NCBI RefSeq assembly: GCF_000949385.2
Contig: NZ_JYKO02000001.1
Location: 1,140,620-1,204,619 of the forward strand
DNA: 64,000 bases
Source of the DNA: Pseudomonas sp. LFM046
GTDB lineage: Bacteria > Pseudomonadota > Gammaproteobacteria > Pseudomonadales > Pseudomonadaceae
Direction of reading: 5' to 3'
Part shown: positions 1 through 64,000 of the stretch, piece after piece
How the letters are laid out: every line of letters starts with the position of its first letter
Numbering within the stretch: the first letter of the stretch is position 1
Program-made: the position numbers and the translations under genes
The notes under the pieces: generated by a model
Databases searched by the model: none
What the model was told of the DNA's origin: nothing
The model's input: the letters and a program-made list of their open reading frames with translations, nothing else

Positions 1-963
1 GTCGTGCTTGTCGGCGTAGTTGGGGTGCACGCCGTGGGCGTTGTCGGCGGAAACCAGCAGGGAACGCTGGATGACGCGGGCGAAGGCGTCGCCTTCCGGC
101 AGCACGCGGCGCAGTACCTGTTCCAGCATCGGGCCGTCGGCGCCGCAGGCGGAGCAGGAACCCACTTCTTCGTGGTCGGTGCAGACCAGCACGCAGCTTT
201 CATCGGCCTCGGCGGCCAGCAGGGCCTGCAGGCCGGCGTAGCAGGAGAGCAGGTTGTCCAGGCGCGCGCCGGCGATGAAGTCGCCGTCCAGGCCGATCAC
301 GGCCGCGCTCTGGGTGTCGTAGAAGGAGAGTTCGTAATCCAGCACCGCGTCGGCTACCACGCCGTGTTCCAGGGTCAGCTGTTCGGCCAGCAGATCACGG
401 AACTCGCGGGTTTCACCGGCGGCCAGTTGCGCCAGGATCGGCGGCAGCTCGGTCTGGGCGTTGATGGCCCAGCCCTGGTTGGCCTCGCGGTTGAGGTGGA
501 TAGCCAGGTTCGGGATCACGGCGATCGGTGCCTGGAAGTCCACCAGCTGGCTTTCCACCATCCCGGCGGCGCGGTAGGTGACACGGCCGGCCAGGGACAG
601 GTCGCGGTCGAACCAGGGGGCCAGCAGGGCGCCGCCATAGACTTCGACGCCCAGCTGCCAGAAGCCTTGCTTGTTCAGCTCGGGGTTCGGCTTGACCCGC
701 AGGCAAGGGCTGTCGGTGTGGGCGCCTACCAGGCGCAGACCGCCTTCCAGCATCGGGCGCTTGCCCAGCTTGATGGCGACGATGGAGGAGTCGTTGCGGG
801 TGACGTAATAACGGCCACCGCTTTCGATACGCCAGGCCTCGCGTTCGTCGAGACGCACGTAGCCGGCGGCCTCGAGGCGCTTGGCCAGGCTGCGGGTGGC
901 GTGGAAGGGGGTGGGCGAGGCCTTGAGGAAATCGATCAGGCCCTGGTTCAACTCTTCGCGCAT
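1..963 (-). CDS. apeB: M18 family aminopeptidase, C-terminus cut by window edge
   Basis: Reading the reverse strand from an ATG at 963 gives an open frame of 321 codons with no stop before the window edge. It begins [20 protein letters not shown] and contains [14 protein letters not shown], a metal-ligand segment typical of M18 aspartyl/broad aminopeptidases, then [11 protein letters not shown] and CTDHEEVGS, which carry the next expected metal and catalytic residues. M18 enzymes are about 430 residues, so roughly the last quarter is missing only because of the window boundary. These are cytosolic di-zinc exopeptidases that recycle peptides. rluA and the min genes follow on the same strand, the neighbourhood I recall for the P. 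aeruginosa gene. Confident on family; exact substrate preference is unknown. Confidence 0.9.
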
Positions 964-1086
964 TGGGGGACTCCGGACAGCAGTGCCGGGAGTTTATCCC
1001 ATCGCCCCCAGGGAATAGGAGGCCGACAGGCGGTGAATTTTCCTAGCAGGCCGATAGTCAGGGGCGTGGCTGCTGTTGTGGGACGC

Positions 1087-1662
1087 CTACAGGCGCCGGG
1101 CGACCACCGAGAACAGGTGCCAGTGCTTGTTGCGGCCCTTGGCGGTGATGCCGTCTTCTTCCTTTTCTTCGAGCATCAATACCTGCCAGCCGGACAGGAG
1201 TTCTTCCAGCTGCACGCGCCGCAGGATGGTGATGCCATTGTCAGCCCAGTCGTCCCGCTCGCCGAACAGATGGCCGGCGAACAGGCCGCCCGCCGGAAGT
1301 GCGCCACAGATGGCCTGCCAGAGCGAGGGAAAGGCGGAGGGGGGGCAGAGGGGCAGGGCGAAACTGGAGTTGACCAGATTGGCCGGCGGCAACGGCATGC
1401 TTTCGAAGCGGCAGCAGCGGCTCTGCAGCCTCTGGCGCGTTTCGTCGTCCAGCTGGGCATCGAGGCGGGCCAGGGCCTCGGGTTCTGCATCCACCGCCAG
1501 TACCTTCCAGCCGCGCCTGAGCAGTTCGAGGGTGTCGCGACCGGCGCCGCAGCCAAGATCGAGGGCGTGGCCGGGCGGCCCGTCCCAGATTTCCAGGGCG
1601 GTGAGCAGGGTAAAGCGGGCGGGCTGACCCTCGGTGGCGTTGTAGAACTCGGTGAGGCTCAT
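1087..1662 (-). CDS. Class I SAM-dependent methyltransferase
   Basis: A 191-residue single-domain protein. LDLGCGAGRDTLELLRRGW at about residues 35-53 is a textbook SAM-binding motif I, followed by the acidic VDAEPEAL loop, which contacts the SAM ribose. The overall form resembles the TehB/thiopurine-methyltransferase-like group of small stand-alone methyltransferases. The methyl acceptor cannot be read from sequence. It sits between rluA and apeB on the same strand and could be co-transcribed with them. The start has upstream AAAGAG close to the ATG. Family is firm, function open. Confidence 0.8.
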   Translation of the reverse strand: MSLTEFYNATEGQPARFTLLTALEIWDGPPGHALDLGCGAGRDTLELLRRGWKVLAVDAEPEALARLDAQLDDETRQRLQSRCCRFESMPLPPANLVNSSFALPLCPPSAFPSLWQAICGALPAGGLFAGHLFGERDDWADNGITILRRVQLEELLSGWQVLMLEEKEEDGITAKGRNKHWHLFSVVARRL

Positions 1663-1699
1663 CTCTTTCCCGAATCGAGGTCTTTTTCTTGAGCCTAGG

Positions 1700-2347
1700 T
1701 CAGAACGGCGCCGGGCACTCGAATCTCAGGCGTTCACCCGTCTGGGGATGGGTCAGGCACAGCAGGCTGGCGTGCAGGCAGAGGCGGTCGTGGGCGGCCA
1801 GGGCTTCGGGGTTGGCGTAGAGCCGGTCGCCCAGTAGCGGGTGGCCGATGGAGAGCATGTGCACGCGCAGCTGGTGCGAGCGGCCGGTGATGGGGGTCAG
1901 CTCGACGCGGCTGTAGTGTCCGCAGCGCTCGATCACCTGCCAGAAGGTCAGGGCGTGACGGCCCTGCTCGAAGTCCACCACGTGGCGCGGCTTGGTCGGC
2001 GGGTCATAGCGTAGGGGCAGTTCGATGCGGCCGCTGTCCAGTTCCGGCTCGCCCCAGCAAAGGGCGGTGTAGGCCTTTTCGGTCTCGCGGTCGTGGAACT
2101 GGCGGGACAGTTCGCGGTGGCTGTCGGCGTCCCGGGCCAGGACGATCAGGCCGGAGGTTTCCCAGTCCAGGCGGTGGACGATGCGCGCCTCGGGGTAGCC
2201 GTTCTCCTGCAGGCGGGTGATCAGGCAGTCCTTGTTGTCGTCGGCGCGACCAGGCACCGAGAGCAGCAGGGTGGGCTTGTTGACCACCAGCAGGGCGTCG
2301 TCCTGGTGGATGAATTCGATCTGGGAAAGCGGCATTGGGGTACCCAC
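1700..2347 (-). CDS. rluA: RluA-family pseudouridine synthase
   Basis: 215 residues. The catalytic motif HRLDWETSGL at about residues 59-68 contains the invariant Asp61, and ITGRSHQLRVHM is the conserved RluA-family substrate-loop segment. There is no N-terminal S4 domain, and the length fits RluA itself, the dual-specificity enzyme that modifies 23S rRNA U746 and U32 of several tRNAs in E. coli. The start could be the listed ATG or the internal MPLSQ 12 bases later. It lies directly downstream of minE on the same strand, so it may be the last gene of a minC-minD-minE-rluA transcription unit, as I recall from P. aeruginosa. Confidence 0.85.
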   Translation of the reverse strand: MGTPMPLSQIEFIHQDDALLVVNKPTLLLSVPGRADDNKDCLITRLQENGYPEARIVHRLDWETSGLIVLARDADSHRELSRQFHDRETEKAYTALCWGEPELDSGRIELPLRYDPPTKPRHVVDFEQGRHALTFWQVIERCGHYSRVELTPITGRSHQLRVHMLSIGHPLLGDRLYANPEALAAHDRLCLHASLLCLTHPQTGERLRFECPAPF

Positions 2348-2393
2348 AAACGCCGACGGCGGCCGAGGCCGCCGTCGTTGGACTATCGCTCGA

Positions 2394-2648
2394 TCAACGC
2401 TCGGGCAGGGTGATGTTCAGCTCGAGGATAGAGCAGTTGCCCTGATTCTCCAGCAGGACCTGGACCTGCTCCTGGTCGATGTCGACATACTTGCGGATCA
2501 CGTCCACCAGGTCCTTCTGCAAGGCTGGCAGGTAATCCGGCTGGCTACGCTGCCCACGCTCGTGGGCGACGATGATCTGGAGTCGTTCTTTAGCGATCGA
2601 AGCGCTACTCTGCTTCTTCCGCTCGCGAAAGAAGTCGAAAATATTCAT
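2394..2648 (-). CDS. minE: Cell division topological specificity factor MinE
   Basis: 84 residues, the usual MinE length. The N-terminal [12 protein letters not shown] is the membrane-targeting and anti-MinCD region, and the rest is the dimerising topological specificity domain. MinE stimulates MinD ATPase and drives pole-to-pole oscillation so that the Z-ring forms at mid-cell. The start codon overlaps the stop of minD in an ATGA arrangement (four shared bases), a strong sign of translational coupling. Confidence 0.97.
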
Positions 2649-3460
2649 TCACGGCCTCCAAACAGGCGTTGCAAGAGTCCTTTCTTCTGCACATCGAGGA
2701 AGCGGTGCGGCAGCTCCTTTCCGAGCAGGCGGTCGACGGCATCGCTGTACGCCTGGCCGGCGTCGCTCTGGTCGTCGAGGATGACCGGGATACCCTGGTT
2801 GGAGGCCTTGAGCACCGCCTGGGATTCCGGGATCACGCCGAGCAGGTTGATGGCGAGGATTTCCTCGACGTCTTCGACGCCGAGCATTTCGCCCTTGGTG
2901 ACGCGCTCGGGGTTGTAGCGGGTCAGCAGCAGGCGCTCCTTGATCGGGTCCTGGCCCTTTTCGGCACGACGGGACTTGCTGGCCAGCAGGCCGAGCATGC
3001 GGTCGGAGTCGCGTACGGAGGAGACTTCCGGGTTGGTCACGACAATCGCCTCGTCGGCGTAGTACATGGCCAGGTGGGCGCCTTTCTCGATACCGGCCGG
3101 CGAGTCGCAGACCACGTATTCGAAGTTCTGCGACAGCTCTTCGATGACCTTGCCGACGCCTTCGAGGGTCAGGGCGTCCTTGTCGCGCGTCTGACTGGCG
3201 GCCAGGACGTAGAGGTTTTCCAGGCGCTTGTCTTTGATCAGGGCCTGGGTGAGGGTCGCTTCGCCATTGATGACGTTGACGAAGTCGTACACCACGCGGC
3301 GTTCGCAACCCATGATCAGGTCCAGGTTACGCAGGCCGACGTCGAAGTCGACGATGACGGTCTTGTGACCGCGCAGTGCGAGACCGGTACCGATTGCGGC
3401 GCTGGTGGTGGTTTTACCCACACCACCCTTGCCGGACGTGACAACGAGGATCTTGGCCAA
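2645..3460 (-). CDS. minD: Septum site-determining ATPase MinD
   Basis: 271 residues. The deviant Walker A motif KGGVGKTT lies at about residues 11-18, with the signature Lys of the ParA/MinD family. The C-terminal [11 protein letters not shown] segment is the amphipathic helix that anchors ATP-bound MinD to the membrane. MinD recruits MinC to the membrane and is cleared by MinE. It sits between minC (100 bases upstream) and minE (overlapping). Nothing in the sequence is atypical. Confidence 0.98.
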
Positions 3461-3559
3461 GGTGATTCACCCCAAATGATAAGAAAATCGGGAAGTTATC
3501 GGCTCGCCCGAGCCGTCCTTCTTCCCTTTCAGGTCCCTGAAATTTCGCGGCAGTATCCG

Positions 3560-4306
3560 TTAAAGGCGGGTGATGTTCAACACGTCTCCCGACAGGCTGA
3601 CTTGTACCTGCTGACCCCACAGTGGGTCGCGTCGCAGGTCGTCGGCAACCTTGTACTGACCGGCTACCGAGACTAGTTCAGCGGCCAGCTGACGGCAGAA
3701 GATTCTTGCTTTGGTATCGCCTTTTATGCCGGCCAGGGCACGGCCGCGCATCGGACCGTACACATGGATATTGCCGTCGGCGAGAAGTTCCGCTCCGGGG
3801 CTGACCGCCGCCAGTACCACCAAATCGCCGCCAGGAGCATAGACCTGCTGGCCACCGCGTACAGGGGTGGTGATGACTTTCGTCGGTTGCACCTCGGGTT
3901 TTGGCGGCTCGGCCGGCTTTTCGACCGGTTTCTTCGCTTCAGGCTCCACCGGGTCGATGGGGCGCTCGCGGGCGCCGGACGGCGGCAGCACCGGAATGTC
4001 CAGGGCGTCGGCGGCGGCGATATGTTCCTCGCGGTTGGCGCGGATGGCCAGGGTCCGCAGGCCGTGGCGGCGGCAGATATCCAGCAGGGCGGGGAGGTCC
4101 AGCTCCGGTTCGCCGTCGGGCAGCTTGTCCAGCGCCATGACCAGCGGGGTGTTCTGGAAGAAGTTGGGGGCCTGGGCGACTTTCTCGTCCAGCTGCCGGT
4201 CGAGGCGTTCGAGGTCGTTGTGGGCCAGTTCCATCACGGTGATGGCGAGCATGCTGCCCTTGAGCTGGAACACGGGGTCTTGGTCGAGAAGGTCGGCTTG
4301 GCTCAT
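3560..4306 (-). CDS. minC: Septum site-determining protein MinC
   Basis: 248 residues. The N-terminal domain (about 1-105) inhibits FtsZ assembly. A proline/lysine-rich linker ([16 protein letters not shown]) leads to the C-terminal beta-helical domain, where [16 protein letters not shown] and [18 protein letters not shown] are the conserved MinD-binding and dimerisation segments. It is the first gene of the minCDE operon and is divergent from the lipid A acyltransferase at 4428, so the 120-base gap holds both promoters. Confidence 0.97.
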
Positions 4307-4427
4307 GGTCTGCCTGCAATCGTGAATGGCGAGGACTTATAGCGAGATCGTCCGGCGCTAGCAAGCCGGAAGGGGGCGGCGCAATTCGAGTAGAATGCGC
4401 GGTTTACTCGCTCAAGCGGATTCAGAA

Positions 4428-5348
4428 ATGGATAGACCTCAATTTCGCCCGCAGTTCCTCCACCCCCGTTACTGGGCGCTGTGGCTGGGGCTGGGCCTGC
4501 TCTGGCTGATCACCCTGTTGCCCTACCGGGTGCAACTGGGCATGGGGCGTGTGCTGGGGGCGCTGATGCTGCGGGTGGCGGGTTCGCGGCGCAAGATCGC
4601 CCGGCGCAACCTGGAACTGTGCTTCCCCGAGCTGCCCAGTGCCGAGCGTGAGCGGTTGCTGCGGGAGAACTTCGCCTCCACCGGTATCGCCTTCTTCGAG
4701 ATGGCCATCAGTTGGTGGTGGCCGAAGACCCGCCTGGCGCGGCTGTCCCATATAGAAGGACTGGAACACCTGCAGAACGCCCAGGCGCAAGGGCAGGGCG
4801 TGATCCTCATGGCACTGCATTTCACCACCCTGGAGATCGGCGCCGCGCTGCTCGGGCAGGTGCATACCATCGATGGCATGTACCGCGAGCACAAGAACGC
4901 CCTATTCGACTTCATCCAGCGCCGTGGCCGCGAGCGCCACAACCTGGACGCCAGCGCCATCGAGCGCGAGGACGTGCGCGCCATGCTCAAGGTGCTGCGC
5001 GCCGGCCGCGCCATCTGGTACGCGCCGGACCAGGACTATGGCCGCAAGCAGAGCATCTTCGTGCCGCTGTTCGGCATCGAGGCCGCCACCGTCACCGCCA
5101 CCACCAAGTTTTCCCGCCTGGGTCGCGCCATCGTGCTGCCCTTCACCCAGCGTCGCCTGGAAGACGGCAGCGGCTACCGGCTGGTGATCCATCCGCCGCT
5201 GACAGATTTCCCCGGTGAAACCGAAGAGGCCGACTGCCTGCGCATCAACCAGTGGGTGGAAGGCGCGGTACGCGAATGCCCCGAGCAGTACCTCTGGGCC
5301 CACCGCCGCTTCAAGACGCGGCCGGAAGGCGCACCGAAGCTTTACTGA
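4428..5348 (+). CDS. Late lipid A acyltransferase (LpxL/HtrB family)
   Basis: 306 residues from the chosen ATG at 4428; an in-frame ATG at 4395 also exists but falls in a TAGAAT sequence that looks like a promoter -10 box. One hydrophobic N-terminal helix (about 15-33) anchors it to the inner membrane. HFTTLE at 131-136 is the HX4(D/E) catalytic dyad of the family, and NLELCFPELP is also conserved. These enzymes add a secondary acyl chain, usually laurate, to Kdo-lipid A or lipid IVA. It is divergent from minC, as in other pseudomonads. Which acyl position it modifies is not visible here. Confidence 0.9.
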   Translation: MDRPQFRPQFLHPRYWALWLGLGLLWLITLLPYRVQLGMGRVLGALMLRVAGSRRKIARRNLELCFPELPSAERERLLRENFASTGIAFFEMAISWWWPKTRLARLSHIEGLEHLQNAQAQGQGVILMALHFTTLEIGAALLGQVHTIDGMYREHKNALFDFIQRRGRERHNLDASAIEREDVRAMLKVLRAGRAIWYAPDQDYGRKQSIFVPLFGIEAATVTATTKFSRLGRAIVLPFTQRRLEDGSGYRLVIHPPLTDFPGETEEADCLRINQWVEGAVRECPEQYLWAHRRFKTRPEGAPKLY

Positions 5349-5385
5349 AACCTATACTCGGAACAGATCGCCCGGAGAGCAGTCC

Positions 5386-6588
5386 ATGGACCCAAGAACC
5401 GCCAGCAGGAAGCCCGTGACCGGGCTGATTCTCTCTGGCGGCGGTTCGCGGGCCGCCTACCAGGTGGGGGTGCTCAGCGCCATCGCCGATCTCCTGCCGG
5501 ACGCCGCCTGCAACCCTTTTCCCGTCATCGTCGGCACCTCCGCCGGCGCGGTCAACGCCGTTGGCCTGGCCTGTGGGGCGATGCATTTCAGCCAGGCCAT
5601 TCGCCGTCTGAACAGCGTCTGGCAGAGCTTCCGTTGCGGGCAAATCTATCGCAGCGACTGGCCCGGTGTCCTGCGTCAGAGCTCGCGCTTCTTCGGCCAT
5701 AGCCTGCTGGGTCTGGGCAGCGATATCCCCGTGGCCCTGCTGGACAATGCGCCCCTGCGCGACTTGCTGCATAGGGAGCTGGATTTCTCCGGCATCTCCG
5801 CCGCCGTCCGCACCCGGCAACTGCGCGCCGTAGCGGTGACCGCCTTCGGCTACGAGACCGGCCAGGCGGTGACCTTCTACCAGGGCCGCGCCACCATCGA
5901 TCCCTGGTATCGCCACCGCCGCGTGGGTGTGCCGACGCGCCTGGGCGTCGAGCACCTGATGGCCAGTGCGGCGATTCCCATGCTGTTTCCGGCGGTGCGT
6001 CTGGGCCGTGAATATTTCGGCGACGGCGCGGTGCGCCAGACGGCGCCCATCAGCCCTGCGCTGCACCTGGGTGCCAGCCGGGTGCTGGTCGTGGGGGTGA
6101 GCGGCAACCCCCTGGGCATGAATCCTTCCCCGGAATTCGCGCCGCCCACCCTCGGTCGCCCACCGACCCTGGCGCAGATCGGCGGCCACCTGCTGAACAG
6201 CACCTTCATCGACAACCTGGAAAGCGATATCGAACTGCTGGAGCGGATCAACGGCATGAGCCGGGCCATTCCGCCCGAGGCGCGGCCGCGTCACCTGAGT
6301 TCCGAGCAAGTGGAAGTGCTGGTGATCTCGCCGAGCCGGCCGCTGGACGAAATCGCCGCCCGCCATCGTCGTGAAATGCCCCGCGCCATCCGTACCTTCC
6401 TGCGCGGGCCGGGGGCGACCCGGGCCAGCGGCGCAGGGGTGCTCAGCTACCTGCTGTTCGAGCCCGGTTACTGCAACGAACTGATCGAACTGGGCTACCA
6501 GGACGCCATGACCAAGCGTGTCGAACTGCAGCGCTTTCTCGGTCTGGAGATGGCGCCGGCCTATCCCCACATCGTTCCCGCCGTCTAG
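5386..6588 (+). CDS. Patatin-like phospholipase
   Basis: 400 residues from ATG 5386, which has GGAGAG nine bases upstream. The longer open frame to 5215 overlaps the acyltransferase and lacks family similarity. The oxyanion loop LILSGGGSRAAYQVGVL (about 14-30), nucleophile elbow GTSAG (Ser52) and FGDGA (Asp213) form the Ser-Asp dyad of patatin acyl hydrolases. No clear signal peptide. It is 37 bases after the lipid A acyltransferase, so the pair probably forms one transcript tied to membrane lipids. Substrate unknown. Confidence 0.88.
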   Translation: MDPRTASRKPVTGLILSGGGSRAAYQVGVLSAIADLLPDAACNPFPVIVGTSAGAVNAVGLACGAMHFSQAIRRLNSVWQSFRCGQIYRSDWPGVLRQSSRFFGHSLLGLGSDIPVALLDNAPLRDLLHRELDFSGISAAVRTRQLRAVAVTAFGYETGQAVTFYQGRATIDPWYRHRRVGVPTRLGVEHLMASAAIPMLFPAVRLGREYFGDGAVRQTAPISPALHLGASRVLVVGVSGNPLGMNPSPEFAPPTLGRPPTLAQIGGHLLNSTFIDNLESDIELLERINGMSRAIPPEARPRHLSSEQVEVLVISPSRPLDEIAARHRREMPRAIRTFLRGPGATRASGAGVLSYLLFEPGYCNELIELGYQDAMTKRVELQRFLGLEMAPAYPHIVPAV

Positions 6589-6631
6589 CTCCGAGGCGGC
6601 GTCCACCCGCGGAGCCCGGCTCGACGCCGAC

Positions 6632-6766
6632 GGTGGGTCGGTGAAGCGTGACCCACCCTACGTACCGACTCCGGCACCCGCCTGTAGGGTGGACGTCGCT
6701 CTTTACGTCCACCAACGAAGCCCGGCTGGACGCTGAGGGTGGGCCGCTGTCTGCAACAGCCCACCC
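6632..6766. repeat. Three successive hairpins with GGTGG...CCACC arms
   Basis: Three inverted repeats in a row: GGTGGGTC/GACCCACC (6632-6639 with 6650-6657), GGTGGACGT/ACGTCCACC (6688-6696 with 6705-6713), and GGGTGGGC with a bulge pairing to GCCCACCC (6737-6766). They share the outer GGTGG/CCACC arms and nearby copies of GCCCGGCT. They lie between convergent genes (patatin and pirin) and may end transcription or be a degenerate REP-type cluster. Confidence 0.7.
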
Positions 6767-6772
6767 CCGGCG

Positions 6773-7618
6773 TCATACCCCGAAGCGCCCGTCCCGGTAA
6801 TCGCGCAGCGCCTGCTCGATCTCCTCGCGGGTGTTCATCACGAAGGGGCCGTACTGGACGATGGGTTCACCCAGCGGACGGCCGGCCAGTAGCAGCACCT
6901 TGGCCCCGTTGGCGCTCGCCAGTTCCAGCGCACCCTGTTCCGACAGGCGCACCAGGCGCCCCTTGCCGATGGTGCTGCCGTTGACCTGCACCTCGCCTTC
7001 ATAGACGTAGAGCATCACCCGCAGGCCATCGGCCAGACGCGGCGCCACCTGGGTGCCAGCCGCCAGATCGAGGTCGAAGATGTGCGGTTCGGTGTGTGGA
7101 CGCTGCACCGCGCCGTCCTGCACGAGCTGGCCGTCATCGAAACGGCCGGCGATCACCAGCGCCTCGACGCCCTGGGCCGTGCGTATCCGGGGAATCTCCG
7201 CCGGATCGAAGTCGCAGTAGCCGGGGTCGCCCATCTTGTCCTTGCCCGGCAGGTTGAGCCAGATCTGGAAGCCGCGCATCACGCCTTCTTCCTGCTCCGG
7301 CATCTCGCTGTGGACGATGCCGCGTGCCGCGGTCATCCACTGCACGCCGCCGTTCTGCAAGAGGCCGCTGTTGCCGAGGTGGTCCTCGTGACGCATGCGG
7401 CCTTCGATCATATAGGTGATGGTTTCGAAACCACGGTGCGGGTGCGCCGGGAAACCGGCGACATAGTCATCCGGGTTGGCCGAGCCGAACTCGTCGAGCA
7501 TCAGGAAGGGATCGAAGCGAGGTACGCCCTGCTCGGCGAAGACGCGGGTCAGATTGACTCCGGCACCGTCGGACGCGGGCTGGCCGGGGCGTTGTTCGAG
7601 AATCTGGCGGTGGCTCAT
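6773..7618 (-). CDS. Pirin family protein (bicupin)
   Basis: 281 residues. The N-terminal cupin holds the pirin motif HPHRGFETITYMIEGRMRHEDHLGN, whose histidines (and a downstream Glu) bind iron, followed by VQWMTAARGIVHSEMP. The C-terminal cupin (VMLYVYEGEVQVNG) lacks obvious metal ligands, which is normal. Some pirins have quercetinase activity, others regulate metabolic enzymes; the role cannot be fixed from sequence. A good AGGAGG-like site precedes the start (7621-7628 on this strand). Confidence 0.92.
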   Translation of the reverse strand: MSHRQILEQRPGQPASDGAGVNLTRVFAEQGVPRFDPFLMLDEFGSANPDDYVAGFPAHPHRGFETITYMIEGRMRHEDHLGNSGLLQNGGVQWMTAARGIVHSEMPEQEEGVMRGFQIWLNLPGKDKMGDPGYCDFDPAEIPRIRTAQGVEALVIAGRFDDGQLVQDGAVQRPHTEPHIFDLDLAAGTQVAPRLADGLRVMLYVYEGEVQVNGSTIGKGRLVRLSEQGALELASANGAKVLLLAGRPLGEPIVQYGPFVMNTREEIEQALRDYRDGRFGV

Positions 7619-7735
7619 CTGGACCTCCTCAAGGTTGGAATGGGCCAGATCCTACGCCTGCCAATTGAATCAATGGTGCGTGATTTTGCTGGGTTAGTAT
7701 CGAGTTGTTCGATCGGTTTGCAGCCAACCCAGCCT

Positions 7736-7768
7736 CCCCTGGAAGCGAGCGCCATGCGCTTCCAGGGG
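7736..7768. terminator. Strong stem-loop between MHS transporter and pirin genes
   Basis: A perfect 12-bp stem (CCCCTGGAAGCG paired with CGCTTCCAGGGG) with a nine-base loop lies just downstream of the MFS gene on the minus strand. No T-run follows on either strand, so intrinsic termination is uncertain; it may instead protect a 3' end. Confidence 0.5.
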
Positions 7769-7780
7769 GGCCGACCGACG

Positions 7781-9100
7781 TTAGGCCGACCGCACCGGGC
7801 TTGCGCCCAGCACCGGATCGGGCTCGCTGTCGATGGTATCCAGGCTGAGGTGCGCCGTCTCCCGCAGCAGATAGGAGCACAGCGCCACCAGGGCCAGTGC
7901 CGCGGCGCCATAGACCGCCACGCCGAAGGGGCTGCCGGTGGCGATGAGGATCGCCGTGGCCAGGCTGGAGGCCGTGCCGCCGCCGAAGGCCGCGCCGATC
8001 TGGTACGCAGCGGACATCCCGGAATAGCGCATGGAACGGGGGAACTGCTCGGCCAGGAACGCCGGGATCGGGCCCTGGGTGGCGCCCATCAGCGCGCCCA
8101 CCACCACATAGGCGGCGCAGGCGATGGCCAGGTTATGCAGGCCCACCAGCGCAAAGAACGCGAAGAAGCCTGCGGCCATCAGTACCGAGCCGAGGATCAT
8201 CACCGTGCGCCGGCCGAGACGGTCCGACAGGCAGGCGAACAGCGGCGCGCTGATGACGATGGCGACGGACAGCGACACATCGAACAGCAGCGCCTCGGTG
8301 CTGCCGTAGCCCAGTTGGGTGGCGTAGGCCAGGAAGAAGGTGCTGCCGATGTAGGCGATGGTCACGTAGCCGAAGGCGATGCCGATGCACAGCAGCATTT
8401 CCCTCGGACGGGAACGCAGTGCGGCCACCAGGGGCAGACGGGTGTTCTCGCGGCGTTCCAGCGGCTTCTTCACGGGGTTCGACAGGCGCGCGTAGAGGCC
8501 GATCAGCACCAGCACGCCACCGAGCCAGAAGGGAATGCGCCAGGCGAAACCGGCCAGATCGTCATTGAAGGCGGCGCTGACGATGGCGAACACCGCCGAG
8601 CCGAGGATGCCGCCGATGCCGATGCCCATGCTGGTGAAGCTGCCCCAGAGGCCGCGTCGCCCGCTCGGGGCCGACTCGATGCCGAACAGCGCCGCGCCAC
8701 CCCATTCACCACCGGCGGCGAAGCCCTGGATCAGGCGCAGCAGCACCAGCAGGACGGGGGCTGCCGCGCCGATGCTCTCGTGGGAAGGCAGGCAGCCGAT
8801 GGCCAGGGTGCTGAAACCCATCAGCAGCAGGGTGATGACCAGCGCCTTCTGACGACCGGCCTTGTCACCGAAATGGCCGAACACCATGCCGCCCAGGGGG
8901 CGGGCGAAGAAGCCGGCGCCGAAAGCGCCGAAGGCCACCAGGGTGGCGGTGAGCGGGGCCAGGTCCGGGAAGAACACCTGGGGAAAGACCAGGGCGGCGG
9001 CGATGCCGTAGATGACGAAGTCGTAGAACTCCAGGGCGGTGCCCATGCCCGAGACGAAGAACGTCCGGAGCGCCGATTGCGAGTGTTGTTGGTTAGCCAT
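7781..9100 (-). CDS. MFS transporter, metabolite:H+ symporter (MHS) family
   Basis: 439 residues with about 12 hydrophobic segments. ALEFYDFVIYGIAAALVFPQVFFP is the typical first-helix motif of the MHS group (ShiA, ProP, KgtP). GHFGDKAGRQK and ACLSDRLGRRT are the two loop repeats of the major facilitator fold, one per half. MHS members import organic acids, osmolytes or amino-acid derivatives with protons. It is next to a C45 hydrolase and an exported amidohydrolase on the same strand, suggesting it imports the product or substrate of those enzymes. The ligand itself is not predictable. Confidence 0.88.
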   Translation of the reverse strand: MANQQHSQSALRTFFVSGMGTALEFYDFVIYGIAAALVFPQVFFPDLAPLTATLVAFGAFGAGFFARPLGGMVFGHFGDKAGRQKALVITLLLMGFSTLAIGCLPSHESIGAAAPVLLVLLRLIQGFAAGGEWGGAALFGIESAPSGRRGLWGSFTSMGIGIGGILGSAVFAIVSAAFNDDLAGFAWRIPFWLGGVLVLIGLYARLSNPVKKPLERRENTRLPLVAALRSRPREMLLCIGIAFGYVTIAYIGSTFFLAYATQLGYGSTEALLFDVSLSVAIVISAPLFACLSDRLGRRTVMILGSVLMAAGFFAFFALVGLHNLAIACAAYVVVGALMGATQGPIPAFLAEQFPRSMRYSGMSAAYQIGAAFGGGTASSLATAILIATGSPFGVAVYGAAALALVALCSYLLRETAHLSLDTIDSEPDPVLGASPVRSA

Positions 9101-9177
9101 TTGCCTTTGCTCGTCTTGTCATTGTTGGGGCTGCAGGCGACCGCCGGCGCATGGCGCTGGCGGTCGGGTTTCAGGCT

Positions 9178-10254
9178 TCAGAAGCGCACGTGGCCGCTGC
9201 GCGCCAGGGACTGCGGCGTGGCGGCGGCGTACTCCAGGGCGAAGTGCTCGGTGTCGATGCCGATGGTGAGCAGGGTTTCCCAGCGCTCGGTGGGCGGCAG
9301 CGCCAGGTCCGGGATGAAGCAGATGGGCGCGGCATCGCCCAGGCCGCCGCACATGGCTTCGGCGCGGCTGGCGAGGCTGGCGGAAGTCATGCTGCTGCGT
9401 GCGGCGTTCACATGCTCCAGGCGTGCGTAGGTGGTGGACACGTCCAGGGTGCGTTCGCCGGGCACCAGTTCCGGGGCGAGGAAATGGTTGGTGTGGGTGA
9501 TCCAGCCGTCTTCGCCCGGCAGCACCACGGCGGTGGCGTGGGGGGAGAGCTCGATGCTGGCGGCGCGCGGCGAGCGGTCATCGCGGGAGAATACCGTCAG
9601 CACGGTGGACGCGCTGACCCGCGCGGAGCGGGCGAGGGCGATGGCTTCGTCGACGCTGCGGGCCTCTTCCAGCAGGCGGCGGGCGACGGCGTGCACCGGC
9701 ACCCCGGCGCTGCCGTTGTCGCTGGCGTGATGAAGGATGTTGAAGTGCAGGCCCAGGCCGGCGCTGTTCACGCCGATCTTGCCGAGCATGCCGAATTCGG
9801 TGAACAGCTTGACGTCGAGGCCGCCGGCGCCGACGAGCTGGAGCATCAGGCCGTTGGGCACCAGAGTGTCGTGCCAGTCCCAGGTCTGGATGGTGCGCGG
9901 GGCGTGGGCGCCGCGCGGGGCGAACACGGCGGTGGAGCATTCACCTTCGGGGGGCGTCGGCATCACCGCGAGGATCTCGGTGCGGGCGTTCAGTGCCGCC
10001 AACTGCCAGAAGGGCAGTCCCGCACCTTCGGCGATACCGGCGACTTCCTGGGCCAGGCCAGGGCACCAGGCTTCCAGGGAGCCGAGGCTGGCCTCGCCCA
10101 GGCTGCGTACCTGTTCCGGCGCCACGTCCACCTGGTTGAAGAAGTCGAGGTAGAGCGAGACCGTCTGCCGGATCTGCTCCGACCACCGCTCCCCGATCTG
10201 GCGGCCACGGGTGTGCGGGTTCGGGGTGTCGGTGACGAAGGTGTGGAGTTTCAC
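9178..10254 (-). CDS. C45-family Ntn-hydrolase (acyl-CoA:6-APA acyltransferase-like)
   Basis: 358 residues. This resembles the isopenicillin-N-acyltransferase-like C45 family. Cys106 in the GECST context is the probable N-terminal nucleophile that would be exposed by self-cleavage between residues 105 and 106. TWDWHD (about 125-130), GKIGVNSAGLGL and THTNHFL are further family-conserved segments. Bacterial members hydrolyse or transfer acyl groups on small amides, and most are uncharacterised. No signal peptide is visible, so it should act in the cytoplasm on an imported compound. It lies between the MHS transporter (77 bases away) and the amidohydrolase (87 bases), all on one strand. Confidence 0.85.
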   Translation of the reverse strand: MKLHTFVTDTPNPHTRGRQIGERWSEQIRQTVSLYLDFFNQVDVAPEQVRSLGEASLGSLEAWCPGLAQEVAGIAEGAGLPFWQLAALNARTEILAVMPTPPEGECSTAVFAPRGAHAPRTIQTWDWHDTLVPNGLMLQLVGAGGLDVKLFTEFGMLGKIGVNSAGLGLHFNILHHASDNGSAGVPVHAVARRLLEEARSVDEAIALARSARVSASTVLTVFSRDDRSPRAASIELSPHATAVVLPGEDGWITHTNHFLAPELVPGERTLDVSTTYARLEHVNAARSSMTSASLASRAEAMCGGLGDAAPICFIPDLALPPTERWETLLTIGIDTEHFALEYAAATPQSLARSGHVRF

Positions 10255-10341
10255 AGCGAATTACCTGTTCAGCGTTGGAGTATTACGGGTGCGAAGCGGC
10301 CCGGAGCCTCCGTTGGGAGGCCCCGGGTCGAGGGAAATCGA

Positions 10342-12069
10342 TCAGCGATTGCGGGTGTAGATGTCGCGGCCGGCGAACCAGGTCTTCAGCACTTGGGTGT
10401 CGCGCAGGGCTTCGGGTTCCACCTGGAACACGTCGCGGTCCAGCAGGATCATGTCGGCCTGCTTGCCCGGTGCCAGGGAGCCGATGCTGCCTTCCAGCCG
10501 CAGGGCGCGGGCGGCGTTCAGGGTGTAGGCCTGGAACATGGTGTCCCGGTCGATCTCTTCGGCAGCGTTGAGCACGCCTTTCGGGCCCTTGCGGCTGACC
10601 GCCTGGTAGATGGCTTTCCACGGCTCCGGCGTGGTGATCGGCCAGTCGCTCGCGCCGGCGATGGTGGCACCGTTCTTCAGCAGGGAATGCGCCGGGTACT
10701 GGTACTGGAAGGCCGTGGCGCTGACATAGGGCTGAACCAGGTCCACGCTCAGTTCGTCGGCGCTGGCCCAGAAGAGTTGCATGGAGGCGATCACGTTCAG
10801 CGGCTTGAAGCGGGCGAACTCCTTGGGGTTGACCATCTGCAGGTGGGTGATGGAGTGGGGAATGCCACTGTTGCGCGCCTTGCGGGCCTGTTCGATGGCG
10901 TTGAGGGATTCCCGCACCGCGCGGTCGCCGATGGCGTGGATGTGCACCAGCCAGCCACGGGCGTCGGCCGCGTTGACCAGCTCGCCGAACTGGGCCGGGT
11001 CGAAGAGCAGTTCACCGCTCTTGTCGGAGTTCTTGTAGGGCTCGAGCATTGCCGCGCTTTGCGCCGGGTGCTCCGCCACGCCGTCAGCGAAGATCTTGAT
11101 GCCGGGCAGGGTGAGGTTGGGCACGCCCTGGAATTGCTGGCGCACCTTGTCCAGTTCGTCCAGGTCCTTGGGCGTGGCCTTGGAGTCAGCCATCAGCAGG
11201 GCGGCGACGTGGGCGGTGAGTTCGCCGGAGTCGGCCAGGGCCTTGTAAGTGGGCAGCACGCCAACGGAGCTGTTGTCGATCGGGCCGCCGGGAATCTCGT
11301 TGGCCAGCGGGTCCATCCAGGCGGTGATGCCGAGGCTGTTGTAGTAGTTCAGGGCGTCACGGCCGCCGGCCAGCAGTTCAGCCTGGGAGGGCAGGGGGAT
11401 CAGCTCCTGGGCGTCGTAGAGCCCTGCGTCCACGAGGAAACCGTTGGGGCGCATGTCCTCGTGGTGGCCGATGGTCGCCAGCGCTTCGCCCTTGAGGGCT
11501 TTCACCTTGGCGGCATCGATGCCGGCACGCTTGAGCATGGCGCCGTTGGCCCAGCCGGTGTGGTAATCCCAGCCGGCGAAGAGGATGGGGGTATTGGCCC
11601 ATTCGCCAGTATTGAAGCGCTGCTCGAAGGCCTCGATCCGGTCCCAGTAACTGGTGGGCAGGCCGCCGACCACCAGGAACTCGCCGCGCTTCGCCTTGCC
11701 GTCATCACGCCATTGGCGCAGGCGCTGCTCCAGCTCATCGAGCGGAATCTCCTCGCCATTGAGGTTGGCCTGGTGCATCTGCAGCCCGCCCTTCATCACA
11801 TGGGCGTGGGAGTCGATGAAGCCGGGCATCAGCACCTTGCCGCCCAGATCGAGCAGTTGCGTGTCGGCTTGTTTGAGCTTCAGTACCTCGGCATCGGAGC
11901 CGACGGCGACGATCCGGCCGTTCTCCACCGCCACGGCTTGCTGAAGGGCCTGGCCGGGTTCGGCGGTATAGACCTTGCCGTTGTGCAGGATGAGATCGGC
12001 GGCGGCCATAGTTTCCATTGAAGAAAAAGCGAAGCTGACGGAAAGTGCCAGGGTGAGAAGCGGCTTCAT
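10342..12069 (-). CDS. Exported amidohydrolase (amidohydrolase 3 / YtcJ-like)
   Basis: About 575 residues from the ATG at 12069, chosen because AAGG lies eight bases upstream and the protein then starts with a signal peptide (MKPLLTLALSVSFAFSS, probable cleavage near TMAA-ADL). An ATG at 12084 is a close alternative. VLMPGFIDSHAHVMKGG has the first HxH metal ligands, and HIHAIGDRAVRESL and ASDWPITTPEPWKAIYQ carry later ones of the YtcJ-like amidohydrolase family. The enzyme probably hydrolyses an amide or cyclic imide in the periplasm. It is divergent from a LysR gene and is likely the first gene of a unit running on through the C45 hydrolase and MHS importer. Confidence 0.87.
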   Translation of the reverse strand: MKPLLTLALSVSFAFSSMETMAAADLILHNGKVYTAEPGQALQQAVAVENGRIVAVGSDAEVLKLKQADTQLLDLGGKVLMPGFIDSHAHVMKGGLQMHQANLNGEEIPLDELEQRLRQWRDDGKAKRGEFLVVGGLPTSYWDRIEAFEQRFNTGEWANTPILFAGWDYHTGWANGAMLKRAGIDAAKVKALKGEALATIGHHEDMRPNGFLVDAGLYDAQELIPLPSQAELLAGGRDALNYYNSLGITAWMDPLANEIPGGPIDNSSVGVLPTYKALADSGELTAHVAALLMADSKATPKDLDELDKVRQQFQGVPNLTLPGIKIFADGVAEHPAQSAAMLEPYKNSDKSGELLFDPAQFGELVNAADARGWLVHIHAIGDRAVRESLNAIEQARKARNSGIPHSITHLQMVNPKEFARFKPLNVIASMQLFWASADELSVDLVQPYVSATAFQYQYPAHSLLKNGATIAGASDWPITTPEPWKAIYQAVSRKGPKGVLNAAEEIDRDTMFQAYTLNAARALRLEGSIGSLAPGKQADMILLDRDVFQVEPEALRDTQVLKTWFAGRDIYTRNR

Positions 12070-12150
12070 CGGGGTTGCCTTCATTCTTGTTGGTCTGCAG
12101 CGAAGACTAACCAGTCGGCTTTCCCGGAAGAATGCTGGAGCTGGCATAAC

Positions 12151-12172
12151 TTATTTTCTGAAGTGGAAATAA
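12151..12172. promoter_or_regulatory. Palindrome in the divergent amidohydrolase-lysR intergenic region
   Basis: TTATTT (12151-12156) and AAATAA (12167-12172) are inverted arms ten bases apart, in AT-rich DNA unlike its surroundings. The site ends three bases before the lysR start. The layout and T/A arms are compatible with a LysR-type operator used for autoregulation; binding is inferred only. Confidence 0.4.
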
Positions 12173-12175
12173 AGA

Positions 12176-13099
12176 ATGGACAGATTGACCGCGCTGGGCA
12201 TGTTCGTGGCCGCCGCCGAACAGGGCAATTTCAGCCGTGCCGCCGAGCAGATGGGCACCACGCCTTCGTCCCTGACCAAGGCCGTGGCGCAGTTGGAAGA
12301 GGGGCTCGGTACGAAGCTTTTCGAGCGCACCACTCGTCGGATGTCGCTGACCGAAGCAGGGTTCATCTACCTGGAAGGCGCTCGTCAAGCGCTGATGCAA
12401 TTGCAGCTGGCCAGCGAAGGGGTCGAACAACTGCAGCACGAACTGCGCGGCAGCCTGCGCATCACCGCGCCGCCGTCCTTTGCGCCGGCCTTCCTCAATG
12501 TCGTCTGTTGCCGCTTCCTGCGCGACCACCCCCATGTGCATCTGGAGGTGGACCTCTCCGACACCTATGTCGACCTCGTGGATGGCGGCTACGACCTGGC
12601 CTTGCGCGACGGCCCCACCGACCTGCCCGGCGTGATCGCCCAGCCCCTTGTGGAAAACCGCATCACCCTCTGCGCCAGCCCGGCCTATCTGGAGCGTCGC
12701 GGCGGCGACGTGACCCTGGACAACTACCTGCAGCACGACTGGCTGATCTTCCGCCATCCGCTGCTCAACCGGCATTTCTGGTGGGTGACCAAGGACGACC
12801 AGCGCATTCGCCTCAGTCAGCCGGTACCGCGCCTGTCCAGCGACAACTACGACTTCCTGCTCGCCTGCCTGCTGGACGGCCAGGGCCTGCAGTTCATCCC
12901 GCTATGGAGCGCCGCGCCCTACCTGGCTCGCGGCGAACTGGTGGAAGTGATGCCCGAGTACTGGCGCGAGCCCAGCGGCTTCGGGCCCATGGTCTACGTG
13001 CTCTACCTGACCCACAGGCGCAGCACCCGCAAGGTCAAGGTGTTCATCGAGTACCTGAAGACCTATTGGCAGGAGCACCCGGCGCAGCAGGTGGGCTGA
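12176..13099 (+). CDS. LysR-type transcriptional regulator
   Basis: 307 residues. The N-terminal winged helix-turn-helix spans about residues 1-60 (FVAAAEQGNFSRAAEQMGTTPSSLTKAVAQLEE). The C-terminal co-inducer domain (about 90-295) has RGSLRITAPPSFAPAFL and DLVDGGYDLALRDG, as in the CrgA/DmlR-like subgroup. It is divergent from the amidohydrolase gene with about 105 bases between starts, so it most likely controls the amidohydrolase-C45-MHS genes. A palindrome abuts its start codon. Effector unknown. Confidence 0.92.
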   Translation: MDRLTALGMFVAAAEQGNFSRAAEQMGTTPSSLTKAVAQLEEGLGTKLFERTTRRMSLTEAGFIYLEGARQALMQLQLASEGVEQLQHELRGSLRITAPPSFAPAFLNVVCCRFLRDHPHVHLEVDLSDTYVDLVDGGYDLALRDGPTDLPGVIAQPLVENRITLCASPAYLERRGGDVTLDNYLQHDWLIFRHPLLNRHFWWVTKDDQRIRLSQPVPRLSSDNYDFLLACLLDGQGLQFIPLWSAAPYLARGELVEVMPEYWREPSGFGPMVYVLYLTHRRSTRKVKVFIEYLKTYWQEHPAQQVG

Positions 13100-13305
13100 T
13101 TCGTCCGCACATGAATCCGCGCCCACCATGAATCGGCAGTCGAGGTGGAAGTCCCGTCCGAGGATTTCCACCCTGCCTTCGCGGAAAAGCGGCCCGGCTT
13201 CGCTTCCGTCACGCATGCCCTGCGTTCCATGATCACGGTCCTCCCGCCTGGAATCGAACCCGGCAGCCATTAAAAAAAACGACCCATTGGCCCTGATTAC
13301 ATCGT

Positions 13306-13334
13306 TTTTCAGGCTCTTGCCGCTTCCCTATATT
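13306..13334 (+). promoter_or_regulatory. Candidate sigma-70 promoter for the PLP gamma-enzyme gene
   Basis: TTTTCA (13306-13311) and TATATT (13329-13334) stand 17 bases apart in a locally AT-rich stretch. This would start transcription near 13341 and give a leader of about 50 bases that contains the hairpin described next. Confidence 0.45.
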
Positions 13335-13373
13335 GGCGCCATCGCAAGTCTTGAATTCAGGGACTTGCCAATA
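13331..13373. promoter_or_regulatory. Nested inverted repeat in leader of the PLP gamma-enzyme gene
   Basis: GCAAGTC (13344-13350) pairs with GACTTGC (13362-13368); an outer TATTGGC (13331-13337) matches GCCAATA (13367-13373); and the loop holds the palindrome TGAATTCA. It overlaps the predicted transcription start and ends 20 bases before the ATG. It could be an operator for one of the three regulators in the cluster or a leader-RNA hairpin. Confidence 0.5.
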
Positions 13374-13392
13374 TCGTTCATGGGAAACAGCA

Positions 13393-14670
13393 ATGAATAA
13401 CAAGACTGAAGTATCGGAACTTGGATGCGTGGGTATTGGCACGAGACTTGTTTGGGGTGGCGAAAAAGTTCGTCATCCTTACAACGCCACGCAAACGCCC
13501 ATTGTGGCAAGTGCGGCCTATGGTTATGACGATATTGATGTCTGGTACGACGTTGCCCTGGGTAATACACCCGGGTTCATCTACAGCCGGATGAGCAATC
13601 CCACGGTCGCCATACTCGAAGACAAGATCTGCGAACTGGAAAGCGCCGAATCCGCGGTCGCGTTCAGCAGCGGCATGGCCGCCATTAGCAGCGTGCTCAA
13701 CACCTTCCTCGCCAAGGGCGGTCGGGTGGTGTCCACCCGCGACAGCTACGGTGGCACCAACAAGATCTTCGAGGAGTTCCTGCCGCGCATGGGGGTGGAC
13801 GTCACCCTCTGCGACACCCTCGACCATGAGGCCATCGAACATGAGATCGCCCTGGGCTGCGATGTCCTCTACCTGGAAACCCCTACCAACCCGACCCTGA
13901 AGGTGCTGGACATTCGGCGCCTGGCCCAGGCCGCGAAGCGGGTCGGTGCCCTGGTGGTGGCGGACAATACCTTTGCCACGCCGTTGAACCAGAACCCGCT
14001 GTCGCTGGGCGTGGACGTGGTGGTGCACAGCGCCACCAAGTTCCTCAGCGGCCACGGCGATGTGCTGGGCGGACTGGTCTGCGGCTCTGGCGAACTAATG
14101 GCGAAAGTGCGCCACCACCGCGAGATCAATGGAGCCTCCCTCGATCCCTTCTCCGCGTACCTGATCATCCGCGGCATGAAGACCCTGGCGCTGCGCCTGC
14201 GTCAGCAGCAGCGGAGCGCCCAGGCCCTGGCGGAATACCTGCTCACCGAGCCCCTGGTGGAATCGGTGAACTACCCCGGCCTGCCCAGTCACCCCAACCA
14301 CGACGTGGCCCGCTCGCAGATGCGCGGCTTCGGCGCCATCGTCAGCTTCGTCCTGCGTGGCGGGATGGAGACGGTGAAGCACCTGCTGCCGCGCCTGCGC
14401 TATGCCCATCGGGCTGGAAACCTGGGGGCGGTGGAAACCATCTACGGTCCGGCGCGCACCACCAGCCATGTGGAAAACACCCTGGAAGAACGCCTGGCCC
14501 TGGGCATCTCCGAAGGACTGGTGCGGGTGTCGGTGGGAATAGAAGAAACGGATGATCTTCTGGCCGATCTCAAGCAGGCCTTCGAATACACGAAAGAGCA
14601 ACTTCTTAAGTCTGAACAATCCAACTTCATCCCTGTCCGGACCGAATGTCGCACCGAGGTGGAAATCTGA
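13393..14670 (+). CDS. Cystathionine gamma-synthase/lyase-family PLP enzyme
   Basis: 425 residues. YSRMSNP (65-71) holds the Tyr and Arg that reach the cofactor phosphate of the neighbouring subunit. FSSGMAA (91-97) is the cofactor phosphate loop, ADNTFATP carries Asp191 against the pyridine nitrogen, and SATKFLSGHGD carries the Schiff-base Lys216. The active-site tyrosine is in SYGGT, as in cystathionine gamma-synthases; the Cys typical of methionine gamma-lyase (YGCT) is absent. The family does gamma-eliminations and replacements on homoserine esters, cystathionine or methionine-type substrates. The first ~180 bases are noticeably less GC-rich than the rest. It heads a cluster with an S-methylmethionine-type permease and homoserine-handling enzymes, pointing to catabolism rather than methionine synthesis. 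Exact substrate unknown. Confidence 0.85.
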   Translation: MNNKTEVSELGCVGIGTRLVWGGEKVRHPYNATQTPIVASAAYGYDDIDVWYDVALGNTPGFIYSRMSNPTVAILEDKICELESAESAVAFSSGMAAISSVLNTFLAKGGRVVSTRDSYGGTNKIFEEFLPRMGVDVTLCDTLDHEAIEHEIALGCDVLYLETPTNPTLKVLDIRRLAQAAKRVGALVVADNTFATPLNQNPLSLGVDVVVHSATKFLSGHGDVLGGLVCGSGELMAKVRHHREINGASLDPFSAYLIIRGMKTLALRLRQQQRSAQALAEYLLTEPLVESVNYPGLPSHPNHDVARSQMRGFGAIVSFVLRGGMETVKHLLPRLRYAHRAGNLGAVETIYGPARTTSHVENTLEERLALGISEGLVRVSVGIEETDDLLADLKQAFEYTKEQLLKSEQSNFIPVRTECRTEVEI

Positions 14671-14817
14671 CGTTCGACGCATAAGCCAACTGGCCGGAGA
14701 GTCAGTGGGTTATTCATGAAAAGGAACAATAACAATACCTGGCGGCAATTCGTTTCGTTCTGCCTGGCAGTCAATGCAGAAGCTTACTTTGCCCTGAAAC
14801 TTTCATGAGACTCCAAT

Positions 14818-16245
14818 ATGTCCAGATCAACTACAACGAATAAGCAAACATCGGGTCCCGGTTTCAAACAGGACATGCAGACCCGTCATATCGTGATGCT
14901 GGCCCTGGGGGGCGTCATCGGCACCGGTCTGTTCCTGACCTCGGGCTACACCGTGAACCAGGCGGGTCCCCTGGGCGCCGTGATCGCCTACATCATCGGC
15001 GCGGTCATGGTTTACATGGTCATGATGTGCCTCGGCGAACTGGCGGTGCAGATGCCGGAAACCGGCTCCTTCAGCACCTACGCCACCCGCTACCTCGGCG
15101 CCGGCACCGGCTACACGGTGGCCTGGCTCTACTGGCTGACCTGGACGGTGGCCATCGGTTCGGAGTTCACCGCCGCGGGCATCCTGATGGCGCGCTGGTT
15201 CCCCGACACGCCGGTGTGGATCTGGAGCGCGATGTTCGCCGCCACGGTGTTCATCACCAATGTCGTCTCGGTGCGTCTGTTCGCGGAAACGGAGTTCTGG
15301 CTGTCCCTGGTGAAGGTGCTGACGGTCATCGCCTTCCTGGTGGTGGGCACCGGCGCGATCATCGGTGTGTTCGACGTGAAGGAGGCGCACAGCATCGGCC
15401 TCGGCAATTTCACCCGCGAAGGTCTGTTCCCCACCGGCTTCATGTCCATCGCCATGACGCTGCTGGCGGTGTCCTTCGCCTTCTCCGGCACCGAGCTGAT
15501 CGGCATCGCCGCAGGCGAGACCAAAGACCCGCAGCGCAACGTGCCCAAGGCCATTCGCACCACGGTGCTGCGCCTGGCGATCTTCTTCGTCGGCACCATC
15601 TTCGTCCTGGCCACGTTGTTGCCACGGGAGCAGGCGGGCCTGGTGGAGAGCCCCTTCGTCACGGTGTTCGAGTACATCGGCATCCCGTACTCGGCGGACA
15701 TCATGAACTTCGTGATCATCAGTGCGCTGCTCTCGGCGGCCAACTCCGGACTCTATGCGGCCTCGCGCATGCTCTGGACCCTGAGTGACCAGGGCCACAT
15801 GCCGCGCAGCTTCGGCGCGCTGTCCCGCCACGGCACACCGTTCAACGCCATCGTGGTGAGCATGGCCGGCGCTGGCGCCTCGCTGCTGAGCAGCGTGTTC
15901 GCGCCGGACACCATCTACCTCGCCCTGGTATCCATCTCGGGCCTGGCAGTGGTGGTGGTGTGGATGAGCATCGCCGCCAGCCAGATGGCGTTCCGCCGCC
16001 AGTTCGTCGCCAATGGCGGTGATGTGCGGGACCTGAAGTTCCGCGTGCGCGGCTACCCCTGGGTTCCGCTCGGCGCACTGGCGAGCTGCACCCTGGCCTG
16101 CGTGGGAATCGCCTTCGATCCGGCGCAGCGGGTGGCGCTGTACTTCGGCTTGCCCTTCATCGCCTGGTGCTACTTCGTCTTCTACCTCACCCGCAAGAGC
16201 CGCGAGCGGCGCCTGGCATCGGGGGCGGCGCCTGAGGCGGCCTGA
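14818..16245 (+). CDS. APC amino acid permease, S-methylmethionine permease (MmuP)-like
   Basis: 475 residues with about 12 membrane helices. The N-terminal [20 protein letters not shown] and the following [19 protein letters not shown], then [12 protein letters not shown] and [18 protein letters not shown], agree closely with E. coli MmuP as I remember it, far more than with AroP or ProY types. MmuP imports S-methyl-L-methionine. No homocysteine S-methyltransferase (mmuM), its usual partner, is in the window. It lies 147 bases after the PLP gamma-enzyme and 56 bases before a LysR gene, all on the plus strand. Family is secure; substrate assignment is by recalled similarity and needs alignment. 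Confidence 0.85.
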
Positions 16246-16301
16246 GCGGCATTGGGTTAGCCTGCGAGTCCGGACCATTGGATGAAAGGTGATGTCATGA
16301 G

Positions 16302-17201
16302 GTGCCTCGCGTGAACCAGAAAGCCCTGCCTCCGTTGAACTGGTTGCGTGCGTTCGAAGTGTCCGCCCGGTGCCTCAGCTTCACTCACGCCGCCCTGGAG
16401 CTGCACCTGACCCAGGGCGCCGTGAGCCAGCAGATCCGCCAACTGGAAAGCCACCTCGGCGTGGCGCTGTTCAAGCGCCTGCCTCGGGGCCTGGCCCTCA
16501 CGGAGGAGGGGCAGTCCTACCTGCCGGTGGTCCAGGATGCGATCACCCGATTGGCGGTGGGCACCAACGAAATCTTCGGCCAGCACCGGCAGCGGCCGAT
16601 CAAGATCCGGGGCAGCCTGTCGTACCTGCTGCTGTGGCTGGCACCCCGGCTGGCGGAGTTCAGGGCGGCGCATCCGCATGTGGATATCCGCTACATCAGC
16701 AACCTCTGGGTCAAGGAACTGGACGGCGAGGACGACATGGAAATCCGTTGGGGACACGGGCAGTGGCCGGGCCTGGTGTCCCAACGGCTGACCTGGGACA
16801 CCCTGTTCCCCGTCTGCTCACCGGACCTGCTGGCGCGCTCGCCGCTCACGGAGCCGGCCGACGTTGCCAGGCACGGGTTGCTGCACGTCCTGGGCTACGA
16901 GGAGGGTTGGGGCTACTGGCTGAAACGGGTGGGCGCCCATGACGTCGACTACTCCAGCGGAATGCAGTTCGACACCCTTGCCTCCACCCTGCGCATGGCC
17001 GAACTGGGGCAAGGGATCGCCCTGGCCCGTTCCTCCCTGGTGGAAGACCTGCTCCGGGAGGGGCGCCTGGTGGAGCCCTTCTCGCAGCGGATCGAAGCCA
17101 GCGAATCCTTCTATCTGGTGCGCGGCTCGGGGACTGACCTGCATCCCGATGCGATGACCTTCGCCACCTGGCTGGTGGCCCAGGCCCATCGCGGCAAATG
17201 A
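16302..17201 (+). CDS. LysR-type regulator, GcvA-like
   Basis: 299 residues from a GTG start at 16302 (a GTG at 16311 is also possible; AAGGTGAT lies just upstream). PPLNWLRAFEVSARCLSFTHAALELHLTQGAVSQQIRQLE is the DNA-binding domain of the GcvA/AmpR-like subgroup, and the effector domain follows. It stands between the permease and the threonine-synthase-like gene, on the same strand as both, so it is probably a local regulator of amino-acid uptake and breakdown genes. Confidence 0.92.
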   Translation: MPRVNQKALPPLNWLRAFEVSARCLSFTHAALELHLTQGAVSQQIRQLESHLGVALFKRLPRGLALTEEGQSYLPVVQDAITRLAVGTNEIFGQHRQRPIKIRGSLSYLLLWLAPRLAEFRAAHPHVDIRYISNLWVKELDGEDDMEIRWGHGQWPGLVSQRLTWDTLFPVCSPDLLARSPLTEPADVARHGLLHVLGYEEGWGYWLKRVGAHDVDYSSGMQFDTLASTLRMAELGQGIALARSSLVEDLLREGRLVEPFSQRIEASESFYLVRGSGTDLHPDAMTFATWLVAQAHRGK

Positions 17202-17217
17202 TCGATCGGAGCTACAC

Positions 17218-18591
17218 ATGCACTATGTGAGTACACGAGGCGCGGCTACCCGCGCCGACTTCGAAACCGTGGTTCTTTCCGGGCTCGCGGCGGACGGCGG
17301 CCTGTACGTCCCGGCCAGCCTTCCGAGCTTCAGTGCCCAGGAGATCGCCTACTGGTCCTGGCTGCCGTTCGACGAACTGGCCTGGCGAGTCATGGGGCCC
17401 TTCGTCGGCCCGGCGATTCCCGAGGACGCGTTCAAGGCGCTTCTCAAGGACACCTACAGCGCCTTTGCCCACCGGTCCATTGCGCCCCTGCATCAGGTGG
17501 ACCGCAACGAATGGGTGCTGGAGCTGTTCCACGGTCCGACCCGCACCGCCAAGGACTTCGCCGCCCAGCTGCATGCTCGCCTGGTGAGCTGGTTCCTCGA
17601 CCGCAACCAGCAACGGGCGCAGGTGCTGGGGGCCACCAACGGCGACACCGGGCTGGCCGCCATCGAGGCATTCGGCCGCGACGGGCAGGGCCGGGTGCTG
17701 GTGCTGTATCCGCGGGACGGCGTGCCGCTGGACCGCCTCGCCGCGTTGCAGGCCGCCGACCCGGCGCGGGTATTGGCTTTCGCGGTGGAGGGCAGCTTCG
17801 ACGATTGCCAGTCCATGGTGGCGGCGCTGTTCCGGGCCTGGCCGCTGCCAGGCGTCCATGCGGTTGGCTTCAACTCCACCAACTGGGTCGGCGTCATGGC
17901 TCAGCTGGTGCTCTACTTCCACGCCGCGCTACAGCTGGGCGGCGGCCTGCGGCCGGTCGGCTTCAGCATCCCGGCGGCCAGCTTCGCCGAGGTCTATGCG
18001 GGCTACATCGCGCAGAAAATGGGGCTGCCGATCAACCAGATCATCATTTCCACCAACCGCAATGACGCCCTGCATCAGTTCATCCACAGCAACCGTTACT
18101 CGACACGTCGCGCCGACCCGACCCTGTCGCCGGCGATGGATTTTTCTCACTTCGCCAACCTGGAACGCTTCGTCTGGGAGCTCTACGGCCACGATGACCA
18201 GCAGGTGAAGGCGCTGATGGAAAGCTTCGAGGCCAGTGGCGAGCTCGGCATTGCCAACCAGCACTGGCTGCAGGCACGGATGCTCATCGACTCCTATGCG
18301 GTCAGCGACGAGCAGACCATCGGCGAGATCACCCAGCTGTACCGCGACACCGGCTATGTCATTGACCCGCACACCGCCACGGGTGTGCTCGCCGCGCGAC
18401 TCTACCGGCGCAGCATGGTGACGCCCATGGTGACCCTGGGTGAGTTCGCCCCCGCCAAGTCGGCGGCATTGCTCGCCGAACTGGGCGTCTGGCCCGCGCC
18501 GGAACAGACCCCGGCGACCGTCGGCGGCCACCAACGGAGCATCCGTGTGGGCGATCTGGATACCGTTATCCAGGCGCTGGGCGCGTGGTGA
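17218..18591 (+). CDS. Threonine synthase paralogue with altered active-site loops
   Basis: 457 residues aligning along its whole length with proteobacterial ThrC (MHYVSTRGAATRADFE, DGGLYVP, EGSFDDCQ, TNRND, RYSTR). The cofactor lysine is kept (Lys112 in GPTRTAKDF), but nearby family motifs differ: GPTLAFKDF has become GPTRTAKDF, GATSGDTGSAA is GATNGDTGLAA, the glycine-rich PTGNFGD loop is PAASFAE (252-258), and the usual TAHPxKFPE is EFAPAKSAA (409-417). The loss of GNFG should change cofactor-phosphate binding, and the last loop is near the substrate phosphate site. It is unlikely to be the housekeeping ThrC. It starts 16 bases after the LysR gene and is followed 10 bases later by an Lrp-type gene. 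A diverged PLP enzyme on a homoserine- or methionine-like substrate is the best guess. Confidence 0.8.
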   Translation: MHYVSTRGAATRADFETVVLSGLAADGGLYVPASLPSFSAQEIAYWSWLPFDELAWRVMGPFVGPAIPEDAFKALLKDTYSAFAHRSIAPLHQVDRNEWVLELFHGPTRTAKDFAAQLHARLVSWFLDRNQQRAQVLGATNGDTGLAAIEAFGRDGQGRVLVLYPRDGVPLDRLAALQAADPARVLAFAVEGSFDDCQSMVAALFRAWPLPGVHAVGFNSTNWVGVMAQLVLYFHAALQLGGGLRPVGFSIPAASFAEVYAGYIAQKMGLPINQIIISTNRNDALHQFIHSNRYSTRRADPTLSPAMDFSHFANLERFVWELYGHDDQQVKALMESFEASGELGIANQHWLQARMLIDSYAVSDEQTIGEITQLYRDTGYVIDPHTATGVLAARLYRRSMVTPMVTLGEFAPAKSAALLAELGVWPAPEQTPATVGGHQRSIRVGDLDTVIQALGAW

Positions 18592-18601
18592 CGGAGACGC
18601 G

Positions 18602-19039
18602 ATGAAGCGCATTCTGGACCCCCTCGACGAACGCATCCTGGCGGAGCTCACCGCCAATGCCCGCATCGCCCACGCCGAGTTGGCGGCCAAGGTCAACCTG
18701 TCACGCAACGCCGTGCGCCAGCGCATCGAGCGGCTGGAGCGGGATGGCGCCATCCAGGGCTACACCATCCGCGAAGGCGACGGCCGCAAGCCGTCTTCAC
18801 AGATCAGCGCGGTGATCTTCGTCTACCGCTACGACCGCATGCGTGGCGACGAGGTATTGCGGGCCTTGCGGAACATCCCGGAAATCCTCCAATGCGAGGT
18901 CATGAGCGGCGAGTTCGACCTCATGGTGCGGGTCGGCGCGTCGAGTCCGGAGCGCGTGCATAACGTCTGGAAGGAAATCTCCGCCATGCCCGGCGTGGAG
19001 AACACCGTCACCTCCTTTGTGCTCGCCTCGGTGATCTGA
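18602..19039 (+). CDS. Lrp/AsnC-family transcriptional regulator
   Basis: 145 residues from ATG 18602. LDPLDERILAELTANARIAHAELAAKVNLSRNAVRQRIERL is the N-terminal helix-turn-helix (about 5-55). The C-terminal half is the RAM/ACT-like ligand domain (ISAVIFVYRY, ILQCEVMSGEFDLMVRV). Such proteins sense amino acids and control their transport and breakdown. It follows the ThrC-like gene by 10 bases, with an intrinsic terminator 33 bases after its stop. Confidence 0.93.
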   Translation: MKRILDPLDERILAELTANARIAHAELAAKVNLSRNAVRQRIERLERDGAIQGYTIREGDGRKPSSQISAVIFVYRYDRMRGDEVLRALRNIPEILQCEVMSGEFDLMVRVGASSPERVHNVWKEISAMPGVENTVTSFVLASVI

Positions 19040-19072
19040 GCGCGATAAACCGCCATCACGCAGCCTGCCCTG

Positions 19073-19109
19073 GCGCCGCCCGGACCTGTTCCGCGCGGCG
19101 CTTTTTCTT
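19073..19109 (+). terminator. Rho-independent terminator after the Lrp-type gene
   Basis: GCGCCGC (19073-19079) and GCGGCGC (19095-19101) form a GC stem followed by TTTTTCTTT. It would end the LysR/ThrC-like/Lrp transcript and separates it from the dehydrogenase operon. Confidence 0.75.
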
Positions 19110-19262
19110 TGGGGGCACGGAGGTCGTCGCCAGCTCTCCGGCCGGCGTTTCGGGGCTGGTCAGAATGGCCAGGAAATACAGCGGATTGCCATATTCAACT
19201 GCCACTGCCCTCCCTCGTAGGCTGGAACCCATGAAGCAACTGCCTGAATGGGAGGCAAAACA

Positions 19263-20306
19263 ATGACTGAATACAAGATCGCCCTGGTGGGCTTTGGTGG
19301 CGTGAATCGCGGCCTCGCGCAATTGATCGCCGAGCGCAACCCGGCCTGGCGGAAGGAGCTGGGCTTCAGCCTGAAGATCGTCGGCGTCACCGACCTGTTC
19401 CTCGGTTCGATCATGGATCGCGACGGCCTGGACGCCGCGCAGCTGGCCCGCCTGCCCAGCGTCAAGGGCGCCTTCGCCGAGCTGGCGGGCGGTTCCGCCG
19501 AAGCCTTCAACGAAACCATTATCAAGCAGTCCGGCGCCGACATCGTCGCCGAAGCCACCTTCACCAACCCGGTGGACGGCGAGCCGGCCACCACGTTCTG
19601 CCGCTGGGCCCTGGAAGCCGGCAAGCATGTGGTCACCACCAACAAGGGGCCCATTGCCCTGCATGCCGAGGAGCTCAAGGCGCTGGCCGGTCGCAACGGC
19701 GTCGCCTTCGAGTACGAAGGCTCGGTGATGAGCGGCACCCCGGTTATCCGCATGGCCCGGGAGACGCTGCCCGGCGCCTCGATCATCGGGTTCGAGGGCA
19801 TCCTCAATGGCACCTCCAACTACGTGCTGACCCGCATGGAAGAAGGCTTGAGCTTCACCGACGCCGTGGGCAAGGCCCAGGAGCTGGGCTATGCCGAGGC
19901 CGACCCGACCGCCGATGTGGAGGGCCACGACGTACGCCTGAAGGTGGTGATCCTGGCCAATGAGCTGCTGGGGGCGAAGCTGCGCACCAGCGATGTGCAC
20001 TGCAGCGGCATCACCCAGGTCAGCGCCGCCGATATCGAGAGTGCCCGGCAACGCGGCGCACGCTGGAAGCTGATCGGTTCCGCCAGCCGTGCTGCCGATG
20101 GAGCGGTCAGCGCCAGCGTCGAGGCCCGTTTGCTGGAGGGCAGCCATCCGCTGGCGGGCATCTCCGGGGCGACCAACGCCGTGTCGTTCGATACCGAACT
20201 GCTGGGCAAGGTGACCGTCTCCGGCCCGGGCGCCGGCCGCATCGAAACGGCCTTCGCGCTGCTGTCCGATATCGTCGCCATCCATACATCCGTATCCAAA
20301 CGCTAA
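19263..20306 (+). CDS. Homoserine dehydrogenase family protein, no ACT domain
   Basis: 347 residues from ATG 19263, preceded by GGGAGG at a proper distance (the upstream ATG at 19248 contains that site's bases and is unlikely). GFGGVNRG (10-17) is the dinucleotide loop, TTNKGP (125-130) carries the conserved Lys, NGTSNYVL (182-189) and [13 protein letters not shown] (211-223) are homoserine dehydrogenase signatures. Biosynthetic pseudomonad enzymes are about 430 residues with a C-terminal ACT domain for threonine feedback; this one stops after the catalytic domain, so feedback inhibition is not expected. It starts an operon with an aldehyde dehydrogenase 13 bases downstream, fitting oxidation of homoserine to aspartate semialdehyde. 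Confidence 0.88.
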
Positions 20307-20319
20307 GGGGAGCAGGCTC

Positions 20320-21738
20320 GTGAACGTATCCCGACTGGCTGTGGCCAAGGCCGTGGCCGAAGATCGAATCGACGTCGCCAATCCCTTCGACGGCAGCCTG
20401 CTGGGCAGTGTGCCCTGCCTCGCTGCCGCCGATGTGCCCGGCCTGCTGGAACAGGGGCGTCGCGGCGTCCAGGCCTGCGCCGCGCTGCCGCGCCACAAGC
20501 GCGCACGAATCCTGGAAACGGCGGCGCAACTCGTCGAGCGCGACGCCCCGTCGTTCGCGCAGCTCATCGTGGCGGAAGCCGGCAAGACCATTCGCCAGGC
20601 GGAAAAGGAGGTCCGGCGCTGCGTCAACACCCTCAAGCTGTCGGCGGAAGAAGCCCGGCGCAATGCGGGGGAGGTGGTGCCGTTCGATGCCTACGAGGGC
20701 TCCGAGTCGCGCCAGGGCTGGTTCACCCGTGACCCGCTGGGGCTGATCCTGGCGATCACGCCCTACAACGATCCGCTGAACCTGGTGGCGCACAAGCTCG
20801 GTCCGGCGGTCGCTGGTGGCAATGCGGTCATCCTCAAGCCCTCCGAGCTGGCGCCGCTGTCGGCCATCAAACTGGTGGATTGCCTAGTGGAGTCCGGCCT
20901 GCCGGACGCCGTGATCACCGTGGCTACCGGCGGTGCTGAGCTGGGCAAGGCGCTGGTCGCCGCCCGCGATGTGCGGATGATTTCCTTCACCGGCGGTTTC
21001 GTCACCGGCGAGAACATCGCCCGCAATGCCGGCCTGAAAAAGCTGGCCATGGACCTGGGCGGCAACGCGCCGGTGATCGTGATGGATGATTGCGACCTGG
21101 AGGCTGCCGTCGAGTCCTGCGTCTCGGGTGCTTTCTGGGCGGCGGGGCAGAATTGCATCGGCACCCAGCGATTGCTGGTGCAGGCTTCGATCTACGAGGC
21201 TTTCCGCGAGCGCTTCGTCGCCCTGGCTGAACGGCTGGTGGCGGGCGATCCGTCCCGTCCGGAGACCGATATCGGCCCGATGATCACCGAACAGGCCGCG
21301 CGGAACACCGAGCAGGTGGTGGCCGAGGCGCTCCATGAAGGTGCACGGCTGCTGTGCGGCCATCGGCGCCAGGGGTCCTGCTACGCCGCCACCGTGTTGG
21401 AAGCGGTGGATCACGGCAGCCGCCTGTGGCGCAACGAGGTCTTCGCGCCCGTGGTGGTGCTGGAGCCCTTCGACGCTCTGGACGACGCCATCGCGCTGGC
21501 CAACGAGCCCGAGTACAGCCTGCACGCCGGCATCTTCACCAACGATTTGCAGCAGGCCCTGGGCGCTGCCCGGCGCATCGAGGCGGGCGGGGTGATGATC
21601 AACGATTCCTCCGACTACCGCTTCGATGCCATGCCCTTCGGCGGCTTCAAGTACGGCAGCCTGGGGCGCGAAGGCGTGCGCTTCGCCTACGAGGAAATGA
21701 CCCAGCCGAAGGTGGTGTGCATCAACCAGCTGGACTGA
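20320..21738 (+). CDS. NAD(P)-dependent aldehyde dehydrogenase
   Basis: 472 residues from a GTG start with AAGGGGAGC upstream. ITPYNDPLN has the oxyanion Asn150, KPSE has Lys173, and GQNCIGTQR has the nucleophile Cys279. The general-base position, normally Glu in ELGG, is Asp245 here (MDLGGNAP), a notable change. It is closest in feel to the lactaldehyde/phosphonoacetaldehyde/semialdehyde dehydrogenase groups. Being 13 bases after the homoserine dehydrogenase, a likely substrate is aspartate 4-semialdehyde, giving aspartate without a phosphorylated intermediate. A strong terminator follows at 21773. Confidence 0.88.
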
Positions 21739-21772
21739 ACCGTCGGGTGACGTCCGTTCTCGGTCGTCCTTT

Positions 21773-21817
21773 GCATCGGGCAGGTCCGCTCGCCGCGCTG
21801 CCCGATGCGTTTTTTTC
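21773..21817 (+). terminator. Rho-independent terminator after the aldehyde dehydrogenase
   Basis: GCATCGGGCAG (21773-21783) pairs with CTGCCCGATGC (21798-21808), then G and a run of seven T. It sits between the aldehyde dehydrogenase and the RidA gene, so the latter is either read through or has its own promoter. Confidence 0.88.
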
Positions 21818-21862
21818 CAATTACGGCTCGAAGGCCAGGATTCATTGCAAGGCAGGAACCCC

Positions 21863-22207
21863 ATGATCGAACGCTTCGACGAAGGCAACCGGATGTCCAT
21901 GGCGGTGCGTTACGGGCGTCATTTCGAAACCGCCGGTGTGGTGGCCGACGACCTGACGCTGGATGTCCAGGAACAGGCGCGCCAGGCCCTGGCTGCCATC
22001 GACGTGCTCATGGCGCGGGCGGGTGTGACCCGGGATGACCTCACGCGGGTGCAGATCTGGATTGCCGATTACGCCGACTTCGATCGGGTGAATCAGGTTT
22101 ATGAGGCGTGGCTTGCGGGGCATCGCAAGCCGGTACGGGCCTGCGTGGAGAGCGGGTTGGGCGGATGTCTGATCGAAATCCAGGTGTTCGGTTACCTGGC
22201 GGACTGA
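21863..22207 (+). CDS. RidA family (YjgF/YER057c) enamine/imine deaminase-like protein
   Basis: 114 residues from ATG 21863 with AGGA upstream. QARQALAAIDVLMARAGVTRDDL and VQIWIADYADFDRVNQVYEAW match the Rid fold, and Arg92 in RKPVRACVE occupies the position of the carboxylate-binding Arg of RidA. The canonical IEIEAIA end is IEIQVFG here. RidA proteins hydrolyse reactive 2-aminoacrylate or 2-aminocrotonate released by PLP enzymes. That fits the two PLP enzymes upstream, whose gamma-elimination would release such enamines. It lies 124 bases after the aldehyde dehydrogenase behind a terminator. Confidence 0.88.
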   Translation: MIERFDEGNRMSMAVRYGRHFETAGVVADDLTLDVQEQARQALAAIDVLMARAGVTRDDLTRVQIWIADYADFDRVNQVYEAWLAGHRKPVRACVESGLGGCLIEIQVFGYLAD

Positions 22208-22233
22208 AGGCCGGGTGCCGTGTTCATCCTTCG

Positions 22234-22266
22234 CCCACGAAGCAGGCTGTGGGCCTGCTTCGTGGG
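22234..22266. terminator. Long hairpin between convergent ridA-like and mlaA genes
   Basis: A 14-bp perfect stem (CCCACGAAGCAGGC with its complement) around a five-base loop. There is no T-run, but the place between two convergent genes suits a two-way transcription barrier. Confidence 0.6.
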
Positions 22267-22274
22267 GTGAACGG

Positions 22275-23039
22275 TCACTCGGCGATCTGCAGCTTCCGCG
22301 ACTGGGTGTAGACGTAGCGCAGCTTCTCGTACTCGAACGGGGAGTTGAGCTGGCCGTAGCGGAATTGGGTGGTGTAGCGCTTGTCCACCATGCGCAGCGC
22401 AGTGATTTCCGGGTGGTCGCTGCTGACTTCCGGCACGTTGAGGAAGTTGATCTGGTAGTCGGCCACGTAGTCCGCCACCAGCCCGCCGGTGTCCCGCACA
22501 TTGGACGGGCCGAGGACCGGTAGCATCAGGTAGGGGCCTTCGGTCATGCCGTAGTAGCCGAGGGTCTGGCCGAAGTCTTCGGACTGCTTGGGCAGGCCCA
22601 TGCGGGTCGCCGGGTCCCAGAGGCCGGCCACGCCGATGGTGGTGTTGAGCAGCAGGCGTCCGGTGATTTCCATGGAGCGCTGGCCCTTGAGCTGCAACAG
22701 GCTGTTGAGCAGGTTCGGCACGTCGCCCAGGTTGCTGAAGAAGTTGCTCACCCCGCTGCGCAGGAAGCGGGGTGTGACGTACTGATAACCGCGCACCACC
22801 GGCAGGAAGACCCATTCGTCGAAGCGGTAGTTGAAGTGGTAGACCCGCCGGTTCCACGACTCGAAGGGGTCGTAGACGTTCAGCGCGTCCAGGGTGGAAC
22901 GCTCGAATTCGCGCTGGTCCAGGCCGGGATTGAACTTGAGGTCCTTGAGCGGCTGGGTGAAACCATCCTTGTCCGGCTCCTGGGCCTGGGCCAATCCGCT
23001 GGTCAACAGCAGGGCAATGAAGAGCGCTTTCTTAGCCAC
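22275..23039 (-). CDS. mlaA: MlaA (VacJ) family outer-membrane lipid asymmetry protein
   Basis: 254 residues from a GTG at 23039; the longer frame to 23177 overlaps the upstream gene and lacks a signal. The start gives the signal peptide VAKKALFIALLLTSGLAQA-Q with no lipobox Cys, so this copy may be a soluble or unlipidated form. YDPFESWNRRVYHFNYRFDEW and NFFSNLGDVPNLLNSLLQLK are the VacJ core. MlaA extracts misplaced phospholipids from the outer leaflet and feeds the Mla shuttle. The start overlaps the stop of the hydrolase gene by eight bases, so the two are co-translated. Confidence 0.9.
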   Translation of the reverse strand: MAKKALFIALLLTSGLAQAQEPDKDGFTQPLKDLKFNPGLDQREFERSTLDALNVYDPFESWNRRVYHFNYRFDEWVFLPVVRGYQYVTPRFLRSGVSNFFSNLGDVPNLLNSLLQLKGQRSMEITGRLLLNTTIGVAGLWDPATRMGLPKQSEDFGQTLGYYGMTEGPYLMLPVLGPSNVRDTGGLVADYVADYQINFLNVPEVSSDHPEITALRMVDKRYTTQFRYGQLNSPFEYEKLRYVYTQSRKLQIAE

Positions 23040-24327
23040 GGAAGAACTCCAGCATGGCGTCGCCGTTGACGCGGTAGTTGAGGTTGCCGCAGTGCCCGCC
23101 GTGGGGATACACGGTGAGCCGGTCTCCCAGGGTGCGGCGCAAGAAGCCGAGGTCGCCGGGACCGAGGATGAGGTCATCGGCGTTGTGCATCACGGCGATC
23201 TTGTTGCTGGTCTTGAGGTAGTCCGCCAGGGCGTAGAGGCTGACCTGGTTGATCAGCTGGGTCAGGCTGCCGCCGTCATAGCGGGCGCGCCAGTAGGGGA
23301 TCAGCTGTTCGGTGATGTAGCAGTCGAAATCGCACTGCAGGGCGCGCTTGTAGAAGGGTGTCAGGCTGGTGCCTTCGCTGATGGGGAGTTTCACCGGGGT
23401 GATCAGGCCCCGGCGGTTGATCAGGTCCGAGGTGAAGGCGATGTCCGAGGAAGAGAAGCGGAACGAGGTGCCGATCAGCATTGCCATCTGCTCGTTGGAC
23501 AGGCGCTGCCTGGATTGCTGGAAGTCGAACAGCAGGGCGTCGTTGAGGTCGATGTAGCCCTTCTGCTGGAAGTAGCGGGTCAGCTTGCCCAGCACCACCT
23601 GGTAGAAGGTGGTGGTGTCATCCACGCCCTTGACCCGGGTCTGCACCAGGCGGTCGAGGTTGGTCACCGAGGTGTAGAGGTTCACCGGCGGATTGAGCAG
23701 CAGCACGCGCTTGAAGTTGAAGGCGCGGCGGGTTTCGTCCAGGTGGCTGACGAAGGCCGCCTCCAGGGCGCCGAGGCTGTAGCCGGTCAGGTAGAAATCG
23801 GTGATCGACAGGTCCGGGTGCTGGGCCCGCACGGCCTGCATGACCCGGTAGAGGTCGTCGGCGTCTTCGGCGGTGAGGCCCGGCGTGGCGTGGCGCGAGG
23901 CGGCGGCCATGAAGTCGTAGCTGGTGGGGGAGGAGAGCTGCACCACGTGGTAGCCGGCGCCGTAGAAGAGCCGCTTGAGGTTTTCCGCATGGGAGCTGGC
24001 GTAGTGGCCGCCGGTGCCGGCGATGACGAACACCAGCGGGGCAGGGCCCTTCTGCCGGGCCAGGCGGTAGCGCATTTTCTTCACCGACCAGAAGTTGTCC
24101 GGCAGGGCGCTTTCCCGCTCCGGGCGCAGCTTCAGGTCATAGTCGGCCTGGTTGATGTCATCGTCCTTCGGCACCTTGCTGCGCAAATCGGGCGGCGTGG
24201 TGGCGATGGTTGCCTCGAAGGGGTTGGAAATGGGGAAGCCGTAGCTTGCCGCATCCACGTCCGCAGCCAGCGCGGACGCGCAGAGGGTCAGGCTGCCCAA
24301 CAGGGCGGCGAGGCAAAGACGAAGCAT
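23032..24327 (-). CDS. Exported alpha/beta hydrolase-fold protein linked to mlaA
   Basis: 431 residues. MLRLCLAALLGSLTLCASALAA is a signal peptide. PLVFVIAGTGGHYASSHAENLKR holds the oxyanion-type HxG region, and LTGYSLGALEA holds the nucleophile Ser in GYSLG. HGGHCGNL near the C-terminus can supply the catalytic His. Homologues are often named serine/threonine kinase in databases, but no kinase motif is visible here. Overlap with mlaA suggests an envelope lipid role. Substrate unknown. Confidence 0.8.
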   Translation of the reverse strand: MLRLCLAALLGSLTLCASALAADVDAASYGFPISNPFEATIATTPPDLRSKVPKDDDINQADYDLKLRPERESALPDNFWSVKKMRYRLARQKGPAPLVFVIAGTGGHYASSHAENLKRLFYGAGYHVVQLSSPTSYDFMAAASRHATPGLTAEDADDLYRVMQAVRAQHPDLSITDFYLTGYSLGALEAAFVSHLDETRRAFNFKRVLLLNPPVNLYTSVTNLDRLVQTRVKGVDDTTTFYQVVLGKLTRYFQQKGYIDLNDALLFDFQQSRQRLSNEQMAMLIGTSFRFSSSDIAFTSDLINRRGLITPVKLPISEGTSLTPFYKRALQCDFDCYITEQLIPYWRARYDGGSLTQLINQVSLYALADYLKTSNKIAVMHNADDLILGPGDLGFLRRTLGDRLTVYPHGGHCGNLNYRVNGDAMLEFFRG

Positions 24328-24590
24328 GGGATAGGTTCCTGTTCAGTTCTGGCGGCGGCCCGCCCGCGCTGCAACGCGCAGGTTCCAGCCGCCCACCCGG
24401 CCTGACCTGGGGGCGCCGGGTCGCGTTCCTTATAAGCGAACGTCATGAGTGAATACCGAGGCTATGACAACTGCAAGTCCCGCGAGTGCGGGCCGTATGT
24501 CAGGCCAGGGGGCGGTTGGGGGCTGGAAGGTTCTTGCATAGCGCGAATGGGGGCGTATCCTTGGCGCCGCTTACCCATTCGGAGAGAACC

Positions 24591-24971
24591 ATGTCCAGCC
24601 GTTCGTCCCTCATCCTGCTGCTGATCCTGCTGCCGCTCTGGCTGGCCGCCAGCTACGGGGTCCGTTTCGCCCTGATGGAGGATGGCCAGTGGGTCGGGCT
24701 CTGCGTCGACGAGGCGCAACGCTGGGAGTGCCAGGTGCGTTCCGGCCTGGGCCTGCTGATCCACTTCCGCGTGTTCGCCTGGATCAGCCTGGGCGCCGCC
24801 GTTGCCGGCTTCTTCCTGCCGGGCCGCGCCGGTTGGGTTCTGGCGCTGCTGGCCCTGCTCTTCGCCCTGCCGGCCCTGGTGCTCTACACCGCCAGCCTCG
24901 CCGTGTTCGCCTGTGTCATCGCCGGCCTGCGCCTGGTGCGCCGATCGGAGGCTGTTCCGGTAGCCGCCTGA
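24591..24971 (+). CDS. Small membrane protein of unknown function
   Basis: 126 residues from ATG 24591, which has GGAGAG six bases upstream. Three or four hydrophobic helices: SLILLLILLPLWLAASYG, a central WISLGAAVAGFFLPG, and WVLALLALLFALPALVLYTASLAVFACVIAGL. Two Cys lie in LCVDEAQRWECQ between helices 1 and 2, probably periplasmic. I do not recognise the family. A terminator follows 20 bases after the stop, so this is a single-gene transcript. Confidence 0.75.
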   Translation: MSSRSSLILLLILLPLWLAASYGVRFALMEDGQWVGLCVDEAQRWECQVRSGLGLLIHFRVFAWISLGAAVAGFFLPGRAGWVLALLALLFALPALVLYTASLAVFACVIAGLRLVRRSEAVPVAA

Positions 24972-24988
24972 GCAGCCAGTAGAAACAG

Positions 24989-25016
24989 AAAAGGACGCTT
25001 TAAGCGTCCTTTTTTG
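24989..25016 (+). terminator. Rho-independent terminator
   Basis: AAAGGACGC and GCGTCCTTT close a short TTTA loop and run into a T-tract. It ends the small membrane protein transcript. Confidence 0.9.
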
Positions 25017-25034
25017 TGTCCGGAATTTGATGCC

Positions 25035-25098
25035 GTAGGGTGCGCTGTGCGCACCGAAAGCCTCGTGCGGAGACATTGGTGCGCACGGCGCACCCTAC
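25035..25098. repeat. Large inverted repeat with 21-base arms
   Basis: The arms at 25035-25055 and 25078-25098 are complementary with one mismatch. Each begins GTAGGGTGCGC and contains the self-complementary GTGCGCAC. The 22-base spacer is GC-rich. It lies beyond the terminator and before the GH17 gene (which ends at 25148 on the other strand). It is like dispersed GTAGGGTGSGC repeats of Pseudomonas genomes. Confidence 0.7.
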
Positions 25099-25147
25099 CG
25101 TCGAGGCCTTGGGGTGAATGGCACGTTCCATCCACCCTTCAGCACGC

Positions 25148-26698
25148 TCAGCCGCGAACCCGTAGGCACCGCCACAGGGCCGCCAGCAGCAGGGTGCTGA
25201 CCGCAGCCCAGCCGATGGCCTGGATGTTGCCGAGGGTTTCCTCGTAGAGCTGGGGCACGATGCCGGCGCCGATCAGCACGGCCATCAACGCGACTTCGCG
25301 GCGCGGGACGGCTACCGGGCGGAACAGGTAGACCAGGGCCGGCAGCAGCAGGGCGGCGCTGGGGAAGCTGCGGTAGCGGGCGTCGAAGACCAGGGCCAGC
25401 ATCAGCACCGCGCCGGCGAAGCCGGAGGCGGCCAGCCACCAGCCGCCACGGGCTTCCAGCCAGTCGAACAGGCGGCCTCGGGCGCCTTCCCGGGTCGACA
25501 GGGCCAGGGCGCCGTGGGCCAGGACCATCAGGTTCAGGCCTACCAGGAACGCGGCCCAGGCCCATTCGCCGACGAAGCGGCTGGTGACCCGCGCCATCTC
25601 GCCCCAGAGGCCGACGCACCCTGCACCCACCGCGGCCAGCAACGGCAGGACCAGGGCGGCGCGGGTGGAGGCCGGACGGCCGGCGAGTACCAGGGTAACG
25701 AGGAAGATGAGGCCCGAAACCCCCAGCCACATGGGCCAGTAGGGGACGTTGGTGACCGGGCCGGCGAGCACGCCCTTTTCCTGGCGATCGGCGTCGAGCA
25801 GACCCCAGTAACCGCCCACCGCGCCTTCGCTGGCGCGCTTCCAGGGCTGGTCGAAGGCTTCGATCAGGTTGTAGCCCCAGCCGTTCTCTTCGGCCATGGC
25901 AACGAAACCACGGATGAACTTCGCCTCGTTGACGCGGCTCGGCACGGCGGTTTCACGCTGACGGCCTTCGCTGGGCCAGCCGGTCTCGCCGATGAAGATG
26001 TCCTTGGGCGCGAACTTGTTGCCGAACACCTGGCGGATTTCGGCGACGTGGCGCAGGGCCTGGTCGATACCGGCGGGGTCGTCTTCCCAGTAGGGCAGCA
26101 GGTGGATGGTGAGGAAGTCCACTGCCGGGGCCACTTCCGGGTGGCGCAGCCAGAATTCCCAGACGTCCGCATAGGTCACCGGCTGCTGCACGTTGGCCTT
26201 TACCTGTTCGATCAGCTTGGCCAGCTGGGCGCCGGTGACTTCCTTGCGCAGCAGGGTCTCGTTACCGACGATCACCGACTGCACCACGTCCGGGTTGGCG
26301 TTGGCGGCCTTGATCAGGGCGTCGATTTCCTTCTGGGTGTCCACCGGGTTGCCGTTCACCCAGGCGCCCAGCATCAGCTTGAGGCCATGCTTGCGGGCCA
26401 GTTCCGGGATGGCTTCCAGGCCGGTCATGGAGTAGGTGCGCACGCAGTGGAAGCGGGTCGCCAGGAGGGCGAGGTCAGCGTCCATGCGCTCGGGACGCAG
26501 CACGAAAGGCTCGTCGAACGGGGACTGGTCCTTGTCGAACGGGCTGTAGGACGCGCACTGCAGCTTGTGGGTGGGGGTGGCGGCGTCCGGCAGGATCACC
26601 GGCTTGCCCAGGCCGTACCAGAGGCCCGCGAGGGCCAGGGCTGCGACAACGAAGGAAAGGAAATAGGGGAGTGCAGGGAAACGGGCGTTCTGACTCAT
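25148..26698 (-). CDS. GH17-type beta-1,3-glucan enzyme with membrane C-terminus
   Basis: 516 residues. One N-terminal membrane helix (about 11-30), then a glycoside hydrolase family 17 domain (about 45-310) with acid/base Glu147 in VGNETLLR and nucleophile Glu238 in IGETGWPSEG. From about residue 325 there are six or seven hydrophobic helices. In pseudomonads such fusions are described as beta-(1,3)-glucosyltransferases that shape periplasmic or extracellular cyclic glucans. Upstream is DUF2061 at 26800. No glucan synthase neighbour is present in the window. Confidence 0.85.
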   Translation of the reverse strand: MSQNARFPALPYFLSFVVAALALAGLWYGLGKPVILPDAATPTHKLQCASYSPFDKDQSPFDEPFVLRPERMDADLALLATRFHCVRTYSMTGLEAIPELARKHGLKLMLGAWVNGNPVDTQKEIDALIKAANANPDVVQSVIVGNETLLRKEVTGAQLAKLIEQVKANVQQPVTYADVWEFWLRHPEVAPAVDFLTIHLLPYWEDDPAGIDQALRHVAEIRQVFGNKFAPKDIFIGETGWPSEGRQRETAVPSRVNEAKFIRGFVAMAEENGWGYNLIEAFDQPWKRASEGAVGGYWGLLDADRQEKGVLAGPVTNVPYWPMWLGVSGLIFLVTLVLAGRPASTRAALVLPLLAAVGAGCVGLWGEMARVTSRFVGEWAWAAFLVGLNLMVLAHGALALSTREGARGRLFDWLEARGGWWLAASGFAGAVLMLALVFDARYRSFPSAALLLPALVYLFRPVAVPRREVALMAVLIGAGIVPQLYEETLGNIQAIGWAAVSTLLLAALWRCLRVRG

Positions 26699-26799
26699 GG
26701 CTCAAGGGTGCTTGCGTTGGGGGCAAAGCCGCGCATCTTAGCGGATTCGCCCCCCTCGCTCCTACGGCCCCACCGGAAAAACCGTACGGGGGATTTCCA

Positions 26800-27024
26800 T
26801 TACGCGTGGTGGTGCAGCCAGGCGTGCTTCGGAATCTCCCTGGCCGGCTGGTCGGCCTTTTCGAAGCGCTTCCAGATCTTCTCGTGGACGTAGAAACCCA
26901 CCGAGTTGCACAGCGGCTCCACTGCCGCCACCAGTCCTCCGACCGTCATGCTGCCGGTCAAGGCGTAGGCCACGCTGAAGGCGATGCAGAAGTGCATGAG
27001 GGTGAAGGTCACGGTCTTGAGCAT
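26800..27024 (-). CDS. DUF2061 family small membrane protein
   Basis: 74 residues. MLKTVTFTLMHFCIAFSVAYALTGSMTVGGLVAAVEPLCNS has two hydrophobic helices, and VGFYVHEKIWKRFEKAD is the conserved DUF2061 segment. Function unknown. A Fur-box-like sequence lies directly upstream of the start at 27037-27055, suggesting control by iron. Confidence 0.85.
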   Translation of the reverse strand: MLKTVTFTLMHFCIAFSVAYALTGSMTVGGLVAAVEPLCNSVGFYVHEKIWKRFEKADQPAREIPKHAWLHHHA

Positions 27025-27036
27025 GGCGCACCTCGT

Positions 27037-27055
27037 TATTGAGAATGATTATTCG
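27037..27055. promoter_or_regulatory. Candidate Fur box upstream of the DUF2061 gene
   Basis: TTGAGAATGATTATTC reads GAATAATCATTCTCAA on the gene's strand. Its core matches 11 of 13 bases of the GATAATCATTATC part of the Fur consensus. It lies 13 to 31 bases before the DUF2061 start, where binding would block transcription. Confidence 0.55.
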
Positions 27056-27137
27056 ATGTGCAGAGGCTAGTTGCGGCGATCAATACAGGGAAATGTTCAT
27101 CCAGCATGGTGCTGATAGCTTTGCTGTATGGATGTCC

Positions 27138-27208
27138 TACGACCTTGGTCGAGAATTGGCGGGTGTACGACTAAGGTCGTCTGTTGCGCTTGTACGACAG
27201 TTCTATTG
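27138..27208 (+). promoter_or_regulatory. Three regularly spaced TACGAC motifs before the DUF485-actP operon
   Basis: TACGACCTTGGTCG (27138-27151) and TACGACTAAGGTCG (27166-27179) are near-identical imperfect palindromes 28 bases apart, and a third TACGAC (27193-27198) comes 27 bases later. A possible -10, TATTGT, is at 27203-27208. This looks like an activator array for the acetate uptake operon, for example for a LuxR-type response regulator; the actual regulator is inferred. Confidence 0.55.
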
Positions 27209-27248
27209 TTGGCTTCACCAGCAACCCGCGCTGTGGAGGACAACAACA

Positions 27249-27557
27249 ATGAACGACAGCACCTACAAGCGGATTCAGGAGAATCCGCGCTTTCAGGAAC
27301 TGGTTTCCAAGCGAGAGCGCTTCGCCTGGATTCTCTCTGCCATCATGCTCGGCCTGTACCTGGCCTTCATTCTGTTGATCGCGTTCGAGCCGCAAGTACT
27401 CGGCACCCGCATCAACCCTGACTCTCCCATTACCTGGGGTATCCCGATCGGTGTCGGACTGATCCTGTCTGCCTTCGTGCTGACCGGCGTCTACGTTCGC
27501 CGCGCCAACGGTGAATTCGACCGCCTGAACCAGGAAATCCTCAAGGAGGCTCAGTAA
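27249..27557 (+). CDS. DUF485 membrane protein (YjcH-like), partner of ActP
   Basis: 102 residues from ATG 27249 with TGGAGGA nine bases upstream. [35 protein letters not shown] is the conserved DUF485 start with the first helix, and a second helix follows ([21 protein letters not shown]). Members are nearly always encoded just before acetate/cation symporters, as here, where the stop codon shares one base with the actP start. Probably an accessory membrane subunit. Confidence 0.92.
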
Positions 27558-29215
27558 TGATCGCCCGCATCCTTGCCGCACTCGGCCTGATGGCCGTTGC
27601 ACCCGCCCTCTGGGCCGCCGGCGCCATCGAGGGCGAGGTCCAGCGCCAGCCGCTGAACGCCTCCGCCATCGTCATGTTCGTTGCCTTCGTCGGCTTCACC
27701 CTCTACATCACCTACTGGGCCTCCAAGCGCAGCAAGTCGGCTGCCGACTTCTACACCGCCGGCGGCAGCATCACCGGCTTCCAGAACGGCCTGGCGATCG
27801 CCGGTGACTACATGTCCGCGGCGTCCTTCCTGGGTATTTCCGCCCTGGTGTTCTCCTCCGGCTACGATGGCCTGATCTACTCCATCGGCTTCCTGGTGGG
27901 CTGGCCGGTGATCCTCTTCCTGATCGCTGAACGCCTGCGCAACCTCGGCAAGTACACCTTCGCCGATGTGGCCTCCTACCGCCTGAAGCAGAAGGAAATC
28001 CGCACCCTGTCCGCCAGCGGTTCGCTGGTGGTGGTGGCCTTCTACCTGATCGCCCAGATGGTGGGTGCCGGCAAGCTGATCGAGCTGCTGTTCGGCCTCA
28101 ACTACCACGTCGCCGTGGTCCTGGTGGGCATCCTGATGGTGCTCTACGTGCTGTTCGGCGGCATGCTGGCCACCACCTGGGTACAGATCATCAAGGCCGT
28201 GCTGCTGCTCTCCGGCGCTTCCTTCATGGCGCTGATGGTGCTCAAGCACGTGAACTTCGACTTCGCCACCCTGTTCAGCGAGGCCATCAAGGTTCACCCG
28301 AAAGGCGAGGCCATCATGAGCCCCGGCGGCCTGGTGAAGGACCCGATCTCCGCGATCTCCCTCGGTCTGGCCCTGATGTTCGGCACCGCCGGCCTGCCGC
28401 ACATCCTGATGCGCTTCTTCACCGTCAGCGACGCCAAGGAAGCCCGTAAATCGGTGTTCTACGCCACCGGCTTCATCGGCTACTTCTACATCCTGACCTT
28501 CATCATCGGCTTCGGCGCCATCCTGCTGGTCAGCACCAACCCGGCCTTCAAGGACGCCACCGGCGCGCTGCTGGGCGGCAACAACATGGCGGCGGTTCAC
28601 CTGGCCAACGCCGTGGGCGGCAGCCTGTTCCTGGGCTTCATCTCCGCCGTCGCCTTCGCCACCATCCTGGCGGTGGTAGCCGGCCTGACCCTGGCCGGTG
28701 CCTCGGCCGTGTCCCACGACCTCTACGCTTCCGTGTTCAAGAAGGGCAAGGCGAGCGAGAAGGATGAGCTGCGCGTATCGAAGATCACCACCGTGTGCCT
28801 GGGCTTCCTGGCCATCGGCCTCGGCATCCTCTTCGAGAAGCAGAACATCGCCTTCATGGTGGGCCTGGCCTTCTCCATCGCTGCCAGCTGCAACTTCCCG
28901 GTGCTGATCCTCTCCATGTACTGGAAGAAACTGACCACCCGTGGCGCCATGATCGGCGGCTGGATGGGGCTGGTGACTGCAGTGGGTCTGATGATTCTCG
29001 GCCCGACCATCTGGGTTCAGATCCTCGGCCACGCCACCCCGGTCTACCCCTACGAGTACCCGGCGCTGTTCTCCATCCTGGTGGCCTTCGTCGGTATCTG
29101 GTTCTTCTCCATCACCGACAAGTCGACAGCTGCGGACGAAGAACGTGCACGCTTCTACCCGCAGTTCGTGCGTTCCCAGACCGGCCTGGGCGCCAGCGGT
29201 GCCGTGGCTCACTGA
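27557..29215 (+). CDS. actP: Cation/acetate symporter ActP
   Basis: 552 residues of the sodium:solute symporter family. An N-terminal signal-like helix ([22 protein letters not shown]) is followed by about 13 membrane helices. [39 protein letters not shown] is the ActP-type opening, and [25 protein letters not shown] is another family landmark. It takes up acetate and other short monocarboxylates. TAATG overlap with DUF485 implies tight coupling. A rho-independent terminator follows 27 bases after the stop. Confidence 0.95.
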
Positions 29216-29242
29216 TCCACACTCCCTCCCTTGCAAGACTTG

Positions 29243-29270
29243 GGGCAGCCTTCGGGCTGCCCTTTTTGTT
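29243..29270 (+). terminator. Rho-independent terminator after actP
   Basis: GGGCAGCC and GGCTGCCC around a stable TTCG tetraloop, followed by TTTTTG. Confidence 0.93.
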
Positions 29271-29338
29271 TGCCGGGCAGGGCTCGTAGGATGGATCGGG
29301 CAACGCACTACCCATCACCCTGCCGTGGACGCCGTTCG

Positions 29339-29707
29339 ATGACCTACCGCATCGCCGCCGACGCCGTGCTCCTGCTGCATCTGGCCTTCATCCTCTTCGT
29401 GGTGGTGGGTGGGCTGCTGGTGCTGAAGTGGCCGCGCCTGGCGCTGGTGCACCTGCCGGCGGTGGCCTGGGGGGCCACGGTGGAGTTCCTTCATCTCATC
29501 TGTCCCCTCACCCCGCTGGAGAACCGCCTGCGCCTGGCGGCGGGGGAGCAGGGGTACAGCGGCGGCTTCATCGAGCACTACCTGGTGCCAGTGATCTACC
29601 CGGCGGGACTGACGCCGGGCATCCAGCTCTGGCTTGGCACTTTTGTGCTGTTGCTCAACCTGGTGCCCTACGCGCTTCTGGCCAGGCGCCTGCTGCAGCG
29701 CCGCTAG
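29339..29707 (+). CDS. DUF2784 membrane protein
   Basis: 122 residues from ATG 29339. MTYRIAADAVLLLHLAFILFVVVGGLLVL and FLHLICPLTPLENRLRLAAGEQGYSGGFIEHYLVPVIYP are the DUF2784 landmarks, with three or four membrane helices and a conserved His-rich region. Function unknown. It follows the actP terminator, with a GTAGGATGG repeat remnant (about 29286-29312) between. Confidence 0.88.
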   Translation: MTYRIAADAVLLLHLAFILFVVVGGLLVLKWPRLALVHLPAVAWGATVEFLHLICPLTPLENRLRLAAGEQGYSGGFIEHYLVPVIYPAGLTPGIQLWLGTFVLLLNLVPYALLARRLLQRR

Positions 29708-29813
29708 CGGGGTTTTGCCCTCATCATTCAGCGCCGTGATGCAAGGCTGGCGGGACTATGGCGTTCGCTACACTGCTGGGCATCTACCGCACAACGCAGA
29801 AAGGCACCTCACC

Positions 29814-30626
29814 ATGCACAACCGCATCATGATCACCGGCGCCGGTTCCGGGCTCGGCCGCGAAATCGCCCTGCGCTGGGCGCGCGAGGGCTGGCAGCTG
29901 GCCCTGTCCGACGTCAACGAGGCCGGCCTGGCCGAAACCCTCAAGCTGGTCCGCGAGGCCGGCGGCGACGGTTTCACCCAGCGCTGCGACGTCCGCGACT
30001 ACAGCCAGCTCACCGCCCTGGCCCAGGCCTGCGAGGAAAAACTCGGCGGCATCGACATCATCGTCAACAACGCCGGCGTCGCCTCGGGCGGCTTCTTCGA
30101 GGAACTGTCCCTGGAGGACTGGGACTGGCAGATCGCGATCAACCTGATGGGTGTGGTCAAGGGCTGCAAGGCCTTCCTGCCGCTGGTGCAGAAGAGCAAG
30201 GGCAAGATCATCAACGTCGCCTCCATGGCCGCGCTGATGCAGGGTCCGGCCATGAGCAACTACAACGTCGCCAAGGCCGGTGTCGTGGCGCTGTCGGAAA
30301 GCCTGCTGATCGAACTGAAGGAAGAAGGCGTGGGCGTGCACGTGGTCTGCCCGTCCTTCTTCCAGACCAACCTGCTGGATTCCTTCCGTGGCCCGACTCC
30401 GGCCATGAAGCAGCAGGTGGGCAAGCTGCTGGAAAGCTCGCCGATCAGCGCTGCCGATATCGCTGACACCATCTACCGGGAAGTGGCCGAAGGCGCCTTC
30501 ATGATCCTGCCCCACGAGCAGGGACGCATGGCCTGGGCGCTGAAGCAGAAGAACCCGCAAGCCCTCTATGACGAGATGGCCAGCATGGCGGCCAAGATGC
30601 GCGCCAAGAACCGTACCTCCGCCTGA
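29814..30626 (+). CDS. Short-chain dehydrogenase/reductase
   Basis: 270 residues. TGAGSGLG near the N-terminus is the cofactor loop, NNAG at about 82-85 is structural, and the Ser (VASMAAL) and YNVAK supply the catalytic Ser-Tyr-Lys. An Asp in LSDVNE after strand 2 suggests NAD(H) preference. The substrate cannot be named; PSFFQTNLLDSFRG is typical of SDRs on lipid-like ketones or alcohols. It is flanked by a DUF2784 gene and a CynX-type transporter, with no clear pathway. Confidence 0.88.
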   Translation: MHNRIMITGAGSGLGREIALRWAREGWQLALSDVNEAGLAETLKLVREAGGDGFTQRCDVRDYSQLTALAQACEEKLGGIDIIVNNAGVASGGFFEELSLEDWDWQIAINLMGVVKGCKAFLPLVQKSKGKIINVASMAALMQGPAMSNYNVAKAGVVALSESLLIELKEEGVGVHVVCPSFFQTNLLDSFRGPTPAMKQQVGKLLESSPISAADIADTIYREVAEGAFMILPHEQGRMAWALKQKNPQALYDEMASMAAKMRAKNRTSA

Positions 30627-30680
30627 CGCCTGCTTGTCCGACCGGTCAGCTTTCCCGCCGTTCAGGGTTGCCCGTCGGCG

Positions 30681-30710
30681 GGCCGGGGGAGTAGGGTTTC
30701 TCCCCCGGCC
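30681..30710. terminator. Hairpin between the SDR and CynX-type genes
   Basis: GGCCGGGGGAG and CTCCCCCGGCC form an 11-bp stem with an eight-base loop, 54 bases after the SDR stop. There is no T-run, so termination is likely but not certain. Confidence 0.55.
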
Positions 30711-30736
30711 TGTCGGCCAACCCGGATGGACCCTCC

Positions 30737-31891
30737 GTGAAACCGCTTTCCCGTGCGCTGCTGATGCTGGCGCTGGTACTCGCCGCCATCAACCTGCGGC
30801 CCGGCATCACCTCCCTTGCCCCCCTGATCGAACGAATCGCCGAAGAACTGGCCCTGAGTCGCAGCCTGATCAGCCTGACCACCGCGCTGCCGGTGCTCTG
30901 CATGGGGTTGCTGGCTCCGCTGGCGCCGCGCCTGGCGGTTCGCTTCGGCCTGGAACGGGTGATCACCGCTTGCCTGGCATTGATCGCCGTAGCCCTCCTG
31001 GCGCGCCTCGCAGGCCATGCCAGTGCGGTGCTGATCGGCAGCGCCGTGGCCATGGGGGCCGGGATCGCCGTGGCCGGGCCGCTGCTGTCCGGTTTCATCA
31101 AGCGGCATTTCCATGGGCAGATGGGCCGTGTCGTCGCCTGGTATTCCCTGAGCATGACCGTCGGCGGCGCTGCCGGCGCGGTGCTGACCCCGCCGGTGAC
31201 ACAACTGCTGGGAGACCAATGGCACCTGGGCCTGGCCTTCTGGGCCCTGCCGGCGCTGGCGGCGGTGCTGCTCTGGCTGGGCATGCCGAACCGCGCCGAG
31301 CCTGCCGCCGAAGCGGGGCAGGGCGGCCTGCCCTGGGGCGAGCCGCGGGCCTGGATGATCACCGCGTTCTTCGCCCTTCAGGCCGGCTTGTTCTACGCCC
31401 TCACCACCTGGCTGGTGGCGCGTTACCACGAGGCCGGCCTGAGCCTGCTGCGCAGCAACAGCCTGTTCGGCCTCTTCATGCTGGTGGGTCTGCCCAGCGC
31501 CTTCCTGCTGCCCTGGCTGGCCCAACGCTTCGACAACCGATACCAATTGCTGCTGGTCTGCGGTCTCATCAGCACCCTCTGCCTGGGGATGATCAGCTTC
31601 CAGCCCACGCTGATGCCGGAAGTCTGGGCCTCTCTGCTGGGGCTGGGGCTCAGCGGTTCCTTCGCGCTTTCCCTGGTGCTGCCGCTGTACGAGGCACACA
31701 CGCCCCTGGCGGTGAGCCGCTGGACCGCCATGATGCTGTTCGTCGGCTATGGCCTGGCCTGCCTCACGCCCATTCTTGCCGGCCTTGGCCGTGATCTCGC
31801 GGGCAATTACCAGGTGCCTTTCATGGTCATCACCAGCCTGGCGGTGATCATGAGCGTGATCGCCTGGTTCCTCGGACGTGGGCATCGTTGA
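30737..31891 (+). CDS. MFS transporter, CynX/NimT family
   Basis: 384 residues from a GTG start. AAINLRPGITSLAPLIERIAEELALS is the characteristic CynX/NimT first helix and loop, and about 12 membrane helices follow. The family includes cyanate (CynX) and 2-nitroimidazole (NimT) exporters and glucose/other porters. No cyanase or other pathway gene is adjacent, so the ligand is unknown. Confidence 0.88.
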   Translation: MKPLSRALLMLALVLAAINLRPGITSLAPLIERIAEELALSRSLISLTTALPVLCMGLLAPLAPRLAVRFGLERVITACLALIAVALLARLAGHASAVLIGSAVAMGAGIAVAGPLLSGFIKRHFHGQMGRVVAWYSLSMTVGGAAGAVLTPPVTQLLGDQWHLGLAFWALPALAAVLLWLGMPNRAEPAAEAGQGGLPWGEPRAWMITAFFALQAGLFYALTTWLVARYHEAGLSLLRSNSLFGLFMLVGLPSAFLLPWLAQRFDNRYQLLLVCGLISTLCLGMISFQPTLMPEVWASLLGLGLSGSFALSLVLPLYEAHTPLAVSRWTAMMLFVGYGLACLTPILAGLGRDLAGNYQVPFMVITSLAVIMSVIAWFLGRGHR

Positions 31892-31966
31892 GGACTTCGA
31901 CGCATTTCCTTTCTCACGTGGCAGTCCTGTGTTAGAAGGCTGCCACTGTTTTCCTGGAGTGCCCGC

Positions 31967-32395
31967 GTGGAGTCCGAATCCATCGTCTATGGCTGCATTC
32001 GCGACTGGCCGTCACTGGACGACCACGAGCACCAACTGCGCCGCGAGACCAACCGCCGCGTGCTGGACAGCCTGCCCAGCGGCGAGGCGTGGCCCTTCCT
32101 CGGTCGTGAGATGTTTTCCTGCTGCGAGCAGCCGGGTGAAGGCCTGTTCCGCACCCAGGTGATCCACTTCGGCGCGAGCTATCCGGCGGTGGAATACGAG
32201 TGGAGCCTGTGGGTGAAAGCGTTCGAGGCCCTGCTCCGGCAGCTCTACTGGACCAGCGCCGTGGTTCACCTGGAAACCGAACTCAACGGTATCCACACCT
32301 TCCGCTGGGAAAGCGAGCAGGGCTTCCACAGCCCTCAGGAAACCAACCTGCGGGTGCGCTGTGCCTGGGAGCGCGAAGGCGGCGTGCACGGCTGA
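31967..32395 (+). CDS. Hypothetical protein
   Basis: 142 residues from a GTG at 31967 with TGGAG at a good distance. It is a soluble acidic protein rich in aromatic residues (WPSLDDHEHQLRRETNRRVL, VEYEWSLWVKAFEALLRQLYWTSAVVHLETE). It has no signal peptide, membrane helix or known motif that I recognise. The gene lies alone between the CynX-type transporter and the YnfA gene, all on the plus strand. Confidence 0.7.
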   Translation: MESESIVYGCIRDWPSLDDHEHQLRRETNRRVLDSLPSGEAWPFLGREMFSCCEQPGEGLFRTQVIHFGASYPAVEYEWSLWVKAFEALLRQLYWTSAVVHLETELNGIHTFRWESEQGFHSPQETNLRVRCAWEREGGVHG

Positions 32396-32455
32396 TATCG
32401 GAAGAGGCGGGGCTTGGCACAGCGACCGCCACGCCACCTCGAAAGGAATGCATTC

Positions 32456-32788
32456 ATGCTCAATTACCTCTGGTTCTTCCTCGCCGCACTCTTCGAGATC
32501 GGTGGCTGCTACGCCTTCTGGCTCTGGCTGCGGATGGACAAGAGCGCCTGGTGGGTCGTGCCCGGGCTGATCAGCCTGACCCTCTTCGCGCTGCTGCTGA
32601 CGCGCGTGGAAGCGGCCTACGCCGGACGGGCCTACGCGGCTTATGGCGGCATCTACATCGTCGCCTCGCTACTCTGGCTCGGTGTGGTGGAGCGCGCCCG
32701 GCCGCTGGCCAGTGACTGGCTGGGGGCGGCGCTGTGCGTGCTGGGGGCCACGGTGATTCTGCTGGGGCCGCGCTTCTCCCAGTCCTGA
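32456..32788 (+). CDS. YnfA family membrane protein
   Basis: 110 residues, the usual YnfA length, from ATG 32456 with AAAGGA upstream. Four helices; [20 protein letters not shown] and [29 protein letters not shown] are the UPF0060 signatures. Related to small multidrug-resistance-type transporters; some members have been linked to drug efflux. Function here is unproven. Confidence 0.93.
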
Positions 32789-32931
32789 TGCCGGGGCGCA
32801 CGTCCCTGTAATTTCCCCCAACCTTTCCCGCCACCCCGCTGTCGAACCCGTCAAGGCTGCCCGGAAAGCAGCCTGGATGTCGCTGACGTACTTTCCGGGC
32901 ATCGATCCTTCCCGATCAGGAGGATTGCTGG

Positions 32932-34326
32932 GTGAACCTGCCGTCATCAGGGACAGTGGCGCGTGTCCTGTTGGCGCTCTATTCGTCGCTCCTCCTGGCC
33001 TGCACGTCCCTGCCCCGTATCAATCCCGACATGGTCCATTCGCCGATCGCCCCGGTGCAGCTGGATGGCGCCCACGGCCCGCTTTCGGATGAGCGCAGCA
33101 AGGCCATTCTCGATCGCCTCAAGGCCTCCGGCATGGAGACGAACATCTTCGACTTGCACCTGGCCATCGAGGAGGCGCTGGTGGGCAGCCCGCTGACCGC
33201 CGGCAACAGGGTGGCGCTGTTGCAGGACGGCCCGGACACCTATGCGGCCATGCTCAAGGCCATCGAAGCGGCCCGCGACCACATCAACCTGGAAACCTAT
33301 ATCTTCGATGACGACGACGTGGGGCAGCGCTTCGCCGCTGCGCTGATTGCCAAGCAGCGCAGCGGCGTGCAGGTGAACCTGATCTACGACAGCGTCGGCA
33401 CCCTGCGCACGTCGCCGGCCTTTTTTGCGCGCTTGCGCGAAGCCGGGGTCATGCTGGTGGAGTTCAATCCGGTGAATCCGCTGACTGCCCGCACGGGCTG
33501 GGACGTGAATCAACGGGATCACCGCAAGCTGCTGATCGCCGATGGGCGCGTCGCCATTCTCGGCGGGGTGAACATCAGCGGGGTTTATTCCGCGGGCTCC
33601 CTCGGCTCCAGCGGCAAAAAGCCGAAGAACGGCGAGCTGCCCTGGCGGGATACCGACCTGCGTATCGAAGGCCCGGTGGTGGCGGAACTGCAGAAACTCT
33701 TCATCACAACCTGGGTCCAGCAGAAGGGCGGCACCCTGGTGCCGCGCCACTACTTCCCGCCCCTGGAGCGGAAGGGCAGCGACGTGGTGCGGGCCATTGG
33801 CGGTTCGCCGGACGAGCCTTACAGCCAGATCTACGCCACCCTGATTTCCGCCTTGCACAGTGCCCAGAGCGAAATCTGGCTGACCAGCGCCTACTTCGTG
33901 CCCGACCCGCAACTGCTCGATGCTCTCAAGGCCGCCGCGGCCAGAGGCGTCGATGTGCGCCTGGTGGTGCCCAGCAGCACCGACTCCTGGCTGGTCTTCC
34001 ATGCCGGGCGGGATTGTTACACCGAGCTGCTGGAGGCTGGGGTCCGGCTCTACGAACGCCGCGATGCGCTGCTCCACGTGAAAGCCGGGGTGATCGATGG
34101 CGTCTGGTCCACGGTGGGTTCCACCAACCTCGACTGGCGCAGTTTCCTGCACAACCAGGAGGTGAACGTGGTGGTACTCGGCGCCGACTTCGGCGCGCGG
34201 ATGCGTGCGGCGTTCCTCGAGGACGTGAAGGGCTCGGACGAAATCACCCTCGACGACTGGCAGCGCCGCTCCGTCCGCGCCCGGGTCAGCGAACGGATCG
34301 GGCGCGTCTGGGAGTACTGGCTCTAA
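32932..34326 (+). CDS. Phospholipase D/cardiolipin synthase-like lipoprotein
   Basis: 464 residues from GTG 32932, preceded by AGGAGG. LLLACTS is a lipobox with Cys24, so the mature protein should be a lipoprotein. Two HKD motifs: His197-Lys199-Asp204 in DHRKLLIADG and His382-Lys384-Asp389 in HVKAGVIDG. The layout resembles ClsC-type cardiolipin synthases or secreted phospholipases D, but the lipobox would place it in the periplasm or outer membrane. Its stop codon overlaps the convergent DUF6124 gene's stop. Enzyme class is firm, exact activity open. Confidence 0.87.
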   Translation: MNLPSSGTVARVLLALYSSLLLACTSLPRINPDMVHSPIAPVQLDGAHGPLSDERSKAILDRLKASGMETNIFDLHLAIEEALVGSPLTAGNRVALLQDGPDTYAAMLKAIEAARDHINLETYIFDDDDVGQRFAAALIAKQRSGVQVNLIYDSVGTLRTSPAFFARLREAGVMLVEFNPVNPLTARTGWDVNQRDHRKLLIADGRVAILGGVNISGVYSAGSLGSSGKKPKNGELPWRDTDLRIEGPVVAELQKLFITTWVQQKGGTLVPRHYFPPLERKGSDVVRAIGGSPDEPYSQIYATLISALHSAQSEIWLTSAYFVPDPQLLDALKAAAARGVDVRLVVPSSTDSWLVFHAGRDCYTELLEAGVRLYERRDALLHVKAGVIDGVWSTVGSTNLDWRSFLHNQEVNVVVLGADFGARMRAAFLEDVKGSDEITLDDWQRRSVRARVSERIGRVWEYWL

Positions 34327-34667
34327 GCGTGGTCGTCGGTGGCTGTGCCGACTTCCTCTTGAGGCAGGCGCTGGTACGCCGCCTCGTAAAGGACGCGGGC
34401 ATCGGCCAGGAGCAGGCCGAGGGCGGAGGCGAGACGGGCGGTTTCCTGGGGCAGGGATTCGAACTGGCTGCCGTTTTCCAGCATGTGCAACAGGTCGCCC
34501 AGTGCGGCCATGCGCTGGCTGGCGGCTTCGAACAGGTGCTTGGACGGCGCCCGGGTATTGAGGAACAGGACGTCGTCGTAGGGTTGGGATGAAGAGGGGA
34601 GAGGCTTGAAGTCCGCCGGGGTGGCGGTGGCGCGGCTGCGCATTGGCGAAAGGGTCGGGTTATCCAT
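34323..34667 (-). CDS. DUF6124 family protein
   Basis: 114 residues from ATG 34667, chosen because MDNPTLSPMRSRATATP fits the Pseudomonas-specific DUF6124 pattern of a short disordered N-terminus followed by LFLNTRAPSKHLFEAASQRM and a C-terminal helical bundle (LADARVLYEAAYQRL). Function unknown; the family is commonly scattered as isolated genes in pseudomonads. Convergent with the phospholipase gene, overlapping by four bases. Confidence 0.82.
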   Translation of the reverse strand: MDNPTLSPMRSRATATPADFKPLPSSSQPYDDVLFLNTRAPSKHLFEAASQRMAALGDLLHMLENGSQFESLPQETARLASALGLLLADARVLYEAAYQRLPQEEVGTATDDHA

Positions 34668-35489
34668 GTCCTTGATTCCTCGCGTGTCAGAGGGGCTGCG
34701 TCCCGCCGTTACGACACGGTAGGGAGGCGGGGCGTGCAGGGGTCGCAAACCGGTTACGCGAGGAAAACCCGGCAAGGCCGAAGCCTTCCCTGCACGACCC
34801 GCCATGATTGCAACTGGGCGCATGGCATGCCGTGACCTGCGTGAAGTTCGGGTTGCGACACCCGGTCGTGGTTCCAGCCACGACAGCCGTGGACTCTAGC
34901 GAGCGCATTTGTAGGCACTCAAGGTTGACGGCCTGTACGAAATGTCTGGCAAGAGCGATGAACGCCACAGCCGGGGCCGGGCCTGGTTCGTACACAAGCA
35001 GGTCTTGCGGAATCGGGCGAGATAGAGCGGTTTCGCGATGGTTCTCCGGAATTGCCGACGAAATGCACGCCAATTTCCCCGTTTTGTCATCGTTCCGTAG
35101 CAAAGCTTCTACACTCTGTACCCAGAGTCTATTGGTGCTCTGTGCTTTGTCTGGGCCGCCCTTTGGCGGCCCTTTTTGTGTCCGCCGCTTTTATCCGGCC
35201 AACCTGTCGCTGGTACGGAATTCTCGCCACTTCATCGCCTTTCAGGTCGCACCCCATTCTGGGTAATCGTCACGGATTCAATGGGATAGTGTTGCCGATT
35301 GGGGGTTATCAGGCTGCGCCCATACTTTGACGCTGCTGGGGCGCCCATCTACTACTGAATTACGTCCCCGGTGCGGGGCAGTCAGGTCGAATTTCGGCTA
35401 AAAGTGCTGAAGGAGGCGGCTATTGCCGTCAGTCTGCCGATTTCTTGCGCTTTCATTCTGGCTCTGCTCGATAGCGGCGAGGCAGCGAC
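34668..35489. other. Long intergenic region, no supported protein gene
   Basis: 822 bases between divergently placed genes (DUF6124 on minus, pentaheme cytochrome on plus). Open frames here have no recognisable similarity and poor starts. It contains a hairpin GTCGTGG/CCACGAC (34867-34886) and an orphan rho-independent terminator at 35153. The base composition is more AT-rich than the genes around it, particularly 35040-35290, which fits promoter or small-RNA DNA. Confidence 0.6.
35153..35177 (+). terminator. Orphan rho-independent terminator, possible small-RNA 3' end
   Basis: GGGCCGCC and GGCGGCCC close a CTTT loop and are followed by five T. No plus-strand gene lies within 800 bases upstream, so it may end a small RNA starting after 35084 (TTGTCA at 35084-35089, TACACT at 35110-35115; the 20-base spacing is poor). 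Confidence 0.75.
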
Positions 35490-36959
35490 ATGGGCGTCCC
35501 GGCAAAGCTGTCCTCCGCTTCGGCGGTTCCGCTCCATCCCGGTTTCCTGATTTCGTGGCTGCTTGCCTGCCTGCTGGCCTGGCTGCTGGCGACGCAGGCT
35601 TGGGCCGAGGAACCTACCCAACCCAATGACAAATGGCTGGAGCCGGCGCGGTCCCGGCTGATGGAGGACAAGCAGGCGCTGCCATTCTTCCCCCACCGGG
35701 CGAATACGCCCAACAACGTCTTGCTGAAAACCGAGGACTTCGACAACGCCCAGATCTGCGGTGCCTGCCACACGGAGATCTACCAGCAGTGGCGCACCTC
35801 GATGATGTCCAACTCCTGGGATGAGCCCATCTACCGGGCGCTGCTTCGCCATGCCAGCGAGGCCACGGATGGGCGTGTGGATAACTTCTGCACCGGCTGC
35901 CACACCCCCATCGGCCTCACTACCGGCCAGATCAATTCCCAGGTCAACCGTGCTTCGGTGGAGTTCACCGCCCAGCACAACCCGATGCCTGGGGTGGACT
36001 GCGAGACCTGCCACAACATCAACGCGCGCACCGGCCTGGACAATGGCGCCTATGTGCTGAGCCCTCGGGCCAATGGCCGGCCCACCAAGTTCGGCCCGCG
36101 CAGTGATGCGGTCTCTCCCTACCACGACACCGTCTACTCGGGCCTGCACACCCGTTCGGACTTCTGTGCCACCTGCCACAACGTCACCCATCCCTTCAGC
36201 ACGGTGGCGGTGGAGCGCACCTACGACGAGTGGCTGGAGAGCCCCTACAGCTTCAATGGCCAGACCTGCCAGAGCTGCCACATGCCGGGGTTTGCCGGCA
36301 AGGCGGCGGTCATGGGCCCGGACCGCCCCGATGTGGCGTCCCACTGGTTCACCGGGGCCAACGCGGCGGTGCTGGATTACCTGGGGCAGAAGGAGGCGGC
36401 CCAGCGTGCCCGGGACAACCTGGCCAAGGCGGCGGAGATCAGTTTCGAGTCGGTTCCGGCGAGCCTGGCGCCAGGGCAGGAAGTGGCCGTGCGGGTGAAG
36501 GTCGCCAACATCGGCGCGGGGCACAAGATACCCACCGGTTTCCCCGAGGGGCGCGAGGTCTGGATCGACTTCCGCGTCGTGGACAGCGCGGGTCACGAGT
36601 TGTATCGGCTGGGGGCGATCAAGGACGGCGCCACCGAACCCGATACCCGCAACTTCAAGGTCCACCTCGGCGACAAGGACGGCAAGGAGCTGGATATCGA
36701 GGTCTGGAACGCCACCCAGATCCTTTCGGACAACCGCATCCTGCCCAAGGGCTACGACGTCCGCGAGTTCATCTTCGAGGTGCCGAAGGATGCCGTCGGG
36801 CCCATCACGCTGACGGCGGAGCTGAACTACTGGCCCTTCCCCCAGCGCCTGGTGGATTACCTGCTGGGCAAGGACGCGTTGAAGGTGGAAGTGACCCGCA
36901 TGGGCCAGGTGGCGAAGACCCTGCCGCTGGGAGCAACGGTGCAGGCGGCGAAGCTGTGA
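35490..36959 (+). CDS. Pentaheme c-type cytochrome
   Basis: 489 residues. A signal peptide ends near residue 39 (LLACLLAWLLATQAWA). Five CxxCH heme sites: CGACH 90-94, CTGCH 134-138, CETCH 171-175, CATCH 226-230, CQSCH 260-264. The first half resembles the cytochrome c554/multiheme periplasmic group. From about 310 on is a heme-free beta-sandwich-like domain (VPASLAPGQEVAVRVKVANIGAGHKIPTGFPEG), whose AGHKIPTG is typical of these proteins. It would move electrons in the periplasm; partner unknown. No reductase, quinol oxidase or maturation gene is adjacent. Such proteins are uncommon in Pseudomonas and suggest acquisition. Confidence 0.88.
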   Translation: MGVPAKLSSASAVPLHPGFLISWLLACLLAWLLATQAWAEEPTQPNDKWLEPARSRLMEDKQALPFFPHRANTPNNVLLKTEDFDNAQICGACHTEIYQQWRTSMMSNSWDEPIYRALLRHASEATDGRVDNFCTGCHTPIGLTTGQINSQVNRASVEFTAQHNPMPGVDCETCHNINARTGLDNGAYVLSPRANGRPTKFGPRSDAVSPYHDTVYSGLHTRSDFCATCHNVTHPFSTVAVERTYDEWLESPYSFNGQTCQSCHMPGFAGKAAVMGPDRPDVASHWFTGANAAVLDYLGQKEAAQRARDNLAKAAEISFESVPASLAPGQEVAVRVKVANIGAGHKIPTGFPEGREVWIDFRVVDSAGHELYRLGAIKDGATEPDTRNFKVHLGDKDGKELDIEVWNATQILSDNRILPKGYDVREFIFEVPKDAVGPITLTAELNYWPFPQRLVDYLLGKDALKVEVTRMGQVAKTLPLGATVQAAKL

Positions 36960-36982
36960 TCGACCGAGGCAAGCAAGTTCCT

Positions 36983-37078
36983 GTAGGGGCGATTTCAATC
37001 GCCAAGCGGACCGCAGGTTCGCCCTTCGACCCTGCAGGGGGCAGCTTCGCCGCCCTTGCGAATGAATTCGCCCCCACA
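36983..37078. repeat. REP-like element pair
   Basis: TGTAGGGGCGATTTCAATCGCC at the left and GCGAATGAATTCGCCCCCAC at the right are two small palindromic units in opposite orientation. They match the GTRGGGGCGAWTTCATTCGCC-type extragenic palindromes common in Pseudomonas. They lie between the cytochrome gene and the convergent YheU gene. Confidence 0.65.
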
Positions 37079-37111
37079 GTGGTAAGCCCGCCGGCAGGGA
37101 CCGGACTCGGG

Positions 37112-37342
37112 CTATTCCTCCAGCCACTCCTTCGGCACATCCAGCTTGCGCATCAGTTGGCACAGCTGGCTGTCGGGGTCGTAGACGATCACCGCCTCGC
37201 CCTTGCGCAATGCGGCGCGGACGCGTTCGACGCGGGTTTCCAATGGCGTTTCATCGCCGTTGTCGGTGCCTTCGCGGGTGACGAAGTCCTCGATCAGGCG
37301 GGTCAGGGTGTCGGCTTCGAGCAGGTCAAAGGGGATCAGCAT
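37112..37342 (-). CDS. YheU family protein (UPF0270)
   Basis: 76 residues. MLIPFDLLEADTLTRLIEDFVTREGTDNG is the diagnostic UPF0270 start. Small soluble protein of unknown function. It is 49 bases downstream of the hybrid kinase on the same strand, the arrangement I recall in P. aeruginosa. Confidence 0.93.
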   Translation of the reverse strand: MLIPFDLLEADTLTRLIEDFVTREGTDNGDETPLETRVERVRAALRKGEAVIVYDPDSQLCQLMRKLDVPKEWLEE

Positions 37343-37391
37343 GGGGAACTCTCCGGCGGGGGCGAAATTCTACCGCTGCCGCCGGACCGCT

Positions 37392-40169
<2,778 letters not shown>

Positions 40170-40232
40170 GGGATACCACCCGAGTTGTTATTCGTCCCTA
40201 GGGTGGCACTTTGCGCCTCGTCGTCGCGGCCT

Positions 40233-41426
40233 TCAAGGGCTGCCTTCACCCTTGCCCACAAGACTTTCCACGGTCGGGACGCGAGTCTCGCTCTCCATCT
40301 GCGCGTCATGTTCCAACTGATGGCTGAAGGGTTCCAGGGACTGCTGGCTGGCGACGGCGTCGGTGGCGAATACCGGCGGGCTCATCAGGTAGGCGCCGAG
40401 CAGGCGGGTCAGGGCTTCCAGGCTGTCGATATGGGTGCGCTCGTAGCCGTGGGTGGCGTCGCAGCCGAAGGCCAGCAGGGCGGTGCGGATGTCGTGGCCT
40501 GCGGTGACCGCCGACTGGGCGTCGCTGTGGTAGTAGCGGAACAGGTCGCGGCGCAGGGGGATGGCGTTGCTTTCGCCCAGGCGCAGCAGGTGCCGCGACA
40601 GGTGGAAGTCGTAGGGGCCGCCGGAGTCCTGCAGGGCCACGGTCACGGCGTGTTCGCTGGAATGCTGGCCGGGGGCGACGGGGGCGATGTCGATGCCGAC
40701 GAATTCGCTGACGTCCCAGGGCAGGGCTGCGGCGGAGCCGGAACCGATCTCCTCGGTGATGGTGAACAGCGGATGGCAGTCGATGGGGGGCACCAGGCCC
40801 GCGTCGGTGATGCCCTTGAGGGCGGTGAGCAGGGCGGCGACGCCGGCCTTGTCGTCCAGGTGACGGGCGCTGATATGGCCGCTTTCGGTGAATTCCGGCA
40901 AGGGATCGAAAGCGACGAAGTCGCCCACCGCGACGCCCAGGCTCTCGCAGTCGGCGCGGGTGGCGCAGTAGGCGTCCAGGCGCAGTTCCACGTGGTCCCA
41001 GCTCACGGGCAGGCTGTCCACCTGGGTGTTGAACGCATGGCCCGAGGCCAACAGAGGCAGCACGCTACCCCGCACCACCCCGTTGTCGCAGAAGAGGCTG
41101 ACGCGGCTGCCCTCGGCGAAGCGGCTGGACCAGCAGCCCACCGGGGCCAGGGCCAGGCGGCCGGTGTCCTTGATCTCGCGGACGATGGCGCCAATGGTGT
41201 CCAGGTGCGCCGATACCGCACGATCCGGGCTGTTCTGCCTGCCCTTGAGGGTGGCGCGGATGGTGCCGCGCCGGGTCAGCTCGTAGGGGATGCCGATCTC
41301 ATCCAGCCGCTCGGCCACATAACGCACGATGGTGTCGGTGAAACCGGTGGGGCTGGGGATCGCGAGCATCTCCAGCAGCGTCCGTTGCAGGTAGGCGAGG
41401 TCGGGTTCGGGGAGTCTCTGGCTCAT
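40233..41426 (-). CDS. M42-family peptidase of the NAGGN osmolyte cluster
   Basis: 397 residues from ATG 41426 with AAGGAGA upstream; the open frame beyond it runs through a repeat. SAHLDTIGAIV, RHLDDKAGVAALLTAL and FTITEEIGSG hold the metal ligands and catalytic Glu of the M42 co-catalytic aminopeptidases. The group encoded next to N-acetylglutaminylglutamine amide (NAGGN) synthesis genes is thought to degrade or trim that dipeptide osmolyte. It is downstream of the synthetase and amidotransferase genes on the same strand, about 175 bases after them. Confidence 0.88.
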   Translation of the reverse strand: MSQRLPEPDLAYLQRTLLEMLAIPSPTGFTDTIVRYVAERLDEIGIPYELTRRGTIRATLKGRQNSPDRAVSAHLDTIGAIVREIKDTGRLALAPVGCWSSRFAEGSRVSLFCDNGVVRGSVLPLLASGHAFNTQVDSLPVSWDHVELRLDAYCATRADCESLGVAVGDFVAFDPLPEFTESGHISARHLDDKAGVAALLTALKGITDAGLVPPIDCHPLFTITEEIGSGSAAALPWDVSEFVGIDIAPVAPGQHSSEHAVTVALQDSGGPYDFHLSRHLLRLGESNAIPLRRDLFRYYHSDAQSAVTAGHDIRTALLAFGCDATHGYERTHIDSLEALTRLLGAYLMSPPVFATDAVASQQSLEPFSHQLEHDAQMESETRVPTVESLVGKGEGSP

Positions 41427-41465
41427 GGCGTCTCCTTCGGTCGAGGGCGCGCGGCGGTTTGGCAT

Positions 41466-41556
41466 GATGGGTATCGCAAGCTCCACCCATCCTACGGGTG
41501 CGGATTCACCCAGGCTGCTCACTGCGTAGGATGGGTGGAGTGGAGCGATACCCATC
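41466..41556. repeat. Inverted pair of a dispersed CGTAGGATGGGTGGAGC repeat
   Basis: One copy (41525-41556) reads CGTAGGATGGGTGGAG... and ends GCGATACCCATC; the other (41466-41496) is its reverse complement. They could fold into a long hairpin between the synthetase and peptidase genes of the NAGGN cluster. A third copy is at 52532-52562 and a diverged one at about 29286. Confidence 0.75.
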
Positions 41557-41602
41557 GATTCGCCGCATGGGCATCGCTCCGCTCTCCTCATCACGCCGGA
41601 AC

Positions 41603-43343
41603 TCAGTTCATCCGGCTCAATGGGAACAACAGGTCGATGAACCGCTCCGCCGTGGGCTGCGGCTGGTGGTTGGCCAGGCCGACCCGCTCGTTGGCCTCGA
41701 TCAGCACGTAGTCCGGCTGATTGGCCTCGGGCACCAGCAGGTCCAGACCCACCACGGGGATTTCCAGGGTGCGGGCGGCGAGGATGGATGCCTCGGCCAG
41801 CGCCGGGTGGAGGGTGTCGGTGACATCCTCCAGCGTGCCGCCCGTATGCAGGTTGGCGGTGCGCCGCACGGCCAGGCGGGTGCCGGGTGGCAGCACGTCG
41901 TCATAGCCGTGCCCGGCGGCGCGCAGGGTGCGTTCGGTTTCGCCATCCAGGGGGATGCGGCTTTCCCCCTTGCGTGGCCGCCTGACGCCGGCGGCTCTGG
42001 CGTTCGATCAGCTGGCGCAGCGTGCGCTGGCCATCGCCGACCACTTCGGCGGGGCGGCGGATGGCGGCGGCCACCACTTCGTAGTTGATCACCACCACCC
42101 GCAGGTCGAGACCCTGGTGGCAGCTTTCCAGCAGCACCCGGCTGCCGAAATGTTCGGCATGGGTGATGGCGGTGTTCACCTCATCCAGGTTGCGCAGGTC
42201 CACCGCCACGCCCTGGCCCTGCTCGCCATTTACCGGCTTGACCACCAGGCTGCCGTGCTCGGCGAGAAAGGCGGCGTTCTCTTCATCCGTGCCGGCCAGG
42301 CGCTGGGCAGGCTGGCGGATACCGACCCGGGCCAGGGCGCGATGGGTCAGCTGCTTGTCCTGGCAGAGGGTCATGCTCACCGCGCTGGTGAGGTCCGACA
42401 GGGATTCCCGGCAGCGGATGCGCCGGCCCCCCTGGCTGAGGCTGAAGAGCCCGCCCTCGGCATCGTCTACCTGCACCTCGATGCCTCGGCGCAGGGCTTC
42501 GTTGACGATGATGCGGGCGTAGGGATTGAGCTCCGCTTCCGGGCCGGGACCGATGAACAGGGTCTGGTTGATGCTGTTCTTGCGCTTCACCGTGAAGGTG
42601 GCCAGGTCCCGGAATCCCAACCGGGCATAGAGCGCCTTGGCCTGGCGGTTGTCGTGCAGCACCGAGAGGTCCAGGTAGTTCAACCCGCGGCTCATGAAGT
42701 GCTCCACCAGATGGCGTACCAGGGCTTCGCCGACGCCGGGCCGGCTGAGTTGCGGGTCCACCGCCAGGCACCAGAGGCTGGAACCGCCATCCGGGTCGTG
42801 GAATGCCGTCGCGTGGTTGAGGCCCATGACCGCGCCGATCACCTGGCTGTCGCGCTCGTCCTCGGCCAGCCAGTAGACCGGCCCGCCCAGCTGGCGCGGG
42901 GTGATGGCGCCGTGATCCACCGGCAGCATGCCGCGACGGAGGTAGAGCTGGTTGACCGCCTGCCAGTCGGCGTCGGTCTGGGCCCTACGGATACGGAAGC
43001 CGCGAAAGGCCCGGCGCGCCGGGCGGTAGTCGGGAAACCAGAGTCGCAGGGTGTCGGAGGGGTCGAGGAACAGCTGTTGCGGCGCCTGGGCCAGCACTTG
43101 CTGCGGCGCGGCGACGTAGAGGGCGATGTCGCGCTCGCCGGGGCGCTCCTCCAGCAGCTCCCGGGCCAGGCTCGCGGAGTCGGGGAAGGTGTGGCCGAGG
43201 AGCAGTCGGCCCCAGCCGCAATGGAGGACCCGTGGCGGTCCCTTGAGTGCCAGGTGGCCTTCCGCGAGGCGCGCCTGCAGGCGCTGATAGGAAGGCACCT
43301 GGCCGCGCAGCAGGCGCTGGCTGTGCAGGGTATGGGTTTTCAT
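41603..43343 (-). pseudogene. ngg: N-acetylglutaminylglutamine synthetase, single-base frameshift
   Basis: The intact product would be about 580 residues: an N-terminal GNAT acetyltransferase (about 100-260; LWCLAVDPQLSRPGVGEALVRHLVEHF) fused to an ATP-grasp ligase (VVKPVNGEQGQGVAVDL onward). It acetylates and joins two glutamines for the osmolyte NAGGN. The reading frame is open from 43343 to 41970, then shifts. The true end (GTRLAVRRTANLHTGGTLED... to PLSRMN at 41603) continues in another frame. Removing one base from the five-C run at 41965-41969 restores ...AATQGESRIPLDGETERTLRAAG... across the joint. The gene starts four bases after the amidotransferase stop. Either a real inactivation or phase-variable switch, or a sequencing error in a homopolymer. 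Confidence 0.85.
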
Positions 43344-43347
43344 CGGT

Positions 43348-45117
43348 TCAGAGTCCCTGTTGGTTGAGCCAGAGGTTGAGGGCGGCCAACTGCCAGAGCT
43401 TGGAGCCGCGCAGAGGCGTGATGTCCTCTGCAGGGCTCTCCAGCAAGCGTTCCAGCAGGGCCGGCTGGAACAGGCCGCGATCCTGGCCCGGGTCCAGCAG
43501 CAGTTCGCGCACCCAGTCGCGGGTTCGGCCTTCCAGGTGCTTGAGACCCGGCACCGGGAAGTAGCCCTTGGGGCGGTCGATCACGTCATGGGGGATGACC
43601 TGGCGGGCGGCTGCCTTGAGCACCGCCTTGCCGCCGTCGCCGAGCTTGAAGCGCGACGGGATGCGCGCCGACAGCTCGGCCACCCGGTAGTCGAGGAACG
43701 GCACCCGCGCTTCCAGGCCCCAGGCCATGGTCATGTTGTCCACCCGCTTCACCGGGTCGTCCACCAGCATCACCGTGCTGTCCAGGCGCAGGGCCTTGTC
43801 CACCGGGTCGAGGGCACCGGGCTGCTCGAAGTGCTGGCGGACGAACTCGCCGGCCAGGTCGCCGGTGAGCCACGCGGGCATCACCGTGGCCTCGTACTCG
43901 GGGTGGCTGCGGTCGAAGAAGGCGGCGCGGTATTCGTTGAAGGGGTCGACGGTATCCACCAGGGGCGGGTACCAGTGATAGCCGCCGAACAGCTCGTCCG
44001 CGCCCTGGCCGCTCTGCACCACCTTGCAGTGTTTCGAGACCTCGCGGGCCAGCAGGTAGAAGGCGATGCAATCGTGGCTGACCATGGGTTCGCTCATGGC
44101 GGCGAAGGCGTCGGGCAGCTGCTCCAGCACTTCGCGCTCGTCGATGCGCAGTTGCTGGTGGCGGGTGCCGTAGTGGCGGGCGATCAGGTCGGAGTACTCG
44201 AACTCGTCGCCGCGTTCGCCGCCGGCATCCTGGAAGCCGATGGAGAAGGTGGCCAACTGCTCCGCCCCGGTCTCCGCCAGCAGGCCCACCAGCAGGCTGG
44301 AATCCACCCCGCCCGAGAGCAGCACACCCACCTCGCGGGCGGCGCGCTGGCGGATCGACACGGCGTCGCGCAGGCCGGCCAGCAGCAGGTCGCGCCAGTC
44401 CTCCATGACGAGGGACTGCTCGTCCTCGCGGGGGCCGTATTCCAGTTGCCACCAGTTGCCCTGGCTGCAATTGCCCTCGGCGTCGATCTGCATCCAGCCG
44501 GCCGGCGGCAACTTTTCCACGCTCTTCACCAGGGTGCGCGGCGCCGGCACCACAGCGTGGAAGTTGAGGTAGAAGTTCAGCGCCTCGGGGTCCAGCGACC
44601 GGTCCAGGTCGCCACCCTGGAGCAGGGCCGGCAGGCTGGAGGCGAAGCGCAGGCGCTTGCCGTTGCGGGTGAGGTACAGCGGCTTGATGCCCAGGCGGTC
44701 CCGCGCGAGGAACAGGCGCTGGCTGTCCCGCTCCCAGATGGCCAGGGCGAACATGCCGTTGAGCCGGGGCAGCATGTCCTTGCCCCAGGCGTGCCAGGCC
44801 TTGAGCAGGACTTCGGTGTCACCGCTGGAATGGAAGCGGTAACCCAGAGCCAGCAGCTCCTTGCGCAGTTCGGGGTAGTTGTAGATGGCGCCATTGAACA
44901 CCATGGCCAGGCCCAGTTCGGGGTCCAGCATGGGCTGCCCGGAGGCTTCGGCCAGGTCCATGATCTTCAGCCGTCTGTGGCCCAGGGCGATCGGTCCCTG
45001 GCTGTGCAGGCCCCAGGCGTCGGGTCCGCGTGGGGCGAGGTGGTGAGTGATTCTATCGAGGGCAGCCAGGTCGGCCGGTTGCTTGTCGAAACGTAGTTCT
45101 CCGGAAATGCCGCACAT
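43348..45117 (-). CDS. N-acetylglutaminylglutamine amidotransferase (AsnB-like)
   Basis: 589 residues. MCGISGELRF exposes Cys2, the glutaminase nucleophile of class II amidotransferases (domain about 1-190). The second domain is asparagine-synthetase-like, with the ATP loop LLSGGVDSSLLVGLL. In the NAGGN cluster this enzyme amidates the C-terminus of N-acetylglutaminylglutamine. It is the first gene of the cluster, with an AAGGA site before the ATG, and the synthetase follows four bases later. NAGGN is an osmoprotectant in Pseudomonas. Confidence 0.92.
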   Translation of the reverse strand: MCGISGELRFDKQPADLAALDRITHHLAPRGPDAWGLHSQGPIALGHRRLKIMDLAEASGQPMLDPELGLAMVFNGAIYNYPELRKELLALGYRFHSSGDTEVLLKAWHAWGKDMLPRLNGMFALAIWERDSQRLFLARDRLGIKPLYLTRNGKRLRFASSLPALLQGGDLDRSLDPEALNFYLNFHAVVPAPRTLVKSVEKLPPAGWMQIDAEGNCSQGNWWQLEYGPREDEQSLVMEDWRDLLLAGLRDAVSIRQRAAREVGVLLSGGVDSSLLVGLLAETGAEQLATFSIGFQDAGGERGDEFEYSDLIARHYGTRHQQLRIDEREVLEQLPDAFAAMSEPMVSHDCIAFYLLAREVSKHCKVVQSGQGADELFGGYHWYPPLVDTVDPFNEYRAAFFDRSHPEYEATVMPAWLTGDLAGEFVRQHFEQPGALDPVDKALRLDSTVMLVDDPVKRVDNMTMAWGLEARVPFLDYRVAELSARIPSRFKLGDGGKAVLKAAARQVIPHDVIDRPKGYFPVPGLKHLEGRTRDWVRELLLDPGQDRGLFQPALLERLLESPAEDITPLRGSKLWQLAALNLWLNQQGL

Positions 45118-45165
45118 AAGTCCTTACCGGTGTAGCCGTTGGGGATTCAGCGCCGGGGGGCACTA

Positions 45166-45180
45166 AAGGGTCCGACCCTT
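45166..45180. promoter_or_regulatory. Palindrome upstream of the NAGGN cluster
   Basis: AAGGGT and ACCCTT three bases apart, about 50 bases before the amidotransferase start. AT-rich DNA with TTATAA lies further upstream at about 45205-45217. A possible operator; no known regulator site is recognised. Confidence 0.35.
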
Positions 45181-45230
45181 GTGCACTTCCGTGAGTTTTA
45201 TATCGATTGCTTATAAGGCTGGAGGCTCCA

Positions 45231-45980
45231 TCAGGCGAGGAGCTTCTGCGCTGCTAGGGACAGACTCACCGCCACCAGCATCAGGGCGAAGAGCCGCTGC
45301 AGGGTGGCACCGCGCAGGTGCAGCGCCAGCTGATTGCCGCAGAGCACGCCGATGGCGCCGCCGGCCGCCAGGCCGCCGAGCAGGGCCATGGGCGGCTGGG
45401 CATGGGTGAGGTAGAGGAGGAAGCCGCCGCCGGACACCAGGGCGATCACCGCCATGGAGGTGGCGGTGGCGGCCAGCATCGACAGCGGCGTGAACCAGAG
45501 CAACGCCGGGACGATGAGAAAGCCACCACCCACGCCCATGACGCCGGACAGCAGGCCCACGCCCGCGCCGATGGCCACCAGCGGCGAGCTGCGCAATGGG
45601 CCGGTACTGCGCTTGGGCAGGCCCGCGCCACGCCACATGCGCCAGGCCGACCAGAGCACCAGCAGGCAGAAGCCGAGAATCAGCACGGGCTCGGGGATGT
45701 AACGTCCCACCCACTGGCCGACGGCATTGCCCGGCAGGCCGCTGACGGCGAGCAACAGCACCGGGCGCCAGGACACCAGGCCCTGGCGGACGCGGGGGAT
45801 GGCGCCGATGGCGGCGGACAGGGCCACGGCGCCCAGGCTCACGCCGATGGCGTCGCGCAGGGGCAGGTGCAGGCTGAGCAGCAGGGGCAGGGCCACCAGG
45901 GAACCGCCGGCGCCGGTCAGGCCCAGCAGCAGGCCAAGCACGGCGCCGATGGCCAGGGCTTCAATCAAGAGAAATTCCAT
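45231..45980 (-). CDS. TauE/SafE family sulfite exporter-like permease
   Basis: 249 residues, about eight membrane helices. GLLLGLTGAGGSLVALPLLL and GLLSGVMGVGGGFLIVPALL are the two half-repeats, each with the GxGG signature. The family exports sulfite, sulfoacetate or similar organosulfur anions. It lies two bases after the mnmC stop on the same strand and could be translated from the same message. Ligand not predictable. Confidence 0.88.
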   Translation of the reverse strand: MEFLLIEALAIGAVLGLLLGLTGAGGSLVALPLLLSLHLPLRDAIGVSLGAVALSAAIGAIPRVRQGLVSWRPVLLLAVSGLPGNAVGQWVGRYIPEPVLILGFCLLVLWSAWRMWRGAGLPKRSTGPLRSSPLVAIGAGVGLLSGVMGVGGGFLIVPALLWFTPLSMLAATATSMAVIALVSGGGFLLYLTHAQPPMALLGGLAAGGAIGVLCGNQLALHLRGATLQRLFALMLVAVSLSLAAQKLLA

Positions 45981-45982
45981 GG

Positions 45983-47950
45983 TCAGGCATTCTGGCCGCG
46001 GATCAGGCGGCGCAAGGCAAATCGGTTGGGGTGGCAGGCCTCGGCCACGGCGCGGGGCACGGGCAGCGGCTCGTCGTCCAGCCAGGCGGCCAGCAGCTCG
46101 CCGGACAGCGGCGCGGTGATCAGCCCGCGGGAGCCATGGGCGCTGTTCACATACAGACCGTCGAACCAGGGCGCGGGAACGTCCGGCACCTGGCGCGCGT
46201 CCTTCGCCAGCACCGCGTAGGCCGAGGCGAAGGCATCCGCGTCGGCCAGCGGGCCGACGATGGGCAGGTAATCCGGCGTGGTGCAGCGGAACGCGGCGCG
46301 GCCTTCGAGGCGTGCCGGCTCCAGTTCGGCAGCGTGCAGGCGACGGCCGAGGTCCGGGGATATCTCCTCCAGCAGCTGCAGGTTTCCGGCGTGCTCGGCG
46401 GCGGTGGGTTCCAGGTCGGTGCTGTGGAAATCGAAGCTGGCGCCCAGGGTGTGTTCGCCCTCCCGTGGCGGCGCCACGTAGCCTTCGGCGCAGAGCACGG
46501 TGCCGAGATTCGCGCTCTCGGCGGTGGCCGGCAGGCGGCTGATCTGGCCCCGGATGCGCTTGAGCTGCAGGCCGGTGGCCTGGGGAAAACGCAGCACGTC
46601 CGCGGCGCCGGCCAGCACCGCCACGGGGGCGCAGGCGAGGCTCCGGTCCCCGGCAACGGCGTGCCAGAGCTCGCCTTCACGGCGCAGTTCCAGCGCCTCG
46701 CTGTGGGGGATCAGGCGGATATTCAGGTGAGTGGCCAGCAGGCGGCACAGGGCCGGCGGATGCACCCAGCCGGCCTCGGGGTAGAACAGGCCGCCGGCGG
46801 GCAGTGCGACCCCGGCCAGGGCTTCGGCCTGGGCTCGGTCGAGGCGGTGCAGCAGGTCGGCGGGGAAGGCGTCGGCCAGTTTGGCCTGGCGCTGGGCTTC
46901 CTTGTCGTCGAAGGCCAGTTGCAGCACGCCGCAGGCCTGCCAGTCGCGGCCCTGTTCCAGCCGCTGCAGCAGCCGGCGGGTGTGGCCGAAGCCGCTGAGG
47001 ATCAGGCGCGACAGGGGTGTGCCGTGGGCGGATAGCTTGAGGTAGAGCACGCCCTGGGGGTTGCCCGAAGCCTCTCGGGCCGGCGCGTCATGGCGTTCCA
47101 GCAGGGTCACCTGCCAGCCGCGGGTGGCGAGGCTGGCGGCGCTGGCACAACCGGCCAGACCCGCCCCGATCACCAGGGCTTCACGGCGTACCGGGACGAA
47201 ACGTGGGCGGGCGTACCAGGGCTTGGCGTCGTCGCGGGCTTCACCCTGGAACAGGCCACGGCTCATTTCCCACTTCTTGCCGAAACCGGGCAGGCGCTTG
47301 ATGGCGAAGCCGGCTTCCTTGAGTGCACGGCGCACGAAGCCGGCAGCGGTGAAGGTGGCCAGGGTGGTGCCGGGGCCGGACAACCGTGCCAGCTGCTCGA
47401 AGAGGGCGGGGCTCCACATGTCAGGGTTCTTGATCGGGGCGAAACCGTCGAGGAACCAGGCATCGAAACGGGCGTCCAGTTCCGGCAAGCACTCCAGGGC
47501 GTCGCCCACCAGCAGGGTCAGCGTCACGCGACCCTCGGCCAGGATGAAGCGCTGGAAGCCGGGATGAATCGCCACGTACTGCTCAACGAGCTGAGCGGCC
47601 AGCGAGGCCAGTTGCGGCCACAGGGCCAGGGCGCGCTGGAGGTCGTCACGGGTGAGGGGGAATTTCTCCACGCTGACGAAATTCAGCCGGGCATCGGCTG
47701 GCGCGCATTGTTCGAACAGCTGCCAGGCACAGAGGAAGTTCAGCCCGGTGCCGAAGCCGGTTTCACCAATGGCGAAACGCCCACCGGCGGGTAATTCGGC
47801 GAAGCGCCGGGCCAGGTCGTTGCCGGCGATGAAGACGTGGTGGGTTTCGTCGATGCCCGAGGTGGGGGAGAAATAGATGTCGTCGAATTCCCGCGACAGC
47901 GGTTGGCCCTGTTCGTCCCAATCGAGTCGGGCGTGGTGGAAGTCGGACAT
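45983..47950 (-). CDS. mnmC: Bifunctional tRNA mnm5s2U methyltransferase/oxidase MnmC
   Basis: 655 residues from ATG 47950; the frame extends further but MSDFHHARLDWDEQGQPLSR is the usual start. Domain 1 (about 1-240) is the SAM methyltransferase MnmC2 (FAIGETGFGTGLNFL, DAWFLDGFAPIKNPDMWS). Domain 2 (about 260-650) is the FAD oxidoreductase MnmC1 (VIGAGLAGCASAASLATRGW). Together they complete mnm5 modification of wobble uridine 34 in tRNAs. It is divergent from the PAP gene. Confidence 0.95.
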   Translation of the reverse strand: MSDFHHARLDWDEQGQPLSREFDDIYFSPTSGIDETHHVFIAGNDLARRFAELPAGGRFAIGETGFGTGLNFLCAWQLFEQCAPADARLNFVSVEKFPLTRDDLQRALALWPQLASLAAQLVEQYVAIHPGFQRFILAEGRVTLTLLVGDALECLPELDARFDAWFLDGFAPIKNPDMWSPALFEQLARLSGPGTTLATFTAAGFVRRALKEAGFAIKRLPGFGKKWEMSRGLFQGEARDDAKPWYARPRFVPVRREALVIGAGLAGCASAASLATRGWQVTLLERHDAPAREASGNPQGVLYLKLSAHGTPLSRLILSGFGHTRRLLQRLEQGRDWQACGVLQLAFDDKEAQRQAKLADAFPADLLHRLDRAQAEALAGVALPAGGLFYPEAGWVHPPALCRLLATHLNIRLIPHSEALELRREGELWHAVAGDRSLACAPVAVLAGAADVLRFPQATGLQLKRIRGQISRLPATAESANLGTVLCAEGYVAPPREGEHTLGASFDFHSTDLEPTAAEHAGNLQLLEEISPDLGRRLHAAELEPARLEGRAAFRCTTPDYLPIVGPLADADAFASAYAVLAKDARQVPDVPAPWFDGLYVNSAHGSRGLITAPLSGELLAAWLDDEPLPVPRAVAEACHPNRFALRRLIRGQNA

Positions 47951-48156
47951 GGGGTGTTCCGTGACTGCGAAGCGCGAATAGTAGCCGATCGGGCACCCGC
48001 TCCGGATGATCTGGAGCAGACAAGCTGATTGTGGCGTGGGGTTGGGCGGGGCGCGAGTTTTGCCCGCGAAGCGTTTCATCGAGATTTTCGCGAGCAGCGC
48101 TCGCTCCCACGGACCGGCGTCCGCTACCTTTTCCCCATCAGACCAAGGAGGCACGT

Positions 48157-49644
48157 ATGTTCGAGTCCGCCGAGATCGGCCATTCCATCGACAAGGAAAC
48201 CTATGAGAAGGCCGTAGTGGAGCTGCGCTCGGCGCTCTTGGACGCCCAGATGGAACTGAAGCAGCAGGGGCGCTTCCCGGTGCTCATCCTGATCAACGGC
48301 ATCGAGGGCGCCGGCAAGGGCGAGACGGTGAAGCTGCTGAACGAATGGATGGACCCGCGCCTGATCAATGTGGAGAGCTTCCTGCACCCCACTGACGAAG
48401 AGCTGTCGCGGCCGCCGCAGTGGCGCTTCTGGCGCAAGCTGCCGCCCAAGGGGCGGATCGGCATCTTCTTCGGCAACTGGTACAGCCAGATGCTCTACGC
48501 CCGAGTCGAGGGGGACATCAAGGATGCCCAGCTGGATCAGGCCACCAACGACACGGAAAGCTTCGAGCGCATGCTCTGTGACGAGGGTGCGCTGATCTTC
48601 AAGTTCTGGTTCCACCTGTCCAAGAAGCAGCTCAAGGAGCGGCTGAAGGCCCTGGAGAACGACCCCCAGCGCAGCTGGCAGCTCAATCCCCTGGACTGGA
48701 AGCAGACCGAGGTCTACGACCGCTTCGTGCGCTTCGGCGAGCGTGTGCTGCGGCGGACCAGCCGGGACTACGCGCCCTGGTATGTGATCGAGGGTTCCGA
48801 CGAGCGCTATCGCAGCCTGAGCGTGGGCCGCATCATCCTCGAAGGCTTGCAGGCGGCCCTGAAGGTCGACGCCCGGGCCAAGCCTCACCCCCACGCGGCG
48901 CCCCTGGTGTCCAGCCTGGACAACCGCAGCCTGCTGTCCAGCCTCGACCTCAGCCGCAAGCTGGACAAGGACGACTACAAGGAACAACTGGCCACCGAGC
49001 AGGCGCGCTTCGCCGGCCTGATGCGCGACAAGCGCATGCGCGGCCATGCGCTGATGGCGGTGTTCGAGGGCAATGATGCGGCGGGCAAGGGTGGCGCCAT
49101 CCGTCGCGTTACCGGGGCACTGGACCCACGGCAGTACCGCACCGTGCCCATCGCCGCCCCCACCGAGGAAGAGCGGGCACAGCCCTACCTCTGGCGTTTC
49201 TGGCGGCATGTGCCGGGACGCGGGCAGTTCACCATCTTCGACCGGTCCTGGTACGGCCGCGTGCTGGTGGAGCGGGTGGAGGGCTTCTGTTCCGAGGCGG
49301 ACTGGCTGCGGGCCTACGGAGAGATCAACGACTTCGAGGAGCAACTGCGCAACTACGGCATCGTGGTGGTGAAGTTCTGGCTGTCCATCGACAAGGACAC
49401 CCAGTTGGCGCGCTTCAAGGAGCGTGAGCAAACCCCCTTCAAGCAATACAAGATCACCGAGGAAGACTGGCGCAATCGCGAAAAGTGGGACCTGTACGTG
49501 GACGCCGTGGGCGACATGGTGGATCGCACCAGCACCGAGATCGCGCCCTGGACCCTGGTGGAGGCCAACGACAAGCGCTATGCCCGGGTCAAAGTGCTGC
49601 GCACCATCAACGAGGCGCTGGAGGCCGCCTTCGAGAAGGGCTAG
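48157..49644 (+). CDS. pap: Polyphosphate:AMP phosphotransferase (PPK2 class II)
   Basis: 495 residues from ATG 48157, preceded by AAGGAGG. It has two fused PPK2 domains, each with a Walker-A-like loop: NGIEGAGKGE (47-56) and EGNDAAGKGG near residue 306. Two-domain members use polyphosphate to phosphorylate AMP to ADP. DRSWYGRVLVERVEGF is the catalytic lid region in the second domain. It is divergent from mnmC, with about 200 bases between that include a REP-like CGAGCAGCGCTCG. Confidence 0.95.
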   Translation: MFESAEIGHSIDKETYEKAVVELRSALLDAQMELKQQGRFPVLILINGIEGAGKGETVKLLNEWMDPRLINVESFLHPTDEELSRPPQWRFWRKLPPKGRIGIFFGNWYSQMLYARVEGDIKDAQLDQATNDTESFERMLCDEGALIFKFWFHLSKKQLKERLKALENDPQRSWQLNPLDWKQTEVYDRFVRFGERVLRRTSRDYAPWYVIEGSDERYRSLSVGRIILEGLQAALKVDARAKPHPHAAPLVSSLDNRSLLSSLDLSRKLDKDDYKEQLATEQARFAGLMRDKRMRGHALMAVFEGNDAAGKGGAIRRVTGALDPRQYRTVPIAAPTEEERAQPYLWRFWRHVPGRGQFTIFDRSWYGRVLVERVEGFCSEADWLRAYGEINDFEEQLRNYGIVVVKFWLSIDKDTQLARFKEREQTPFKQYKITEEDWRNREKWDLYVDAVGDMVDRTSTEIAPWTLVEANDKRYARVKVLRTINEALEAAFEKG

Positions 49645-49744
49645 GGGATGAGCGCGCATACGCACGGTGAATGATCATGGTTGATGAGTATGGGGCAGGC
49701 CTATGCTCGTCCCATCTTCCCTCCCGACAACAACGAGGTGCGTC

Positions 49745-50929
49745 ATGCGTGAAGTGGTGATCGTCGACAGCGTGCGGACTGGCCTGGCCAAGTCCTTCCG
49801 CGGCAAGTTCAACATGACCCGGCCGGATGACATGGCCGCCCACTGCGTGAACGCACTGCTGGCACGCAACGACCTCGACCCGGCCCTGGTGGACGACTGC
49901 GTGGTCGGCGCCGGTTCCAACGAAGGCGCCCAGGGCCACAACATCGGCCGCAACGTGGCGGTGCTCTCCGGCCTGGGCATCCAGGTCGCCGGGATGACCC
50001 TCAACCGCTACTGCTCCTCCGGCCTGCAGGCCATCGCCATTGCCGCCAACCAGATCGCCTCCGGCTGCAGCGACGTGATGGTGGCGGGCGGCGTCGAGTC
50101 CATCACCCTGACCCTGAAGAGCATCAACCAGGACAACTTCGTCAATCCGCGCCTGAAGCTCGAACACCCCGGCATCTACTACCCCATGGGCCAGACCGCC
50201 GAGATCGTCGCCCGCCGCTACAACGTCAGCCGCGAAGTCCAGGACCTCTACGCCCTGCAGAGCCAGCAGCGCACCGCCCGCGCCCAGGCCGAAGGCCTGT
50301 TCGCCGACGAGATCGTGCCGATGAGCGTGAAGTACTTCGTGGAAGACAAGGCCACCGGCGAGAAGCAGGTGCTGGACGGTGTGGTGGATCGCGACGACTG
50401 CAACCGCGCCGATACCACCCTGGAAGGCCTGGCCTCCCTGAAGCCGGTATTCAGTGAAGATGGCTCGGTCACCGCCGGCAACTCTTCGCAGCTGTCCGAC
50501 GGCGCCTCCATGACCCTGTTGATGAGCCTGGACAAGGCGCTGGAGCTGGGCCTGAAGCCCAAGGCCTTCTTCCGCGGCTTCACCGTCGCCGGCTGCGAGC
50601 CCGATGAAATGGGCATCGGCCCGGTGTTCTCGGTGCCCAAGCTGCTCAAGGCCAAGGGCCTGACCATCGACGACATCGACCTGTGGGAGCTGAACGAGGC
50701 CTTCGCTTCCCAGTGCCTCTATGCCCGCGACCGCCTGGGCATCGACAACGAAAAGTACAACGTCAACGGCGGTTCGATCTCCATCGGCCACCCCTTCGGC
50801 ATGACCGGCTCGCGCCAGGTCGGCCACCTGGTGCGCGAGCTGCAGCGCCGCGACAAGCGTTTCGGCATCGTCACCATGTGCGTGGGCGGTGGCATGGGCG
50901 CTACCGGTTTGTTCGAGGCGTATCGCTGA
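49745..50929 (+). CDS. Thiolase family protein (acetyl-CoA acyltransferase)
   Basis: 394 residues from ATG 49745. Cys90 in LNRYCSSGLQA is the acyl-carrying nucleophile; NGGSISIGHPFGMTGSR gives the catalytic His and CVGGGMG the second Cys. It carries out thiolytic cleavage or condensation of acyl-CoA. It stands alone rather than in a fad operon, so whether it is degradative or biosynthetic is unclear. It is about 100 bases downstream of the PAP gene. Confidence 0.92.
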   Translation: MREVVIVDSVRTGLAKSFRGKFNMTRPDDMAAHCVNALLARNDLDPALVDDCVVGAGSNEGAQGHNIGRNVAVLSGLGIQVAGMTLNRYCSSGLQAIAIAANQIASGCSDVMVAGGVESITLTLKSINQDNFVNPRLKLEHPGIYYPMGQTAEIVARRYNVSREVQDLYALQSQQRTARAQAEGLFADEIVPMSVKYFVEDKATGEKQVLDGVVDRDDCNRADTTLEGLASLKPVFSEDGSVTAGNSSQLSDGASMTLLMSLDKALELGLKPKAFFRGFTVAGCEPDEMGIGPVFSVPKLLKAKGLTIDDIDLWELNEAFASQCLYARDRLGIDNEKYNVNGGSISIGHPFGMTGSRQVGHLVRELQRRDKRFGIVTMCVGGGMGATGLFEAYR

Positions 50930-50948
50930 GACCCCTCATGGACCGCTT

Positions 50949-50970
50949 GGGGGCGATTGAAATCGCCCCC
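50949..50970. repeat. REP-like palindrome after the thiolase gene
   Basis: GGGGGCGATT and AATCGCCCCC around a two-base centre, of the same family as the elements at 36983. It sits 20 bases after the thiolase stop and may stabilise the transcript end. Confidence 0.7.
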
Positions 50971-51002
50971 AACAGGCTGAATTTCGACACCCCATAAAAG
51001 GA

Positions 51003-51024
51003 AAAACCCGCGCTGGCGCGGGTT
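51003..51024 (-). terminator. Rho-independent terminator for the DUF6316 gene
   Basis: AACCCGCG and CGCGGGTT around CTGG. On the minus strand the stem is followed by TTTTCC, so it should end the DUF6316 transcript; it may also slow read-through from the thiolase gene. Confidence 0.75.
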
Positions 51025-51040
51025 CCTTCATGTGGGGCGG

Positions 51041-51250
51041 TCATCGGCCCCGAAGTGCGAGTAGGGTGTCGGATTGCTTGACGCGACGGATATAGAGCGC
51101 AACCTCTCGCTCCGTATCCACGCGGGTGTAGTAGGGCCCTTCCAGGGTGCCCTCCCGGGTTGAGAAGAAATACTGGCCGTTCACAGCGCTGATCCGCTCA
51201 CTGCGATAGTGGGTGCCTGGCGCCATGTCGGATGCGCGTCTACCGAACAT
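51041..51250 (-). CDS. DUF6316 family small protein
   Basis: 69 residues. MFGRRASDMAPGTHYRSERISAVNGQYFFSTREGTLEGPY is the pattern of a Pseudomonas-type small protein family of unknown function. AGGAGG-type site precedes the ATG. It is between the thiolase and the DMT exporter, followed by its own terminator. Confidence 0.82.
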   Translation of the reverse strand: MFGRRASDMAPGTHYRSERISAVNGQYFFSTREGTLEGPYYTRVDTEREVALYIRRVKQSDTLLALRGR

Positions 51251-51474
51251 CGGAACACCTCCTTTCCCCCCTTGGCTCTTTGAGTCTAACCAGCGCTGCC
51301 TGGCTTGCTCCGGCGCTCGACAGGCGGCTTGCCGCCGGTATGGGCGCGCGACAGGTACAGTTCTAACGCCGACCGTCGTGCAACTGTTCCTGTGCCGGGG
51401 CTCCGCGCGCTCCTAGAATGGCGTCTCCTGTCTCGCCCGGCCTGTTGCGGCCGGGTCTCCCCGCTGAGGTTCCC

Positions 51475-52443
51475 ATGCACATCTCCTCCGGCCGTTGGGT
51501 CTACGGCCTGTTCCTCGCCCTGGTCACGGCCGTGCTCTGGGGCGTCCTGCCCATCTGGCTGAAGGAAGTCCTGCAGACCATGGACCCGGTCACCGTCACC
51601 TGGTACCGGCTGGTGGTGGCGGGCCTGCTGTTGTTCGCCTACCTGGGGGCCAATCGCCGACTGCCGGCGTTCCGTCCGTTGGGCGCGCGGGGCCGCTGGC
51701 TGGTGGTGCTGGCGGTGGTGGGGCTGACGGGCAACTACGTGTTCTATCTGATCGGCCTGAAAATGCTCAGCCCCGGCACCACCCAACTGGTGATCCAGGT
51801 GGCGCCGATCCTGTTCCTGCTGAGCAGCCTGTTCATCTTCAAGGAAAGCTTCAGCCTGGGGCAGGCGTTTGGCCTGGTCGTGACCATCCTGGGCTTCGGG
51901 CTGTTCTTCAACCAGCGCCTTGAGGAGCTGCTCACCTCCATGAGCCAGTACACCCTCGGCGTGCTGGTGATCCTGCTGGCCGCGGCCGTCTGGACCTTCT
52001 ACGGGCTGGCCCAGAAGCAGCTGCTGACCCACTGGAGTTCGGCCCAGGTGATGATGGTCATCTACCTCGGTTGCGCCGCCTTGCTGATGCCCTGGGCCCA
52101 CCCGCTGGAGCTGCTGTCCCTGAGCCCGCTGCAGGGCTGGTTGCTGCTGGCCTGCTGCCTGAACACCCTGGTGGCGTACGGTGCGTTCGCCGAAGCCCTG
52201 GCCCACTGGGAGGCTTCCCGGGTCAGCGCCACCCTGGCGATCACGCCGCTGGTGACCTTCGCCAGCGTGGCCGCCTGCGCCAGCCTCTGGCCGGACCATG
52301 TGCAATCGGAAGAGATCAACTGGATCGCCTACAGCGGCGCGATATTCGTGGTGCTGGGCTCGGCCCTCACCGCCCTGGCGCCGTCGCTGGTGCGCAGCTG
52401 GCGGGCGCGCCGGGAGGCGCAGGTGGTGATGCCCAACGAGTGA
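51475..52443 (+). CDS. EamA/RhaT-type DMT permease
   Basis: 322 residues from ATG 51475. About ten membrane helices in two EamA repeats (LVTAVLWGVLPIWLKEVLQTMDPVTVTWYRLVVAGLLL; VILLAAAVWTFYGLAQKQLL). Drug/metabolite transporters of this kind export amino acids or other metabolites. No ligand clue in the neighbourhood; the next gene is on the other strand. Confidence 0.9.
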   Translation: MHISSGRWVYGLFLALVTAVLWGVLPIWLKEVLQTMDPVTVTWYRLVVAGLLLFAYLGANRRLPAFRPLGARGRWLVVLAVVGLTGNYVFYLIGLKMLSPGTTQLVIQVAPILFLLSSLFIFKESFSLGQAFGLVVTILGFGLFFNQRLEELLTSMSQYTLGVLVILLAAAVWTFYGLAQKQLLTHWSSAQVMMVIYLGCAALLMPWAHPLELLSLSPLQGWLLLACCLNTLVAYGAFAEALAHWEASRVSATLAITPLVTFASVAACASLWPDHVQSEEINWIAYSGAIFVVLGSALTALAPSLVRSWRARREAQVVMPNE

Positions 52444-52531
52444 GTTGGCAGAGGCGATGGGTTTCGCGTCGCTCTAGCGGAACGCCGCCCGCGCCATCCT
52501 ACGAATGCCGACCTCCGAGCCGAGGTGGAAC

Positions 52532-52562
52532 CGTAGGATGGGTGGAGCTTGCGATACCCATC
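52532..52562. repeat. Dispersed CGTAGGATGGGTGGAGC repeat, third copy
   Basis: Same sequence as one arm of the pair at 41466-41556, with the trailing GCGATACCCATC. It lies between convergent genes (DMT permease and NADPH oxidoreductase). An imperfect hairpin with the following GATGGGTA is possible. Confidence 0.75.
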
Positions 52563-52584
52563 AGCGATGTCGATGGGTAACGCT

Positions 52585-53197
52585 TCAGCAGCGCGTGCCG
52601 AGCAATTCGGCCTTGCGCAGCCAGGTCTGGCGCTGTTCCTCGGAGGAGGGGCGCACCGGCGAGAACTCGGTGAGGCGGCGGGTCTTGATGCCGCAGAAAC
52701 CGAGAATGGTGCGCACCATCTGGCGGTGGGCCGGGGCGCCGTAGATCCAGCGGAAGTACCAGGGCGGGGTGTCCAGCGTCACCAGCAGGTCAGCGGTGCG
52801 TCCGGTGAGCAGCTTGTCCCAGGCCTGGGACTGGCCGCGGTAGCGGAACGCGAAGCCAGGCAGGAAGACACGGTCGAAGAATCCCTTGAGCAGCGCCGGC
52901 AGGCCGCCCCACCAGACCGGGTAGACGAACACCAGGTGTTCAGCCCAGTGGATCTGGCGCTGGGCTTCCAGCAGGTCGGGTTCCAGGCTCTGGCTCTGGT
53001 CGTAGCCTTGCCGCAGCACCGGATCGAACTGCATCTCCCCCAGCTTCAACTGCCGCACCACATGGCCTTCGCTGCGCGCGCCCTGGGCGAAGGCTTCGCC
53101 CAGGGCATGGCACAGGCTGCCACCCTTGGGGGTGCCGAGAATCAGCAGGACGCGCTTGCCATCGCCTTCCAGCGGCGTGGCGCCGTGCTTTGCCGCC

Positions 53198-53205
<8 letters not shown>
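52585..53205 (-). CDS. NAD(P)H-dependent quinone/flavin oxidoreductase (flavodoxin fold)
   Basis: 206 residues. [27 protein letters not shown] is the FMN phosphate loop region, and [29 protein letters not shown] is the hallmark segment of the NQO1/KefF/MdaB group. Two-electron reduction of quinones is the expected activity. Its start overlaps the fumC stop by eight bases, so the two genes form an operon. Confidence 0.9.
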
Positions 53206-54592
<1,387 letters not shown>

Positions 54593-54663
54593 GTGGATGG
54601 CTCCGGGTATTGATTCCGCAGTTTAGGCCCTATCTCCGGCACTCGGTTCAACCGCTCGGGCAA

Positions 54664-55674
54664 TTACCAGCGTGCGCGGGTGGCCCCTAACCAGCCGAGG
54701 GCGCTGGTCACCGGTACGCACTCACCGTCCGGGCTGCGCAGCGTGCCGTCGAAATGGCCGAACCACTGCCGCGTATCGGCGAAGAACGGCCCCAGGTGCG
54801 GACGGGCCTGGTGCAGTTGGCGCGGGGTGAAGGTGAGGTCCACCCGGCGACAGACGGTGAACAGCCGCCAGGGGGCGAGGGGATTGTTCGGCTCCTGTTC
54901 GATGGACACGGGACGATCCAGCTTGGCCAGGCGGCCACCGAACCAGAGGGCGTTTTCCGTCAGCCCGCTCGCGTCGGTCCAGCCGGACCCGAAATTGCCG
55001 GCAATGCCGCCGGGCGCGGCAAAGGCGGCGCGGGTCCAGTGGCTCTGGAAGGGCCAGACGCCACGCCCGAAGTCCAGGGCGGCGAAGCTCTGGCCGCTGG
55101 CGCACACATACTGGCGATCGCCCAGTTGCAGGCAGCCGGTGGTGGGCAGGCCCAACTGACGGCTGCTGGCGTGGAAGCAACGACCGGGGAGGGGCGCCAC
55201 TAGGTTCACCGAGTCCAGGTGGACGGGGCGCTGGATGTCGAGGGCGGCCTGCAGCGGCTGGCCACCGAGGTCAGGCGCCTCTACCCGCAGGCTCAGGCGG
55301 CCGGGGTGCTCCTCCACCTTGAAATGCAGCCGTGGATGGTTGAAACCGTGGCTCTCCAGGGGCGTGTCCGGCAGGTGGCAACCTCGGGCGAAGGCCCGGA
55401 GCTGCGTGTGGGCGACGGACTTGCCACTGTCGAGGTCGAGGAAGTAGACGGCGCCGTAGCCCAGGTAATCGACGTCGGCGAGGGTCAGCGAAAGCATCCA
55501 GCGCGGCGTGGTGATGCACCAGTGGTTCCAGCGCTTGCGTCGGCCGAAGTGGCCGGGGATCGCGTAGTTCAGCCGAGGGCGGCTTGACCAGCCGACAGCT
55601 GCGGGGGTGAGCATGCCCTGGGCGTCGCAGAGAGTCGGAATCCCGGGGGGTAGGGTGGAGATGTGGCTAGTCAT
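54664..55674 (-). CDS. DUF2804 domain protein
   Basis: 336 residues from ATG 55674; the longer frame to 55848 begins in unrelated-looking sequence. RRKRWNHWCITTPRWMLSLTLADVDYLGYGAVYFLDL near the N-terminus and FGRGVWPFQSHWTRAAFAAPGGIAGNFGSGW in the middle are typical of DUF2804. No signal peptide. Function unknown. It is upstream of fumC on the same strand with 71 bases between. Confidence 0.85.
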   Translation of the reverse strand: MTSHISTLPPGIPTLCDAQGMLTPAAVGWSSRPRLNYAIPGHFGRRKRWNHWCITTPRWMLSLTLADVDYLGYGAVYFLDLDSGKSVAHTQLRAFARGCHLPDTPLESHGFNHPRLHFKVEEHPGRLSLRVEAPDLGGQPLQAALDIQRPVHLDSVNLVAPLPGRCFHASSRQLGLPTTGCLQLGDRQYVCASGQSFAALDFGRGVWPFQSHWTRAAFAAPGGIAGNFGSGWTDASGLTENALWFGGRLAKLDRPVSIEQEPNNPLAPWRLFTVCRRVDLTFTPRQLHQARPHLGPFFADTRQWFGHFDGTLRSPDGECVPVTSALGWLGATRARW

Positions 55675-55965
55675 CAGCAGGCACGTCCATGTGTGTGCGA
55701 AGCCAGGGCATTGTAAGAAGCAGGCTACAGCGTCATCGGCAATTCCACCGATGGGCCCGACAAGATTCGGAGCCGATACAGGATGCCCAGCGGGTGGAAG
55801 CATGAGCAAGTGATGGCACTTTGACAACTGCTTCGTGGAGTGCGACATCGCACATTTTCAGCGAAGAGCTGTCGAAATCGGCACAACTTGAGCCCGATAT
55901 CGGCTTGAGCGCAGAATGGCCTGCCCCGGGGCAGCCCCCCATCCATGCCCAGACAAGGATTCCCG

Positions 55966-56487
55966 ATGACCAAGCTTCGCGTTCTCTGCACCGCCGTATT
56001 GCTGGCCTGCGCCAGCGGCCAGGTTCTGGCTGATGCTGCCAGCCACGCTGCCGATGCCGAGCGTTTCCTCAAGCTCGCCCACGCGGACAAGCTGACCGTG
56101 CCGGTCTACGCCCAGGTGCAGCAGATGTTCGAGCAGCGCTTCGCCCAGACCAAGGCCCCGGCCGCCAAGAAGGCCACCCTGGAAAGCTACCAGGCCAAGG
56201 CCAATGCCGCCCTCGACAAGGCTGTCGGCTGGGACAAGCTGAGGCCCGAGCTGGTGAAGATCTACACCAGCAACTTCACCGAGAGCGAACTGAAGGAACT
56301 GATCGCCTTCTATGAGTCCCCCCTGGGCAAGAAAGTGCTGGAAAAGATGCCGGCCCTGACCCAGCAGTCCGCCCAGCTGACCCAGGCCCGCCTGGAAAGC
56401 GCGGTGCCCGAGGTCAACAAGCTGCTCAGCGATATGACCAACGAACTGGCACCCCAGGACAAGAAGCCCCAGGACCAGAAGCAGTAA
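55966..56487 (+). CDS. DUF2059 periplasmic protein
   Basis: 173 residues from ATG 55966, which has AAGGA upstream. MTKLRVLCTAVLLACASGQVLA is a signal peptide. YTSNFTESELKELIAFYESPLGKKVLEKMP is the DUF2059 core. The C-terminus is a lysine/glutamine-rich tail. Function unknown. It is 13 bases before bolA, so probably the same message. Confidence 0.9.
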   Translation: MTKLRVLCTAVLLACASGQVLADAASHAADAERFLKLAHADKLTVPVYAQVQQMFEQRFAQTKAPAAKKATLESYQAKANAALDKAVGWDKLRPELVKIYTSNFTESELKELIAFYESPLGKKVLEKMPALTQQSAQLTQARLESAVPEVNKLLSDMTNELAPQDKKPQDQKQ

Positions 56488-56500
56488 GCGGAGTAACCCG

Positions 56501-56806
56501 ATGTCCATGCGCGACCGCATCCTGACCGCCCTGGCAGCGCTCGAACCCCAGCACCTCGAAGTGCTGGACGAGAGCCATATGCACAGCCGTGGCCAGGAAA
56601 CCCACTACAAGGCGGTCATCGTCAGCCCGGCATTCGCCGGGCTGAATGCCGTCAAGCGCCACCAGAAGGTCTACGGCAGCCTGGGCGAGCTGATGGGGCA
56701 GTTCCATGCCCTCGCCCTGCATACCTACACCCCCGAGGAGTGGGCAGAGCAGGGCGCTGCGCCAGATTCGCCCACCTGCCGCGGCGGCAGCAAGAACGAC
56801 CACTGA
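56501..56806 (+). CDS. bolA: BolA family protein
   Basis: 101 residues. LEVLDESHMHSRGQETHYKAVIVSPAFAGLNAVKRHQKVYGSLGELM is the BolA fold with the conserved His near the iron-sulfur-binding site and the FxGxxxVxRHxxVY motif. BolA proteins work with monothiol glutaredoxins in iron-sulfur handling and stress morphology. The Cys in SPTCRGG near the C-terminus is extra. Confidence 0.94.
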   Translation: MSMRDRILTALAALEPQHLEVLDESHMHSRGQETHYKAVIVSPAFAGLNAVKRHQKVYGSLGELMGQFHALALHTYTPEEWAEQGAAPDSPTCRGGSKNDH

Positions 56807-56973
56807 GGGGCGTGCGCCAGTCGAGGGAAGCCCGTTCGGCAGCTGAGACGGTTTAACGCAGCCAGCCCCTTGCGGCTTTTTGATAGACTTCGCACCGCGC
56901 CGGCCCAGCCGGCGCAGTCGTTTCTGTCACCCGGTCCGCCCTTTACGCGGGCGACCACTGGAGGAAGTACCGC

Positions 56974-57909
56974 ATGACCCAGATCGTTGTTGCGGCGCTG
57001 TACAAGTTCGTCACCCTGAAGGACTACGTCGCGCTGCGTGAACCCCTGCTCAAGACCCTGCTGGACAACGGCGTCAAGGGCACCCTGCTGCTGGCCGAAG
57101 AAGGCATCAACGGCACCGTGTCCGGCACCCGCGAAGGCATCGACGCGCTGCTGGCGTGGCTCAAGGTCGATCCGCGCCTGGTCGACCTGGACCACAAGGA
57201 GTCCTACTGCGATGAGCAGCCCTTCTACCGCACCAAGGTCAAGCTGAAGAAGGAAATCGTCACCCTCGGCGTGCCCGGCGTGGACCCCAACCAGCAGGTG
57301 GGCACCTATGTCGATCCCCAGGACTGGAACGCCCTGATCAGCGACCCCGAAGTGCTGCTGATCGACACCCGCAACGACTACGAAGTGGCCATCGGCACCT
57401 TCGAAGGCGCGGTGGACCCGAAGACCAAGTCCTTCCGCGAATTCCCCGACTACATCAAGGCTCACTACGACCCGGCGGTGCACAAGAAGGTGGCGATGTT
57501 CTGCACCGGTGGCATCCGCTGCGAGAAAGCCTCCAGCTACATGCTCGGCCAGGGCTTCGAAGAGGTCTTCCACCTCAAGGGCGGCATCCTCAAGTACCTG
57601 GAAGAAGTGCCCCAGGACGAAACCCTCTGGCGCGGCGACTGCTTTGTCTTCGACAACCGCGTCACCGTGCGCCACGATCTCTCTGAGGGAGAGTTCGACC
57701 AGTGCCACGCCTGCCGCAACCCGATCTCCGCGCAGGACCGCCAGTCCGAGCACTATTCCCCCGGCATCAGCTGCCCGCACTGCTGGGACAGCCTGAGCGA
57801 GAAAACGCGCGCCAGCGCAAGCGAGCGGCAGAAGCAGATCGAGCTGGCCAAGGCCCGCAACCTGCCTCACCCGATCGGTCGTGACCCGCGCCAAGCAATG
57901 GAGAACTGA
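56974..57909 (+). CDS. trhO: tRNA uridine(34) hydroxylase TrhO (YceA), rhodanese-type
   Basis: 311 residues. An N-terminal acylphosphatase-like domain ([14 protein letters not shown]) is followed by a rhodanese domain with the catalytic Cys in [15 protein letters not shown]. The C-terminal part has Cys pairs ([15 protein letters not shown]). TrhO makes ho5U34 in tRNA using oxygen. The next gene begins three bases after its stop. Confidence 0.95.
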
Positions 57910-57911
57910 GT

Positions 57912-58550
57912 TTGTCCAAGGCCCGCCTGCTCTATGTGATGGACCCCATGTGTTCCTGGTGCTGGGGTTTCGCCCCGGTTGCGGAGGCCCTGGCCAGACA
58001 GGCCGCGGAGGCCGGCGTGCCGATGCACCTGGTGGCGGGCGGCCTGCGTACCGGCCAGGGTGCGGCGCTGGATACCCACACCCGGCGCTACATCCTCGAA
58101 CACTGGCAGGCGGTCAACGCGGCCACCGGCCAGCCGTTCCGCTTCGAGGGCGCGATGCCCGAAGGCTTCGTCTACGACACCGAGCCGGCCTGCCGTGCCC
58201 TGGTGGTGGCGCGCAACCTGGCGGCGGAACTGGCCTGGCCCCTGGTCAAGCTGATCCAGCACGCCTTCTATGCCGAGGGCCGTGACGTGACCCAGGCCTC
58301 CACCCTGGTAGACCTGGCGGAACAGGCCGGCATTCCGCGCATCGAATTCGCCGGAGCCTTCGACGGCTCGGCAGCCCACGAGGCGACGGCGGCCGACTTC
58401 ACCTGGGTGCAGGACCTCGGTATTGCCGGTTTCCCCACCCTGTTGGCCGAGCGCGACGGCCAGTTGGCGCTGCTGACCAATGGCTACCAGCCGCTGGACG
58501 AACTGGCGCCCCTTCTGACCCGCTGGCTGGAGCGTGGCGCCCATGCCTGA
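57912..58550 (+). CDS. DsbA family thioredoxin-fold oxidoreductase
   Basis: 212 residues from a TTG start at 57912, three bases after trhO. DPMCSWCWGFAPV holds the redox pair Cys14/Cys17, and IAGFPTLLAERDG contains the cis-Pro opposite it. No signal peptide, so it is a cytosolic FrnE-like member rather than a periplasmic DsbA. Its last eight bases overlap the start of the ABC transporter gene. Confidence 0.9.
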   Translation: MSKARLLYVMDPMCSWCWGFAPVAEALARQAAEAGVPMHLVAGGLRTGQGAALDTHTRRYILEHWQAVNAATGQPFRFEGAMPEGFVYDTEPACRALVVARNLAAELAWPLVKLIQHAFYAEGRDVTQASTLVDLAEQAGIPRIEFAGAFDGSAAHEATAADFTWVQDLGIAGFPTLLAERDGQLALLTNGYQPLDELAPLLTRWLERGAHA

Positions 58551-60324
58551 TCGCTTGAGCTGGGCGGAGATCCGCCGTCTGGCCCTGCGCCACAAGAAAT
58601 CCCTCTGGCTGGCCAACCTGGCCGCCGTCCTGGCTACTGTCTGCAGTGTGCCCATCCCGCTGCTCCTGCCCCTGCTGGTGGATGAAGTGCTGCTGCAGCG
58701 GGGCGATGCCGCGCTGCGTTTCATGGATCACTTCCTGCCCCAGCCCTGGGAAAACGCCGTCGGCTACATCGGCCTGATGCTGGTGACCACCCTGCTGCTG
58801 CGGGGCATGGCGCTGGTGTTCAACGTGCAACAGGCGCGGCTCTTCGCGAGACTGTCCAAGGATATCGTCTATCGCGTCCGCATCCGCCTGATCGAGCGCC
58901 TGAAGCGCATCTCCCTCGGCGAATACGAAAGCCTCGGCAGCGGGACCGTCACCGCTCACCTGGTGACCGACCTGGACACCCTGGACAAGTTCGTCGGCGA
59001 AACCCTCAGCCGCTTCCTGGTGGCAGTCCTGACCCTCACCGGCACGGCGGGTATCCTGGTCTGGATGCACTGGAAGCTGGCGCTGTTGATCCTCCTGTTC
59101 AACCCGCTGGTGATCTACTCCACGGTCCAACTGGGCAAGCGGATCAAGCACCTGAAGAAGCTGGAGAACGACAGCACCGGGCGCTTCACCCAGGCGCTGA
59201 CGGAAACCCTCGAAGCCATCCAGGAAGTGCGCACCAGCAACCGCCAGGGCTTCTTCTTCGGCCGTCTCGGCCAGCGCGCCCAGGACGTTCGCGACTACGC
59301 CGTCGCCTCCCAGTGGAAGAGCGACGCGGCAGCGCGCACCAGCGGCCTGCTGTTCCAGTTCGGCATCGACTTCTTCCGCGCCGCCGCCATGCTCACGGTG
59401 CTGTTCTCCGACCTGTCCATCGGCCAGATGCTGGCGGTGTTCAGCTACCTCTGGTTCATGATCGGTCCGGTGGAGCAACTGCTGGGCCTGCAGTACTCCT
59501 ACTACTCCGCGGGGGCCGCGCTCGGGCGTATCAACGAATTGCTGTCGCGGGCCGACGAGCCCCAGTACGCCCCCAGCGTCGATCCGTTCAAGGGGCGCGA
59601 GACCCTGGGCATCGAGGTCAAGGGCCTGCGCTTCGCCTACGCCGAAGAGCCGGTGCTGGACGGGCTCAACCTGTCCATCGCCCCCGGCGAGAAAGTGGCC
59701 ATCGTCGGCGCCAGTGGCGGCGGCAAGAGCACCCTGGTGCAACTGCTGCTGGGGCTCTACCAGCCCCAGGCCGGGAGCATCCGCTATGGCGGCTGCCGCC
59801 TGGAAGAAATCGGACTGGCCCAGGTGCGCGACAACGTGGCCGTGGTCCTGCAGCATCCGGCGCTGTTCAACGACAGCGTGCGTGCCAACCTGACCATGGG
59901 CCGCGAGCGCAGCGACGACGCCTGCTGGGCTGCCCTCGAAGTCGCCCAGTTGGCCGACACCATCCGCAGCCTGCCCCAGGGGCTGGACAGCATTGTGGGT
60001 CGCTCCGGGGTGCGCCTGTCCGGCGGTCAGCGACAGCGCCTGGCCATCGCCCGCATGGTGCTATCCGAGCCCAAGGTGGTGATCCTCGACGAGGCCACCT
60101 CCGCCCTCGACGCCGCCACCGAGTACGCCCTGCACCAGGCCCTCGGCACCTTCCTCAACGGTCGCACCACCCTGATCATCGCCCACCGCCTGTCAGCGGT
60201 TAAGCAAGCGGACCGGGTGCTGGTATTCGACGGCGGTCACATCGCCGAAGACGGCGACCACCAGCAGCTGATCGCCGAAGGCGGGCTGTACGCCAAGCTC
60301 TACGGGCATCTGCAGCAGGGGTGA
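58543..60324 (+). CDS. ABC transporter, fused permease and ATPase
   Basis: 593 residues from ATG 58543 (a GTG at 58534 is possible). Six membrane helices (about 25-320), then the ATPase with Walker A GASGGGKS (389-396), signature LSGGQRQRLAIARM (about 492) and Walker B VVILDEATSALD. Half-transporters of this MsbA/LmrA-like type export lipids, drugs or peptides as dimers. Translational overlap with the DsbA-like gene hints at a shared role. Substrate unknown. Confidence 0.92.
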   Translation: MPDRLSWAEIRRLALRHKKSLWLANLAAVLATVCSVPIPLLLPLLVDEVLLQRGDAALRFMDHFLPQPWENAVGYIGLMLVTTLLLRGMALVFNVQQARLFARLSKDIVYRVRIRLIERLKRISLGEYESLGSGTVTAHLVTDLDTLDKFVGETLSRFLVAVLTLTGTAGILVWMHWKLALLILLFNPLVIYSTVQLGKRIKHLKKLENDSTGRFTQALTETLEAIQEVRTSNRQGFFFGRLGQRAQDVRDYAVASQWKSDAAARTSGLLFQFGIDFFRAAAMLTVLFSDLSIGQMLAVFSYLWFMIGPVEQLLGLQYSYYSAGAALGRINELLSRADEPQYAPSVDPFKGRETLGIEVKGLRFAYAEEPVLDGLNLSIAPGEKVAIVGASGGGKSTLVQLLLGLYQPQAGSIRYGGCRLEEIGLAQVRDNVAVVLQHPALFNDSVRANLTMGRERSDDACWAALEVAQLADTIRSLPQGLDSIVGRSGVRLSGGQRQRLAIARMVLSEPKVVILDEATSALDAATEYALHQALGTFLNGRTTLIIAHRLSAVKQADRVLVFDGGHIAEDGDHQQLIAEGGLYAKLYGHLQQG

Positions 60325-60328
60325 CGAC

Positions 60329-60350
60329 GGGGCTGTCGGCCGACAGCCCC
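60329..60350. terminator. Perfect 22-bp palindrome between convergent genes
   Basis: GGGGCTGTCGG directly followed by its complement. It lies five bases after the ABC gene stop and 13 bases before the 3' end of the convergent methyltransferase gene. Probably a two-way terminator, although no T-run follows. Confidence 0.65.
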
Positions 60351-60362
60351 TGCCTGAAGTCG

Positions 60363-61259
60363 TCAGCCGTACCTCACCGCTTCGAGGAAGGCGATCCGCT
60401 GGCCGATATCGTGGAAAACCCGCGCCGATGCGATCTGGTTGTAATCGATGCTGTCCAGCAGGCTGAGCATCTGGGCGTCCTGCCGGTAGCGCGGGCGCCA
60501 GTCCAGCAGTCCTTCGAGGGGCGCGATGGCATTCACGCCGGGAAGGAAGTTGGCCAGCAGCAGCCTGCCGCCCGGGCGCAAGGCCTGGAACAGTCGATGG
60601 GCCAGGCGTTCGCAGCGGCGGTCATCGAGCAGTTCGGTGATCCCGGCGGAGTACACCAGGTCGTAGCCACTGAACTCGCAGGTTCCGTCCAGCAGCTGCT
60701 CCAGGCTGCCCAGGCAGGTGCGCACGCCCAGTCCGCCGTAGCTTTTGCGCACGGTTTCCAGGCGCGCCGCATCGTCGTCGAACACCAGCATCTCGCCGAA
60801 GCGACCATGCCGCAGCTCCCGAGCCAGTTCCGCCTCACGGAAGTGACCGCCGGCGATGCACAGCATGCGCGCGGCCTTGCCGGCTTCGTGGCAGGTGTCG
60901 TCCAGGGCACGGGCGAGCATGCGCCGTCGGCAGCGCAGGGCGCGGGCCGCTGCGGCGTTGGTGGCGACGTCGAATAACTGACGGGTGCGCTCTTCGGGCA
61001 GATCGCGCAGGGCGTCGGATTCCACCCCATAGAGATAATCCAGCAACAGGGCATCGCCGCAGCGCAGGCCAGGGGTGGGCAGCGGCCTGCCGGGAAAGGG
61101 CAGCACATTGCTCGGCGAGGGCGCCGGCTCGGGGATCGGGGTTGGTTCGTCGAGCTTGAGGCGCTCGCGCTCGGCCTTGATGCGTTCCAGTTCCTGACGG
61201 ACGTCCTGTTGTTCCTGAATGCTTCTGCTCAACTCTTCCGGATCGCTCATCTCTTCCAC
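60363..61259 (-). CDS. PhcB-like class I SAM methyltransferase, atypical motif I
   Basis: 298 residues from a GTG at 61259, which has AGGAGGTG just upstream. The first ~40 residues form a charged coiled coil (SIQEQQDVRQELERIKAERERLK), then a proline-rich linker, then a methyltransferase domain. YDLVYSAGITELLDDRRCERLAHRLFQALRPGGRLLLANF resembles the family that includes PhcB, which makes 3-hydroxypalmitate methyl ester signals in Ralstonia. The SAM loop is ARMLCIAGGHFREAEL instead of the usual LxLGCGPxRE, so SAM binding may be weakened. Next to a LuxR-type regulator. Function uncertain. Confidence 0.65.
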   Translation of the reverse strand: MEEMSDPEELSRSIQEQQDVRQELERIKAERERLKLDEPTPIPEPAPSPSNVLPFPGRPLPTPGLRCGDALLLDYLYGVESDALRDLPEERTRQLFDVATNAAAARALRCRRRMLARALDDTCHEAGKAARMLCIAGGHFREAELARELRHGRFGEMLVFDDDAARLETVRKSYGGLGVRTCLGSLEQLLDGTCEFSGYDLVYSAGITELLDDRRCERLAHRLFQALRPGGRLLLANFLPGVNAIAPLEGLLDWRPRYRQDAQMLSLLDSIDYNQIASARVFHDIGQRIAFLEAVRYG

Positions 61260-61416
61260 TTGCCACCTCCTCTGGCCAGACGTGGACTCCTTGACCCGTC
61301 ACGCGGGATGAAGGCAGACGTTCATTCCGTTAAGAACCTTAGTTGATGGCCATTCGCCCGCCATCATTCAGATGAATGAAACGGCGCTTTCAGATGAGTG
61401 GAGGAAGGGGCCTTCA

Positions 61417-62511
61417 TCACCCCTGGAGGCGGGTGAAGAGGTTGACCAGTTCGGCCTGGCGCTCAGTCTCGGTCTTGCGGAAGAGCGAGCGCAGCTGGGT
61501 GCGGACGGTGTTGATGGAGATGCACAGACGCTCGGCGCAGGTTTCCGGGGTCAGCCCCTGGGCGAGCAGCTCGGCCAGGCGCTGCTCGGCCGGGGTGAGC
61601 TGGAAGAGGTCCGCGAGCAGTTGACCGCAGGGATGGTTTTCCAGCAGCGCCACGAGCACCAGGGGCTCCAGGTGCCGGGCGGCGAGGGCGGCCGCCTCGG
61701 GCACCGGTGTCACCAGCAGCTGGGATGGGGGTTCTCCCGACAGGGACAGCCAGCCGGCGCGGCGCCCGCCGTCTCGCCCGGAGGCCTGGCGGATCAGTGC
61801 CTGCAGACGGCCATCCAGCGCCCTGCCATGGAGCCGCCCCTGGCGACCCTGCAGCACGAACTCGGGTTCGCCCAGGCGTTGCTCGGCCTGGCGATTGCAG
61901 AACAGCACGCGACCTTCGGCATTCAGCAGCCACACCGGCGAGGGATGCCGGTCCAGCAGCAGGTCGCGTCGGGCAACGTCCCGTTCCAGGGATTTCAGGC
62001 GGTCGGACATCTTCGCCGCCCTTACCAGATGGGGGCTGATGCGCTTCAGCAGGTCGCCCTGGGGCCCTTCCGGCAGGGTCGCACCCACCGCCGTCAGCAG
62101 CGACAGATAGATGCCCGCGTCCGCGTGCTCATGCAGCTTGATGCAGGAAATGCTGTTCATGCCGTAGGGCAGGTGGAATTCCTGGTAGTAGAGGTGGCGG
62201 CGGATATGGGCCGGACCGAGGTCCGCCTGGTCGTTGTACCAACTGCCCACGGGGCGAGGCACCAGCACGGCCTTGCCCGGATCGTACTGGTGGTAGTAGC
62301 TGTTGTAGGCCTCCACGCTCGCCGGGTCGCAGAGGTTGATCGAGCTGACCTGGGAGCGTTGCTCCCGCTGGTCGAGGAAGACCAGGGCACCCATCTGGTG
62401 GCCCGTGGCGGCCACCAGGAGCTCCAGCAGCGGTCGCCAGGCCTCCTCGTCGAGCACGCACTCGTAGCAGAGATTGACCAGGGTGTCGTACAGCTCGTCC
62501 ATTCCCGGCAT
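61417..62511 (-). CDS. LuxR-type regulator with N-terminal sensor region
   Basis: 364 residues from ATG 62511 (an ATG at 62502 is also possible; the frame extends further without support). The C-terminal helix-turn-helix is FQLTPAEQRLAELLAQGLTPETCAERLCISINTVRTQLRSLFRKT. A PAS-like segment (DRHPSPVWLLNAEGRVLFCNRQAEQRL) lies at about 185-215, and a larger N-terminal region (about 1-170) is probably a ligand sensor. No receiver domain, so not a phosphorylated response regulator. It is adjacent to the PhcB-like gene on the same strand. Confidence 0.85.
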   Translation of the reverse strand: MPGMDELYDTLVNLCYECVLDEEAWRPLLELLVAATGHQMGALVFLDQREQRSQVSSINLCDPASVEAYNSYYHQYDPGKAVLVPRPVGSWYNDQADLGPAHIRRHLYYQEFHLPYGMNSISCIKLHEHADAGIYLSLLTAVGATLPEGPQGDLLKRISPHLVRAAKMSDRLKSLERDVARRDLLLDRHPSPVWLLNAEGRVLFCNRQAEQRLGEPEFVLQGRQGRLHGRALDGRLQALIRQASGRDGGRRAGWLSLSGEPPSQLLVTPVPEAAALAARHLEPLVLVALLENHPCGQLLADLFQLTPAEQRLAELLAQGLTPETCAERLCISINTVRTQLRSLFRKTETERQAELVNLFTRLQG

Positions 62512-62806
62512 TGCGCAGCAGTCCGTTGCGTTTGATGGCGTATTGATTCCATATGACACAGGTGTGAACCCCGTGGAAACCGCCACCTGTCGGCCGACAC
62601 GGCTCCCGCCTGGAAGTCTGGCTGAACGCTCTGTCAAGAAAACCTTACAAAAGCGGAGCGCCTGGTAGGCGCTTTCGCCCTCTGCGGGCGGGCGTAAGGA
62701 AATCTTTCCGGAATGTCCGTTCGGCGTCTCGCCGGGGCCGATCGGGCGCCTTGTTCGCGAATCGCTGCCAGAGTGAGATGACGCAAACAAAAAACGGCCC
62801 GACGTC

Positions 62807-63472
62807 ATGAATTCTGAACTGACTCTCTACGGCTACTGGCGCTCCAGCGCTGCCTACCGTGTCCGCATCGCCCTCAACCTGAAGGGCCTGGCTTACCGTC
62901 ACGAGCCGGTCCACCTGGTCAAGGACGGTGGCCAGCAACATCAGCCGGCCTACCGCGAACTCAATCCCCAGGGCCTGTTGCCGCTGCTGGTGGATGGCGG
63001 CCACGCCGGTGGCGAAGTCCGCATCGCCCAGTCCCTGGCCATCCTCGAATACCTCGAAGAAGCCTTCCCCGTTCCGGCCCTGCTGCCGGCCGACACGGCC
63101 CAGCGCGCCCTGGTGCGCTCCCTGGCCCTGCACATTGCCTGCGACGTGCATCCGCTGAACAACCTGCGGGTGCTGCAGTACCTCAAGAACGAACTGGGCG
63201 TGGCGGATGACGCCAAGGACGCCTGGTATCGCCACTGGGTGGGGCTCTGCCTCGCCGCTGTGGAAAAGGGGCTGGAAGCCTTTGGTGGCAAGCTTTCCCT
63301 GGGCGCCCGTCCGGGCTACCTGGAAGCCTGCCTGATTCCCCAGGTGTACAACGCGCGCCGCTTCGACTGTGACTTGTCGGCCTACCCACGCATCCTCGAC
63401 ATCGCTGCGCGCTGCGAAGCCCTCGAGGCATTCAGGAATGCTGCTCCGGAGGTACAGCCAGACGCGCAGTGA
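62807..63472 (+). CDS. maiA: Maleylacetoacetate isomerase
   Basis: 221 residues of the zeta-class glutathione transferase family. LYGYWRSSAAYRVRIALNLKGL holds the SSAAYRVR signature with the catalytic Ser pair; NPQGLLPLLVDGG and IAQSLAILEYLEE bind glutathione. It isomerises maleylacetoacetate to fumarylacetoacetate in tyrosine/phenylalanine breakdown. The other pathway genes (hmgA, fahA) are not in the window, but the next gene imports aromatic amino acids. Confidence 0.93.
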   Translation: MNSELTLYGYWRSSAAYRVRIALNLKGLAYRHEPVHLVKDGGQQHQPAYRELNPQGLLPLLVDGGHAGGEVRIAQSLAILEYLEEAFPVPALLPADTAQRALVRSLALHIACDVHPLNNLRVLQYLKNELGVADDAKDAWYRHWVGLCLAAVEKGLEAFGGKLSLGARPGYLEACLIPQVYNARRFDCDLSAYPRILDIAARCEALEAFRNAAPEVQPDAQ

Positions 63473-63558
63473 AGGTTATCCACCTGCCTTGCAAAGTTCC
63501 GCCGGACCACAAGCCCGGCGGGTGAAATCCCGTCACGACAACAACAAAAGGTGACGCA

Positions 63559-64000
63559 ATGAGTGAAATGCAACACTCGGGCGAGCTGCAACGCGGCCTG
63601 AAAAATCGCCACATCCAATTGATCGCCCTTGGTGGCGCCATCGGCACCGGCCTCTTCCTCGGCTCGGCCGGGGTGCTCAAGTCCGCCGGCCCCTCGATGA
63701 TCCTCGGCTATGCCATCTGCGGTTTCATCGCCTTCCTGATCATGCGCCAGCTCGGCGAGATGATCGTCGAAGAGCCGGTCGCCGGTTCCTTCAGCCATTT
63801 CGCCCACAAGTACTGGGGCGGCTTCGCCGGCTTCCTCTCCGGCTGGAACTGCTGGGTGCTCTACACCCTGGTGGGCATGAGCGAGCTCACCGCCGTGGGC
63901 AAGTACATCCATTTCTGGTGGCCCGACGTCCCCACCTGGGCTACTGCCGCGGTGTTCTTCCTGGTGGTCAATGCCATCAACCTGGCCAACGTGAAGCTCT
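63559..64000 (+). CDS. aroP: Aromatic amino acid permease, C-terminus beyond window
   Basis: The first 147 codons of an APC-family permease, open to the window edge. GELQRGLKNRHIQLIALGGAIGTGLFLGSAGVLKSAGP and MRQLGEMIVEEPVAGSFSHFAHKYWGGFAGFLSGWNCWVLY are typical of AroP/PheP. Family members are about 470 residues. Starting 86 bases after maiA, it fits a role in aromatic amino acid uptake and breakdown. Confidence 0.9.
   Translation, partial: MSEMQHSGELQRGLKNRHIQLIALGGAIGTGLFLGSAGVLKSAGPSMILGYAICGFIAFLIMRQLGEMIVEEPVAGSFSHFAHKYWGGFAGFLSGWNCWVLYTLVGMSELTAVGKYIHFWWPDVPTWATAAVFFLVVNAINLANVKL

Follow-up and report, generated by a model that had tools for sequence, protein, structure and literature searches.

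In the stretch of Pseudomonas sp. LFM046 DNA analysed here (64,000 nucleotides, hereafter the window), eight plus-strand genes were found which probably, at about two chances in three, form a substrate-inducible catabolic cluster through which a γ-substituted 2-aminobutyrate would be degraded via homoserine to aspartate. The cluster has a conserved gene content and order, stands in a sister relation to a canavanine-type operon, and carries a γ-lyase whose family is linked in part to ectoine-catabolism genes. L-2,4-Diaminobutyrate appears to be the most likely substrate, a tentative assignment that is only a little likelier to be wrong than right. In the scheme that we infer, which extends to all reactions, the substrate, the direction in which the homoserine dehydrogenase (HSD) works, inducibility and the roles of the regulators, a permease would bring the amino acid in and a PLP enzyme of family NF006097 would strip the γ-group and add water to yield L-homoserine, which HSD would oxidise to L-aspartate-4-semialdehyde and an aldehyde dehydrogenase (ALDH) would convert to L-aspartate. 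The LysR-type protein probably governs the first promoter and the Lrp-type protein the second, and diaminobutyrate would lose its γ-amino group as ammonia.

Gene content, conservation and control regions

All eight open reading frames were confirmed on the plus strand, and profile matches upheld the gene families named in the preliminary description. These were the CGS-family PLP enzyme (13393..14670; Cys_Met_Meta_PP, 437.7 bits), the permease (14818..16245; AA_permease, 423.5 bits), the LysR-type regulator (16311..17201; HTH_1 and LysR_substrate), the ThrC-like protein (17218..18591; Thr_synth_N and PALP), one Lrp/AsnC-type regulator (18602..19039), HSD (19263..20306; Homoserine_dh, 203.9 bits), ALDH (20320..21738; Aldedh, 475 bits), proposed to be a non-phosphorylating aspartate-4-semialdehyde dehydrogenase, and a RidA-family protein (21863..22207; Ribonuc_L-PSP, 62.8 bits). 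As read from the sequence, the likely starts were ATG 13393 for the CGS-family gene, GTG 16311 for the LysR gene (the same choice as in its Marinomonas homologues), ATG 19263 for HSD and ATG 21863 for RidA.

Conservation was assessed in the best 80 of 95 loci found, two of which share one contig. The order CGS, permease, LysR, ThrC-like, Lrp, HSD, ALDH was intact in 70 of the 80, and the cluster thus exceeds a chance association. Five further loci ended after Lrp, four of them cut by a contig end and one (L033) not; in L010 the HSD gene was more distant and ALDH was absent from the stretch; and four Marinomonas loci held only the CGS-family and LysR genes. The LysR gene accompanied the γ-lyase gene in all 80 loci. 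RidA was found inside the stretch in only 12 of 80 (tblastn E 1e-8, identity at least 55%) and is therefore accessory and not a core member, so that the expected co-occurrence of eight families across genomes held for seven of them, in order, and failed for RidA. In P. putida KT2440, the genes between PP_0659 and PP_0665 are presumably the same cluster; the parts of the literature available on six locus tags in this interval gave no cluster function.

Three conserved non-coding blocks were recognised on the plus strand. The first (13264..13310), a probable promoter/operator of the first operon, lies upstream of the γ-lyase gene; 35 of its 47 columns show a single base in 75% or more of the rows of an 80-row alignment (the window and 79 loci). 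A short second block (14713..14737; 77 rows, the window and 76 loci) precedes the permease gene, and the third (19157..19203; 72 rows, the window and 71 loci) precedes HSD and is a probable promoter/operator of the second operon. The promoter in the window contains an inverted repeat, AAAAACGA-N19-TCGTTTTT, which was considered as an operator and dropped because, although the block around it is conserved, its 6+6 core was exact in none of the 80 relatives and present with at most one mismatch in 12. A consensus scan returned one promoter-like site (13306-13334) where 1.0 was expected, and four terminator-like sites where 4.9 were. For the LysR-type regulator, the nearest named model was GcvA (275.8 bits, cut-off 288).

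The γ-lyase family and its candidate substrate

The CGS-family enzyme of the window scored 723.3 bits on NCBIfam NF006097 (PRK08249; cut-off 600), and its PLP lysine, K216, was present in every row of an alignment from which proteins shorter than 330 residues and the short duplicates at loci L087-L093, L129-L143 and L159 had been left out. In a tree of 40 rows picked from this set, L154 omitted, NF006097 formed a single supported clade (100/99), within which the Pseudomonas/Marinomonas enzymes sat on a long stem (1.0). These enzymes share clade-wide changes near the active-site motifs (M67, G342 and Y351), and together with the long stem this suggests that the specificity of the γ-lyase may have moved.

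Outside the Pseudomonas/Marinomonas clade, NF006097 loci adjoined ectoine-catabolism genes in 7 of 14 cases, the other seven not being beside such genes; the 14 include L154, whose gene is cut at a contig end and scores 582 bits, below the family cut-off. On a Klebsiella plasmid the order was ehuABCD, EhuR, DoeA, DoeB, CGS, and neither DoeC nor DoeD was annotated within the 17 kb shown, the gene table of the plasmid being incomplete; on a Pluralibacter plasmid it was ehuBC, regulator, doeA, doeB, CGS; and in Priestia it was EutB-PdxS-EutD-EutC-CGS-M20-HSD-ALDH. DoeA and DoeB adjoined the CGS-family gene in L126, L146, L147, L148 and L153; Priestia EutD, the Priestia M20 protein and L126 DoeA all scored below curated cut-offs. 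The ectoine-linked NF006097 enzymes were 52-59% identical to that of the window, and the Priestia HSD and ALDH were 45% and 48% identical to their window counterparts. The ectoine-linked loci are not independent of one another, since four belong to one genus (four of the five g297 loci), one is among the five g359 loci and the rest are plasmid lineages. Diaminobutyrate is the expected product of these ectoine-gene neighbours, joined in Priestia by HSD and ALDH, and the family context points to 2,4-diaminobutyrate.

These associations led us to a more speculative proposal, which we hold with somewhat less conviction than the substrate assignment itself: NF006097, which at present carries no annotation beyond 'cystathionine gamma-synthase family protein', may be an undescribed family of L-2,4-diaminobutyrate γ-lyases yielding homoserine. 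Such enzymes would complete ectoine breakdown by an alternative route that needs no transaminase, in some Pseudomonadales as well as on the plasmids of enterobacteria and Priestia, and would give Pseudomonas a free-standing diaminobutyrate pathway. If so, a family that has only a name would gain a function, and in Pseudomonas the enzyme would have been combined with an importer and with the homoserine-to-aspartate cassette of a canavanine-type operon. No paper on a diaminobutyrate lyase or ammonia-lyase was found, most subscription papers lying outside the search, and novelty is unproven.

The preliminary description had suggested S-methylmethionine as a possible substrate, imported by an MmuP-like permease and cleaved at the γ-carbon to dimethyl sulfide and homoserine, which HSD and ALDH would take to aspartate. 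S-methylmethionine is common in plants and would release dimethyl sulfide, a good leaving group; the residues changed across the clade close to the active site of the γ-lyase also leave room for such a substrate. The suggestion rested on the resemblance of the permease, however, and while MmuP (NF008484) is its nearest named model by a wide interval (641 bits, runner-up 401), the protein missed the cut-off of 716 bits. Moreover, among the Marinomonas loci of this enzyme clade, two (L042 and L068) carry an amino-acid-type ABC transporter instead, a third (L081) has no adjacent transporter, and the remaining contexts of the enzyme family suggest ectoine and diaminobutyrate. Compared with the mmuPM system, the window shares the MmuP-like permease and has no MmuM-type protein among its eight proteins. 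We therefore consider S-methylmethionine an unlikely substrate. Diaminobutyrate breakdown through homoserine also sits awkwardly with the likeness of the permease to MmuP and with the four Marinomonas loci in which HSD and ALDH are missing beside the γ-lyase.

Homoserine dehydrogenase and the ThrC-like protein

As had been noted from the sequence earlier, HSD lacks an ACT domain, none being found by profile search at E 0.001; over residues 118-345 it shares 41% identity with the second genomic copy. Many CGS-family lyases yield 2-oxo acids, and the γ-lyase could accordingly release 2-oxobutanoate rather than homoserine, HSD and ALDH then serving a separate homoserine feed. The presence of RidA in 12 of 80 loci would suit such a product, as would the four Marinomonas loci with neither HSD nor ALDH nearby; against it, 70 of 80 loci, and Priestia too, have HSD and ALDH alongside the enzyme, and the precedent of canavanine breakdown, in the available part of PMC10018355, yields homoserine. 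The release of 2-oxobutanoate thus seems improbable, to much the same degree as S-methylmethionine does as substrate.

The ThrC-like protein passed the threonine synthase model TIGR00260 (181.6 bits, cut-off 167.1) and its PLP lysine, K112, was retained in 78 of 78 window-type rows. The TGNF, GATSGDTG and NWAR motifs have recognised roles in biosynthetic ThrC. Set against a yardstick of two biosynthetic rows plus 4f4f, the TGNF and GATSGDTG motifs and the NWAR arginine were absent from all 78 rows, which instead read [A/T]ASF, GATN and NW[V/I][G/S/N]. With these hallmarks of threonine synthase lost, the earlier view of the protein as a γ-carbon enzyme is doubtful. The same loss tells against the cluster being a duplicated set of housekeeping genes of methionine and threonine biosynthesis, a reading which the family names alone, and the TIGR00260 score, would fit. 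With another hom-thrC pair (L002) and four further CGS-family genes in the genome, the genes of the cluster are more than plain housekeeping copies; nor does the patchy distribution of the γ-lyase family (present in 12 of 248 genomes across the bacterial family and in 7 of the 18 from the genus) agree with such a role. The housekeeping explanation is very unlikely, the least credible of those weighed here.

Comparison with known systems

By sequence, the best PDB matches of the window γ-lyase were methionine γ-lyases, with which it shares a fold family. It departs from them, however, in lacking the active-site Cys and in scoring 385 bits on TIGR01328 (cut-off 549.7). Where the methionine γ-lyases shown have Cys, in the column that we take to be that of active-site Cys116, the window enzyme has Gly121, as do all 87 rows of its clade, and Arg243-Glu244 replaces their Lys-Asp. 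Profile searches among the eight window proteins found no ectoine hydrolase or acetyl-diaminobutyrate deacetylase family, which sets the cluster apart from ectoine catabolism proper. For Bacillales, the available part of PMC13188858 gives pucR-eutBCD-atf followed by abgB-thrA-adh, with roles that it calls tentative; in Priestia the NF006097 enzyme, with HSD and ALDH, stands about where that source lists atf. Homoserine breakdown is also common to the homoserine-use cluster of R. leguminosarum (Vanderlinde 2014, as cited in the available part of PMC10228743), likened here by description only.

The closest parallel is the canavanine operon, in which, according to the accessible portion of PMC10018355, canavanine is converted to homoserine and hydroxyguanidine. 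Canavanine is a toxin made by plants. Our comparison was made against loci headed by a stand-alone gene for B3/4, the canavanyl-tRNA deacylase, and these B3/4-linked loci fit that published operon. Thirty of the genomes with at least two B3/4 matches were surveyed; not counting the split gene of G565, they gave 32 short-frame matches, of which 30 were fetched and those of G737 C12 and G735 left out. B3/4, ThrC-like, Lrp, ALDH and CGS-family genes lay close together in 5 of the 30 stretches, with HSD also in four; the fifth, L108, had no HSD in its stretch. A canavanine utilisation operon was reportedly described by Hauth in 2022 from Pseudomonas canavaninivorans and Rhizobium leguminosarum.

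Lrp, HSD, ALDH and ThrC-like genes are common to both, with identities between window and B3/4-linked proteins of 59% for Lrp, 68-69% for HSD and 67-68% for ALDH, the latter two suggesting that HSD and ALDH would likewise carry homoserine to aspartate in the window. In both, moreover, a CGS-family γ-lyase would deliver the homoserine. That the cluster is itself a canavanine utilisation operon is nonetheless highly unlikely. Its γ-lyase belongs to another subfamily, being only 34-36% identical to the B3/4-linked enzymes and on a separate tree branch (the L099 enzyme scores 283.8 on NF006097, cut-off 600); the B3/4-linked ThrC-like protein has Gln where that of the window keeps the PLP lysine; and the window cluster has no B3/4 gene and carries a LysR regulator and MmuP-like permease in addition. 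None of the 18 genus genomes, LFM046 included, has a stand-alone B3/4 gene, the single match in each lying in a frame of 795-863 residues, the size of PheT. The catabolic island, the homoserine hub, the oxidising HSD and the aspartate-making ALDH of the preliminary description are all favoured by the canavanine logic and by the Lrp, HSD and ALDH sisters. Its 'candidate new' was right only in part, because the pathway type is already known from canavanine. On these alignments the window cluster is best taken as a sister of the B3/4-linked, canavanine-type operon with a different first enzyme, and, if diaminobutyrate is indeed its substrate, the homoserine-to-aspartate cassette would be a module with exchangeable γ-lyase front ends.

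Gene content and conservation of the cluster

All eight plus-strand genes named in the preliminary description are present in the window with the families it gave them: a CGS-family PLP gamma-lyase (13393..14670), an MmuP-like permease (14818..16245), LysR (16311..17201), a ThrC-like protein (17218..18591), Lrp (18602..19039), homoserine dehydrogenase (HSD, 19263..20306), aldehyde dehydrogenase (ALDH, 20320..21738) and RidA (21863..22207). The genome measures 5.97 Mb in four contigs. Among the best 80 of 95 relatives recovered with the gamma-lyase protein (75 Pseudomonas, four Marinomonas and one Paucimonas MAG), 70 kept the order CGS, permease, LysR, ThrC-like, Lrp, HSD, ALDH, and RidA was additionally found in 12 of these 70. 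The suggested co-occurrence of eight families thus held for the seven genes from CGS to ALDH but not for RidA (12/80). The first five genes alone were found in 5/80 loci, where a contig end cuts four stretches and L033 is uncut; in one locus HSD is more distant and ALDH absent within the stretch, and the four Marinomonas loci carry CGS and LysR only.

Because non-coding blocks are conserved before CGS (13264-13310, 80 sequences aligned), the permease (14713-14737, 77 sequences) and HSD (19157-19203, 72 sequences), the alignments suggest at least two controlled promoters. An MlaA lipoprotein gene on the minus strand (22275-23177) forms the downstream border.

The reading that these genes are housekeeping copies is disfavoured, since the genome holds a separate HSD (41% identity over part of its length) with an adjoining ThrC (48%) in locus L002, and five CGS-family genes including that of the window.

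Elsewhere on the minus strand of the window lie a C4 antisense RNA (34720-34809; RF01695, 71.5 bits, gathering 45), a type usual in P4-like phages or satellites, and an asparagine-synthase/amidotransferase gene adjoining a GNAT-domain gene (41901-45117), a pair reminiscent of synthesis of the osmoprotectant N-acetylglutaminylglutamine amide.

Distribution and active site of the gamma-lyase

The gamma-lyase family, modelled by NF006097 (cut-off 600 bits), is patchy in distribution. With the genome of the window counted each time, it occurs in 7/18 genomes of the genus, 12/248 of the bacterial family, 7/390 of the order, 3/360 of the class and 3/398 of the phylum; another family of the same order has it in 12/116 genomes, 11 above cut-off. 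The enzymes of the window (723 bits), Priestia (764) and a Klebsiella plasmid (651) all pass. In a 40-row tree, in which Klebsiella and some outgroups sit on long branches, NF006097 forms one clade (support 100/99) from which Klebsiella splits off first, followed by a clade of genomes from the same order or class (100/95), while Priestia groups beside the Pseudomonas/Marinomonas clade (91/90, under the star limit), itself supported at 100/100.

Y64, R66, Y119, K216 and R378 are conserved in NF006097 rows, the sole gap at R378 being one row in the order/class group that includes the incomplete gene L154. R243-E244 is invariant, and PDB alignments place a glycine at the methionine-gamma-lyase cysteine position. 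All 87 of 87 Pseudomonas/Marinomonas rows carry M67, G342 and Y351 where the remaining NF006097 sequences have Asn, Ala and Val; judging by neighbouring motifs, these residues probably line the active-site pocket.

Proposed pathway and candidate substrate

In the pathway that we propose, an amino acid would be imported and undergo gamma-elimination with water addition to homoserine, which would be oxidised to aspartate semialdehyde and then to aspartate. We hold this homoserine-to-aspartate logic to be correct with a probability of roughly two in three. The ALDH gene (20320-21738) may be a misannotated aspartate-semialdehyde dehydrogenase.

The transport partner depends on lineage, being the MmuP-like permease in Pseudomonas loci and an amino-acid-type ABC transporter in Marinomonas L042 and L068 (in L042 its parts fall short of the cut-off of every listed model named for a substrate); in Marinomonas L081 a transporter is absent beside the lyase. 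Such a varying partner fits an amino-acid substrate without naming which. S-methylmethionine, the substrate originally put forward, gained no support and is improbable, although the pathway logic proposed with it is plausible, with the canavanine operon as a close precedent.

Ectoine genes adjoin 7 of the 14 NF006097 loci outside the Pseudomonas/Marinomonas clade. The Klebsiella plasmid (L085) carries EhuR (568 bits, cut-off 480) with DoeA and DoeB by annotation; Priestia (L084) carries EutB above cut-off, EutD and a DoeB2-like M20 protein under theirs, and a cyclodeaminase, HSD and ALDH; L126 has DoeB above and DoeA under cut-off; and L146, L147, L148 and L153 have DoeA and DoeB assigned by similarity. 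No ectoine genes were found beside L149, L150, L151, L152, L154, L155 and L156, the sole ectoine-type trace in L151 and L152 being a 22-23% M24-peptidase match ~8 kb away. Four of five loci are ectoine-linked in genus g297 and one of five in g359, and gene order differs among the linked loci. The ectoine-linked arrangement recurs on two further plasmids from the same lineages. An Lrp-like gene, judged by eye, is divergent from the lyase in L149, L151, L152, L153 and L154. On the IncFIB plasmids L085 and L164 (Pluralibacter), an ectoine import and degradation set ends with the NF006097 enzyme. According to PMC13188858, the Bacillales ectoine cluster reads pucR-eutBCD-atf then abgB-thrA-adh, with roles its authors call tentative.

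The expected product of the ectoine-linked neighbours is diaminobutyrate, and the incomplete gene table of the Klebsiella plasmid lists neither a transaminase nor a semialdehyde dehydrogenase of the standard route within the 17 kb shown. Diaminobutyrate is the leading candidate substrate, at somewhat less than even odds; the clade-wide changes at the three putative pocket positions are what chiefly keeps us from a stronger claim.

The canavanine-type sister operon

Stand-alone B3/4 genes served as a search handle because PMC10018355 places one directly in front of the canavanine operon. Of 398 genomes surveyed, 30 with at least two matches were re-searched and 30 stretches fetched. A ThrC-like protein, Lrp, ALDH and a CGS-family enzyme lie near B3/4 in five (L099, L107, L108, L109, L112); the remaining 25 lack this set. 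HSD is present in four of the five, L108 having none between ALDH and Lrp (about 7655-7845) or anywhere in its stretch. L099 and L109 read B3/4, dapA-like, an opposite-strand gene, ThrC-like, Lrp, HSD, ALDH, CGS, and in L107 a permease separates ALDH from CGS. The dapA-like gene between B3/4 and the remaining operon spans 10300-11196 in L099 (TIGR00674, 124.8 bits, cut-off 206) and 10207-11109 in L109 (judged by eye). Gene content and B3/4 position fit the canavanine operon for these five loci.

The window ThrC-like protein passes TIGR00260 (181.6 bits, cut-off 167.1), and its type keeps the PLP lysine in 78/78 rows, with AASF replacing TGNF (TASF in 7 of 78), GATN replacing GATS and the NWAR arginine gone. 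In contrast, the B3/4-linked proteins have Gln at the PLP lysine (5/5) and may therefore be pseudoenzymes with a retained role. The hallmarks lost thus differ between the two lineages of this cassette. From these motifs, a threonine-synthase role is unlikely in either; the ThrC-like proteins may be sensors, scavengers of vinylglycine-type by-products or catalysts of a new reaction.

Between window and B3/4-linked operon, identity is 59% for Lrp, 68-69% for HSD and 67-68% for ALDH, but 37-40% for the ThrC-like protein and 34-36% for CGS; the CGS-family enzyme of L099 reaches 284 bits against NF006097, below its cut-off. In the 2022 work of Hauth, homoserine and aspartate-semialdehyde dehydrogenase activities were reportedly induced with canavanine gamma-lyase. 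The canavanine operon is the closest known system to the window cluster.
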